Assembly (NCBI RefSeq): GCF_964355755.1
Contig: NC_092674.1
Span: 18,366,501-18,430,500, forward strand
Reading direction: 5' to 3'
Length of the DNA stretch: 64,000 nt
Origin: Antedon mediterranea
Lineage: Eukaryota > Echinodermata > Crinoidea > Comatulida > Antedonidae
Shown here one piece after another: positions 1 through 64,000 of the stretch (its first letter is position 1; each line of letters begins with the position of its first letter). The notes beneath the pieces are model-generated. The model ran no database searches. It had not been told where the DNA came from and saw nothing but the letters and a program-made list of their open reading frames with translations. Both the position numbers and the translations under genes were made by a program.

Positions 1-257
1 AATTGGAAATAAATTGACTTGTCGATTTTATGGGTCATCCTTGCATCCATTCACTTTGGTTTTATACATTTTTTAATCAATTATTTTAAATGTATTGTGG
101 AATGGATGCTAAATGAATAAATACATTTGTACAATTAAGTTATTAAAGACATAAAGGCAATATAGAAGGAAAAATCTTCACTTAAACAAAAAACAATGTT
201 TCAGTTGCTTGAACTGAACAAGAATTCCCTACTGATGAATAAAATGTGATCGATTTC
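1..257. other. No recognised feature
   Basis: AT-rich sequence with no ORF or repeat structure that I can support. Confidence 0.5.
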
Positions 258-1010
258 TAGTCTAAAATCATTTTTATGTCTAGTATAATATTCATTTATT
301 CCAATTGCAACACGCAGTGGTGTTGCGGCTATTAGGGCACAATGGGTAAACCAAGTGGCCCCTCAGCAGTGCAAAAAAAAAGGTTATAAATATAGTAAAG
401 CAACAAATAGTTTAGGAGAGGCCAAACATTAAAAATAAAAGCAAAATTCATGTCCGATATTGTGCTTATGTCTTCAGTTCTCTACCTTTTACACATGCGG
501 AAGTTGCTATCAGAATGTTTTGTTTTAGCGTGATGACTGCAAAGTTCCGCTACATCCTTTATATGCAGCCCAGTAACCCCCTACTCGTCTTGAAAGATGT
601 ACTAGGTTATTTAAAGTGCTCATGAGCTAGATGTGTACAGACGTACGGTTTATAGTCCTTATCCGAGAAGACTTGTTCCACCACCAGAACCATGGAGTGA
701 GTGAGCCTTGAACCCTTGCCGATGTTATGGCTACGCAATTATGGCTACGCAATTACGGTTCCACTGTCTTAACTGCTCGGCCACTCACTCTGCAACATAT
801 AACAATAGAAATCTTTGGGTTTCAATACAATACAATTCCTTATTCTGTCCAATATACTTGAAATACATACATTTGATTGGTTCCAGTGTAAATAAATAAT
901 TAAATATACAATAAATTACAAATACAAAATTGACCATTCAAACTTTGATCACACATTACTGGTCATTAAGCTGACGTGAAAAAACTGTTGTTTTGGTAGA
1001 TATAGATTTA
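258..1010. repeat. Direct repeat unit, copy 1 (~753 bp)
   Basis: This block is repeated immediately downstream with only scattered differences. The boundary word TAGTCTAAAATCATTTTTAT occurs at 258 and again at 1011. Copy 1 has an extra internal duplication of about 15 bp (ATGGCTACGCAATT) near 728-750 that copy 2 lacks. A diverged part of the same family is at about 14150-14345, so the unit is also dispersed. Confidence 0.9.
693..790 (-). other. tRNA-Ser/Leu-like pseudogene or SINE head, copy 1
   Basis: On the - strand it begins GAGTGAGTGGCCGAG and carries an A-box-like segment (TGGCCGAGCAGTTAAG) and a B-box-like segment (GGGTTCAAGGC), spaced as in a long-variable-arm tRNA. GAGTGAG can face CTCACTC at the far end, but the T stem pairs poorly and this copy has the 15-bp insertion. 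It is probably a tRNA-derived SINE head, not a working tRNA. Confidence 0.55.
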
Positions 1011-1752
1011 TAGTCTAAAATCATTTTTATGTCTAGTATAATATTCATTTATTCCAATTGCAACACGCAGTGGTGTTGCGGCTATTAGGGCACAATGGGT
1101 AAACCAAGTGGCCCCTCAGCAGTGCAAAAAAAAAGGTTATAAATATAGTAAAGCAACAAATAGTTTAGGAGAGGCCGAACATTAAAAATAAAAGCAAAAT
1201 TCATGTCCGATATTGTGTTTATGTCTTCAGTTCTCTACCTTTTACACATGTGGAAGTTGCTATCAGAATGTTTTGTTTTAGCGTGATGACTGCAAAGTTC
1301 CGCTACATCCTTTATATGCAGCCCAGTAACCCCCTACTCGTCTTGAAAGATGTACTAGGTTATTTAAAGTGCTCATGAGCTAGATGTGTACAGACGTACG
1401 GTTTATAGTCCTTATCCGAGAAGACTTGTTCCACCACCAGAACCATGGAGTGAGTGAGCCTTGAACCCTTGCCGATGTTATGGCTACGCAATTACGGTTC
1501 CACTGTCTTAACTGCTCGGCCACTCACTCTGCAACATATAACAATAGAAATCTTTGGGTTTCAATACAATACAATTCCTTATTCTGTCCAATATACTTGA
1601 AATACATACATTTGATTGGTTCCAGTGTAAATAAATAATTAAATATACAATAAATTACAAATACAAAATTGACCATTCAAACTTTGATCACACATTACTG
1701 GTCATTAAGCTGACGGGAAAAAACTGTTGTTTTGGTAGATATAGATTTATAG
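1011..1752. repeat. Direct repeat unit, copy 2
   Basis: Near-identical tandem copy of 258-1010. It ends in GATATAGATTTATAG, the same word that ends copy 1 at 1013. The high identity points to a recent tandem duplication, or to an assembly duplication. Confidence 0.9.
1445..1529 (-). other. tRNA-Ser/Leu-like pseudogene or SINE head, copy 2
   Basis: Same tRNA-like sequence as at 693-790 without the 15-bp insertion. Its 85 bp suits a tRNA-Ser or tRNA-Leu with a variable arm. The A- and B-box-like segments are intact, but the T stem is mispaired and the anticodon cannot be assigned safely. Confidence 0.55.
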
Positions 1753-2123
1753 CGTCAACCGCTCCACATTAATGAGTCAATATTCGCACTAATAGCGTGT
1801 GCCAAGAATTACTGTTGGATTTAGATCAATAGCTGTGTATAGTAGTCTAGTGAGTGCCATTTCAATTTCCAAATATTCAAACAAATTATAAAGTCTTTCT
1901 TCGCACACTCGATGACGAGCATATTTAGAATCACTGTTAGACTCAATATTTGCATAGTAGTGGCATGAAATTGGAAGGTCACTATTAGACAAAAGTCAGA
2001 TAATAATTACGTCAAATATGATTTTTACATGATCTGCATTGATAAGTGTTGATTCAATTTATTTCTCTCATCTACCTTGTGATTCAACAGTCTGCTTTTA
2101 ATACAAACACATTTTTATTTCAG
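1753..2123. other. Intergenic or intronic DNA upstream of the bromodomain exons
   Basis: Nothing firmly supported. A 67-codon open frame on the - strand (1789-1992) starts at TTG, matches no family I know and is not called a gene. Confidence 0.4.
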
Positions 2124-2206
2124 TTTATTACAACGAGTATCCAGGTTCAGGGGCACAAACAGAAGTAAAGGTGATCCAAATGCAGCATCATGGTTCACAA
2201 GACCAG
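2124..2206 (+). CDS. Bromodomain gene exon (N-terminal part of the domain)
   Basis: Preceded by a pyrimidine-rich tract ending in CAG and followed by GTAAAT. It leaves one base, so the Val of the RPV motif is split across the junction. Encodes a basic stretch ending SWFTRP. Confidence 0.65.
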
Positions 2207-4622
2207 GTAAATATATTACGAGTATTAACATTTTAAAGGTAAAGCATCAGTGGTTGATTACTTTCTGTAAAGTTAGTATTTGTTTCTTTTTTTAGTGAGT
2301 GCTATAGAAGCACCAAACTATCATCAAATTATTACAAGTCCGATGGATTTTGGAACAATTAGGAGAAAATTAGAGGTATTCATTTTAAAGCAGTTATATC
2401 TGTATTTTGGGTTATGTTGTAATGTTTGGACATTATCATTTACAAATTCATGGGATTCAGGGATATTTATGATAATAACGGCATCCAGTACAAGCATCTT
2501 TTGGAATATTATATAGATTTTCATGTTTTCACATGTTGTAAGGATAACAAAACTGTAAGTCTGTAATAGGAGATACACAGTATACAACAATTTTCCTACC
2601 TTATAAAATAGTACAAGTGTAGCTCCAAATAAAGAGACACATTTTAAAAATTTGATGTTTCCAAATCTTTGATCATTTTCAGAGTATTATATACTGTACA
2701 ACTTGATATGTGACATTTGTAAATTGAATAATTTGTAAACAGTGAGTGGTACAAATCAACTTTCTATTTAATAATTATTATTGTGGCATTTTAAAAATCA
2801 AAAGAGTTTGTACATTTTTTCCCCTGTATTATGAATGGGCAGCTTCAAGTTTATGATAACCTTGGCAGTTTTCATAGTGATATGCTTCAAGTTAAAAGCA
2901 ACTGTTCCTTATACAATCCACCAGAGCATCAAGTAAGAATTGACTGTGAGCAAGTATTTCAGTTCTACACAGATGAATATACAAAAGTTGTTGATAAATT
3001 GCAAAAGGTATAGTTTATTTTATGAAATTGTCTTATACAGTTGAAACTCTTTGAGAGGCCACCTCTCGTAAGCGCATCCACCTCCCGTAATCGGCCACCT
3101 CCCTTAATAGCTATGCATTATATAGCATGTTTGTTTTTCCAATCTATTTGGGCAATTGGTACCTCCTGTAAGTGGCCGCTGCCACTTTTGTAAATAAAAT
3201 ATTATTAGTCTTTTTATATGGTACATTAGTGGCCACCTGAAAAGTTTGTAGACAAAATTATTACTGATTTCATTTCATATACAACTACAGCACATTGTGT
3301 GCAATATATGTACCATCAATTCTGCTCTACATGACGTTACTCATCCTGAAATTGGCATCTGGAGATATGTTGATGATTTATCAATTATGGTAAACACAAA
3401 ACAAAACATATGCAAGATTGTGTAACAAACCTCTATAAAGTATAATTGGAGCAATTCAAACAATTTAAAATTAAATTTAAACAAATGTCACGTTATACAA
3501 GTCTATTTTGTCAAGACTCATCTTCAACTTCCTGAAATTGTTATCGGTAATCATTACTTAGAGAGTTTAAATGTTAAACTTCAAGTAAAATCAAACAAAT
3601 TAAAAAATAAGATGTATGATATGGTTTTAATATATAAAAGGTACTTGTGTATGTCCCCTTTGGAACACTTAACTGAAGATAATAGCAGTAATTTAAAAAT
3701 CTAAAAAAGAGTGTGTAAAGGCATCTTTAGGCAATGCTTACAATCATTTCTTATTCAGATTTTTTAACCTCTCAAGCAGCCACTTTTCCCAGTCCCGAGG
3801 ATGTCCACTTACAGGAGATTCAACTTTATATTGAACTATTTAATTTAATATTTCATCACTATCTTCCTCCTTGACTTTAACATAAATATATATAATTATG
3901 CAAATTACAGGTGTACTGTAATTGGTGTACTGTACTTGATTTGTTTGGAATTTCTTGGAATTACCTTTTAACACTACATGTGTATGAGAAATCTTCAATT
4001 TTCACTACCCACCCCAATTCCCCAGCAGAGATCATCATAATTTTATATAATTAATAATATTTAAAGCATCTTTGCCTCGTTTGTTTTTAATCTCTCACTA
4101 TGGCCTTGCGCTTGTAGCACATTTTAATATGTTCCCACTCCTATTCGCTGACTGGCTTGATTACATATAAACAGAAACAGGTTCCAACAAATAAATTTAG
4201 CTTTTTTAGCAATTAGTATAAGCCTTTTAATATAATGTCACTCGTTCATGGAGATACCTTCTACAAGGACTGTTAATGCTATAAATACAAGATATTGTGG
4301 ATAGTAAACGTCATCTGGTGTACTATGATCACAGTTACATTAGGCTTGACTATAGTATATGTCTTATTTCTTCTTATTACTACTAGAAGTGGTTATCTCT
4401 CAAACTTTGTTCATATCTGTGTACATCTGGCAAGTGTATGTTTTGGTAGTTGAATCACAGTCCACTTTGAATGATATAGTAATATTTTTCAATGTACTGT
4501 TCCTTTCTTGTACTTTAAATTGTATTTAATTCTTTTAAAAATTGTATTTTGTTTTGCAGAATTTGTCTCCCAATTCACCTAAACCTTTATGTCTAGATTC
4601 TGAAGAGTCCATTCACGCAAAG
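2124..4622 (+). CDS. Bromodomain protein, four internal exons (partial gene)
   Basis: Four exons with AG/GT borders join without a frame break: 2124-2206, 2296-2375, 2843-3007 and 4560-4622. The joined peptide holds most of a bromodomain. The ZA loop reads SWFTRPVSAIEAPNYHQII, followed by SPMDFGTIRRKLE, then a helix with FHSDMLQVKSNCSLYNPP, where the Asn of LYN is the expected acetyl-lysine-binding residue, and a closing helix (FQFYTDEYTKVVDKL). Bromodomains read acetylated histones or other nuclear proteins, so a nuclear role is inferred. No start or stop exon was found, so both ends lie elsewhere. The subfamily is not resolved. Confidence 0.8.
2296..2375 (+). CDS. Bromodomain gene exon (ZA loop, PMDF motif)
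   Basis: Acceptor TTTTTTTAG, donor GTATTC, ending in phase 0. Encodes the Pro-Asn-Tyr of the ZA loop and SPMDFGTIRRKLE, the most diagnostic part of the domain. Confidence 0.8.
2843..3007 (+). CDS. Bromodomain gene exon (acetyl-lysine pocket)
   Basis: Starts after GGGCAG, ends before GTATAG, 55 codons in phase 0. Encodes the helices carrying CSLYNPP and ends in DKLQK. Confidence 0.8.
3038..3826. mobile_element. Possible pogo/Tc1-like element with degenerate inverted ends
   Basis: The left end begins CAGTTGAAACTC after TA. The right end, read in reverse, begins AAGTTGAATCTCC and is also next to TA. Both ends carry variants of a CCTCCTGTAAGTGGCC word, repeated several times at 3058-3185. The ends resemble pogo-type termini, but the match is imperfect. 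It lies in an intron of the bromodomain gene. Confidence 0.4.
3270..3705 (+). pseudogene. Decayed LINE reverse-transcriptase fragment
   Basis: Broken frames read IWRYVDDLSIM, then NNLKLNLNKCHVIQVYFVKT and, further on, NKLKNKMYDMVLIYKRYLC. The Tyr-Val-Asp-Asp box and the following KCHV motif match the reverse transcriptase of the LINE at 29.9-31.5 kb. Several frameshifts and stops show it is dead. Confidence 0.65.
4560..4622 (+). CDS. Bromodomain gene exon (downstream linker)
   Basis: Acceptor GTTTTGCAG, donor GTATTG, 21 codons in phase 0: NLSPNSPKPLC then LDSEESIHAK. The preceding exon also ends in phase 0. The next exon was not identified; an acceptor-like TTGCAG near 5522 would meet a stop within three codons. 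Confidence 0.55.
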
Positions 4623-6394
4623 GTATTGAAGTTTTAAATTAAATTGGTTTTCATTAGTCTGAACCTAGTATTGGAATGAATGTCATCGAATACACGGATT
4701 TTAACCAATCATATGAAATCTTTGGCAGAAAGCTAATTTTTGTTCTGCTGTTTTATAAAACAATGTGATGCTTATTGAAGTGGAATACAAAATTAATTTT
4801 GGCTAATTTACCGAATAAGCAGGTAAATAGTATTTGTAGCCGGCATACTACTGCTGATAAGATGCTACGGTCGAAGAAGATTCTTATTGGCGCATCGTTG
4901 GAACAAAAGGGTGCCTTATATTTGTTTGAGACCCAATGAAAAAAAAAAAACTATGATACTATAAACTGGTTTATAGGTCATACATTTTGGCATAGGTCTA
5001 GCCCATATGACGATTTGTTGGCTATTCTGTATGTAGCCAGCAGGCACATTTCTTTAAATACTACTAGCCTAGGCTAGGCCAAGATCATCTCCTAAAATAG
5101 CTAATAATACCGCTGCTTCCAGTGTATTTTCAATTGCCAAGCAGAAAAGTTTGTTTACACAAATACTAATTTAGTTTACACAATGCACATATGATGCTTT
5201 CCTGGGACATTCGCCATGGGTGTTGTGTGTGTGGATGTCGACAACTCTATCTCCCTCATTTTTTTTCTGGCTCCAACCAACAATGGTTACAACCAAGGAA
5301 GTGGGTTCTTTTTTAGAAAAAAAAAGAACCCCCTGTAAAAATGCTGGCGACGGGCTTGATTCTAGTGTTTTTATTTAGAATAAAATTTTCTTTGTATAAA
5401 AAATAGTAAAATCTTCTACTACTGTATATTTTCACCTTTGTTGTATTTGAGTTGTTTAGATTTAATTGAAATCAACTTATGACCTAAGTCCAAGTTAAGA
5501 AACAATAATCATATAATTGCAGACGAATTGATTTTTTAAAGCTTACAATTAGGAAAATGTACAGTTGATTTTTTAGATTAATTTATTGTTTACTTTTAAA
5601 ACAAAAATAATGCATTTACACTTTCTTTAAATGCCTCTTTCTGTGATGTACTCCACTACGAAACAATTTACTGTATTTTTGTATCTGGTTAGAAGTACTG
5701 TATATGAAATGTTGATATATTGTTGATATAGCTTGTCTAATAATATTATTATTATACGTAATATTCATTTATGTTATGACAAAGTTTTAATTAAATCTCC
5801 TGGAGAGACCAGATATCAAGTAAAATATTCTCCCTCTCGATCAAGAAACATGAACAAATCAATGAATGCACAGAAAAGTTGAAGATCTGATTGTTATCAA
5901 TATGCATAGAATATTAAAGGACGCATTAGGGATGTACATATGATTTCAGAACAATTGCCGTGCACTCATGCCATACATTGCTGTGACGTCATGTGTGCAT
6001 AGGAAAATCTACCTCACTGTTGTTAACATCATTTCAATTGTTAATTTGACCTGTATGTAGGCTTAAATTTGCCAAAATGTTTAGTATTTTATTTGAAGAA
6101 ACCCTTCAATATCCAGATAGGCAAAAGAAACGATTTATTTAGAAAGTGTGTTTACTAGCAATTTTTTCACACTTTGCGAGACTTCCTAATGATCCGAAAG
6201 AGTAGCTAGAAAGTACGATACTCTGGAATCATTCAACCATATCACACTAAAATCTTTTTTAATACAATCAAGACTTTTGGTGAACGATAGTATATACCTA
6301 GTAGTAACTCTTGTACTAAATGACGATGGTGAGTAATTTATAAAAGTTCAAGAATTTATGGCATTCATAATCGACGGCCAAAATAATCGGACCG
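4623..6394. other. Intronic or intergenic DNA
   Basis: AT-rich, with no coding exon that I can support. It contains an A/T-rich spacer and a few GGCCTAG-type words only. Confidence 0.4.
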
Positions 6395-7132
6395 ACTCAA
6401 TCAATCAAATCAAATCAAATCAAATCTTTATTCGTTCCATACTAAATTGTACATGGAAAAATTGTTTTCCTCGACAGAAAAATATGTTAAAACATTCATA
6501 ATTACATGATACATAGAACAAATTTACAATTTAAAAACATTAATTAAAACATCCATCAACAGTAAAACTTTAAAATATATATTGCATGTGCGCTATTATG
6601 ATCTAACAATCTTTGAGTTAAAAATATGAGTTGAATTTGGTACAAAAGACAGTCGGTTTCTTGACGTATCAGCTCTAGGAGCCCGTAACCGGCCTGACTT
6701 GTTCTTATAAAATCTCATATGTAATGGATGTTTCTTATCGTCTAAAATTTTACTTAATTTACTTAGGACCTGTTTTTCATAAAGATATTTTAAATCATTA
6801 ACCGTACAACCAATTATATTTGATGCTATCTTAGTAATTCTAATGAGACCTTTCTTGTGTGTTTCATTTAAATTACCAAACCAAGCAATAAAAGAGATAA
6901 CTAGTACTGATTGAATAACTGTTTCATAGAATAATTTTAAAGTACCACAGCTAACATTAAATTTATTTAGCTTTCTTAGGAAATATAACCTTTGGTGACC
7001 TTTCTTAATTATCTTGGCCGTATTTTTTCCAAAACTAAGTTGATCATCAATATGTGTACCAAGATATTTGGTTTCATGAACACGTTCAATTGTCTGATCA
7101 TTAATTATCAGATAACTTTTTTCATTTTTCAT
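6395..7132 (-). mobile_element. LINE 3' end (CR1/L2-like), 5'-truncated
   Basis: The - strand ORF (7132 to 6596, 178 codons) matches the C-terminal part of a non-LTR reverse transcriptase: KYLGTHIDDQLSF, KKGHQRLYFLRKLNKF, then FYETVIQSVLVISFIAWFGN. After the stop there is a ~200-bp 3' region ending at about 6400-6430 in repeats of TTTGA on the - strand, the kind of simple-repeat tail used by CR1/L2-type elements. The catalytic FADD region and the endonuclease are absent, so this is a 5'-truncated copy. Confidence 0.8.
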
Positions 7133-7179
7133 TCTAGATGCCTAGCTAGTAGTAGCTAGGCTAGGCATAGGCCAGCCGT

Positions 7180-7920
7180 AGGCATATAAATTAGGCTAAA
7201 GAATCGCCACACACCGATGACGTGTCGCGTATCACACATCAGGAAAGAAAAAGTTTTGATTGCAATATGGTCGAGTGATTCCATCGCATCATCACATACG
7301 TCATACTGTACTTCTAGCAGTGCAGACAGAAAAAATTCCAAATAATTCTTCAGAATGCACGATGACCCCCAATTTTTTTAATATATTATGGAAACCATTG
7401 AGTTATAGATATGAATTCATGTACACATTTGACGTACAAAGTGTTGTGACATCATCAAATGAATTTTAAAATTAGGTATTTTTTCTCTTTCGTCACACAT
7501 TCAACAGAGCGCATCTTGTTTATTTGGACTCGCTTTTCCTCAAACTTTAATATGTTCTTTCTTTCTCATGAGTTGCCACCATTTTCATTTTGATGACGTC
7601 ATCACGTACAAAAACTTGAATAACGTACGTCGTGTAATTTCACCTACACCATATATTTGAATATCTTATGAAAGCTGATGAAATGTAGATATGAATTAAT
7701 ATAATCTGATGCCGTGATGTTATCGAATATGGCCAGTTGAAGTTAAAAAGTAGTTTTTTCATTTCTTTAGTCAAAGTTATACAATTTTAAAAGAGCGTGC
7801 ATCGCGCTTCTATGTGCCAAATTTTCTTCCAAATCTTATATTTATTTGCTCAATTCATTATCTTTCTAAATTGTCATCTTCAAGTTTATTTTGATGTCGT
7901 CATACCAAAAAAAATTAGAA
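7180..7920. repeat. Dispersed repeat region
   Basis: It contains internally related segments (TAGATATGAATTCATGTA near 7407 and TAGATATGAATTAATATA near 7688; TGACGTCATCACGTAC near 7592). A related segment in inverse orientation occurs near 24740-24790, so this looks like an interspersed family. No coding capacity was recognised. Confidence 0.45.
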
Positions 7921-8416
7921 CATGATGCGTGTCCCGAAAATTCATCCATGTTGCACTGTATATAGATATACAGTATTATACTGTATATATTCTGTATGGC
8001 ATATAATAGGCACAACTCAGCACTATTATACAGATATTGACTGCTTAGAGGTGACATCCCCGAGGGAATATATCTTTTCTCGAGAACATAATATCATTCC
8101 CAAGGGGTTGTCAAATCTTATATTTTACCGATATAAAAGCCGATATCTGTTATATTACATAGCCAACAACAAGTTGAATATCTACTGCTGGGTCGGGTCC
8201 TTTGTAATAAGCCTGCCTAGGCTAGTTAGGCGTTGCATTCACCTTACCTTGCGAAGAATAATATAATTAATGATTCCTTGGCAATAATATATTCACTTAG
8301 GCTTAGCCTTGAGTATTAACCAATCACAAACAGTCTTTCATCACATCTAGGGAGGACTAATAACATATGTATGCATAGTTTATATAGTTTAGTTGATTAA
8401 TTTCTTCAAGCATTCA

Positions 8417-8575
8417 TATCAAAAAATGCATAGTTATATAGTTATTTAACAATAAAACAAGTCACGTGACCAATAAAGATCAAAAGGTCAACATTTTAAT
8501 TTTCTCAAATACTTTACTCTGTTTGATATCGTACGATAGCTTTTTTTATTCTGAATACATTTTTACTATTATATA
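8417..8575 (+). repeat. Dispersed repeat, inverted partner of 10805-10955
   Basis: It shares AATAAAACAAGTCACGTGAC, GACCAATAAAG and TTTTTTTATTCTGAATACA with the reverse complement of 10805-10955. The two copies are clearly related but diverged. Confidence 0.65.
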
Positions 8576-8763
8576 TTTTCGATTTTCCTTTGTTTATTGT
8601 CATAATTTCTGGTTATATAACAATTTCAGTTTGTGAAAATATTTTAGTGTAAGTTAAGTTTAACTATCAAGATCCTCGATATGGCCGGTTTTCGCATTGC
8701 AAGTAAAAAATAAGATCAAACAACCATTGCTTTGCAGGTAAATTAGTTGTGACTCAAACTTGT

Positions 8764-8965
8764 TGTTTGATTTTAGTACATTTTCTTCGAGCAAGTTCAT
8801 ACAACTACTACAACAGAAACGTAACTTTGGAAAGTAATCTAGATTTGTCTTATCTGCTAGTTAATGTAGTTTTATTTATAACTATATCCAGTGGAGTAGT
8901 GTCTATGTTGTTTTTTCAAACATGGTTTTCTGCCAATAGCATGATTGCATGTTGTAAGCCTATAT
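8764..8965 (+). CDS. Possible membrane-protein exon, unrecognised
   Basis: An open frame after a T-rich tract ending in TTTTAG encodes a peptide with one strong hydrophobic stretch: LSYLLVNVVLFITISSGVV followed by SMLFFQTWF. A GTAAGC donor-like site follows near 8953. The layout resembles an internal exon of a multi-pass membrane protein. I considered XK-related proteins but cannot confirm the family. It could be chance. Confidence 0.25.
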
Positions 8966-9149
8966 ATATATATATAAAGTAAATCGATAAAAAAATTGTT
9001 GCTTATTTAAATTAATTTATGTACACATTATATTATTATTGCATATTTGTGTGACCATGAAGGCAGGATAGAAAACAGTTCATCTATACTGTGTATAATT
9101 AGTCGAATAATCTTCCCCCGTTTCAAATGATAACATAACGTTTGTAAAA

Positions 9150-9760
9150 CTCTAAAACTTTAGGGTAAATGAAGAAATACTTTTACTCTTCTACAAAGCC
9201 GTTATACAAAGTGTTCTAATGTTTAACTTAACTTGCTACTGTGGTAACACGTATGAATACAATAAAAAACAATTTGAACGCATAGTTAAAAGAGCTAAGA
9301 AATGCATAAATGGAGATAATAATCTGCCTAGTGTTATGGAAATGTATGATAATCGAATGGAACAGAAAAGAATTGCAATTATGAACGACGATACTCATCC
9401 ACTCGGTACATCCTTCATGCTTAATCGTACTGGATGTAGACTTAGAGTACCATCAAGGTTATGGACAGCACAGTACCGACTGTCGTTTGTCCCACAATGC
9501 ACAAATATAATGACGACAAACACAAATAATTGTATTTTCGAACACCGGGAACACCTGATAGCATTTATCCTTATTTTTTGTATTTTGTAAATCCTGTATT
9601 GCATCTTATCTGTACATATTTTACTGTTCTGTGTATTTTTCTTTGTGTTTTAACATTTTACTGATTTTATTCTATTTTTATATTAAGTTGCCATGAGAAA
9701 AACCAATTTCAAATCTTTCGTTGATAACTATTTGACAATAAAGTTATCTTGTATCTTGTA
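9150..9760 (+). mobile_element. LINE 3' end (CR1/L2-like), 5'-truncated
   Basis: The frame reads LLLFYKAVIQSVL, then NLTCYCGN, KKQFERIVKRAKK, and ends in the family C-terminus GCRLRVPSRLWTAQYRLSF. It is related to the - strand copy at 6.4-7.1 kb. The 3' end at about 9750 is a TTGTATCT-type simple repeat. No catalytic domain remains. Confidence 0.75.
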
Positions 9761-10804
9761 TAATTTATTGAATATACAATTAAATCGGTGGCATATTCTC
9801 ATACTCACAAGAAACATACTCACGAGAACAATAAAATAATAATAATTCAAAACGTACCGATGACTGAAAAGCCGATTCCATCCCCTACCGGTGTGTGGTC
9901 GAAGCCAGGCGCACTTCACTCTTTAAAAAAAAAACCACTGCATTTTTGATAAATATAACTGAGAAATGCAGTAAAAATAACAAAATTAAAATACAAATTT
10001 ATAAAAGGGAATCCAATAACCGCTTTTATAATTTGTCTGTAGTTGTAGAGTGTTAAAAGATTTTGTTCTTCCTCTAACTAATTTGAATATTGCTGGAAAG
10101 CGGATATTGTTTTCCTTCTTTCCGATAAGTTCTTAAAGTTAAGTTACCACAAACAAGTATAGTTTGATCAATTATTCTATGTGACTTTTAATAATAAAAA
10201 CGTATAGTTATAGGATTTATAATCAGAAACCATACGTAAAAATCAAAGGGAACTTTTTGACATTAAAAACACCGTAATTCGTTTCTTTACAATATCGATT
10301 GGTAGTTTGTAAAGGTAGTAAAGGCAGCAGTAGGACAATGACTTTTCTTTATTTCGTGTAAAACTTTATTTCGTGTAAAACTTTATTTGAGGAAAACTAA
10401 TTGATTTTAAGATTTTTTCACTGTATAATAATATCAAATGCAAACATTCTGTTTGCTGCACTTCATCTGACGTGCAAAGAGAAAGGCATGCCAATTAATA
10501 TTTGCATTGTGCACAGATATGGCTTTATATTGTGTGGTACCCGCTTTGACAAAATAACACTGTTATACAAATGATTTTGAACGCTACACAAATGATACCA
10601 TGACCCGTAGCATTTTCTTTTTACGAAAAACAGAAATTTAGACTACTAAAAATAAAATAGATTCATAATTTAAAAAGCTATCCAACGAAACAAAACAAAG
10701 CTGTGATTTGACAACAGTTTATTTCCCCTTTCACGGACTATAGTTATTTTGATTTTAAATAACTTGGAAACTTGACATTGAAGTTAAGTGTAATCCAGTA
10801 CTGT
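9761..10804. other. Intergenic DNA
   Basis: AT-rich sequence with a short duplicated word (ATTTCGTGTAAAACTTT near 10352 and 10369). No gene seen. Confidence 0.4.
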
Positions 10805-10955
10805 ACTTTATTCATTAATAAAACTGTATTCAGAATAAAAAAATCTATCCAACGATACCAAACAGTACAGTATTTGGTGAAATTGCATGTTGACCTTTAT
10901 TGGTCACGTGATTTGTTTTATTGCGCAATTACTATGTAACTATGCGTTTATTGAT
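10805..10955 (-). repeat. Dispersed repeat, inverted partner of 8417-8575
   Basis: The reverse complement carries AATAAAACAAATCACGTGAC and GACCAATAAAGGTCAAC in the same order as 8417-8575. Confidence 0.65.
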
Positions 10956-11335
10956 ATGGGTGTAATGGAATAAAATTATCAGTATTGCATTCTCTTTCCA
11001 ATGATACCATGGATGACCAACTTTAGTGTGGAATGTTTTTAAATACAAAATGGCAGCTGAAGGAGTCCTCGAAAAAATGGCACCTAACTTTTTTGGATTC
11101 AGCATCTCAAGAATAACAAAATTAGCTAAAAAATCTATTTTGACACAAATATCGAGCTGGAAGACATACCAAGATTTTGCTGATGATACAGGAAAATTAC
11201 CCTTGATATGAAGCATTCGCATGTCAAAATTTTATTGGTTTTGAATTTAAAAAATTTAAAATTTTAGGAAATTGAGAACGAATAGCCTAAAAAGAGTGAT
11301 AGCCTAATAATACAGGGGGAAAACAAATCACAATC

Positions 11336-11373
11336 ACAAGGAGTTATCCGTACCTTGGAGGATAACTCCTTGT
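11336..11373. other. Perfect 14-bp stem hairpin
   Basis: ACAAGGAGTTATCC is followed after a 10-base loop by its exact complement GGATAACTCCTTGT. No terminator role is inferred in a eukaryote; it may be the remnant of a palindromic repeat. Confidence 0.8.
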
Positions 11374-14149
11374 TTTCATAGTATCATGTAATAAAATGTC
11401 CTTTTGAATAACATTTTTCATTTTCCTCTCATGAAAAATATTGTTGTATTTACAGTATCAAATCAAAATCATATTAACATGAGAAGAGCTAAAACAATAA
11501 CGCGTTTTGTATGTGGAAAGACAGGTATAAGGGCCAACTTCGAATTGACTTGTATTAAATAGCAACTGTACTGTACTAATCTTACTTTTCCATTTTACAA
11601 AACCTGTAACAAAGCGGTTATTCAAGACTGAGAAATCAATATATACTGTATCCTGTGTGATATATAAGACACAAGTTTATAGATGGGAGAATGGAAGAAA
11701 ATGAACCCAGTCAGCCATGTACTGAAATTATATATAATTTGGTCCAGCATAAATAATGCACAACGATTTGTTGGCCTATTTAATGTCTTTCGTCAATAAT
11801 ATATTTGTGCGTTTAATGCCAGTAAATCACCTTTGACCCAAGTTGTGAACAGCACATAAAATTAATGGGGTATCCACAGTTATATTGAGTAGCATCCAGT
11901 CATACTGAAAAGTTTGGAGGTGCCGTCTGCCACTAGGCCTAGTAGCATTCTAAAGCACTAACTGAGCTGATGCTAACTAGGTAAATACTAAAAAGGCAAT
12001 AACAAGACTCGGAATCACAGAAGGCAACATTTTAAATAGAACAATATTACCAATTTGAGTTCCTAATGATAGGTAAAAAATGAATTTGTAGTTTGAATAT
12101 TAACTCTCAGTGGAAACTTTTGTAATTAAAGTTACCAATAATAATTAAATAATAAGTTTGCATAATCAAACCCTGTAAACTCCCATTCATGGGCTGCTGA
12201 AAATATTAACACACAAGACTTACACTAATTATGATTATTTATTGAATAAAATATATAAGAAAACAAATCATAACTGAATGATATGAAATCATACGTCTAC
12301 TAATGTACAGGAAGTTCATTTTTTTGTATTCGATTATAGTACATAACTAGTAAAAACTATGCTGCACACAAGAACGTCTGTTGCGTAGTGTTGGTTTGAG
12401 TAGCAACAGGAAGTCACGGTGTATTTGATCTATCATATTACATTAGTTTATCCATAGAGATATTATAATATCTCTATGGTTTATCCCAATACTAAAAAAC
12501 TGAATTAAATGTGCATTGTTACTGACAATGCAATATGGACCATTTGTGCTAAGAATTAAAACAATTAAAACAATATTACTAAAAACATAAGCACATATCC
12601 TTAGTGGTGAATTTTTATAAATTATAATTGACATTATGAAGAGCAATAAACTGCATAATAATTATCTAATCCTCATACTTTATACAAAATGATCAATGCT
12701 AATATAAATATATTTATTCTTTTAAAAACATTCAGAATATTAATAAAAACAATTATTAAGCACCAAATATTTGAAAGGAACAACAAATCGTTGCATTGCA
12801 ACCATGATTATAAACATTCACCAGTGACTTTCATTTTTGGAATTTTTTTTACAATATATAAAAATCAAATCGGTGTACATACAAATGATTACTTGTATTA
12901 TTTGGTCAATGTGTAATCGAAAATATGCATTCTATTATCTTTTAAAATTTGAGTCGTGTATTAGATATTTTCATAGACACAATTGGTAAATTGTTCTAAT
13001 TAAATATTTAATAACTTTAGAAAAAATTATTGAATCAATAAAAGTTAAATTTTGGTGGGAATGCATGCAAGTATGTCATCTATCCGATAGTGTATGTCAA
13101 GTAGTATAATCTTTAAACCTTTAAAATCAGTAGAAAATACTATTTATAAACGATGGGTAATGTGAGTAAAAAATAAAGTTTTCTGTTGAATACAAATTTA
13201 GAATGAATTTTGTTATAGATTGTTCATGCAACATGCTCACCTTCAAATATAAGTAATATTCATCTAATCCATCTAGAGAAAAACATATAACATATATTAA
13301 GAAAATATTAGTAACACCCTCAAATATGTAATTACTTAGAAACATTAAAGAATATCGTATTACAATAACTAATTGAATGAATATCGGAGGGGTCATATGC
13401 AAACAAAACACCTATATCTACCAATATTTGAAAAATATTTTAACATTTAGCAAAAAGTACAATTTTAAAAACTAATTAATCCTACTGTCAATCAAAAGAC
13501 AATTCTTAATATCAATTGTTATCAAAACGGATATTTTTATCAAATCCATCCAATGAATAACATTAAAAATCGAGCGGTGAAGAGACAAGTTTGGGAGTGA
13601 TATCACATTCAATGTGTTCACAATGGTACAATTATGTATTACCTGTCAAAGTTATTCAATTTCATCTCTGTACACAATAACTGTGTTGTAGGCACCATTA
13701 AATTCATTGGAGGTATTACTCTAGATACATGGGTGAAGAAGTTTGAAATGTAATACAATCCCACTACTACTACAACAGACATTTTTTTAAATTAATATTT
13801 GTAAAGAAGATATTATTCAAATCTTTCAAAGATAATATAAAAAAGGTTTGTTAAAATATTCATATTAATTAAATTTTTCACAAAAATACCAACTTATACA
13901 TTAAAAACAAATAATGAATGTTTTGTCTTGCAACAGATCGATGTAAACCAAGCAAGCAAGCACTGTCCATAATTTCTCTACTCCACAGCCAACTTTGAAA
14001 TTCATAAAAATATTTAAGTCATGACAGAAAGACAGTGCTCAGATTTTTGGTTGTGGATCTATCATAAGGCACAAACATTTTTTACCTGGCTATTGAATGT
14101 AACAAAACAATCAAATGTACATTATACACAATCAATCAATTAAATATAG
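11374..14149. other. Intergenic DNA
   Basis: Very AT-rich. Apart from the 28-bp palindrome listed separately I see no gene. The small open frames here have A/T-biased composition and no recognisable motifs. Confidence 0.4.
12452..12479. other. Perfect 28-bp palindrome
   Basis: CCATAGAGATATTA is followed directly by its exact reverse complement with no spacer. Confidence 0.9.
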
Positions 14150-14345
14150 GAACGGATCAACTGTAGGTCAGTGATGTAATGCCTATGAGCACTCGCTGGC
14201 TAAACCCAGGGCCCTGGAGCCTGCAGCAGTGCAAAAAAAAGTGTTATAAATATACTAAAGCAAACAAATAATAGTATTAATTATATTTAGGAGGAAAGAC
14301 CGGACATTAAAAATAAGAACAAAATTCATGTTCAATACTGTGCTT
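14150..14345 (+). repeat. Diverged copy of part of the 0.75-kb repeat
   Basis: It shares CAGCAGTGCAAAAAAAA, GTTATAAATATA, CTAAAGCAA and GGACATTAAAAATAA in the same order as 258-450 and 1011-1205, with insertions. It shows the 0.75-kb unit belongs to a dispersed family. Confidence 0.7.
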
Positions 14346-14962
14346 AATTGGACAGTACAGTTTGAATAGTAGCTGGAGCTGCTGTTAAAGTAAACTGTAC
14401 AGCTAGGCCTCTGGCTGTATACGGTAAATAATAGTAATTATAATAATGTTGTGAATGTAATTTATAAAAAATGTAAATTCTAAAATATTTAAGTTTTTCT
14501 TAAATATAAATATTATTCATAATCAAAAAACTGTTACGTCACTTTGTATTAAAGTCTAAACTTATTCTGGTGCATTTGTATAATCTATCTATAAACTTCC
14601 ATTATATGTTTCTTATAAAGCAGGCAGTCTACAGCAAAGCACAAATTTTGAATTTCTTAAACACACAACCTTAAAGTCAAAGGTTAGACATTATCTATTT
14701 ATATTTATCAGATAATTATCTTATTTGAATGATAATTTGGCCATTTATACTACAGTAGGTTAAAAAATCAACAAAACTGAATGAACCAAGGAAATTAAAT
14801 GTATAATCTAGTTGCTATACTAAATAAACAGACTTGCAGAATACAGTACATTTTACATATGTTGGTAGTATAAAAACACACAAAAAAAACAAAATATAGA
14901 TTTTTTCGTACTGCCTCCTAAATGTTTGGGATAATAAGTACAACCCAAATGATTATTACACA
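14346..14962 (-). other. Likely 3' untranslated region of TMEM164
   Basis: Lies directly downstream of the TMEM164 stop codon on the - strand and has no coding content. The poly(A) site cannot be placed from sequence alone. Confidence 0.3.
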
Positions 14963-15169
14963 TTAATACTGCTTTTTTGTAATTTCTCCATTACATGTGT
15001 TTGTAAGCGAGTCACATGGTACGATAAACTTGACGATTGCAGTGTAGATGAGTAGGTGGATTGGTAACAGCATATGTTGATGAACCAGAGCATAAAGGCG
15101 ATACCAAGGTCCATAAAATGGATCAGTTGGTGCTGGGCATACCATATTATTCAAATTAACTTCAAGAAC
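14963..15169 (-). CDS. TMEM164: TMEM164 exon 5 (terminal)
   Basis: Acceptor AAATAG at 15170-15175, phase 0 entry, stop at 14963-14965. Encodes [20 protein letters not shown], then [14 protein letters not shown] and a last hydrophobic segment. Confidence 0.92.
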
Positions 15170-18100
15170 CTATTTGGATTACAAAATAAAAAATAACTTA
15201 TCTAAAAAGCCAAATAATTACAGTATGAATACACACATTTTAAAATGGCCAACATTTGTATTAAATATGATCAACAAGTAGAGTTCTGCAATTATGCCAC
15301 ACACTTGATTTTGGTATAAAAATTCTCACAATACTAATATATTAGCCGCAACGAGGCATTTTTTCGATAGGTTACCAGAAAAGCGAGTATTGCCAGAAAA
15401 GAACTGTTTGATTCATCTGATTCCTTACAGGAGTTATGATTAGCATCAATCATCAGACAATACAAATGTTTCTATTTTCTGGGATGGCAAACTAATTTGA
15501 AAATGTACCATTATAGCTAGTAGAAATACTGTATGTTGACAATACAAATAGTATATGGTTCTGTAAAAACAATAACTTGATTTTTTATGTAAAAACATGA
15601 TTTTTATGATTTTTTTTCCAAATCCATTTATTATATTAATTTGTGCAAAAAACATTTGCAGTTTCAGTAAATTAATAATAACATACAGTATTTAAAAATA
15701 TTTAAAGACACTAGACCTACGTTTTTTCAACCTAATTTAAGGTCACACACTACATTTTATGTACAAATAAATACTATATTATAATTTATATGGACCTATT
15801 GCAATACAATACATTTTTCGTCTTTAAACGGTTAAAAATGTGAACAATTTGGCGATTCTAATAATTTAACGATAGTGAAGCATTTAATGAATAAGTTTGA
15901 AAGCGGAATCTGCAGAATCCAGAATGGTGAAGCATTCCGCATTAGCGAGGGCATTACACCGTTATGAATCCTGCATATGTTGAAAAATGTGAGAAGCCTT
16001 GTCTCTGAAATGTTCCACATCACGTGGAGTAAACCTTCCTTGAGGGTCATTCCATGTCAGATCACCCAATGGTAAACACCCTACTGACTCGGATTTTAAT
16101 GAAAATTGGTAAAAATGGGTGCGGCCGCCAATTTTCAAAAGACAATAAAACAAGAACTACAAGTCCAATTAAAAAAAAAATAAACAGTATGGGAAAGGAA
16201 ATGCCCCAAATATTCCAAATTTGTTATCAGAATTGTAGTAGAATGTCTTAAAATATATTTGACCTTTTGATATATAAAATGACCCCCGGTTTGACCTTGT
16301 GGAACGTATATTTTTTTAATGTCATTATTTTTTTTTTAAACTATAAAGTAGTGTTTATAACATATGTAAAATGCTAAGATGTCTTTTACCTCATTTAGAA
16401 GATATAGTTATATCATGTTGTCTGGGTTTGTGTTTTGTATCAATCTATGTGTTAATTATATACCAGGAGGATATTGATGAAGTAGAATACTGTACAACAA
16501 GCAATGGGTAACAACAGACCGCACAACATTAATAACAGTTAAAAAACTATTGAAGAATGCGGTGATGAGCTAGCTGACCAAATGAAGCTAACAAGGCACC
16601 AGTTACTGTTGCTGAAGCTCAAGGGTCATTTATCCTTTGCAGGAGATAGTACTCCAAGATGATTTTGCTGAAAATTACGCTTTTGTCATCCAAGATGAAA
16701 TAAAAAGCTTTCACTGGAAAAACAAACAGGCAACACTGCATCCATTTGTAGCATACAGATGTGAGGTGGATGGAAATTTATCTAATTGCAATACACTCAA
16801 CAACAACAGTGTGGACTTTCCAAAAAGTTGTTCTAAATCATTTGAAGGGTAAATTTTACGAAATAAAGAAGGTTCACTACTTTACCGATGGATGCGCAGG
16901 TCAATATAAAAATAAGTCCAATTTTATCAATCTATGCAATCACAAACATGATTTTGATTTAAATGCCGAGTGGAACTTTTTCGCCACATCACATGGGAAA
17001 AGTGCATGCGATGGAATTTGGGGACAGTACAACGAATAGTAACCAAAAAGAGTCTAAAACGTCCATATCATAATCAACTACTAACATCAATAGACATGTT
17101 TAATTTCTGTGTTGAAAACATTCCTGATATCATTTTTTTTCATGTTTTCATTTTCATTTTATGGGAAATGACTGTTTTACCTATTTAGTTCTATTTACTT
17201 ATAATTGTTCTAAGGGTCCTACAAAAAAACAAAGCTACAGCTTTTTTATGAAGGATCCTTGTTATCAGTTGTATTGCAATTATGTTGTAATTGATGACTA
17301 AATAAATGTGGAATAAATTGAAATTTCATCCGAAGAAATTAAAAAATTTGTAGCTCGACTGAAATCTCGATTTTCTGAAGCCAAAACCATCAAAGGCACC
17401 CTTCAACTGCACAGATTTGTACCGCAACAAGATGGTTCTCTTATGGTATACAAGTGCACAAAAAGATGAACCAAGGAAAGTAAACGTAACAAGCTGCCCA
17501 TCAACATCTACTACATTTGCACGAGAAGTTCCACAATATGCAATTTCTCAAAATCATTTTGTGGAGTCTTTGTATGATGGTGTGTGGTGGATTGGGATGG
17601 TGCATGGATGTCATGTCAGCTGAATTTGGTGACTAAACAGTACTTTAAATCATTTATGCATCCTCCTGGTCCTTCAAAAAATGTCCATTGGCCAGATAAA
17701 GCTGATGGATTGAAGAATCAAGTGACCTATGTCTTATTGATGCACCATCACTAACATCATCATCAAGTAGGAATTTACAGTATATCAAAACAAGAAGAAG
17801 ATGCAATATTGACTACTTTCAACAGGAATGATATCTTTCAATAAAACATTTATAGAGGCAATGTAAAATATAACTGATTAAACATGTTAAACACTGTTTT
17901 TCACATAGAATTTGTTTGATGTGCAATTTTGAAAGCCTATAAAATAGAACTGGTACAAAAGACATCTTAGCTTTATCTAACATTTTACAGGCAAGAAGTG
18001 TGAAAATATAAAAATTAATATTTTAACATTATAATTTTTGTTCCACAGGGTCATGACAAAGGTCAAATTATAGGTCAATAGAACATTTTAAGGGAAATTT

Positions 18101-21100
18101 ATAAGAGTTAATTCTAATTAAAGATTTGGAATCCTCCTTAAATGGCCATTAATTTGTTACTTGTTTCATTAAAATCGGACTAGTAGTTTTGAAAATATTC
18201 ACGTTTTAAAATCGACGGTCTCGCGATATTTTGCTCTTTTTAACGATTTTCGGCCATTTTAAATTGCCCGTAACTTTTTAACGGTTTGTCCGATTTGAAT
18301 AAAATTTGAAATTTTGGAATTTTTCATAGTGATTCCCTATAGAAAAAACATCCGGGATCCCGCCGATATCACGGTCGGGATCCCGCCGGGATCTCGCCGT
18401 GATCCCGATATTTTCGACCGAAATTTTTGGTCGGGAATTTCGGTCGAAAATATCGGGATCCCGATTGACGTCCCGATCTTTTGGGAATCCCGATTACCCA
18501 TCCATATCGGGATTTTTATCGGGATTCACGAAAAATCGGGATTTTTGGTCGGGAATTTCGGTCGAAAATATCGGGATCTCGAACGACGTCCCGATTTTTG
18601 GGATTTCCCGATTACCCATCCCGTATCGGGATTTTCATCGGGATTCACGAAAAATCGGGATTTTTGGTCGGGAATTTCGGTCGAAAATATCGGGATCCCG
18701 GACGACGTCCCGATCTTTTGGGAATCCCGATTACCCATCCCGTATCGGGATTTTTCATCGGGATTCACGAAAAATCGGGATTTTTGGTCGGGAATTTCGG
18801 TCGAAAATATCGGGGTCCCGGACGACGTCCCGATCTTTTGGGAATCCCGATTACTCATTCCTTATCGGGATTTTTATCGGGATTCACGAAAAATCGGGAT
18901 TTTTGGTCGGGAATTTCGGTCGATCATCGGTGAAATTGTAATCGGGATAATGCGCAAAAACGAACGGGATTTTTAACCGGGATATCGATCGGGATCCCGC
19001 CAAGAACCCCGATCGATACCCCGGTTAAAATTCGTTTTTGCGCATTATCCCGATTAAAATTTCGCCAAAAAATCGAGATGTAAATTTAAGACGACTATGC
19101 CGAATACATTTAATCCCGCCAAAATTTAGACTTATAAATAGAAAATCCTGGTCGGTACTCCCGTTCTGAAATACTGTGATTCTACCGAACTCTTTACGCC
19201 ATGAAGGAAAGACATCTAGAAATTAAAAGAAATCTGTTATAAAAGTAAATATACAAATTTCATTACGGTAATATTGTGCTTAAATCTTACACTAAAATGA
19301 TGATTAAACTGATTCATTGTTATCGGTAGTAATTGGCAACATTTTGGTTGTCTGATATTTTTTTCTTTTATTTCAGAATAAAATATGTGATAAGTTTTTT
19401 GTTTTACTAACAATGTCCATTATTTATTCTAAATAATTATTTGTATTAATATCGTAAATGATTGAACACCGATCTGCCGATGTAGGATAATATGTCATAG
19501 TAATACAATATAGCCAAAAAATATGAGATTTTCAAAACCCTCTGCAATACTCATCCGGCATTATTATCAGTGTTCCATCTTTTACGATTTGTTGTTTATG
19601 ATTTAATAACGAGTTAAAACAACACTTTGGAGTTTTTTATATTATTGAATAGGTTTTCATTGTTTTTACGATATTGGATGACCAAGTTGAGTTTTGTTAA
19701 CTTGTTGAGGGTATTAAGCTATTGGAAAGACAGTAATTTGTAACAGACGGTAAGTTATTATTTGATTAGGGTTAATGTTGTTTTTGCTTTGAATTGAGTT
19801 ATTTTTGTTTTAAATACATGTACCAGCAGTATTAATTCTAAAGACAGTTTACTTTATGTACCACACCTTTTGCTGCGCCGCCACGGCTACTTTGATCGTT
19901 ATATAGTTAATTACATTATTATATCATTATTTAACACCTCATCTTTAGTAATACTAACAACGAGTTGATTTCTTATCGTATTATTATCATCACACTTACC
20001 TTACTATGTTTACGTTTTACACCATACCTTTCGATTAACATGTTTATGACCAAGTTGAGTTGCTTTAATATGTTGAGGGTATTACGCTATTGGTTTACCA
20101 GCTGATGAGTGCAATATGCACTCCTGCATAGACAATGCATGTTTCGTTTTATGCAGGAGATCCAATCAATAGCCACCTCCCTAACTGTAAGGATCGAAAC
20201 AGCCATAACATCATCGATAATATTTCCAATTAATAAATTCTCAGTAATTAATGTAAAACAACACTTTTTAAAAAGTAATTTTCGAACATTTTCTAAACAA
20301 ATTAAATGAAGGTGATGATATGGTTGTCCTGGGATAAACCCATTTCAATTTCAAAAAGTGTTTTTCATCTAATGTTGTTTTTGCAATGACTCCTACAAAT
20401 ATAACGAAAAGCGCAATATATTATATATAGGCCTAATCAGATACGTATGTGTTTTTTTGTTTACCGTTTATACGTTTACAATTAGTAATTACATTTCTTT
20501 TAAAAACAATAATCCTTCAAATTCTAAATAGATAGCCTATAGGCCTAAGTATAACTTACCTTAGAAAATATTTTGCCCCTTTACAATCATAAATATTCTG
20601 ATCGTGTTATTTATAGGCCTAGTTTACCCATTCATTTATAGGCCTAGGTCTAGTAGTAGTAGGCTAACCTAGCTTGCCTGTTCCTTCTTCATCATCATTC
20701 ATCGGATCCTCAATTTTTCCGAATTAGGCCTAGCCTAGGCTATAGATATTGATAGGAATAGGCCTACTACTACTAGGCCTATTAGTACTTCTCATCTGCC
20801 TGTTTACTCCGAGTTCAAGTCCTTTTTAATTTTACACAAAGCAATATTCATAATATTATTAAGTATGGTGGTGTACGATAAACATTTATTAATTAATAAT
20901 AAATATGCACAAAATAGTTTTCCCATTGTGTCTGGAGAGACCAAAATAACAATACTGTAATATATAGGCCTATTAAAGCTTAGTATCAAAGGCCTAGTAT
21001 CAAATAGGCGGAGGGAGGAGGCCTACGACGCACGGGAGCGGGCCTACGACGCACGGGAGCGGGGTCGGTTGTAGGTTAGACTGATGATGAGGAAGGAGAG

Positions 21101-24100
21101 GAGGCAGGCTAAAATACTGTACTTTTTTGACTTGCAATATATGCTCCACAAATATGAGCTTCTAGGCCCTATATTTCAACTAAAGGAGCCACTATGATAG
21201 GGTATAACAATAAGGTGTAATTAATAAATAATCACAACGAATAAATCTATGAATTTATCAAAAACACCTACGGTTTTGAATGCGTTGTACGTCATCGCTA
21301 GCCGGCCAGAATTGCTGTGGTCTGGTTACAAATTTAAATCAAGGCGGGAAAGAGATGCGCGCGTGCGTACGCAAGTTCCCATCGCGCGCTGCGTGCTATT
21401 TTCACAAGCACGTTCTTAAAATTATTATTTTGTTATGATAATTAATTACAGGCCATACTAACGTGTCTAATTACAACTCCTGGTGTGATGCTGTTACTCT
21501 GGAGTACTAATCTTAGGCCTATGTCAAAATAATACAAACAAAATTGTAAATTTAAGGGTTTTTACTTAGGAAATCCCATTCCATAAAACAATGAATGCTT
21601 AAAGCTGTCGTCAAGACACCCACTTTCCGCTAGAACTTCCTACGCCTAAAGAGTCGAGTCAGTTTCTAAATATAGATCTTGGTACCTGCTTTACAGTCTA
21701 CACAAAGAGATGCCGACAATTAAAGCCGTCCAACAAGCCAGACCACGTGACTTTTTCAATGAACTGAACGAGAAGACTGCAGCATTCCTTTCTATGTCGT
21801 CAAGACAACCACTTTCCGCTAGAACTTCCCACGGCTAAAGAGTCGAGTCAGTTTCTAAATATAGATCTTGGTACCTGCTCTACACAAAGAGATGCCGACA
21901 AAAAGCCGTCCAACAAGCCAGACCACGTGACTTTGTGAATGAACTGAACGAGGAGACTGCAGCATTCCTTTCTATGTTGACACTTTCAGGCGTATGGTGT
22001 AATAACATGGTACATGTATAATCAACCCCTAGATATGCTTGGTAAATTGTAGATAAATGAATTCTACTACAAATAAAATATTGTGTATTTATTATTAAAT
22101 AAATAAACGTCCGTGTACGTTTATTCCAAGATGTTCTATTGAGGAGTGGAGTGGTTCCCTATTCAAAGCGGGGCGTTTATTTGAATAATTCTTTTTCCAC
22201 TAGAAAATACACATTTAATACACATTCATATATATATATATATATTAAAATGGAAAATAAAAAACAATGTACAAAAATACAAAAAAAAAAATTCCTTTTG
22301 CCATTTTGACAAATTAATACGCCCTGCATTTATTATGACGGATACAAGACGATTAGGCCTACTCTTAATTTTCTCCTTTTAGTGATTGGATCAATCTCAT
22401 ATTAGGTGCGAAAGTCAAAAATCATTTCATTTGTCTTTTTATTATAATATCGAGATAATTGTTTTGCACCAGTTAGCAAATTCATTTCTATATACCCGTG
22501 TAATCTGCATATTTCACTATAATAATTACCATTCTATTTATTTTTTATTTAGGCCTATTTCAACTTTATTTCAATCGTATTTCAACTTTATCTAGAATAA
22601 AGCTATAACAGTCAATGACAACATCAACATTTTATTCATTTAATAACGTATTCAATATTAAACGTTCAAAGCACTTCAAGACGTAGGCCTACGTCCGGGC
22701 CATTTGACGGTATATTCATTGCAGCAAGACACTTGGGTTGCTGTGAACGTACAGCAACCTCTTAGAAATTGCAGGATTTGTTTAAACATTATTTTTAACA
22801 AATTAGTATTAAAAAAAACTGGGTTTATTCCCAGGACAGCCATCATCATCATCATTATGTGTTTTATAAATAATTAATCTTTGCTGGAAACAATTCAGAA
22901 AATACCTCATAAATTTTTTTAAAATAAAAGCTTACTATTGATGATGCATGGCTGTTTCGATCCTTAATGTTATTGGAGGTAACTATTGATCGGATCTCCT
23001 GCATAAAACGAAACATGCATTGTCTATGCAGGAGTGCATATTGCACTCATCAGCTGGTAAACCAATAGCGTAATACCCTCAACATATTAAAACAACTCAA
23101 CTTGGTCATAAACATGTTAATCGAAAGGTATGGTGTAAAACGTAAACATAGTAAGGTAAGTGTGATGATAATAATACGATAAGAAATCAACTCGTTGTTA
23201 GTATACTGAAGATGAGGTGTTAATAATGATATAATAATGTGATTAACTATATAACGATCAAAGTAGCCGTGGCGGCGCAGCAAAAGGTGCGGTACATAAA
23301 GTAAATTGTCTTTAGAATTAATACTATTGTACAAAGGAATGCACGGCTAGTTTGATCATTAGTACATGTATTTAAAACAAAAATAACTCAATTCAAAGCA
23401 AAAACAACATTAACTGTAATAAAATAATAACTTACCGTCTGTTACAAATTACTGCATTACCCAATGAAATTAAAATACTGCGTACAAAATCCCGATGTTG
23501 CGTACAAAATCCCGTGTCTACAAACACAATCCTGTCGATCCCGATCTTGCGTACAAAATCCCGTAATTTTATAAACAAAATCCCACCAATCCCGATGTTG
23601 CGTATAAAATCCCGATCTTGCGTACAAAATCCCGTAATTTTATAAACAAAATCCCGCCAATTTCGATGTTGCGTACACAATCCCGATGTTGCGTAAAAAA
23701 TCCCGATGTTGCGTACAAAATCCCGTAATTTTATAAACAAAATCCCGCCAATCCCGTTGTTGCGTACAAAATCCCGCAGTCTAAAAACACGATCCCGATA
23801 TTGCGTACAAAATCCCGCAATTCTTAAAAAAATCCCGTCTATCCCGATATTGCGAAAAAAAAATCCCGAGTTCGTCCCGGTGGGATCGTCTAATCCCACC
23901 GGGATCGGCCGATCCCGGTGGGATTCCACCGCATCCCGATCGGGATCCCGATCTCATTTTTTATGGGGTTACCATATATTTCAAATTTGATCAAAATCTG
24001 AGATGGTGAGGTGTAAATTTTTTTTTTTTTTGGGTGATTTGACATGGAATGACCCTTGAACAAACAAATCTATAACTTAGGCATCACGCTTGCCATATGA

Positions 24101-27100
24101 TTGTTTGTTGACTACGTTCCTTGTTGTTTTATCATGCTAATTTGGAAAATTTTGATACCAAGATAAAGTCTTTAGCATATTTGTAGGTAAAAAACAATCT
24201 TTTCTGTTTTAATGTGTTTTAATGATAATTACTGTGCCTGCAGATACTGCTTAGCGCAAATTACCATATTAAACTACTACTAGTCTGAAAGAATTGATTT
24301 TTCACTGATTTATTCAGAATGTATATATTTACATTTGAAACATAATAATTATAACTAGACAGGAAACTCGTCACTTTGACGAGTTAGTTATCCGCACGAT
24401 AAATGCCACGTGCACGTCATACGTTGGAATATTGCACACAGAAAAAGATTATGGCATTATGACCTGAACTGAAGAATATGATGTGTTGTTATTGCTGAAT
24501 TCTGTTATTTTGTGTCATATAGTATACACAGTATAATCTGTATACATATCACATACAGTGTAGAATACTGTAGGTGAAATTACGGGACCTGCTATTTATT
24601 CCAATTTTTAACATGTTGACGGTTTCAAAATGAAACGCCAATGTAGCAATTTCGGACGGAAATTATCTCAGCAATAACATATTAACGTGTAGAAGAAATT
24701 TGAATACGTGAAATATTGATGCGCACCCTTTGATCCGATCCGATTGGCAAAATGTTCACATGATTTCATATCTACAATCCGATAGCTTCCAGAAAACGTT
24801 TTAATCGTGATAATCACATTTTATTCTTACGAGCTATAACAGATTAAAATTTACTGTAAAGATAAAATTAATGAACCACATAATTTAAATTTTTAAGCAT
24901 GATGATTTTAAAAATGCCTTATTTTTTCACCACTTTGATGCAATTAATGTGCCTTATGTGCGCGTGCGTTTTTATTGATAATATTTTTACCCTTGACCTG
25001 AAGTTTACGTGTAGTGAATTTCGTATTCGAATTTCGTAATATGTGATAATGAATTATGGAGATATGATTGATAATGGGATTTCACAAAATGGCGTATAAA
25101 TGACGTCACGGATGAGTGATCACGCTGAAAAGCTTATTAGGACTAAGTTAAAGTATTTGAAAGTCATTGTGAAATTTTGGTAATCATTAACATTAAACTT
25201 TTTGAGATATTTGTTACACAAAATCTGTACAGAGAGAAATAAAGAAGAATCATAAGAATAAAGATTTTATACAATAACAATAGGTGATCATTTTATTCTA
25301 AATGATCACCTGATAAAACACTTATGTATATATTTATGGTAGATTGAATGTTAATCAAAATTGAGTGAGTGTAGATGAGTATCTAGATTGGAAATCGGAC
25401 AAAGGCGATACCAGGGTTTAAATAAAAATGGATCAGTAGGTGCTGGACAATATAACAGTACTATTTAAACACACCTGAGTATCATTTACTGGCTATTAAT
25501 AATATTCATCACATGAATTTGAAACTAACACTTTATTTGGTATAATAAAGTGTATAACATCTTCATACTATACTTCACCCTTAAAATTGTATGCACCACA
25601 AGGGGCCTATTTTTTTATTTGATGATTACTAGTTGATGTGATGTAATGGATTTATTTTAAATATTTAATTTAATAAATAATTAAAAGAAACGTATTACCA
25701 ATCCAAGTAACTGCAGTGGAATCATGTGGTAGAGAAATAGTACTCCGGTCGTAAACAAACACCACCACAAGTTACCCCATGATTCAGTTGTGTAAGCACC
25801 TAAAAATGTCAATTAAAATATTTTGAGATTAATTCAAGTAGTCATTTACACTTATGATTGGGTCATGGGCCGGCCCAGGATTTAATCGTTTTGACCCGAT
25901 CCAGCGTGTTTACACTTGTGCTCCAAACAAAGGTCAAGATGTAAATAAACCAGAAGCATAAAGCCCTTGTGGGATTATTAAACGATAAAATTCACCATCT
26001 CTACTCTCTCTCTCTTCGCGCGTAAACCATCCGGCATATCCATCAATCAATCCAAAATGAATTTATATTGCGTTTTATGTTATCGAACTAAATAATAAAA
26101 GCCGCTTCTGGACCTACTCAAGAGGTGGTCCAGCTCTGCACCTGTCCCAGGGCTGGACCAAGTGTATTGAGTGTACACTTACCGATTGCCAACCCAGGGC
26201 CGGCCCAAATCGTAATTTTTATTACAAAACATTGTAATACTAACACTGAAAATAATTGTTACAAAATAATGTAATATTAATATTTGATTTGACAATTTTA
26301 AAAATTAAGTAGAATCTTACCTCTTAAGCTTAGCAGGTATGGGGGTATCACCACATATATAAGAATGTGTTGTAGCCAATATATTTCAGTTTCAAATGGC
26401 AACTATTAAGGTAAAACCAATGAAATCAAGTACTTTAATTTTACTTTTCTAAAGTCTCCATTCAAGTAATAATAAGTTAATTTAATTATAATGATTTAAT
26501 TTATTATTATCATTCTACAGTAAGCATAAGCTATTGGTAAGTACTGAAATAAATAATCTGAAAATGTATCATAGACTTTAAAAATGCTTGCAAGACATTA
26601 CAAAAAATTTAGCTAAAGTATTTTAAAGAAAAAAAAAAAATTGAATTATCAATGCAATAATAGCAGGGAGTTTTCACACGAGCATGTAAACGTTAACTTT
26701 AACGGAAGACGTCAACATTCTACTCATTTGCCTAACAGCGTAGGTTAAGTAAACAGTTGTTCTTTTTGATTTTGCTTCGACGGGAAGTGTAGAATGTAAT
26801 GCATGTGTCGTGCACGCAACATACGCAGCTTGTATTAAAAAAAATCATGAAATACCTTGGGCTTAGATACTACTGTAGGCCTAGCTGGGTTTGTTTAATC
26901 ATGCATATTGGGTGAAAAATAGGATACGAGACCTGGCATCACAAAAGCGGCGCAGAGTCGCAACCCAAACTTTTGAGATATTTAGCCTTGAGGTTCAGAT
27001 TGTGAAAAACATCCTAACCTATCCATTTTAAAATTTTAATAAAAAAACACTTATCTTTAACATATCAAACTATTGTTCATGAAAAAATATCACAAGTATG

Positions 27101-29376
27101 TGTATTTTGCAATTATTTAAGTCGTTTAACATTGAAAATCTATTAGGAAATTGTATTTAGTGTTCACTAAAAAATCAACCTTTTTTATGGCGTTTTTGTA
27201 AACAAACCGCTAACCCGAATCACGTCATGTTTGGTACCTATCTGTTTGAAAATATATCAGCTACCTAAGAGATTTTTTTAATCTAGCAGCCAATGGAAAT
27301 TGGTTTGATTGTGTTAGGTTGCTAAAATTTCTAACAAGAATTTGTCAATCCTTCACTGTGATTAGCTATAAAGATAAATTACGCTCTCTGATTGGCTGAC
27401 GCTTTTGTTTACAATGAAATAGCATGGCTTCCACCGTAGTTTTTCAAATGAACATTTCAACATTTTCTGAATATTTAGGAATTTAATCGTTATTTTTATC
27501 CATATATTTTTCAAAAATAACAAAAAATAAAATATTATGTACCACACAGTGACATATTTTTGACTAGTTTGCCGTTATTGAGGGGAAAATAGAAAAAAGC
27601 AAGTTTTGATAGAGTCTTGTCGCATTGATCGGCGGGCCAGGCCAGGCCCAGCTAATCAGCGTCGCTACTTCATTGTTGATTTTCTCAAAATGAAGATTTC
27701 CTGAGCTAGAAAGTGACTCATGTTTTCATTATTAACTCTTCATATAATAAACCAATTTTAACAAACACCACCTCATTTTAAAGCTTATTAAATACATAGA
27801 TTACGAATATATAAAAATCTAAAAAATTGTTATTTCCGACACTACGCCGATTTTGTGATGCCATGCCTCATATTATAATGAACCATTCTTATTGTTTGGC
27901 TTTAAAAACATAACTTTAAATTTACCATTTGTTTTCTTAATCATTTTGCAGAAATTTAATGATTCTTCCATGTTTCGATAACCTTTGTTTACTGTTTTTC
28001 ATTTACGCTATTTTTCAGAAATAAGGTTGTAGAAGTATGTAACTAAAGTTTTTCGTAATGCTTGCGCAGATTGATTTGTTTACAAAGTGGGTGGAGCTTG
28101 CGTGCGAAATAGCATTAAAGTTAACGTTTACATGCTCCTGCGAAAACTCCCTAATACTGTGTCAACTTATCTACTTCATATTTTTGTTAATGAATACAAT
28201 ATATAGTTTGGAAAAATCAATTCTTTAAATTGAACTTTCTGAAAAAACCTATAAAAGTATTTGGTTTTAACAATTTAATTTTAATTGATGTTTACCTACA
28301 TGAAAAGACAATGTTTCATGTGTTTAGAATGTTTTTCAAGATTTTAATTTCAAAATTAATTTATTTCACTATCAAATTTAATGTGTGTGTGTCAGTGTTG
28401 TAAAATATATATAAAGCATACAATTTTTTTTTTGTGAACAGTTTCTTTATCCATTTTTAAAAACTAAATTGCAGTGAATTTTGCAGCAACTTTATTAATT
28501 TGATTACATTATAATTATAACTATATTTACTACATTATGATAACTATACTGAATTTTACTACACTCCTAAAAAAAATGTGTCTCTTATAAAACAATATAA
28601 TCTTACCAATCTGGTGTTGACAACAGGTAACAAGATTGCAAGCAGAGGGCAACTTAGGGATGTCATTTGCATTCTGAACACAACTAGTACTGTTTTGCTT
28701 GGAGGAACAGCCAACAGATATATCTGTAAAAATAGAATAAAAATAAAATATATATATATTTTCTATTTTTAGTATTGAAGGTGGGACTATACCAAAGGAA
28801 CTGCGGTATCAGTTTCAGCAGCTGATTACTCAAAATCAATTGACATGTCCACTATTGTAACATTTTTCAACCAAAACGATACAAATTGTCACCATTTGTT
28901 TGAATTGATAAGCTACACTAAGCTATTAGTCATAGAATAATGAAGCTACAGTAGCAATGATGAACGAAACTCAATATACTGGCAGTGTACTGTAGCAACA
29001 AAATTTTAAAATTTAAGTATACTGACTACTGTACCTGCACCATTGAAAGAACATGACAAGGGTTTAACAGATAAATCACTGTTCTAGTAGCAAACTTGTA
29101 TCCAATTTCAATTCCAAATGTCAGACAGAGTAACACTAGAAGTAACCGTTTACCAAGGCGATAATTCCGTTCTTCTGGTATATGACTTGGTAACTTCAAG
29201 TGTTTCCATGCAATTGCCATCTCTAAAATTGATATCAGGCAAATAGCTACTGTTTCTATGGTTCTTTGTTTGGGCGTAAGGAAATTAACACAGTCTGGTC
29301 CACCATTGCCAGCAAATTTTGGATCTACACCAGCATAAGCCCAATCAAACATATTTTTCCAAACATACACCTGCAT
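14963..29376 (-). CDS. TMEM164: Transmembrane protein 164, five exons, 282 aa
   Basis: Exons in transcript order are 29376-29035, 28723-28607, 26402-26321, 25799-25699 and 15169-14963. All borders are GT-AG, phases are consistent, and there is a stop. An in-frame TGA lies four codons before the ATG. Length is close to the 297 residues I recall for human. Hallmarks are [13 protein letters not shown] (residues 17-29), [21 protein letters not shown] then NPCH (105-108), FPVVNTR-like [15 protein letters not shown] (159-165) and [10 protein letters not shown] in the last exon. Human TMEM164 has been described as an acyltransferase making arachidonoyl ether phospholipids, with Cys123 and His181 as active-site residues. 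By position these are Cys107 and His165 here, both kept. A multi-pass membrane protein is predicted. Confidence 0.93.
15170..16039. other. TMEM164 last intron, 3' part
   Basis: Mostly AT-rich intron sequence. At 15964-16043 the - strand reads [20 protein letters not shown] followed by QHMQDS and a stop. This exon-like frame is cut by the transposon that starts at 16044. Its origin is unknown. Confidence 0.4.
16560..17755 (+). pseudogene. Broken transposon-associated ORF (SDG/TDG-QYKN family)
   Basis: Fragments in successive frames read [40 protein letters not shown] then [20 protein letters not shown] and [11 protein letters not shown]. After a shift near 17020 come [34 protein letters not shown] and [19 protein letters not shown]. 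This order matches a widespread uncharacterised protein family that I recall from cnidarian and arthropod genomes, usually repetitive and transposon-linked. At least three frameshifts or stops make it non-functional. It is the only coding remnant in the 8-kb element, so it may be its transposase or a passenger. Confidence 0.6.
18340..18935. repeat. Tandem array, ~119-bp unit, GATCCCG-rich
   Basis: About four copies of a ~119-bp unit. For instance CCCGATTACCCAT recurs near 18489, 18608, 18727 and 18846, and each unit contains several TCGGGAT/ATCCCGA words. All six frames are unusually open because stop codons are rare in these words, so the ORFs here are not genes. Confidence 0.9.
18937..19058. 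repeat. Long hairpin (arms ~55 bp)
   Basis: AATCGGGATAATGCGCAAAA at the left is matched by the reverse complement of TTTTGCGCATTATCCCGATT at the right. The arms continue inward through AACCGGG and ATCGATCGGG and meet at about 18993-19003. Confidence 0.85.
19731..20200 (+). repeat. Internal inverted repeat, left copy
   Basis: Runs from AGTAATTTGTAACAGACGG through TTTTGCTGCGCCGCCACGGC to TGCATGTTTCGTTTTATGCA and matches the inverse of 22960-23456 with few differences. The interior 20.2-22.9 kb would form the loop. Confidence 0.85.
20201..21606. other. Transposon interior, GGCCTAG-rich
   Basis: Contains many GGCCTA and TAGTAGTAG words (20620-20800) and two copies of GCCTACGACGCACGGGAGC near 21022 and 21043. 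No coding sequence recognised. Confidence 0.5.
21607..21976. repeat. Tandem duplication, unit ~189 bp
   Basis: GTCGTCAAGACA starts units at 21607 and 21796. Both contain GAGTCGAGTCAGTTTCTAAA, GATCTTGGTACCTGCT and CAAGCCAGACCACGTGACTT. The copies differ by small indels. Confidence 0.9.
22226..22247. repeat. (AT)n microsatellite
   Basis: Uninterrupted run of TA dinucleotides. Confidence 0.8.
22960..23456 (-). repeat. Internal inverted repeat, right copy
   Basis: Inverse of 19731-20200. It holds GCCGTGGCGGCGCAGCAAAA and CTTACCGTCTGTTACAAATT and sits immediately inside the right-hand GATCCCG array. Confidence 0.85.
23476..23950. repeat. Tandem array of AAATCCCG words
   Basis: Irregular repeats of TTGCGTACAAAATCCCG and TTTTATAAACAAAATCCCG, with ATCCCG on the + strand. 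The left-hand array (18.3-18.9 kb) has TCGGGAT words in the opposite sense. The two arrays therefore lie at opposite ends of the inner palindromic part of the element. Confidence 0.85.
24060..25340. other. TMEM164 last intron, repeat-like DNA
   Basis: It includes the hairpin AACTCGTCA-CTT-TGACGAGTT near 24366-24386 and a segment near 24740-24790 that is the inverse of the repeat at 7.4 kb. No exon was seen apart from the pseudo-exon listed next. Confidence 0.45.
25344..25470 (-). pseudogene. Degenerate duplicate of TMEM164 terminal exon
   Basis: The - strand reads CPAPTDPF, then KPWYRL in the same frame, and shares the surrounding nucleotides with real exon 5 (GATCAGTAGGTGCTGG; AAAGGCGATACCAGGGT). 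The middle of the FYG motif is altered, an in-frame TAA precedes it, and entry in phase 0 from exon 4 would stop after 13 codons. It lies between exons 4 and 5, in the same orientation. It is probably a dead duplicate; a rare alternative terminal exon cannot be excluded. Confidence 0.75.
25699..25799 (-). CDS. TMEM164: TMEM164 exon 4
   Basis: Acceptor TTTTTAG, donor GTAATA. It completes a Gly codon split from exon 3 and encodes [20 protein letters not shown] then [13 protein letters not shown], including a membrane segment. Confidence 0.92.
25845..26215. repeat. Small repeat pair with GGGCCGGCCCA words
   Basis: Two related blocks in the same orientation (about 25848-25890 and 26178-26213) share ACACTTA, GATT and GGGCCGGCCCA. 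They bracket ~290 bp without coding content. This could be a small non-autonomous element in a TMEM164 intron. Confidence 0.4.
26321..26402 (-). CDS. TMEM164: TMEM164 exon 3
   Basis: Acceptor CCTTAATAG, donor GTAAGA, 82 bp. Encodes [20 protein letters not shown] then PYLLSLR. The His of LQH corresponds to the active-site His described for human TMEM164. Confidence 0.92.
26664..28153. mobile_element. Palindromic non-autonomous element, hAT-like ends
   Basis: The left end CAGGGAGTTTTCACACGAGC and GCATGTAAACGTTAACTTTAA have their inverse at 28105-28153. A second, inner pair (GGCATCACAAAA followed by CGGCG) lies at about 26936-26965 and 27838-27862. The CAGGG start suggests hAT; the flanks share only TAATA, so the duplication is not clear. 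No ORF. It lies in the intron between TMEM164 exons 2 and 3. Confidence 0.7.
28607..28723 (-). CDS. TMEM164: TMEM164 exon 2
   Basis: Acceptor TTTTTACAG, donor GTAAGA, exactly 39 codons in phase 0. Encodes [20 protein letters not shown] then [19 protein letters not shown]. Confidence 0.92.
29035..29376 (-). CDS. TMEM164: TMEM164 exon 1 (start codon)
   Basis: ATG at 29374-29376 with an in-frame TGA upstream; donor GTACAG after CAG at 29035. It encodes residues 1-114: the conserved N-terminus ([19 protein letters not shown]), two hydrophobic segments (about 38-57 and 78-95) and NPCH with the candidate nucleophile Cys107. Confidence 0.93.
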
Positions 29377-29425
29377 TTTGGTATTTCAGAGCTTCATCAT
29401 ATAGGTTCTATGAAAAAAAAGGAAA

Positions 29426-29490
29426 GGGTCATTCGATGCCAAATCAACCAGTGGCTCCAGGGTCACCATCTCTGATTTTCCTAAAAATGT
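29426..29490 (+). repeat. Terminal repeat related to the 8-kb transposon
   Basis: GGGTCATTCGATGCCAAATC followed by CACCATCTC and GATTTT matches the order of motifs in the termini of the 16.0-24.1 kb element. No convincing partner end was found. It lies 50 bp upstream of the TMEM164 ATG. Confidence 0.6.
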
Positions 29491-29885
29491 AATTACATGA
29501 ACAGTACCTTGATTGGTTTATTGAAAAAAATAATAAAAAAAATCACTGTTTAAAAAAATTAAAAAATTATAAATCTAAATATCTGACAAGGCTGAAAATT
29601 GCTATGTTTTGGCTTTACTTTCAGAATCTGTCATTGAAATTGTGATTTTTATTTTTCAAAATCAAGTTTTTTCAAGATTTGACATTCGATTGTGGGTCAA
29701 ATATTGTTGGATGTAAAATATTTCACTTGCATATTGTAGCCTGCAATATACAGTAGGCTATTCTAAACAGTAGTTATCTTCATAGAAGTTAGAAACACAG
29801 TTAATGACATTTACCAGACACTGAACATTTTTTCTGGTCAAATGTTGAGATTTTAATGACTGCATTGCATAATTTCTATAAATGA

Positions 29886-31549
29886 GTGAAGTTTGCAATC
29901 TCAACTGGATTCCTTCAATTCGAACAAAGAAACAAAGCGCCCCCTATAACCAATGTGTTTAACTGCGCCCTAAAAGCAGGTACTTTCCCTGATAGGTGGA
30001 AGCATGCGACAGTAGTACCTGTCCCTAAAATCAAAGGAGCTAATACCTGTAACGATCTGCGTCCTATTTCACTTACACCCTTATTAGCAAGAACTTTTGA
30101 GACTTTTTTAGTTAATTGGATTATAGAGGACATTAGAGTTAAGCTTGATAGTCGACAATTCGGGAGCCGCAAGGGTGCATCCACCACCCATTACTTAATT
30201 AGTTTAATTGATTCTGTATTGAAGGATACTGATGGTAAACATTGTTATGTTAATTTATGCGCGGTTGATTTTGCTAAAGCCTTTGATCGGGTTGATCATA
30301 CTATAATTATTAACAAATTAATAGATATCGGAGTGAGATCATCCATAATACCCATTATCTGCAGCTTCCTTACTAATAGAGGCATCAATACCAGAGTGGG
30401 TAAGACCATCTCGGGTACAAGAAAGATCACCTGCGGCGTGCCCCAGGGCACTAAATTGGGCCCAGTTTTATTTCTGGTCCTAATTAATGATGCCAGTCTA
30501 GGAAGCTGCAGAAGATGGAAGTATGTGGATGATCTCACTCTAGGTGAAGTCGTGAAAAAAAACAATAATTCCTATTTACAGGTCTCCCTTGATGATTTGG
30601 ATGACTGGTGTAAAGCTAACAATATGTTGCCTAAACCGTCTAAATGCCATGTTATGACAATTAATTTTTTTGCGTAATGCTAGTGAGTTCCAGCCATTCA
30701 CCCTCAACAACACTATCCTTGAATGTGTTGGCAACCTCAAATTGTTAGGGGTTACTATTCAAGATAATATGAAATTGGACATGCATGTCACAGACATAGT
30801 CTCTAAGGCATCTCGAAAGATGTTTGCTTTATTTGTGATGAGGAGGTCTCGCGCGTCTGTGAATGACCTGATCAAGGTGTTCTGTTGCTATATTAGACCT
30901 ATTCTTGAGTATGCATGCCCTGTGTGGCATGGTGCAATTACTAAAAAATTAGCACATAAAATTGAAGCTGTTCAAAAAAGAGCTCTAAGAACTATCCTGG
31001 GAAAAAATTATATATCGTACGATTTAGCTTTAGAGGAGACGCAACTCCTTTCGCTTGCGGCAAGGAGGGAAAGTCTGGTGCTTTCCTTTGGTCAGGGTCT
31101 CATAAAATCGGCTTTGCACAGGGATATGCTCCCTCCTTGCCGCAAGCGAAAATTAAACCTTAGATCCAATGGTGGAAATCTGGAAGTGCCTAAATGCAAA
31201 ACCGACAGATATAAACGGTCTGCTGTACCGTATATTGTTAATCTGCTTAACTCGAAATAATTTTTTTTATATAGGATTTTTATAAGAAAATAAATAAATT
31301 CATTTAAATTAATACTATTGTATATATTGCTTAAAATAAATTAAAACCTTGATAAATATTTTTAAAATACTAGATAAATTTTAATGATTAATGTACAGTA
31401 TATTTATTTTTCTTATGCATATTGTAAATTGTTTTGTATTTTTTATCTGTAATGTAAATTTTTTATATAATGTGCTACAATAATTTCAGACTTGTTCTGC
31501 TTTTTGTAATGTTTTATATACCGAAATAAATAAATAAATAAATAAATAG
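29886..31549 (+). mobile_element. LINE with YVDD reverse transcriptase, 5'-truncated
   Basis: The first frame (29886-30677) holds reverse-transcriptase motifs: DLRPISLTPLLARTFE, AVDFAKAFDRVDH, TCGVPQGTKLGP and YVDD (residues 213-216). A one-base slip in a T run near 30665 moves the frame, and the second part (30670-31260) continues with the C-terminal domain (CCYIRPILEYACPVWHG). The endonuclease is missing. The copy ends at about 31549 in AAAT repeats. CR1/Jockey-type non-LTR group; exact clade unresolved. Confidence 0.88.
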
Positions 31550-32600
31550 AATTTTCCTATTTTATTGCATTATTATTTACAAGTGCATTATGTACAATTT
31601 GAACAAAGATACACAAATGTAGTAGGCATTCAATAAGGGAATATTCCTCTTAAATATAGTTATCTATAATATAGAAATTATCGGACAAATTCATTGCTCT
31701 AAATGTGTGTTACGATGTTACGATGGCATCATATCAAATGGTGGTTTTGTAGTTGAGCCTCACAGAATATTCACAATTTTGTTTCAAAATAAAATAAATG
31801 GACATTCTTTATGGTATGTGTGCTTTTTCTCTAAAATAAAAGATTTGAATAATAAAGGCCTTATATCGATAATAAAAACGTTTTTTGGCACTTATAATAA
31901 ATATTTCTCAGAAAAAAAGCACATGGCATGTGGAACTATATTATCTTGACGTAGGAAGACAGACAAATCCCAGGTCATGAGAGGTTCAACCACAAAAACA
32001 AGGTTGAATAGGGTAAGGTCACCGGACCGGACCGTTCGAAGATTTTTGAGTTTACAAACAATCTATATCTATAGTGCGTATGGCCGTACACGCTAGATTT
32101 ACATGTTTTGTTGGATGTTTACTGAAATCAAAAATATTTGATCATTTTGATGGAAATGATATGTAAATAAACACTCAAAAGAATTATGTTTACAGTTCAA
32201 TTATGGTCAGAATAATAATTGTTTGATCTTCTTTGCCTAATAACTTTTTTTTCCCCGCACCCTTGTGTTCCGACGGACAGTCAGAGCTGGGGGATTTTTG
32301 CTTGGGATAGGGGTAGTAGGCTATCAAATTGACCAGAATTGTAGTAGGAAATTATTAGAAGTATTTTAATTATCTCTGGGAAGGGGTTAGGAGTTTGGGG
32401 TGGGGTCGTAGGCCTATCAAAACGATGAAATTGTACCAGGAATGTTTTAAACTATATTTGAAAACTGCCACTGAGGGGTTATGGTTGGGAGTAATGGCTT
32501 AACATAATGTGTACTTGAAACGTCTTTCCAGTGGCGTTTGGGGGAAATGAAGTACTGTACAACATAATTGGAATTGTACTGGCAAAATATACAGTACTAA
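31550..32600. other. Intergenic DNA
   Basis: No gene supported. An 80-codon open frame at 31707-31949 starts at TTG and has no recognisable motif. Confidence 0.4.
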
Positions 32601-32608
32601 ATTTGAAC

Positions 32609-33792
32609 AGGGATGTCACCACGCTGGTCGGCCCCGACCAGCACTCAACATTTCCGACCAGGATTTACAGGCTGCCGACCACCACTATTATTTATTAATC
32701 ATTACGATATTTATATTAGGCCTAGGCCTAACTAAAATTCGTACTAAAACATTTTACCTAGCACATCGTTAATAACAGACAAGCTAGCCTCATATAGATA
32801 AGACAAAAGACTACAGCAAATGTTTCCGTGGTTACGTACGTTACTTTATTTGTAACATAATACCAGGCCTACCCTGCCCTGGTATTCATTGTTACAGCTT
32901 GTGAGTCATGGCGAACAACGTGCTACACAGCACAGTGTACAAGTTTAAAGTTCACATAGCGACCATTCAAGCGTTTTATTTTGCACAGATTAAAAATACA
33001 AACAAGTACGCAGTAATTAAAAATGTACAACTACATAGACCCAAACAAAATCATTTTTAATTGCTGAATGTTTTGTCACCATGCTTTAATTATATTATGT
33101 TACTAGTTTTACATTTTTGTACTCTACAAACTATTAAAAAAAATAAAAAAACATGCGCATGGTTCAGTGAGACCGGGCAAGTTCGTTCGTTTATGATCGC
33201 CGAGCATGGTACAATAATTACACGTCCCTGGGATAACTTCAGGTTGCTGAACTTCAGTTAACCCATAAACACGTGTCTCTGTTCTTGCCGGCCATGCACT
33301 ACATGCTTGCCGCACAGTTGTGAAACAAAAAATCCGGAATTCGCGAATACGCTAAAAAACTCTCGCGCAAAAGAACACGAACATTATATTGAGCAACAAG
33401 TAGAAAGGTCTAGGCTAATAATTTATCTACATTATTTGATTAGGGATTAGGCCTAAATAAAGAAGCGCCCGTTTTTGTGGAATTCAGGTTTTGGGGCATC
33501 TATCTAAGCCTTGGCTAGGCCTCTAGTGGTCGTAGTGTCTACAAGGCTAGGCCTAAGCCTGACGCGATCTATTGCTATTCATTTCGTGAGCGTTTTTTTG
33601 TTTTCGCGAATAATAACGGCGACTCCCCGGTGGTACAAGGTTAGGCCTAGACCTGACGCAATTTGTTGTTATTTATTTTCATAATTCTTTATGTTTCACT
33701 GAAATAACGACAAACCCTCGGGGGATACCCCGGGGTCCCCCCCCCCCCGGGAAATTTGCCGACCGGCACTCCAAAAAGCTGGTGACATCCCT
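32609..33792. mobile_element. Non-autonomous hAT-like element (1.18 kb)
   Basis: Ends are AGGGATGTCACCA and its exact inverse TGGTGACATCCCT. They are flanked by ATTTGAAC (32601-32608) and GTTTGAAC (33793-33800), an 8-bp target duplication with one mismatch. Next to the ends are GTCGGCCCCGACCAG and GCCGACCGGCA. No transposase ORF; one C-rich run near 33739. Confidence 0.85.
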
Positions 33793-33879
33793 GTTTGAAC
33801 TGTCCTGGGGATGAGATAAGGTTTGTTAATGACGGCTGTCATTGTCATGATTAACGCTTAGATAGGTTTCACATTTTTG

Positions 33880-35550
33880 AATATCAAACAGTAGATCTGA
33901 TTCGTTGTAGTAAATCTGACTTCGAAAATAAAATAGCAATTGAGATCAAATCTAATGAAAAGTCTTTTTGGAAGTATCTCAGTTCTCAGATAAATATAAA
34001 GTCTGGTATACCCAACTTAACTGATAGTAATGGAAGGCATGTGTCTGATGACAAGGATAAGGCTGATTTGCTAAACACGTTTTTTAGTAGTGTATTTGTC
34101 GATGAAAATTTTTCAAATGTACCGGCTGTTGATGACATTTCAGAGGATTTTTTATCTCAAGTTGACTTTCCTTGTGACGAAATCTTAAATATTTTATCAA
34201 CGTTGAATATTACTAAAACAGCTGGACCTGATGGTATTCACCCACGCATCTTAGTCGAGCTAAAGGATATCATTTGCTATCCCTTCCATATTATTTTTAC
34301 GAAATTGTTTCAAGAAGGAGCCGTCCCTAATAGTTGGAAACGGGCCATAGCGGTACCGATTTTTTAAAAAGGAGTGAAGTCTGACCCAAGCAACTATAGA
34401 CCGGTGAGTTTAACTTCGGTAGTTGGTAAAATTATGGTGAGAATTATCAGGAAGGAATTATTGGACTTTCTTGAACATCACTCACTTATTTGTTATGAGC
34501 AATTTGGTTTCCGGCAAGGTCGTTCCTGTGCTTTACAATTACTTGATGTACTTGAAAACTGGTTTTCTTATTTTGATAATCAGGATTGTTTTGATTGTAT
34601 CTACCTTGACTACAAGAAGGCTTTCGATAGTCTGCCTCATCATAGACTCCTTCTGAAAATGAGTGCATTGAGTATTAGAGGTCAACTTCTAAACTGGTTT
34701 CAAGAATTTCTTAACGATAGACAACAACGGGTTAGTGTCAATGGATGTGTTTCAGATTGGGCTGATGTTCGTAGTGGTATCCCGCAAGGAAGCGTTGTTG
34801 GACCTGTTCTTTTCATTATGTTTATAAATGATTTACCTTCTGTTATTTCTTCCTCTGTACGCATGTTTGCAGATGATACTAAATTGTATAGAGTAGTTAA
34901 CACTGTGAATGATGCTCAAGTTTTACAAGAAGATTTAGAGAGAGCATGTGACTGGTCTGACAAATGGCAATTACCTTTTAACGAGGGTAAGTGCAAAGTA
35001 ATGCACTTTGGGAAGAAAAACAACAAGCATCTGTATGCCATGCGTGGTTTCTTATTGAATGAAGTTGATCATGAAAAAGACCTCGGTGTTACTATTGACT
35101 CTAAACTTGTTTTTAATGTACATGTGGCAGATGTAGCAATGAGAGCAAATCGGAAGTTGGGCATGGTATATCGAGCTTTCAAGTTTTTAAATATGGATGG
35201 GTTTCTTCGTTTATATACTGTAAAGCTATTATTCGTCCGACCCTGGAATACTGCAACGTTGTTTTTAACTCGCTACATTGCAAGGAGGAAGACCTATTGG
35301 AAAAAGTCCACGAACGTGCCACCAAGCTTATTTTTTCCATTCGTCATTTACCTTATTCAGAAAGGCTGAAAATTCTCAACCTACCTACTCTCGCATATAG
35401 AAGGCAAAGAGCTCATTTGATACAGATTTTTAAAATTTTACATGGAGTGGATAGTATTTCTGCTGATTCTTTTTTTGAGCGTGATGAAGATGTTAGAACA
35501 CGTGGTCATTCTTTTAAATTAAAATTTAAGTTCTCACGCACAAATTTTGA
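33880..35550 (+). pseudogene. CR1-like LINE, damaged and 3'-truncated
   Basis: One continuous reading reconstructs most of a reverse transcriptase: FWKYLSSQINIKSG, LNITKTAGPDGIHPRIL, SNYRPVSLTSVVGK, IYLDYKKAFDSLPH, SGIPQGSVVGP and FADD (168-residue position of the second ORF). A single substitution turns a Lys codon into TAA at 34365-34367. A frameshift near 35220 moves the C-terminal part (RPTLEYCNVVFNSL) into another frame. It has no 3' UTR or tail because it runs straight into the next LINE near 35550. Confidence 0.85.
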
Positions 35551-37633
35551 ATATCGTCGATCAAATCCAATCAACAAGTACTAATATCAAGACATGCCTC
35601 AAAAAATGAAAATCAACTCCCATCAACTTAATGACCCAACATCCATAGCGAATGCGTTTAACACATACTTTATAAATATAGGTGACCAAATGACAGGTGA
35701 TGATAACCGTAATAGTAACACCGAATATAAAATACAACATGACATTTTGAATTCAATGTTTTTTAGAGCTGTATCCGAGTCCGATATCATTAAATACATT
35801 AATGACTTAAATGTAAATAAGTCAAGTGGTTGTGATGACATTGGTACCATTTATATAAAAAATAACTCAGATATACTGGCTAAACCGTTATCTCATATAA
35901 TCAATGTATCCCTTCAATCGGGTGTATTTCCTTGTCAACTAAAAATTGCTAAAACAATTCCTGTGTATAAAAAAGGAGCAAGGGAGAACATAGAAAATTA
36001 TAGACCGATATCGATATTACCATGTATATCTAAGGTATTTGAAAGGGTCGTATATGACCAAACAATCGCTTTTTTGTGTAAATATGATATGTTACATGAA
36101 TCTCAATATGGATTCAGGGCAGGTCATTCAACTAACCACGCCCTCCTACAAGTCCTTGATAAAATAACAACAGCCGTTGACAACAAGCAATTTATGATTG
36201 GCGTATTTTTGGATTTATCCAAGGCGTTCGATTCGATAGATCATGAATTATTGCTCACAAAATTGCCCCATTATGGAATAAGAGGCGTGGTTCTTGATTG
36301 GTACCGAAGCTACCTTAGAGAAAGACAACAATTCGTACAAATTGGGAAGTGTCAGTCTGTAACCAAAATAATAAAACAAGGCGTTCCACAAGGGTCAATC
36401 CTTGGACCCCTGCTGTTTTTGATTTTCATAAATGACATGTTTTCTGTAAGTAATGTCGTTGATTTAATAATGTTTGCAGATGATACGAATATGTTTTTAC
36501 AACACAATGATATCGTCACTGCCTTTACAATAATGACAAATGAACTAAATAAAATTGAGAAATGGTGTAAAACTAATAGATTAACTATTAATACAACCAA
36601 GACTACGTATATGTTATTTAGTGGAAAGAATACCAACATTGACACATCCCAATTTGTACTTTCAATAAATAGAGTTTCAATAGATAGAGTACCATATACT
36701 AAATTTCTCGGTGTCGTCATTGATGAGAAACTGAACTTTAGACACCATACAAATGCAGTTTCTTGTAAAGCATCCTCAATAATTGGTGCCATGTGTCATA
36801 TAAAAAAATTAGTATCTACTGAAGTGTTACTTACCATATACAAGACACTTATATTACCAGTGTTGACATATGGTATTATTGTATGGGGTGCGGGGAACAA
36901 AGACAATTTGGATCGCCTTCTATTGCTTCAGAAAAAAGCTCTTAGGATCATTTGTAAGGTAGACTTTCATCATCCCTCTTCTCAGCTCTTTGTGAAAACG
37001 GGCACACTTAATATATTTGATTTGTATAAAAACAGTGTTTTAAATTTTATGTTTAAATACCAAAAAGGACAACTTCCAAAATGTTTTAATTCTTTATTCA
37101 GTTTATTTGATAATTATCATACATATAACACTCGAAATAAAGACAATTATTGTATAAAATTAAAATCAACTAATATGGGTCAGCAAAGTATAGCATATAG
37201 AGGACCTAAGCTATGGAATCAACTTATAAGAAATATAAGAGAGAGTGAAAATATATCAATATTTAAAAAACTATTACTAAATAAATGCATTAATAGTTAT
37301 AAAGAAACAATATATCTATGCGAAAACAACATTTGTAAAATATGTCTAACTTTAACTTAATTAATTACATTCTCGTATATATTCTGAGACTGATGTATAT
37401 ATATATGTTATATTATAGTACGTTGTATTTTCCTTCATTTATTTACTACATGAAAACATTTTTTGTAATATATTTGTAAATTTATATTTTAAGTTAGGGT
37501 GCCACAGATTAAAAGCTTTGCTTGCTTGTGGTTATCCTGTTTTTCACACTTTATTGTACTTAATCTTTTATTTATATTTTTAAGAATGTTGTGTGAAAAA
37601 TAAAAGAATCAATCAATCAATCAATCAATCAAT
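35551..37633 (+). mobile_element. LINE with intact reverse-transcriptase ORF, 5'-truncated
   Basis: Contains the longest uninterrupted ORF in the window and a 3' end of TCAA repeats at 37610-37633. Its 5' end abuts the damaged CR1-like copy in the same orientation. The endonuclease domain is missing. Confidence 0.9.
35594..37360 (+). CDS. Non-LTR reverse transcriptase, 588 aa
   Basis: Reverse-transcriptase blocks appear in order: TIPVYKKGARENIENYRPIS (121-140), QYGFRAGHST (171-180), GVFLDLSKAFDSIDHELL with the first catalytic Asp (203-220), QGVPQGSILGPLLF (262-275) and FADD with the paired catalytic Asp (294-297). The C-terminal thumb-like part (RLLLLQKKALRII) follows. The ORF has no stop or shift. 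The ATG at 35594 follows an in-frame TAA at 35582-35584, so the natural start and the endonuclease have been lost by 5' truncation. It is therefore probably not able to move alone. Confidence 0.9.
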   Translation: MPQKMKINSHQLNDPTSIANAFNTYFINIGDQMTGDDNRNSNTEYKIQHDILNSMFFRAVSESDIIKYINDLNVNKSSGCDDIGTIYIKNNSDILAKPLSHIINVSLQSGVFPCQLKIAKTIPVYKKGARENIENYRPISILPCISKVFERVVYDQTIAFLCKYDMLHESQYGFRAGHSTNHALLQVLDKITTAVDNKQFMIGVFLDLSKAFDSIDHELLLTKLPHYGIRGVVLDWYRSYLRERQQFVQIGKCQSVTKIIKQGVPQGSILGPLLFLIFINDMFSVSNVVDLIMFADDTNMFLQHNDIVTAFTIMTNELNKIEKWCKTNRLTINTTKTTYMLFSGKNTNIDTSQFVLSINRVSIDRVPYTKFLGVVIDEKLNFRHHTNAVSCKASSIIGAMCHIKKLVSTEVLLTIYKTLILPVLTYGIIVWGAGNKDNLDRLLLLQKKALRIICKVDFHHPSSQLFVKTGTLNIFDLYKNSVLNFMFKYQKGQLPKCFNSLFSLFDNYHTYNTRNKDNYCIKLKSTNMGQQSIAYRGPKLWNQLIRNIRESENISIFKKLLLNKCINSYKETIYLCENNICKICLTLT

Positions 37634-38814
37634 TTGAATAATGAATGTAAACATTTGTATATGCGTTTTTGTTTAAAAAATAAAAGGATTGAATTGAAAA
37701 ACAGTGTGAAACGAGTTTGTTTTGCATTAGGCCTACATTAACGTATCTATGTTTTGTTTTTAAATATATGTAGGCCTAAGTATTTGTGTATATGCTTTTG
37801 TTTTAAAAATAAAAAGATTGAATGATCATTGACAAAAGTGTAAAGTGAGTTTGTTTTGTTATTTTTCCCGTCAGAAACAAATAGAATATTTACAAAATAT
37901 ATCAAAATATAATGCTTATAAAAACATTTAAAAAAAAGTTAAACTAATAATAAAATACTGTTTTTACAATATTTATTTAAATATAATGATTATTATATAA
38001 AAACATTTTTAAATAAACAGCTAAAAAATAATAGAGCCTACACTTCGATCTTTAATTAGAGCTTACAGTGTACAGTACTGCATTGAGCGGCGTTCCATAG
38101 AAATCGCCGGAAGTTCGATTTACCGGAAGCGCGACCGAAATGAAACGCGACCGAGATGATCCGATACCCTACTACTAGGCCTAGCTCTAGCTAGGCCAGG
38201 CCTCCCCTTAGACTACTACTACTAGCTAGGCCGGATCCTACTAACTAGGCCTAGCCTACCCTCGTTATCCCGCTAGCTAGGCCTAGACCATCCACCACCA
38301 GGGCTAGGCCTAGCCTGTTCCGCCTATAATTTATTCACGTCCTCCTGCTGTGATGTATTTTATTGTATCTAGCCTATTGGCCTAGTAGGACCGTAGAAAG
38401 AGGCTACTACTTACACAGGCCTACAGTATAATACAAATATAATAGGATATAGGTCAACCCGTACCCATGCCAACTCGTACCCACCAACTCGTACCCAAAT
38501 GTTGGCTTACTCATACCAAAGATAGTATAATTATAGGCCTAGCACGCTATTTTGCTCGTACCCACAATTTTGGCTCACTCGTACCCATAATAATTGGCTG
38601 GCCCGTACCCATGTTTAATGATATTTAAATTATATTTATATTACATTTATAATCAGTTTTATTACATTTTTAGATACAAATCATCATGATCGATACTATA
38701 ATGGCAAAAACTACTGACCTAAAAAGTATAACATATGTACAGACTCGTACGAAAAAAGCACAACTTCCACCGTATTTTGGTAGCCAAGTTAATAATTGAG
38801 GGCGCTGTTTACAC
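37634..38814. other. Intergenic DNA with short repeats
   Basis: Two diverged copies of a ~130-bp unit (TTTGTATATGCGTTTTTGTT near 37654; TTTGTGTATATGCTTTTGTT near 37784, each followed by AAAAAT-AAAAGGATTGAA-like text). A GGCCTAG-rich patch lies at 38170-38320. A cluster of CTCGTACCCA words lies at 38460-38615. Confidence 0.55.
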
Positions 38815-38822
38815 ATGGAAGC
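38815..38822. repeat. 8-bp ATGGAAGC flank of element X1
   Basis: The same 8-mer recurs at 54751-54758 and 55560-55567, exactly between neighbouring X elements. Confidence 0.8.
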
Positions 38823-39320
38823 CAGAGAGCCATATATATAAAGAGTTACGACATTGGATTATAGTCACGTGATATGCAGATCAAAATGTGTCAAACTTGT
38901 CTCTATTAGTGCATGTAAAGTATAGGAGCAACAAAATACTTTCAACTTTTTCTTATATTTAAAAAAATGTAATTGCACATTTTACGGTAAAATATCGACG
39001 TGCACAGCGTACAGAAGTACTTGCGCCAAAGAATATTGCGCGCGCGTGCGCTAATACATTATAACGTTCTATTGATTGATTTTGGAACGAAACATCCCAT
39101 AACTACGTCCTATTAATAAAAGTTATGTAATATTTTCAATTCATAATGCATGCTTTGATGACTAAATAAAATAATAATGTGTTGAGGATATATTTTTTAA
39201 TATACTGAAAAGGGTATGAACATTATTAAAATAATAAAGGCAAATTATTACAAATGAAATGATGAACGAGTCTCTGAATGTTAATAACGTTGGCGGCGCA
39301 GTTTGTGTAAAAAACACACA

Positions 39321-39329
39321 GAAAGCCAT
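39321..39329. repeat. Target-site duplication of fold-back element, left
   Basis: GAAAGCCAT, identical to 54408-54416. The undisturbed site is present once in X3 as its inverse at 55904-55912. Confidence 0.9.
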
Positions 39330-39486
39330 GCTTGTGTCAAGCTAGCCAACAATAAGCCAGCCAACAATAAGCCAGCCCACTTTTATTTTTTCCAGCCAAC
39401 AATAACTATGAAACGCCGTTTGTGCATTCTTTACATTTTCATTGTTACTTATGGCTTTTATGGTATTAGGAATTAAATATTTGTGA
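39330..39486 (+). repeat. Fold-back element, left terminal inverted repeat
   Basis: Unique terminal sequence matched on the inverse strand by about 54251-54407 with almost no difference. The tip contains the small hairpin GCTTG-TGT-CAAGC. Confidence 0.9.
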
Positions 39487-42400
39487 GCAAAACGGCATAT
39501 TGTTCCTGGGATTCACTTGGTGGGATTATACTAGGGTACCCCCTTAGTCGTCCAGTATAAGTTAGAGTGGGACCACTGGTCCCGTTTACTCAGCCCTCAT
39601 CTTTAAAATTTGAGTGTAACTCAATTATGATTTTTAAAATATAGTTAAATTTGAAACTGTATTTGTGAGAAAATGGCGGATTGTTCCTGGGAGTCACTTG
39701 GTGGGATTATACTAGGGTACCCCCTTAGTCGTCCAGTATAAGTTAGAGTGCGACCACTGGTCCCGTTTACTCAGCCCTCATCTTTAAAATTTGAGTGTAA
39801 CTCAATTACAATTTTTAAAATATAGTTAAATTTGAAACTGTATTGGTGAGAAAATGGCGGATTGTTCCTGAGAGTCACTTGGTGGGATTATACTAGGGTG
39901 CCTCCTAAGTCGTACAGGATAAGTTAGAGTGGGACCACTGGTACCGTTTAATCAGCCCTCATCTTTTAAATTTGAGTGTAACTCATTTACGATTTAAAAA
40001 ATATAGTGAAATTTGATACTGTATTTGTGAAAAAATGGCGGATTGTTCCTGGGAGTCACTTGGTGGGATTATACTAGGGTACCTCCTTAGTTGTCCAGAA
40101 TAAGTTAGAGTGGGACCACTGGTCCCGTTTACTCAGCCCTCATCTTTTAAATTTGAGTGTAACTCATTTACGATTTTAAAAATATAGTGAAATTTGATAC
40201 TGTATTTGTGAGAAAACGGCGGATTGTTCCTGGGAGTCACATGGTGGGATTATACTAGGGTACCCCCTTAGTCGTCCAGTATAAGTTAGAGTGCGACCAC
40301 TGGTCCCGTTTACTCAGCCCTCATCTTTTAAATTTGAGTGTAACTCAATTACGATAACATTTTTAAAATATAGTGAAAATTGATACTGTATTTGTGAGAA
40401 AATGGCGGATTGTTCCTGGGAGTCACTTGGTGGGATTATACTAGGGTACCTCCTTAGTTGTCCAGTATAAGTTAGAGTGGGACCACTGGTCCCGTTTACT
40501 CAGCCCTCATCTTTTAAATTTGAGTGTAACTCATTTACGATTTTTAAAATATAGTAAAATTTGAAACTGTATTTGTGAGAAAATGGCGGATTGTTCCTGG
40601 GAGTCACTTGGTGGGATTATACTAGGGTACCTCTTTAGTTGTCCAGTATAAGTTATAGTGGGACCACTGGTCCCGTTTACTAAGCCCTCATCTTTAAAAT
40701 TTGAGTGTAACTCATTTACGATTTTTAAAAATATAGTGAAATTTGATACTGTATTTGTGAGAAAATGGCGGATTGTTCCTGGGAGTCACTTTGTGGGATT
40801 ATACTAGGGTACCTTCTTAGTTGTCCAGTATAAGTTAGAGTGGGACCACTGGTCCCGTTTACTCAGCCCTCATCTTTAAAATTTGAGTGTAACTCATTTA
40901 CGATTTTTAAAATATAGTGAAATTTGATACTGTATTTGTGAGAAAACGGCGGATTGTTCCTTAGAGTCACTTGGTGGGATTATACTAGGGTACCCCCTTA
41001 GTCGTCCAGTATAAGTTAGAGTGGGACCACTGGTCCCGTTTACTCAGCCCTCATCTTTTAAATTTGAGTGTAACTCATTTTCGATTTTTAAAATATAGTA
41101 AAATTTGATACTGTATTTGTGAGAAAACGGCGGATTGTTCCTGAGAGTCAGTTGGTGGGATTATACTAGGGTGCCTCCTTAGTCGTCCAGTATAAGTTAG
41201 AGTGGGACCACTGGTCCCGTTTACTCAGCCCTCATCTTTTAAATTTGAGTGTAACTCATTTACGATTTTAAAAATATAGAGAAATTAGATACTGTATTTG
41301 TGAGAAAACGGCGGATTTTTCCTGGGAGTCGCATGGTGGGATTATACTAAGGTACGTCCTTAGTCATCCAGCATAAGTTAGAGTGCGACCACTCGTTCCG
41401 TTTACTCAGCCCTCATCTTTTAAATTTGAGTGTAACTCAATTACGATAAAAAAATTTAAAATATAGTGAAAATTGATACTGTATTTGTGAGAAAATGGCG
41501 GATTGTTCCTGGAAGTCACTTGGTGGGATTATACTAGGGTACCTCCTTAGTCGTCCAGTATTAGTTAGAGTGGGACCACTGGTCCGGTTTACTCAGCCCT
41601 CATCTTTAAAATTTGAGTGTAACTCATTTACGATTTTTAAAATATAGTGAAATTTGATACTGTATTTGTGAGAAAATGGCGGATTGTTCCTTGGAGTCAC
41701 TTGGTGGGATTATACTAGGGTACCCCCTTAGTCGTCCAGTATAAGTTAGAGTGGGACCACGTGTCCCGTTTACTCAGCCCTCATCTTTAAAATTTGAGTG
41801 TAACTCATTTACGATTTTTAAAATATAGTGAAATTTGAAACTGTATTTGTGAGAAAACGGCGGATTGTTCCTGAGAGTCACTTGGTGGGATTATACTAGG
41901 GTACACCGTACCCTTAGTCGTCCAGTATAAGTTATAGTGGGACCACTGGTCCCGTTTACTAAGACCTCATCTTTAAAATTTGAGTGTAACTCATTTACGA
42001 TTTTTAAAAATATAGTGAAATTTGATACTGTATTTGTGAGAAAATGGCGGATTGTTCCTGGGAGTCACTTTGTGGGATTATACTAGGGTACCTTCTTAGT
42101 TGTCCAGTATAAATTAGAGTGGGACCACTGGTCCCGTTTACTCAGCCCTCATCTTTAAAATTTGAGTGTAACTCATTTACGATTTTTAAAATATAGTGAA
42201 ATTTGATACTGTATTTGTGAGAAAACGGCGGATTGTTCCTTAGAGTCACTTGATGGGATTATACTAGGGTACCCCCTTAGTCGTCCAGTATAAGTTAGAG
42301 TGGGACCACTGGTCCCGTTTACTCAGCCCTCATCTTTTAAATTTGAGTGTAACTCATTTACGATTTTTAAAATATAGTAAAATTTGATACTGTATTTGAG

Positions 42401-45400
42401 AGAAAACTGCGGATTGTTCCTGAGAGTCACTTGGTGGGATTATACTAGGGTGCCTCCTTAGTCGTCCAGTATAAGTTAGAGTGGGACCACTGGTCCCGTT
42501 TACTCAGCCCTCATCTTTTAAATTTGAGTGTAACTCATTTACGATTTTAAAAATATAGAGAAATTAGATACTGTATTTGTGAGAAAACGGTGGATTTTTC
42601 CTGGGAGTCACATGGTGGGATTATACTAAGGTACGTCCTTAGTCGTCCAGTATAAGTTAGAGTGCGACCACTGGTTCCGTTTACTCAGCCCTCATCTTTT
42701 AAATTTGAGTGTAACTCAATTACGATAAAAAAATTTAAAATATAGTGAAAATTGATACTGTATTTGTGAGAAAATGGCGGATTGTTCCTGGGAGTCACTT
42801 GGTGGGATTATACTAGGGTACCTCCTTAGTCGTCCAGTATTAGTTAGAGTGGGACCACTGGTCCGGTTTACTCAGCCCTCATCTTTAAAATTTGAGTGTA
42901 ACTCATTTACGATTTTTAAAATATAGTGAAATTTGATACTGTATTTGTGAGAAAATGGCGGATTGTTCCTTGGAGTCACTTGGTGGGATTATACTAGGGT
43001 ACCCCCTTAGTCGTCCAGTATAAGTTAGAGTGGGACCACTTGTCCCGTTTACTCAGCCCTCATCTTTAAAATTTGAGTGTAACTCATTTACGATTTTTAA
43101 AATATAGTGAAATTTGAAACTGTATTTGTGAGAAAACGGCGGATTGTTCCTGAGAGTCACTTGGTGGGATTATACTAGGGTACACCGTACCGTTAGTCGT
43201 CCAGTATAAGTTATAGTGGGACCACTGGTTCCGTTTACTAAGCCCTCATCTTTAAAATTTGAGTGTAACTCATTTACGATTTTTAAAAATATAGTGAAAT
43301 TTGATACTGTATTTGTGAGAAAACGGCGGATTGTTCCTTAGAGTCACTTGGTGGGATTATACTAGGGTACCCCCTTAGTCGTCCAGTATAAGTTAGAGTG
43401 GGACCACTGGTCCCGTTTACTCAGCCCTCATCTTTTAAATTTGAGTGTAACTCATTTACGATTTTTAAAATATAGTAAAATTTGATACTGTATTTGTGAG
43501 AAAACGGCGGATTGTTCCTGAGAGTCACTTGGTGGGATTATACTAGGGTGCCTCCTTAGTCGTCCAGTATAAGTTAGAGTGGGACCACTGGTCCCGTTTA
43601 CTCAGCCCTCATCTTTTAAATTTGAGTGTAACTCATTTACGATTTTAAAAATATAGAGAAATTAGATACTGTATTTGTGAGAAAACGGCGGATTTTTCCT
43701 GGGAGTCACATGGTGGGATTATACTAAGGTACATCCTTAGTCGTCCAGTATAAGTTAGAGTGCAACCACTGGTTCCGTTTACTCAGCCCTCATCTTTTAA
43801 ATTTGAGTGTAACTCAATTACGATAAAAAAATTTAAAATATAGTGAAAATTGATACTGTATTTGTGAGAAAATGGCGGATTGTTCCTGGGAGTCACTTGG
43901 TGGGATTATACTAGGGTACCTCCTTAGTTGTCCAGTAGAAGTTAGAGTGGGACCACTGGTCCCGTTTACTCAGCCCTCATCTTTAACGTTTGAGTGTAAC
44001 TCAATTACGATTAATATTTTAAAATATAGTGAAATTTGATACTGTATTTGTGAGAAAATGGCGGATTGTTCCCGGGAGTCACTTGGTGGGATTATACTAG
44101 GGTACCTCCTTAGTTGTCCAGTTTAAGTTAGAGTGGGACCACTGGTCCCGTTTACTCAGCCCTTATCTTTAAAATTTTAGTGTAACTCAATTACGATTAA
44201 TATTTTAAAATATAGTGAAATTTGATACTGTATTTGTGAGAAAATGGCGGATTGTTCCTGGCAGTCATTTGGTGGGATTATACTAGGGTACCTCCTTAGT
44301 CGTCCAGTATTAGTTAGAGTGGGACCACTGGTCCGGTTTACTCAGCCCTCATCTTTAAAATTTGAGTGTAACTCATTTACGATTTTTAAAATATAGTGAA
44401 ATTTGATACTGTATTTGTGAGAAAATGGCGGATTGTTCCTTGGAGTCACTTGGTGGGATTATACTAGGGTACCCCCTTAGTCGTCCAGTATAAGTTAGAG
44501 TGGGACCACTTGTCCCGTTTACTCAGCCCTCATCTTTAAAATTTGAGTGTAACTCATTTACGATTTTTAAAATATAGTGAAATTTGAAACTGTATTTGTG
44601 AGAAAACGGCGGATTGTTCCTGAGAGTCACTTGGTGGGATTATACTAGGGTACACCGTACCCTTAGTCGTCCAGTATAAGTTATAGTGGGACCACTGGTC
44701 CCGTTTACTAAGCCCTCATCTTTAAAATTTGAGTGTAACTCATTTACGATTTTTAAAAATATAGTGAAATTTGATACTGTATTTGTGAGAAAACGGCGGA
44801 TTGTTCCTTAGAGTCACTTGGTGGGATTATACTAGGGTACCCCCTTAGTCGTCCAGTATAAGTTAGAGTGGGACCACTGGTCCCGTTTACTCAGCCCTCA
44901 TCTTTTAAATTTGAGTGTAACTCATTTACGATTTTTAAAATATAGTAAAATTTGATACTGTATTTGTGAGAAAACGGCGAATTGTTCCTGAGAGTCACTT
45001 GGTGGGATTATACTAGGGTGCCTCCTTAGTCGTCCAGTATAAGTTAGAGTGGGACCACTGGTCCCGTTTACTCAGCCCTCATCTTTTAAATTTGAGTGTA
45101 ACTCATTTACGATTTTAAAAATATAGAGAAATTAGATACTGTATTTGTGAGAAAACGGCGGATTTTTCCTGGGAGTCACATGGTGGGATTATACTAAGGT
45201 ACGTCCTTAGTCGTCCAGTATAAGTTAGAGTGCAACCACTGGTCCCGTTTACTCAGCCCTCATCTTTTAAATTTGAGTGTAACTCAATTACGATAAAAAA
45301 ATTTAAAATATAGTGAAAATTGATACTGTATTTGTGAGAAAATGGCGGATTGTTCCTGGGAGTCACTTGGTGGGATTATACTAGGGTACCTCCTTAGTTG

Positions 45401-45811
45401 TCCAGTAGAAGTTAGAGTGGGACCACTGGTCCCGTTTACTCAGCCCTCATCTTTAACGTTTGAGTGTAACTCAATTACGATTAATATTTTAAAATATAGT
45501 GAAATTTGATACTGTATTTGTGAGAAAATGGCGGATTGTTCCCGGGAGTCACTTGGTGGGATTATACTAGGGTACCTCCTTAGTTGTCCAGTTTAAGTTA
45601 GAGTGGGACCACTGGTCCCGTTTACTCAGCCCTTATCTTTAAAATTTGAGTGTAACTCAATTACGATTAATATTTTAAAATATAGTGAAATTTGATACTG
45701 TATTTGTGAGAAAATGGCGGATTGTTCCTGGCAGTCACTTGGTGGGATTATACTAGGGTACCCCCTTAGTCGTCCAGTATAAGTTAGAGTGGGACCACTG
45801 GTCCGGTTTAC

Positions 45812-47226
45812 CAGGGGTCCCAAGTCTACCGCTACTCGCGGTAGTCTACCGCTTTTAGTACCCATCTACCGCGCTACCGCTATCTCGACGTTTTCTACCG
45901 CATTTTGATTTTTTTACCGCATTTTCAAATTTCCCCATATTTTTGGCCAAATTGATTTACGGTTACACCCAGGCTCAGCCCAGGTCAACAATAGTCAATA
46001 ACCAGACAAAGGTGAGGCACGATGTTGAAACAATGTCTATTCATGCAGTCTCCGTGGTCTATTATTGTATTTTTATTTGTATGCACTGCCTTTGTTAAAC
46101 CGTAACAATAATAATAAACATGCACGGTACTACACGCCGGACGTAGAAAAAAAGAAGCGTGCAACCAACCGTGAATCAATCACGTGGTAACCGGAATACG
46201 CGATTATTAATTTTGGGAGGATCAAAGTTTTAACTAAATAAACGCTTTTATTACACAGTGGTTGAGACACGTTTTTATAGTTATACATTTTTAAACACCC
46301 TCATAATTAATGGACTCTACCAATGTTGATCCGCTGCAATCAAAGAACAACAGATCGCACATCGCACGAGGTTGTTGAGGCGGTGTTTTATTTGGTTTTA
46401 CTGTACGATCCGATAATACGAACATGTTAAATGGATTCGCCAAGCAAGTACTGTAGGCCTACGTTTAATAAAAACATGGAGAAAAATTTACCTAAGATTG
46501 TCGTAAGCTCTTTTGTTCAAACTTGTTATTTATAGCAATAATCCACCCGTTCCGGCATGCACGCTAGGCCTCCAGCCTATTATGCCTACTCCTCGATCGA
46601 TCGATCGATCGATGTCGCTGGTGGGGAATTTCCCAGCGATAAGAAATCGGCGAAATAGCTCATAAACGGCCTACATTTTAATGTTATATCTTCAATGCCA
46701 GTGTAATTACGTATGGATAAAACAATATAAAACTCAATGTTTTTCATCTGAAATAATATGTTAACTCGCGTAATGAAGCATAAGACGGATTCGGAATAGG
46801 CCTAGTTTTTTGGTTTAAAAATGGTAGCTAGCTAGGGCCTAGAAGAAGAAGCCCTAGGCTAAAAAATGAGTAAATTCTATTGGGCAATACTATCATGTGT
46901 AAATATTGTACATTATGTAATTAAGTTAAATTATGTTATATACTGAATTTTAGTTAAAATACAGTACTGTATATATTTTTTTAATTTGTATCCATAAAAG
47001 AAATAAGAATGTAAAAATACTGATGGATAAACCTATGTAAAAATTAAGCCAACTTATAAATATTGTATATATATATGTAACATATTTAGTTAATTAAGAG
47101 ATGTAAAACGACACGCTTGTTGATTTTCGATTCCCCGCGCGTTGACTTTCGACGCCCCGACGAATTGAATGTGATTCGACACGACAAAATCTCCTGCGAA
47201 TGGACTTTCCCAAGTTGGGACCTCTG
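45812..47226. mobile_element. Non-autonomous hAT-like element in the left arm (1,415 bp)
   Basis: Ends are CAGGGGTCCCAAGT and the inverse of CAGAGGTCCCAACT. They are flanked by GGTTTAC on both sides (45805-45811 and 47227-47233), and outside them the monomer sequence resumes correctly. The interior has CTACCGC-rich DNA near the left end and a TCGA microsatellite near 46594; no transposase ORF. Confidence 0.85.
46593..46613. repeat. (TCGA)n microsatellite
   Basis: About five uninterrupted TCGA units within the hAT-like element. Confidence 0.85.
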
Positions 47227-47660
47227 GGTTTACTCAGCCCTCATCTTTAAAATTTGAGTGTAACTCATTTACGATTTTAAAAATATAGTGAAATTTGATA
47301 CTGTATTTGTGAGAAAATGGCGGATTGTTCCTGGGAGTCACTTGGTGGGATTATACTTGGGTACCCACTTAGTCGTCCAGTATAAGTTAGAGTGGGACCA
47401 CTGGTCCCGTTTACTCAGCCCTCATTTTTAAAATTTGAGTGTAACTCATTTACGATTTTTAAAATATAGTGAAATTTGAAACTGTATTTGTGAAAAAACG
47501 GCGGATTGTTCCTGAGAGTCACTTGGTGGGATTATACTAGGGTACCTCCTTGGTCGTCCAGTAAAAGTTAGAGTGGTACCACTGGTTCCGTTTACTCAGC
47601 CCTCATCTTTTAAATTTGAGTGTAACTCATTTACGATTTTTAAAATATAGTGAAATTTGT

Positions 47661-50600
47661 ACCAGTGGTCCCACTCTAAACTATATTTTAAAAATCGTAA
47701 ATGAGTTACACTCAAATTTTAAAGATGAGGGCTGAGTAAACGGGACCAGTGGTCCGACTCTAATTTATACTGGACGACTAAGGGGGTACCCTAGTATAAT
47801 CCCACCAAGTGACTTTCAGGAACAATCCGCCGTTTTCTCACAAATACAGTATCAAATTTCACTATATTTTAAAAATCGTAAATGAGTTACACTCAAATTT
47901 TAAAGATGAGGGCTGAGTAAACGGGACCAGTGGTCCCACTCTAACTTATACTGGACAACTAAGGAGGTACCCTACTATAATCCCACCAAGTGACTCTCAG
48001 GAACAATCCGCCGTTTTCTCACAAATACAGTTTCAAATTTTACTATATTGTAAAAATCGTAAATGAGTTACACTCAAATTTTAAAGATGAGGGCTGAGTA
48101 AACGGGACCAGTGGTCCCACTCTAACTTCTACTGGACAACTAAGGAGGTACCCTAGTATAATTCCACCAAGTGACTCCAAGGAACAATCCGCCATTTTCT
48201 CACAAATACAGTATCAATTTTCACTATATTTTAAATTTTTTTACCGTAATTGAGTTACACTCAAATTTAAAAGATGAGGGCTGAGTAAACGGAACCAGTG
48301 GTCGCACTCTAACTTATACTGGACGACTAAGGACGTACCTTAGTATAATGCCACCATTTGACTCCCAGGAACAATCCGCCGTTTTCTCACAAATACAGTA
48401 TCAAATTTCACTATATTTTTAAAATCGTAAATGAGTTACACTCAAATTTTAAAGATGAGGGCTGAGTAAACGGGACCAGTGGTCCCACTCTAACTTATAC
48501 TGGACGACTAAGGGGGTACCCTAGTATAATCCCACCAAGTGACTTTCAGGAACAATCCGCCGTTTTCTCACAAATACAGTATCAAATTTCACTATATTTT
48601 AAAAATCGTAAATGAGTTACACTCAAATTTTAAAGATGAGGGCTGAGTAAACGGGACCAGTGGTCCCACTCTAACTTATACTGGACAACTAAGGAGGTAC
48701 CCTACTATAATCCCACCATTTGACTCCCAGGAACAATCCGCCGTTTTCTCACAAATACAGTATCAAATTTCACTATATTTTTAAAATCGTAAATGAGTTA
48801 CACTCAAATTTTAAAGATGAGGGCTGAGTAAACGGGACCAGTGGTCCCACTCTAACTTAAACTGGACCACTAAGGAGGTACCCTAGTATAATCCCACCAA
48901 GTGACTCTCGGGAACAATCCGCCATTTTCTCACCAATACAGTATCAAATTTCACTATATTTTACAATATTAATCGTAATTGAGTTACACTCAAACGTTAA
49001 AGATGAGGGCTGAATAAACGGGACCAGTGGTCCCACTCTAACTTCTACTGGACAACTAAGGAGGTACCCTAGTATAATCCCACTAAGTGACTCCAAGGAA
49101 CAATCCGCCATTTTCTCACAAATACAGTATCAATTTTCACTATATTTTAAAATGTTTTACCGTAATTGAGTTACACTCAAATTTTAAAGATAAGGGCTGA
49201 GTAAACGGGACCAGTGGTCCCACTCTAACTTAAACTGGACAACTAAGGAGGTACCCTAGTATAATCCTACCAAGTGACTCTCGGGAACAATCCGCCATTT
49301 TCTCACAAATACAGTATCAAATTTCACTATATTTTAAAATATTATTCGTAATTGAGTTACACTCAAACGTTAAAGATGATGGCTGAGTAAACGGGACCAG
49401 TGGTCCCACTCTAACTTCTACTGGACGACTAAGGACGTACCTTAGTATAATGCCACCATGTGACTCCCAGGAACAATCCGCCGTTTTCTCACAAATACAG
49501 TATCAAATTTCACTATATTTTTAAAATCGTAAATGAGTTACACTCAAATTTTAAAGATGAGGGCTGAGTAAACGGGACCAGTGGTTCCACTCTAACTTAT
49601 ACTGGACGACTAAGGGGGTACCCTATTATAATCCCACCAAGTGACTTTCAGGAACAATCCGCCATTTTCTCACAAATACAGTATCAAATTTCACTATATT
49701 TTAAAAATCGTAAATGAGTTACACTCAAATTTTAAAGATGAGGGCTGAGTAAACGGGACCAGTGGTCCCACTCTAACTTATACTGGACAACTAAGGAGGT
49801 ACCCTACTATAATCCCACCATTTGACTCCCAGGAACAATCCGCCGTTTTCTCACAAATACAGTATCAAATTTCACTATATTTTTAAAATCGTAAATGAGT
49901 TACACTCAAATTTTAAAGATGAGGGCTGAGTAAACGGGACCAGTGGTCCCACTCTAACTTATACTGGACAACTAAGGAGGTACCCTAGTATAATCCCACC
50001 AAGTGACTCTCAGGAACAATCCGCCGTTTTCTCACAAATACAGTTTCAAATTTTACTATATTTTAAAAATCGTAAATGAGTTACACTCACATTTTAAAGA
50101 TGAGGGCTGAGAAACGGGACCAGTGGTCCCACTCTAACTTATACTGCACAACTAAGGGGGTACCCTAGTATAATCCCACCAAGTGGCTCCCAGGAACAAT
50201 CCGCCATTTTCTCACAAATACAGTATCAAATTTCACTATATTTTAAAATATTAATCGTAAATGAGTTACACTCAAATTTTAAAGATAAGGGCTGAGTAAA
50301 CGGGACCAGTGGTCCCACTCTAACTTAAACTGGACCACTAAGGAGGTACCCTAGTATAATCCCACCAAGTGACTCTCGGGAACAATCCGCCATTTTCTCA
50401 CAAATACAGTATCAATTTTCACTATATTTTAAATTTTTTTACCGTAATTGAGTTACACTCAAATTTAAAAGATGAGGGCTGAGTAAACGGAACCAGTGGT
50501 CGCACTCTAACTTATACTGGACGACTAAGGACGTACCTTAGTATAATGCCACCATTTGACTCCCAGGAACAATCCGCCGTTTTCTCACAAATACAGTATC

Positions 50601-53600
50601 AAATTTCACTATATTTTTAAAATCGTAAATGAGTTACACTCAAATTTTAAAGATGAGGGCTGAGTAAACGGGACCAGTGGTCCCATTCTAACTTATACTG
50701 GACAACTAAGGACGTACCCTAGTATAATCCCACCAAGTGACTCTGAGGAACAATCCGCCGTTTTCTCACAAATACAGTTTCAAATTTTACTATATTTTAA
50801 AAATCGTAAATGAGTTACACTCAAATTTTAAAGATGAGGGCTGAGTAAACGGGACCAGTGGTCCCACTCTAACTTATACTGCACAACTAAGGGGGTACCC
50901 TAGTATAATCCCACCAAGTGGCTCCCAGGAACAATCCGCCATTTTCTCACAAATACAGTATCAAATTTCACTATATTTTAAAATATTAATCGTAAATGAG
51001 TTACACTCAAATTTTAAAGATAAGGGCTGAGTAAACGGGACCAGTGGTCCCACTCTAACTTAAACTGGACAACTAAGGAGGTACCCTAGTATAATCCCAC
51101 CAAGTGACTCTCAGGAACAATCCGCCGTTTTCTCACAAATACAGTTTCAAATTTTACTATATTTTAAAAATCGTAAATGAGTTACACTCACATTTTAAAG
51201 ATGAGGGCTGAGAAACGGGACCAGTGGTCCCACTCTAACTTATACTGCACAACTAAGGGGGTACCCTAGTATAATCCCACCAAGTGGCTCCCAGGAACAA
51301 TCCGCCATTTTCTCACAAATACAGTATCAAATTTCACTATATTTTAAAATATTAATCGTAAATGAGTTACACTCAAATTTTAAAGATAAGGGCTGAGTAA
51401 ACGGGACCAGTGGTCCCACTCTAACTTAAACTGGACCACTAAGGAGGTACCCTAGTATAATCCCACCAAGTGACTCTCGGGAACAATCCGCCATTTTCTC
51501 ACAAATACAGTATCAATTTTCACTATATTTTAAATTTTTTTACCGTAATTGAGTTACACTCAAATTTAAAAGATGAGGGCTGAGTAAACGGAACCAGTGG
51601 TCGCACTCTAACTTATACTGGACGACTAAGGACGTACCTTAGTATAATGCCACCATTTGACTCCCAGGAACAATCCGCCGTTTTCTCACAAATACAGTAT
51701 CAAATTTCACTATATTTTTAAAATCGTAAATGAGTTACACTCAAATTTTAAAGATGAGGGCTGAGTAAACGGGACCAGTGGTCCCATTCTAACTTATACT
51801 GGACAACTAAGGACGTACCCTAGTATAATCCCACCAAGTGACTCTGAGGAACAATCCGCCGTTTTCTCACAAATACAGTTTCAAATTTTACTATATTTTA
51901 AAAATCGTAAATGAGTTACACTCAAATTTTAAAGATGAGGGCTGAGTAAACGGGACCAGTGGTCCCACTCTAACTTATACTGCACAACTAAGGGGGTACC
52001 CTAGTATAATCCCACCAAGTGGCTCCCAGGAACAATCCGCCATTTTCTCACAAATACAGTATCAAATTTCACTATATTTTAAAATATTAATCGTAAATGA
52101 GTTACACTCAAATTTTAAAGATAAGGGCTGAGTAAACGGGACCAGTGGTCCCACTCTAACTTAAACTGGACAACTAAGGAGGTACCCTAGTATAATCCCA
52201 CCAAGTGACTCTCGGGAACAATCCGCCATTTTCTCACAAATACAGTATCAAATTTCACTATATTTTAAAATATTAATCGTAATTGAGTTACACTCAAACG
52301 TTAAAGATGAGGGCTGAGTAAACGGGACCAGTGGTCCCACTCTAACTTCTACTGGACAACTAAGGAGGTACCTTAGTATAATCCCACCAAGTGAATCCAA
52401 GGAACAATCCGCCATTTTCTCACAAATACAGTATCAAATTTCACTATATTTTACAATATTAATCGTAATTGAGTTACACTCAAATTTAAAAGATGAGGGC
52501 TGAGTAAACGGGACCAGTGGTCGCACTCTAACTTATACTGGACGACTAAGGACGTACCTTAGTATAATGCCACCATGTGACTCCCAGGAACAATCCGCCG
52601 TTTTCTCACAAATACAGTATCAAATTTCACTATATTTTTAAAATCGTAAATGAGTTACACTCAAATTTTAAAGATGAGAGCTGAGTAAACGGGACCAGTG
52701 GTCCCACTCTAACTTATACTGGACAACTAAGGAGGTACCCTAGTATAATCCCACCAAGTGACTCTCAGGAACAATCCGCCGTTTTCTCACAAATACAGTT
52801 TCAAATTTTACTATATTTTAAAAATCGTAAATGAGTTACACTCAAATTTTAAAGATGAGGGCTGAGTAAACGGGACCAGTGGTCCCACTCTAACTTATAC
52901 TGCACAACTAAGGGGGTACCTTAGTATAATCCCACCAAGTGGCTCCCAGGAACAATCCGCCATTTTCTCACAAATACAGTATCAAATTTCACTATATTTT
53001 AAAATATTAATCGTAAATGAGTTACACTCAAATTTTAAAGATAAGGGCTGAGTAAACGGGACCAGTGGTCCCACTCTAACTTAAACTGGACAACTAAGGA
53101 GGTACCCTAGTATAATCCCACCAAGTGACTCTCGGGAACAATCCGCCATTTTCTCACAAATACAGTATCAAATTTCACTATATTTTAAAATATTAATCGT
53201 AATTGAGTTACCCTCAAACGTTAAAGATGAGGGCTGAGTAAACGGGACCAGTGGTCCCACTCTAACTTCTACTGGACAACTAAGGAGGTACCCTAGTATA
53301 ATCCCACCAAGTGACTCCAAGGAACAATCCGCCATTTTCTCACAAATACAGTATCAATTTTCACTATATTTTGAAAATTTTTACCGTAATTGAGTTACAC
53401 TCAAATTTAAAAGATGAGGGCTGAGTAAACGGAACCAGTGGTCGCACTCTAACTTATACTGGACGACTAAGGGCGTACCTTAGTATAATGCCACCATGTG
53501 ACTCCCAGGAACAATCCGCCGTTTTCTCACAAATACAGTATCTAATTTCACTATATTTTAAAAATCGTAAATGAGTTACACTCAAATGTTAAAGATGAGG

Positions 53601-54250
53601 GCTGAGTAAACGGGACCAGTGGTCCCACTCTAACTTATACTGGACAACTAAGGAGGTACCCTAGTATAATCCCACCAAGTGACTCCCAGGAACAATCCGC
53701 CATTTTCTCACAAATACAGTATCAAATTTCACTATATTTTTAAATCGTAAATGAGTTACACTCAAATTTAAAAGATGAGGGCTGAGTAAATGGTACCAGT
53801 GGTCCCACTCTAACTTATAGTGTACGACTAAGGAGGTATCCTAGTATAATCCCACCAAGTGACTCCCAGGAACAATCCGCCATTTTCTCACCAATACAGT
53901 TTCAAATTTAACTATATTTTAAAAATTGTAATTGAGTTACACTCAAATTTTAAAGATGAGGGCTGAGTAAACGGGACCAGTGGTCGCACTCTAACTTATA
54001 CTGGACGACTAAGGGGGTACCCTAGTATAATCCCACCAAGTGACTCCCAGGAACAATCCGCCATTTTCTCACAAATACAGTTTCAAATTTAACTATATTT
54101 TAAAAATTGTAATTGAGTTACACTCAAATTTTAAAGATGAGGGCTGAGTAAACGGGACCATTGGTCCCACTCTAACTTATACTGGACGACTAAGGGGGTA
54201 CCCTAGTATAATCCCACCTAGTGAATCCCAGGAACAATCCGCCGTTTTTC
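47661..54250 (-). repeat. Right arm: ~36 tandem copies of the ~181-bp monomer, inverted
   Basis: The same monomer in opposite orientation (AAAGATGAGGGCTGAG, GGGACCAGTGGTCCCACTCT, GGAACAATCCGCC). Blocks of about 1.1 kb are duplicated within the arm; for example GGGCTGAGAAACGGGACC occurs near 50105 and 51206 with matching neighbours. Confidence 0.95.
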
Positions 54251-54407
54251 TCACAAATATTTAATTCCTAATACCATAAAAGCCATAAGTAACAATGAAA
54301 ATGTAAAGAATGCACAAACGGCGTTTCATAGTTATTGTTGGCTGGAAAAAATAAAAGTGGGCTGGCTTATTGTTGGCTGGCTTATTGTTGGCTAGCTTGA
54401 CACAAGC
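54251..54407 (-). repeat. Fold-back element, right terminal inverted repeat
   Basis: Inverse of 39330-39486, including TTAATTCCTAATACCATAAA, the two AGCC-rich subrepeats and the tip. Confidence 0.9.
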
Positions 54408-54416
54408 GAAAGCCAT
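54408..54416. repeat. Target-site duplication of fold-back element, right
   Basis: GAAAGCCAT, followed by ATACTGCATAAAAATA, the continuation of element X. Confidence 0.9.
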
Positions 54417-54758
54417 ATACTGCATAAAAATAGGGGTGAATTTGTTTGTTTTTTGTATTGGTTCATTCTTTGATGTATCCTAACTTCCATGTAGGCCCTA
54501 GCATTTATTTGTTTGTTATTATAACAAATATATATATATTTTAACAAATCAATACCATTAATAAAATTATTTACTAAAATAAAAACAGAATCTAAGCGTT
54601 ATTTCATTGACAACAAAATCTAAAAATAATGCATGAACTAATAGGAAAACGCTATACAAAAGAGACGCGCGCGCCCTCAGCGTGCGAATTCTTTGACACA
54701 AAAATGGCTTCTAATTTTTAATGTCGTAACTCTTTATATATATGGCTCTGATGGAAGC

Positions 54759-55559
54759 CAGAGCCATATATATAAAGAGTTACGACATTGGATTATAGTC
54801 ACGTGATATGCAGATCAATTTGTGTCAAACTTGTCTCCGTTAATGCATGTAAAGTATAGGAGCAAGAAATTACTTTAAACTTTTTCTTATATAAAAAAAA
54901 ATGTAATTACACATTTTACGGTGGAATATCGACGTGCACAGCGTACAGAACCACTTGCGCCAAAGAATATTTCGCGCGCGTACGCTAGTACATTATAACG
55001 TTCGATTGATTGATTTTGGAACAAAATATCCCATAACTACGTCCCATTAATAACAATTATGTAATATTTTCAATTCATAATGCATGCTTTGATGACTAAA
55101 TAAAATAATAAAGTGTCGTGGATATATTTGTTAATATATTGAATAGGTATGAACAATATTAAAATAATAAAGGCAAATTATTACAAATGAAATGATGAAC
55201 GAGTCTCTGAAAGTTTGTGTCAAAAACACACGGAGAGCATATACTGATATAAAAAGAGGGGTGAATTTGTATTGGTTCATGCTTTGATGTATCCTGACTT
55301 GCATGTAGGCCCTAGTATTTATTCTTTTGTTATTATAGACACAATATATATATGTTACAAAATTAATACCATTAATCAAATTAATTACTAAAATAAAAAC
55401 GGAATATAAGCGTTATTTCATAGACAAAAAAATCTAAAAATAAAGCAAGAACTACAGGAAAACGCTATACAAATAAGACGCGCGCGCCCTCAGCGTGCGA
55501 ATTCTTTGACACAAACATGGCTTCTAATCTTCAATGTCGTAACTCTTTATATGGCTCTG
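54759..55559 (+). mobile_element. Element X copy 2 (801 bp)
   Basis: Same orientation as X1. It begins CAGAGCCATATATATAAAGA and ends with its inverse, GGCTCTG. Flanked on both sides by ATGGAAGC. It carries the undisturbed TTAA (54840-54843) that in X3 is the target of the hairpin element. It holds a GC-rich patch (ACGCGCGCGCCCTCAGCGTG). No ORF supported. Confidence 0.85.
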
Positions 55560-55567
55560 ATGGAAGC

Positions 55568-56592
55568 CAGAGCCATATATATATAAAGAGTTACGACATT
55601 GAAAATTAGAAGCCATTTTTGTGTCAAAGAATTCGCACGCTGAGGGCGCGCGCGTCTCTTTTGTATAGCGCTTTCCTATTAGTTCATGCATTATTTTTAG
55701 ATTTTGTTGTCAATGAAATAACGCTTAGATTCCGTTTTTATTTTAGTAAATAATTTTATTAATGGTATTGATTTGTTAAAATATATATATATTTGTTATA
55801 ATAACAAACAAAAAAATGCTAGGGCCTACATGGAAGTTAGGATACATCAAAGAATGAACCAATACAAAAAACAAACAAATTCACCCATATTTTTATGCAG
55901 TATATGGCTTTCTGTGTGTTTTTTACACAAACTGCGCCGCCAACGTTATTAACATTCAGAGACTCGTTCATCATTTCATTTGTAATAATTTGCCTTTATT
56001 ATTTTAATATTGTTCATACCCTTTTCAGTATATTAACAAATATATCCTCAACACATTATTATTTTATTTAGTCATCAAAGCATGCATTATGAATTGAAAA
56101 TATTACATAATTGTTATTAATAGGACGTAGTTATGGGATGTTTTGTTCCAAAATCAATCAATAGAACGTTATAATGTACTAGCGCACGCGCGCGCAATAT
56201 TCTTTGCCGCAAGTACTTATGTACGCTGTGCACATCGATATTTAACCGTAAAATGTGCAATTACATTTTTTTAAATATAAGAAAAAGTTTAAAGTATTTT
56301 CTTGCTCCTATACTTTTCATGCATTAAGGGTCTTTCACACCTGTTCCGGCACGGTTCCGGTCCGGCGAATCGAACATCAATGTTTCGTTTTCACGCGGCT
56401 ATGCGTCAATCGATATGTGCGTAGCCGCGTGAAAACGAAACATTGGCGTTCGATTGGATTTTCCGGCGCCGGACCGGAACCGTGCCGGAACAGGTGTGAA
56501 AGACCCTTTAACGGAGACAAGTTTGACACAAATTGATCTGCATATCACGTGACTATAATCCAATGTCGTAACTCTTTATATATATGGCTCTA
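55568..56592 (-). mobile_element. Element X copy 3, inverted
   Basis: Reverse orientation relative to X1 and X2. It keeps the uninterrupted fold-back target (55904-55912) and contains a 180-bp hairpin element at 56328-56507. Left flank is ATGGAAGC; the right end runs into X4 without an intact flank. Confidence 0.85.
56328..56507. mobile_element. 180-bp hairpin MITE with TTAA duplication
   Basis: The ends GGGTCTTTCACACCTGTTCC and the inverse are perfectly complementary and continue through GGCACGGTTCCGGTCCGGCG. A second inner pair reads CGCGGCTATGCG / CGCGTAGCCGCG-like. TTAA flanks both sides (56324-56327, 56508-56511). X2 shows the empty site. The TTAA duplication fits piggyBac- or Kolobok-type mobilisation. 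Confidence 0.9.
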
Positions 56593-57168
56593 TAGAGACA
56601 GTTACGGCATTGAATGGATTAGAAGCCGTGTTTGTGTCCAACTATTCTTATGTAGCGTATGGAGTTTAGTCTTTTGTTTTGAAAATGTATAACGTTCAAA
56701 AGGCTTTAATTATCGAATTTAATATCAAAACAATCAATTTGATTAAAGGTTTTTGTTAAAATAATAAAAAAATTATAAAGTTACTGCGAACATGATTTAA
56801 AACAACAAAAATAGCAATTTCGGAAGGGCTCTGGTTGTGCGCTCCATGCACGCTCTACGCGTGCGAGTTTAGTTTGTACAGCGATTCTCTATAGTAATGC
56901 ATTGTTTTTACATTTTGTTGTTTAAAATAATGTTCGCAGTAACTTTATGATTTCGTTATTATCTTAACAAAAACCTTTAAACAAATTGATTGTTTTGATA
57001 TTAAATTCGATATTTAAAGCCTTGTGAATGTTATACATTTTTTAAGCAAAATGACTCGACTCCATACGCTACATAGGCATAGTTGGACACAAACATGGCC
57101 CGTGCACACCACGTGACTTTCTAAAATCCGTGAACGCAAAGTCGTAACTCTCTCTATATATGGCTTTG
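56593..57168 (-). mobile_element. Element X copy 4, diverged and shorter
   Basis: Starts AGAGACAGTTACGGCATTG and ends GTCGTAACTCTCTCTATATA then TGGCTTTG, diverged versions of X ends in X3's orientation. Its inner region is itself palindromic: GTGTCCAACTATTCTTATGT near 56632 is answered near 57065-57090, and AAAACAATCAATTTGATTAA near 56726 by the inverse near 56975. Confidence 0.75.
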
Positions 57169-57204
57169 ATGGAAGCAGAGCCATTATATGGCTCTGCATG
57201 GAAG
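57169..57204. repeat. Remnant X ends around a 21-bp palindrome
   Basis: CAGAGCCATTATATGGCTCTG lies between two ATGGAAG words. It looks like two X termini joined after loss of the interior. Confidence 0.65.
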
Positions 57205-57210
57205 ATGTCA

Positions 57211-57960
57211 GTATAATAATAATTTATTTAGAGCACTCGACCAAGTTGAAGGTGCATCTATAAGAAATATACAAAAAAAAATGATATAGTAAACAAGAAT
57301 TACAATAAAAAAAATGTCGATGTAGGTCAACATGTCAAAACAATTCGACTACAGTAACTACAATACCATTGATAATTATCACTACAGCAGCAGGAAACCC
57401 ACTGACACCTAAAAATACAAAACTACAAGAAATAAACATATAGGATATAGAACTGTACAATATAAACTGTACAACAACAATGTAGACCTAACCCTAATGA
57501 GATAGATATCAATCATTAACTATCGATTAATTTCCATAGACGACCTCTAATCCCAATATTCCATGCTGTCATAAGCATTCCTTCCCTCCAAACCGTATCA
57601 AATGCTTTTTTTAAATCTAAGAAGGCCATGAAGGTTTTTTTTCCTTCAAGCAGACGACAGGAAGCTATGCTTTTGAGGGTAAATATATGTGATCCGCACA
57701 TCGTCGTGAAGGTCTAAACCCTCCCTGTACAACACATTTTTATTTTCCAGGAAGTCAGATATATTATTTGAAACGATTCGGTTAAATATTTTCGAGATAC
57801 ATTGAGTAAGGGAAATCCCCCTGTAATTATGGGTCCCCCTTTTTATGAATAAGTACAATAATACTTTTATTCCAGTCATTTGGAACTTTTTCTAAAGCAA
57901 TTATTCTCTTAAATAAAGAAAGAATTGACATATTCAAACATTTACCACCATTTAAAAAAA
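57211..57960 (-). pseudogene. LINE reverse-transcriptase relic
   Basis: The - strand reads IIALEKVPNDWNKSIIVLIH, then NYRGISLTQCISKIFNRIVS, then KKTFMAFLDLKKAFDTVWRE. These are the N-terminal and first catalytic blocks of a non-LTR reverse transcriptase. A frameshift lies near 57690-57720, and the remaining catalytic blocks are missing. The segment ends at 57211 in a TTATT-type simple tail, so an internal deletion or a second fragment is likely. Confidence 0.75.
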
Positions 57961-60786
57961 ATTCATTAGTGATCGTGTCAGTGACTGCTTAGTCTAGCCT
58001 AATTCTATTTTTTTTATAAATAAGTCATTAATCTATTATTAAAATGTAATTGCCTTAAAAAACGTATATATGATCACTTCACTGAATTATTTATATAAAA
58101 AAATAAATGGAAAACGATCATACGTCATTGTCACGTTTTCTATTTGACAACTAGTAAATGCGTGTTTTGTTCTTTTTATAAAAGGGAAATTCCCGGTCAG
58201 AAAAAACACGTAGCTGTTATAGAGGAAACATCTGCCAAAATGTTTATCGCCTAAACAAACTGTGTATCATCATTTTACTGAATTATTTAATAACAAAATA
58301 CTGGAAAACGATTATACGTCATTACTATTTGACACCCTATTATAAATGCGTGTTTTTTTATAAAAGGGAAATCCCGGTCAGCAAAAACACGTAGCACAAA
58401 ATCTACGAGTAATTCGACCCCATAGTCCTCCTGCAGGTTTTTTGCATAAAACAGGGAGTTAATATAATATATTTATCAATAAAATTTTCATAACGTTTAT
58501 ATTTAATCTAAATTGAAATAATATTTACTTGATCAATTATATCTAATGAGAGAAGATAATTAGGTGATAAGGATAAAAATTGGTAAGTATAAAAATGATA
58601 CGTTGTTTGTACTTTACCTATAGGCTTAATTGAATTGTAATACTATACTAACAGTAGAGTGATTTTTTTTAAAATTAAATGTTCTCTTACGTAAATAAAA
58701 GACACACACGTACGTTTTCTCTATAAAATATATTACATTTCGGAATGTTAACAAATAAATATGCCTAATTAAACGATGTTTACAATCAATGGTCATTTTT
58801 ATTGGCACAAATTTCTCCGAAAGCTGTAAAAAATTTAAAAAAAAAACAATTTAAATAAGTAATGTGCTTTTTGAAAATCATTAAAAAAAAGTTCTTGTTT
58901 TGTTTGCAATTCACTGATTACCACTGCTGCATACCGGTTAAAATCGGTGTGAATAAATTAACTTCATTTTCTTGAGAGTAGAAACAGGACAAATTTGTTA
59001 AAAGGCAGCGCAAAATAACCGGTTAAAAACAGCCATTCACTTCGGTATTAGAACGCCATTTAACTGGTTATCGCCGGGCAACTTTTAGCTGCAACACAAA
59101 ATAACGGTTATTTGATTTATAGCTAATGACTCCGAGTCAACTACACGGCAATAACGTTTGAATTAACCGCCAGGACTAATTGCATTTTGGGAAATTCTAA
59201 CGATTTTTGCCAACGACCACCCATTTTGGAGCACAAATTGAGCAGAAACGCGGTCTTGTTATTTTTAATTCATTTTAAAATGTAAAAAAAAATCGAAAAT
59301 GTTGATTGCATAGGCTATATTATCCAGAGCCTGCCTATTAGTTAGTATTACGACGTATTTTAAAACCATAATTACGAATCTTTCTATGATGTGGATACTA
59401 GCTCATATTTGTTTTAGTAGTTTTAGGATAATAATAAATGTATAAATGATAATAATGTAGATTTAGACCTCATAGATTAATTAAAACAAACAGCGTGTAA
59501 GATAATGAGTTATACTTATAGATCATTTGCTTTTTTTTATGTCTATTGTTATTTAATATTTTACCGTATTATGGTTATGACTATACGCTTTTCAAAATGA
59601 AGAAATAACAAATACCATCTCATCGCCGATGACTACGCTCGCTCCAAGTCTGTATTTACTGTATTGTCTTTTTCACGCTGCTGCTTTAGCCCGCTACGTC
59701 CCAAGATGATGACTCATTTAGAAGCTGAAAGCAGGCAGCAGTTATAGTACTAGAGGCTGACATTTTTGGGAATTTGTAAACTAGGACAGGTCATGCTAAA
59801 ATCACAAACCCCAAAGCACATCTGTGAGAAGATTGCTGATAATCATGTAGACAGTAATCTGTAAAATCTTGTTCAATAAATAATGAATTTGTTCTTGCTG
59901 TTAACCTAGGCCAGTATTATAATAATTCACTGTCAAATAATCAAAACATTATTTCTGGTATTTACAATGATTTGAGTGAATACTGAAATTCGCTGTCAGA
60001 TAATCATTGAATTATTATCAAAACAGTCCATAATAGTAAAGTTTTTGTTTGTAATAGGATACTTCAAACTTGAAGTATCTAGGCTTGATGAAGTGACCCC
60101 TAGACTTGACCTTAGCAATATAATAAACTAAAGTGACAGAAATTGAATTCTCTTGTATTTACTTCAAATACAAAAGTTATTCACTTCTGTAAATAATATT
60201 TATTCATGTATAAAAAGAGAAAAGAAACGTTTAATTATAACTCAAAAACCATTGTCTAACAAGACAATTTAAGTATTTTTTGCTTTAAATTACATTTTTC
60301 AGGTAAATAATTGTTTGGTTAACGTGAATAACTATTATGTGACAATAAAATGACACATTCAAAAACAAATTTGAAATAAAAAATATTTTCAGGGGGACAA
60401 TATATATCTTTAAAACTGTTGCGTCAGCAAGCGAGCAGCGTTTTTTGTAAGAAATATAGATAGTCCACCAGTCGACGTTTCGATTTTTGTCTGGCAATAC
60501 AAGCTCAAGTAGTATACGTATGAAACGCCATATGTGCCAAAATATTTCTCTTTTTACTAATATTAAGTCAAAACTTTGTCTGGAACCCAGACTAGCCTAC
60601 CACATACATACAGTCGTGACATACCGTATTCAAATGGTTAATTAAATTTCGTAACTTCTGAAAGTTTACTAAGCTTTGTATCACACTTTCTTTACAGTTT
60701 AACGGTATTTTGATGACAAATAATATGTAAGCTTGGCACATATATATCTTGTATCTTGTAAGTAGCAATTCACAAAATTTACAGCA
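57961..60786. other. Intergenic DNA
   Basis: Contains a diverged tandem duplication at about 58083-58215 and 58283-58400 (CATACGTCATT, AAATGCGTGTTTT, GGTCAG-AAAAACACGTAGC in the same order). It also has a small perfect hairpin at 60058-60079 (GATACTTCAA-AC-TTGAAGTATC). No gene supported. Confidence 0.5.
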
Positions 60787-60790
60787 TTTA

Positions 60791-60850
60791 TCTCGAAAAG
60801 AAGCCCATTTTGAAAAGAAGCCCATTTTGAAAAGAAGCCATCTTGAAAAC
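60791..60850. repeat. Three 17-bp repeats of GAAAAGAAGCCCATTTT
   Basis: Three head-to-tail copies, the first preceded by TCTC. The inverse occurs at 63686-63710, and partial copies in both orientations at 63927-63981. Confidence 0.85.
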
Positions 60851-61496
60851 ACAAGAGTAGGCTTACTAAAAAAAGGTTTTACTGTAGGTTCTTTGGCTAT
60901 AGACGTATCAAACCTGTTTAAATGCGCCACGCCTAAACAGCGCAGTTTTCTTTAAGTTATAACATTATCATGTTGCGGATTAATATCACTTTCCATTTTG
61001 TTACAAGCAACTTTATTGTACGCATCAGGACTATACATGAAAGAAGAAGACAGTAGACATTGCTATCCGTGACGATTGATCGGCCCAGGGACGATGACGA
61101 TTTCAGACTAAGACCAAACCACATGCATTTTGTGATATATTTATCAATGTTTTTAAACGTATTTGAACTACTGTTTGTTAACATATTTTATTATTTTCCA
61201 ATGTTGATGAAATATAGAAAATAGAAAAAAAACGTAATTAAATATTATTTTTAATTTCATAGTGTTTGCTTTATTGCATCGTTATTCTATACGTTTAGCA
61301 TTGAATCGTTGTTTTACATAACCTAACTTATACTGCGCCTACTAAAACTAAATGTTAATGTTAAGCAATGTTGTGAAAAAAGATTTTAGGAGATGTTTTA
61401 ACTTAATGAGATTTGATGAAGAATTTCAGAAGGCTGTGTTTCAACTAAAATCATTATACATTAGACCTACATTAAAAACTGTCTGCATATATATAT

Positions 61497-61609
61497 CACA
61501 GATTTCCTCATCTTATCGTTTCAAGCAGGCACAGAACATTCTAAACCGTCCGGTAAAATACTGTAATTTAATTAATTAATTTGAAACGATAAAGATGAGG
61601 AAATCTGTG
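61497..61609. repeat. Inverted repeat, ~28-bp arms
   Basis: CACAGATTTCCTCATCTT and ATCGTTTCAA at 61497-61524 are answered by TTGAAACGATAAAGATGAGG and AAATCTGTG at 61581-61609. A one-base difference lies in the middle, and a 56-bp spacer separates the arms. Confidence 0.85.
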
Positions 61610-61613
61610 AGAA

Positions 61614-61686
61614 TGAGAAACCGAGATTCGAACCCGGAACCTTCTGCTTGATATGCAGATGTCCTAACCATTAGACCACTGGGACC
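61614..61686 (-). other. tRNA-like sequence, probably pseudogene or SINE head
   Basis: The - strand reads TGGTCTAATGGTTAGGACA (A box), an anticodon arm TCTGC-ATATCAA-GCAGA with anticodon AUC, and a well-paired T arm CCGGG-TTCGAAT-CTCGG (B box). Length is 73. The acceptor strands (GTCCCAG and TTTCTCA) do not pair, and an Asp tRNA with A at the first anticodon base would be unusual. The internal promoter boxes look intact, so it could still be transcribed. Confidence 0.7.
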
Positions 61687-61780
61687 TTTATGGTACTGTT
61701 CAAACTCGATTGGATAGCGAAATATAGAGATATAATTTTGATGAATCAAATTGACAATGGCATTGAATCGTTTAACACAA

Positions 61781-62127
61781 TTAAATTGGTGTATAATAAC
61801 AGTAATACAAGAGGTGATTTTTGTCATCAGACCCAGAAAACGGACATTCTTCCCACTTGTAATTGTCGTTACTTGTATTTTCGTCATCGAAATAGAAGTA
61901 TTCCATTTGGTGTGTCATTCCATGGACTTCTTGGCACTTGTGGTTGTGTGGGAAGAGATAGAACGGGTTTTCAGTTGGTAAATACAAAGCGTTTGTAGTG
62001 AATCCATCTACACGACAGCAGAAATATATTTTAGTATTGTGGTTATATTCCCCTTGAGGTAGGGTTCCTCCATGTCTGTTTCCATCGGTGTTTTTGTCAT
62101 CCCAGAAAATGTAACCCATTTTAAATC
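61781..62127 (-). CDS. ApeC (apextrin C-terminal) domain protein, last exon
   Basis: Acceptor ATCTTGCAG at 62128-62136, phase-1 entry, stop at 61781-61783. The peptide reads FKMGYIFWDDKNTDGNRHGG, TLPQGEYNHNTKIYFCCRVD, LPTENPFYLFPHNHKCQEV and FYFDDENT, and ends HLLYYCYYTPI. The WDD, HGG-LP-G-Y, FCCR, LPT-PFYL-F, C-EV and CYY motifs match the second half of the ApeC domain. ApeC proteins of echinoderms, amphioxus and molluscs are secreted or intracellular and some bind microbial peptidoglycan. The exon carrying the first half of the domain and a signal peptide was not found; it may lie beyond 62.2 kb or outside the window. Confidence 0.88.
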
Positions 62128-63685
62128 CTGCAAGATTCAAATTTATTATCTCGTTAATATTGTAAAATATTAAAAGGCCGTTGCAATTGTCAACTTGACA
62201 ATGAGATGAACGTATATCTGAAGTAATGCAACAGTTTCATTAATTAAATCAAGTACAGCTGGTTTATCTACTGACTGTTTATTGTGTTAATATTGAAAAA
62301 AAAGTAATACTATTGTTGTATATAAAAATGAAGAAAATTTTAAAGAAATACAATCAAGCAAATAAAACTTGAATCTACCAACTAATTTGTGGAACTGAGT
62401 ATTTTATTTTATAATACATGACATGAGTTAATGATATGTCAATTATTTAAACATTTATTTTATTTTTTTTCAAACCAACACTAACAGACTGGTTAAAATC
62501 TTAATAAAAACTAAAGATAAAAAATATAATTCATTATACATACAGAAAAACAAGATGACATCGAACATAGACACATTACATTACAGGTTAATAAGTGATG
62601 TAAAATAATAGAACGGAAACAAAGTTCAAAATGATCATGCTGATTGGTCGGTTAAAATGCTTACGTAAATGTTTTATTCATTCATACAAAGTAAAACCTG
62701 ATTGAATCGACGAGCTGGATGGCTGAGTGAGCTTGTATTGAGGGTATTGCCCAGGGGGTTGCAATAATTCTCTACTTGACAATCTTTTAAAAACATTTTT
62801 TTTTAGTTTGAGAGAGATTATTTAGAGTGTTAGGTTTTTAGGATGAGTTTTATTACTTATGTTTTTATCAAGACAAGTTCATAGTTGATAAAACTAAGCC
62901 TGCAGACAGATAGATGCACTATTAGACTAAACAACGATGCCACATACATGGCCAATGTGATTACAGACACTATCCGAACACACTTCCAACATCAAAATCA
63001 GTAGTTGAGAGGATGCATTCCCCGTATGGGTAATGCATCCTCTCACCACCAGAATCCTTCATCAACAACAGTCATACTCCAAGCACAGGAGGAACAACAC
63101 AACAGCTCAAGCCATGTACACCAGTACATTGAAATCCCTTCACCAGGCCATGCCTTCAACAAGCACTGCATGTTAGCAAAAGTAATTGTACCTGGTCATT
63201 TTGCTAACACCTTCATCTTTTAATTATTGTACAGCGGCACAACATCTATAAATGTACGGGTAGCCCCTTTCATCTGACCAGACGCCACACATGGCATTTA
63301 TCTCTAGTTCCGAAAAACTTGGGGTTGGCAGCCAAAACGAAGTCATTATTTATTGAAAAGCTTTCGCATGGTAACTGTTTCCTAATGATTTTCTCTTGAA
63401 TATAACTGCCTAAGAGATTGTTTAGAATGTTATTATTATTATTATTTATTGCCAAAAACCAGTTACAAACAAACAAAAGCACAGAAACTAAGGGAGTAGG
63501 CAGGAACCTAAAAGTGAACCTAATCACTATAACAAGAGTTCAGGTTCCGTACTCCCAAAGTAACAACAATGATATAAAATAAACTATATAAAAATATTTA
63601 AATAACAAATAGACGAATCAACAGTGTAATAGTCGATTCAACAAATTCAATCTAGGTTAACGTAAAACAACCATAGTCTTCTTTT
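62128..63685. other. Intronic or intergenic DNA upstream of the ApeC exon
   Basis: No further ApeC exon was recognised. It includes a 13-bp stem hairpin at 63007-63044 and a (TTA)n tract near 63428-63450 that looks like the tail of a degraded LINE. Confidence 0.4.
63007..63044. other. Hairpin with 13-bp perfect stem
   Basis: GAGAGGATGCATT and AATGCATCCTCTC flank a 12-base loop. Confidence 0.85.
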
Positions 63686-63981
63686 AAAGATGGGCTTCTT
63701 TTCGAGATTAATTTTGGAAACTAAAGAGAAATGAAAGCTATATGCCTAAATGTTGTTAATTTCTACTTACAACAATATGATTTTAGACATACCTGCCCAA
63801 TACCCTTTTAAAACTGTAAAACGAATGTACTATACAAACTCGATCATATCTGCATCACAATCTGCCATTAAATCACCCTTTTTCTTTGATATTCAAATAG
63901 TCTATCTGGAAAAGGCGCCCATACTATTTTGAAAAGAAGCCCAGTGGGCTAGATTTCAAGATGTGCTTCTTTTCGAGATTA
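63686..63981. repeat. Inverted and partial copies of the GAAAAGAAGCCCA repeat
   Basis: TGGGCTTCTTTTCGAGATTA at 63691-63710 is the inverse of 60791-60808. GAAAAGAAGCCCA at 63931-63943 and TGCTTCTTTTCGAGATTAC at 63964-63982 form a second, short inverted pair. Confidence 0.85.
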
Positions 63982-64000
63982 CTTTAGCAGACCAAGACGG

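Follow-up and report, generated by a model that had tools for sequence, protein, structure and literature searches.

A large foldback element with satellite arms and probably Mutator-like tips in the crinoid Antedon mediterranea

Introduction

When a satellite array is found inside a transposon, did it arrive with the transposon or grow there afterwards? The question is raised by a 15,078-bp unit at 39330-54407 of the Antedon mediterranea DNA analysed here, a stretch of 64,000 nucleotides referred to below as the window. The unit is bounded by inverse tips and filled by tandem monomers of ~181 bp, forward in the left arm and reverse in the right. A first-pass annotation had likened its layout to that of Drosophila Foldback elements, at a much larger size, and had proposed that the whole palindromic array moved or was inserted as one unit. 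The likeness in layout and the larger size are upheld by the present analysis, while the single move is questioned below. The reading favoured here, with a probability of about three in four, is that of a foldback transposon that is non-autonomous and carries tips of the Mutator-like (MULE) type.

Boundaries and insertion site

The left and right tips are inverses of each other without a single difference (158 of 158 bases identical), and both are flanked by the 9-bp word GAAAGCCAT. In the window, this word has two forward-strand occurrences, at 39321 and 54408, and a single reverse-strand one, at 55904. The last of these is an empty site, a single uninterrupted target in X3, an inverted relative of the interrupted sequence X1. 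The flanks were joined at a single copy of the target-site duplication (TSD) and aligned with the reverse-complemented sequence of 55800-56000, where one mismatch and no gaps fell within the 120 bp spanning the junction; a longer alignment, to 55450-56400 in reverse complement, runs ungapped for its first 718 bp. A second relative, X2 (alignment from 55212), is also without the big insert, and its target region is altered by substitutions and gaps. The exact terminal inverses, the perfect duplication and the empty target reported in the first-pass annotation all withstood these comparisons. At the level of sequence alignment, insertion of an element with 158-bp tips and a 9-bp TSD is demonstrated, and it took place within X1, an inverted-repeat element of ~0.84 kb, duplicating 9 bp of the target.

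Since its longest stop-to-stop frame spans only 84 codons, the element is considered non-autonomous. Pfam scans of eight of the window's 20 frames with a length of 110 aa or more revealed no transposase. The element was seen as one copy within the window. Exact matches were also sought in contig collections, where a 29-base stretch of the tip and a 22-base stretch of the monomer each gave 0 in a viral collection and a 27-base stretch of the tip gave 0 in a genome collection; because neither collection is animal, these zeros say little.

Table 1. Coordinates of the element, its parts and the surrounding inverted-repeat copies (window positions)
Feature	Position	Strand	Remarks
Left TSD copy	39321..39329	+	GAAAGCCAT, 9 bp
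Left tip	39330..39487	+	158 bp; palindrome, then 15-bp repeats
Left arm array	39478..47659	+	37 forward ~181-bp monomers, split by the insert at 45812-47226
Nested insert	45812..47226	.	~1.4 kb, non-satellite, in monomer L35; ends CAGGGGTCCCAA / CAGAGGTCCCAA, GGTTTAC both sides
Centre	47660..47679	.	displaced 20-bp monomer piece at the orientation switch; loop absent
Right arm array	47680..54259	-	36 reverse ~181-bp monomers
Right tip	54250..54407	-	158 bp; inverse of left tip
Right TSD copy	54408..54416	+	GAAAGCCAT, 9 bp
Empty site in X3	55904..55912	-	single uninterrupted target
X1, X2 (direct), X3 (inverted)	38815-39329, 54417-56591		inverted-repeat element copies; ends AGAGCC...GGCTCT
TTGTGTCAA	39332, 54397, 54820, 55215, 55619, 54693, 55506, 56523		one more in window at 11140

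The X copies measure 837 bp (X1), 799 bp (X2) and 1,023 bp (X3), X3 being about 186 bp longer than X1, and they are 97.6% (X1-X3), 92.3% (X1-X2) and 93.4% (X2-X3) identical. ATGGAAGCC precedes X1 and recurs between the X copies, resembling a 9-bp duplication. Near each end of both X2 and X3 there is also an inward-facing copy of TTGTGTCAA, the word at the core of the palindrome in the big element's tips. In shuffles of the X2 interior, any tip 9-mer faced inward at both ends in 1 of 5,000 cases and at the left end in 334 of 5,000, figures that come from a test chosen after the motif had been seen, on three X copies that are not independent and of which X1 is without the left motif. X may have been mobilised by the same transposase group as the big element.

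Beyond the X copies, a 475-bp stretch at 56625-57099 is 79% similar to its own reverse complement, and a ~760-bp direct tandem duplication, 97.4% identical, occupies 249-1752. Tandem repeats rich in ATCCCG-like words are found at 18423-18923 (119-bp period, 4.2 copies) and at 23479-23869 (mixed 20-91-bp periods). Three LINE-like reverse-transcriptase frames (RVT_1, Pfam) lie at 29886-37360; a LINE-like frame gave 7,960 matches among the 7,987 scored candidates, which were those sharing most words with it, and the best match among the 120 listed was from Antedon mediterranea (48% identical). The only Rfam match in the window, with none inside the big element, is tRNA-like (RF00005, 40.5 bits; 61619-62236, minus strand) and represents perhaps a tRNA-derived SINE. 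It lies beside an ApeC-domain exon (Pfam), to which one of 18 candidate proteins matched at E <= 0.001; this protein is 50% identical and comes from the crinoid Anneissia japonica.

Satellite arms and their growth

The 37 forward and 36 reverse monomers meet directly at 47659/47660, in agreement with the loopless foldback layout of the first-pass annotation. Its count of ~37 monomers per arm was close, but it had missed the non-satellite insert in the left arm. Period-181 arrays were placed by TRF at 39478-45811, 47228-47659 and 47680-54259, and an anchor search found the units spaced 176-192 bp apart with a single exception, a 1,604-bp jump in the left arm that the insert accounts for; no monomer anchors were found in the window beyond the element with up to 6 errors allowed. 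The arms measure 8.3 kb (left, insert included) and 6.7 kb (right). The insert is confined to the left arm and has short, inverted ends; it may be hAT-like, and the 8-bp duplication expected for hAT is imperfect here. Insertion with a TSD on both sides, seen against the empty site in X3, and long inverted repeats made mostly of direct tandem repeats between inverse tips are both features by which foldback elements are recognised.

The arms are similar, not identical, their best inverted alignment being 92.6% identical over 6,543 aligned columns. When the 73 monomers were aligned (numbered L or R from the tip inward, with an incomplete last monomer in each arm and L35 joined across the insert), mean identity was 0.939 for left-arm pairs and 0.933 both for right-arm pairs and for pairs drawn from the two arms. 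Register between the arms is limited to the tip and about five monomers, the outer ~1 kb: among 36 monomers, the mirror partners R01-R05 ranked 2, 1, 1, 2 and 1 for L01-L05, and for L06-L10 the ranks were 20, 8, 15, 4 and 18. Directly inward of the tips, 7 differences fall within about 145 bp, while L01/R01, L02/R02 and L03/R03 differ at 6/172, 0/172 and 8/171 positions, the gap columns in such pairs stemming largely from differing cut points per arm. The outer ~1 kb is thus a registered inverted repeat of patchy identity, as inter-arm conversion would leave. Because of this patchiness, the identical tips are unusable as an insertion clock, and dating by them was abandoned.

Further inward, left-arm block duplications have periods of 6 to 8 monomers, with 16/1278, 6/548, 7/1098 and 4/921 differences (0.43-1.25%), and right-arm blocks have periods of 5 and 6 monomers, with 5/543 differences and, between R13-17 and R19-23, 0/915. 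Tandem, homogenised and organised in higher-order repeats with 0-1.25% between blocks, the arrays have the properties of a satellite. Higher-order repeats specific to one arm show that each array has grown on its own. Nevertheless, some array must already have existed when the arms separated, since monomer diversity is largely common to both and two-monomer types recur across them out of register, with 5/362 and 5/363 differences. Judged from their sequences, the arms are of common ancestry with separate growth.

Two further origins were considered. One recent inverted duplication of the whole palindrome was rejected, being contradicted by the loss of register beyond about five monomers and by the best matches of L36, L37, R35 and R36, which are not their mirror partners. 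Derivation of the monomer from the tip is unsupported, as the best local score between them (20) was reached by 208 of 1,000 shuffles.

Tip structure and candidate transposase

The outermost 13 bp of the tip form an imperfect palindrome, GCTTG-TGT-CAAGC, inward of which TRF found 2.6 copies of a 15-bp repeat. A 12-bp core, AGCCAACAATAA, occurs three times per tip (at 39344, 39359 and 39394 on the left). MULEs are described as having TSDs of 8-10 bp and terminal inverted repeats (TIRs) of >100 bp, often with 9-15-bp subterminal tandem repeats (PMC5225508), ranges that include the 9-bp TSD, 158-bp tips and 15-bp repeats found here. For example, Muta1, an active MULE of Aedes aegypti, has a 145-bp TIR with an imperfect terminal palindrome, 12-bp subterminal tandem repeats separated by spacers of 3-4 bp, and a TSD of 8 or 9 bp; in the same mosquito, 10 of 12 long-TIR MULE families carry 9-15-bp subterminal repeats (PMC5225508). 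By this description, Muta1 and the present element share a tip plan of terminal imperfect palindrome, 12-bp repeat unit (here a core) and 9-bp TSD, whereas Muta1 is portrayed as a 3,198-bp autonomous element without satellite arms (PMC5225508). Similarly, the Tm1 Mutator/Foldback family of root-knot nematodes has composite TIRs with a variable number of 13-15-bp tandem repeats, TSDs of 8-10 bp (mostly 9 bp) and some non-autonomous members (PMC3169594). It thus resembles the element described here in its 13-15-bp TIR repeats, 9-bp TSD and non-autonomy, but the Tm1 elements described in that source are small (one of 1,080 bp) and without ~180-bp satellite arrays.

The Muta1-like tip plan and the parallels in Tm1 would point to a MULE-type transposase acting in trans. 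Such a transposase, encoded elsewhere, would bind the terminal palindrome and the 12-bp repeats at both ends and would mobilise the element by a cut-and-paste mechanism. As foldback layouts arise in other superfamilies too, the case that tip plan and TSD length make for a MULE is indirect.

Alternative explanations

If the tips belonged to a non-Mutator superfamily such as P/Galileo, the foldback layout would be a product of convergence. Foldback structure may indeed arise in different lineages (PMC4079207), and Galileo, of the P superfamily, has TIR-only copies with tandem repeats (PMC4168063). However, the Galileo TSD is given as 7-8 bp in Drosophila willistoni (PMC4168063), against 9 bp here, and a terminal palindrome followed by subterminal repeats with a 12-bp core fits MULEs as described (PMC5225508), which leaves a foreign superfamily an improbable source of the tips. 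Far less credible still is an assembly artefact, in the form of a folded-back read or a mis-assembled array. Identical blocks such as the 0/915 pair are where assemblers err in copy number, but at their best the arms align with only 92.6% identity, their higher-order repeats differ, the nested insert is in the left arm only, and the TSD and empty site sit outside the array. Assembly fold-back was judged unlikely on the divergence of the arms and their separate higher-order repeats.

A third possibility bears directly on the opening question, namely that the satellite palindrome was near its present size at insertion and that a MULE-type transposon carried about 13.7 kb of pre-formed, higher-order palindromic array, and no other cargo, as an intact unit. 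A single TSD pair encloses the whole array, monomer diversity is largely common to the arms, two-monomer types are shared out of register, and left-arm blocks have diverged by 0.43-1.25% while the tips and L02/R02 have not diverged at all; each of these would fit a pre-formed array. Nevertheless, the tips are no clean clock given the differences just inside them and in L01/R01 and L03/R03, the undiverged right-arm block is as young as anything datable, arm-specific higher-order repeats speak for separate growth, and no second long copy was seen within the window. Intact transport of the array is considered possible, albeit doubtful.

What moved, and what it would mean

The first-pass proposal that the whole palindromic array moved as one unit went beyond its evidence: the TSD proves insertion of these tips, not the length of the element at that time, and the arms keep register no further than the tip and about five monomers, with arm-specific higher-order repeats beyond. 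A sizeable array may nonetheless predate the insertion, because much of the monomer diversity is older and common to both arms. For the favoured foldback transposon with MULE tips, the inner arrays would have lengthened separately in each arm through unequal exchange or slippage, and patchy inter-arm conversion would keep parts of the outer kilobase alike. The youngest right-arm block (0/915) would be the best candidate for growth after insertion; its identity points to growth no older than anything else that can be dated here.

Comparing alleles or species at the 39321/54416 site could tell satellite-carrying foldbacks from satellites grown inside landed foldbacks. If the array does transpose intact, DNA transposition would be the route by which the satellite spreads, and every landing would found a new array that is homogenised from the start.

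Comparison with known foldback elements

The first-pass annotation saw in the element a way for satellite arrays to be spread by transposition; that the tandem repeats of foldback TIRs can seed such arrays was published in 2014 for Tetris of Drosophila virilis (PMC4079207). In two reviews, Tetris is cited as a foldback from which satellite arrays have arisen, and no case resembling the present element was found in the passages of them consulted (PMC9659126, PMC12628747). As described, Tetris has TIRs composed of an outer flanking domain and ~220-bp tandem repeats, no transposase and TSDs of 8-10 bp, and was placed in Mutator by its authors (PMC4079207). Arrays formed by its repeats reach 66 copies; the repeats have a 37-bp stretch in common with the flanking domain and, in complete copies, belong to TIRs of up to 1,735 bp around a middle domain (PMC4079207). 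By that description the plan is shared here, with an outer domain (the 158-bp tip) leading into ~200-bp tandem repeats (~181 bp). Unlike in Tetris, the arms reach 8.3 and 6.7 kb and meet without a loop, and the repeat unit has no supported stretch in common with the outer domain (208/1,000 shuffles). The Tetris case would extend from flies to, probably, echinoderms, the repeats here outnumbering those of the complete Tetris copies that were described.

Galileo copy 112 of Drosophila willistoni is another close parallel in structure. This TIR-only copy of 9,021 bp has TIRs of 4,246 and 4,680 bp with ~140-bp direct tandem repeats in unequal numbers per arm, other transposable elements inserted in it, and identical TSDs (PMC4168063), and, sizes and repeat period apart, it resembles the present element in these respects. 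It differs in belonging to the P superfamily, with a 7-8-bp TSD, and its repeats, at about 2 to 9 copies per region, cover only part of the TIR in the account given (PMC4168063).

Among echinoderms, the first-pass remark that no such element had been described from this group was overstated, as foldbacks have been reported from sea urchin (stated in PMC4079207). In the literature searched, which covered a minority of subscription journals, such an element was not encountered in echinoderms; nor was there a paper about the sea-urchin TU elements, a combination of foldback, Mutator and 9 bp, or one of echinoderm satellites with transposon and inverted repeats. Crinoids, transposable elements and satellites came together in one paper, on a brittle star genome. 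The TU elements are also echinoderm foldbacks with 15-bp tandem repeats in their outer arms, but with an 8-bp TSD. In summary, the element is a very large, extreme case of an already known foldback kind, and what is unusual is a matter of degree: both arms are array almost from tip to centre, with 37 and 36 units, higher-order repeats and an intact TSD.
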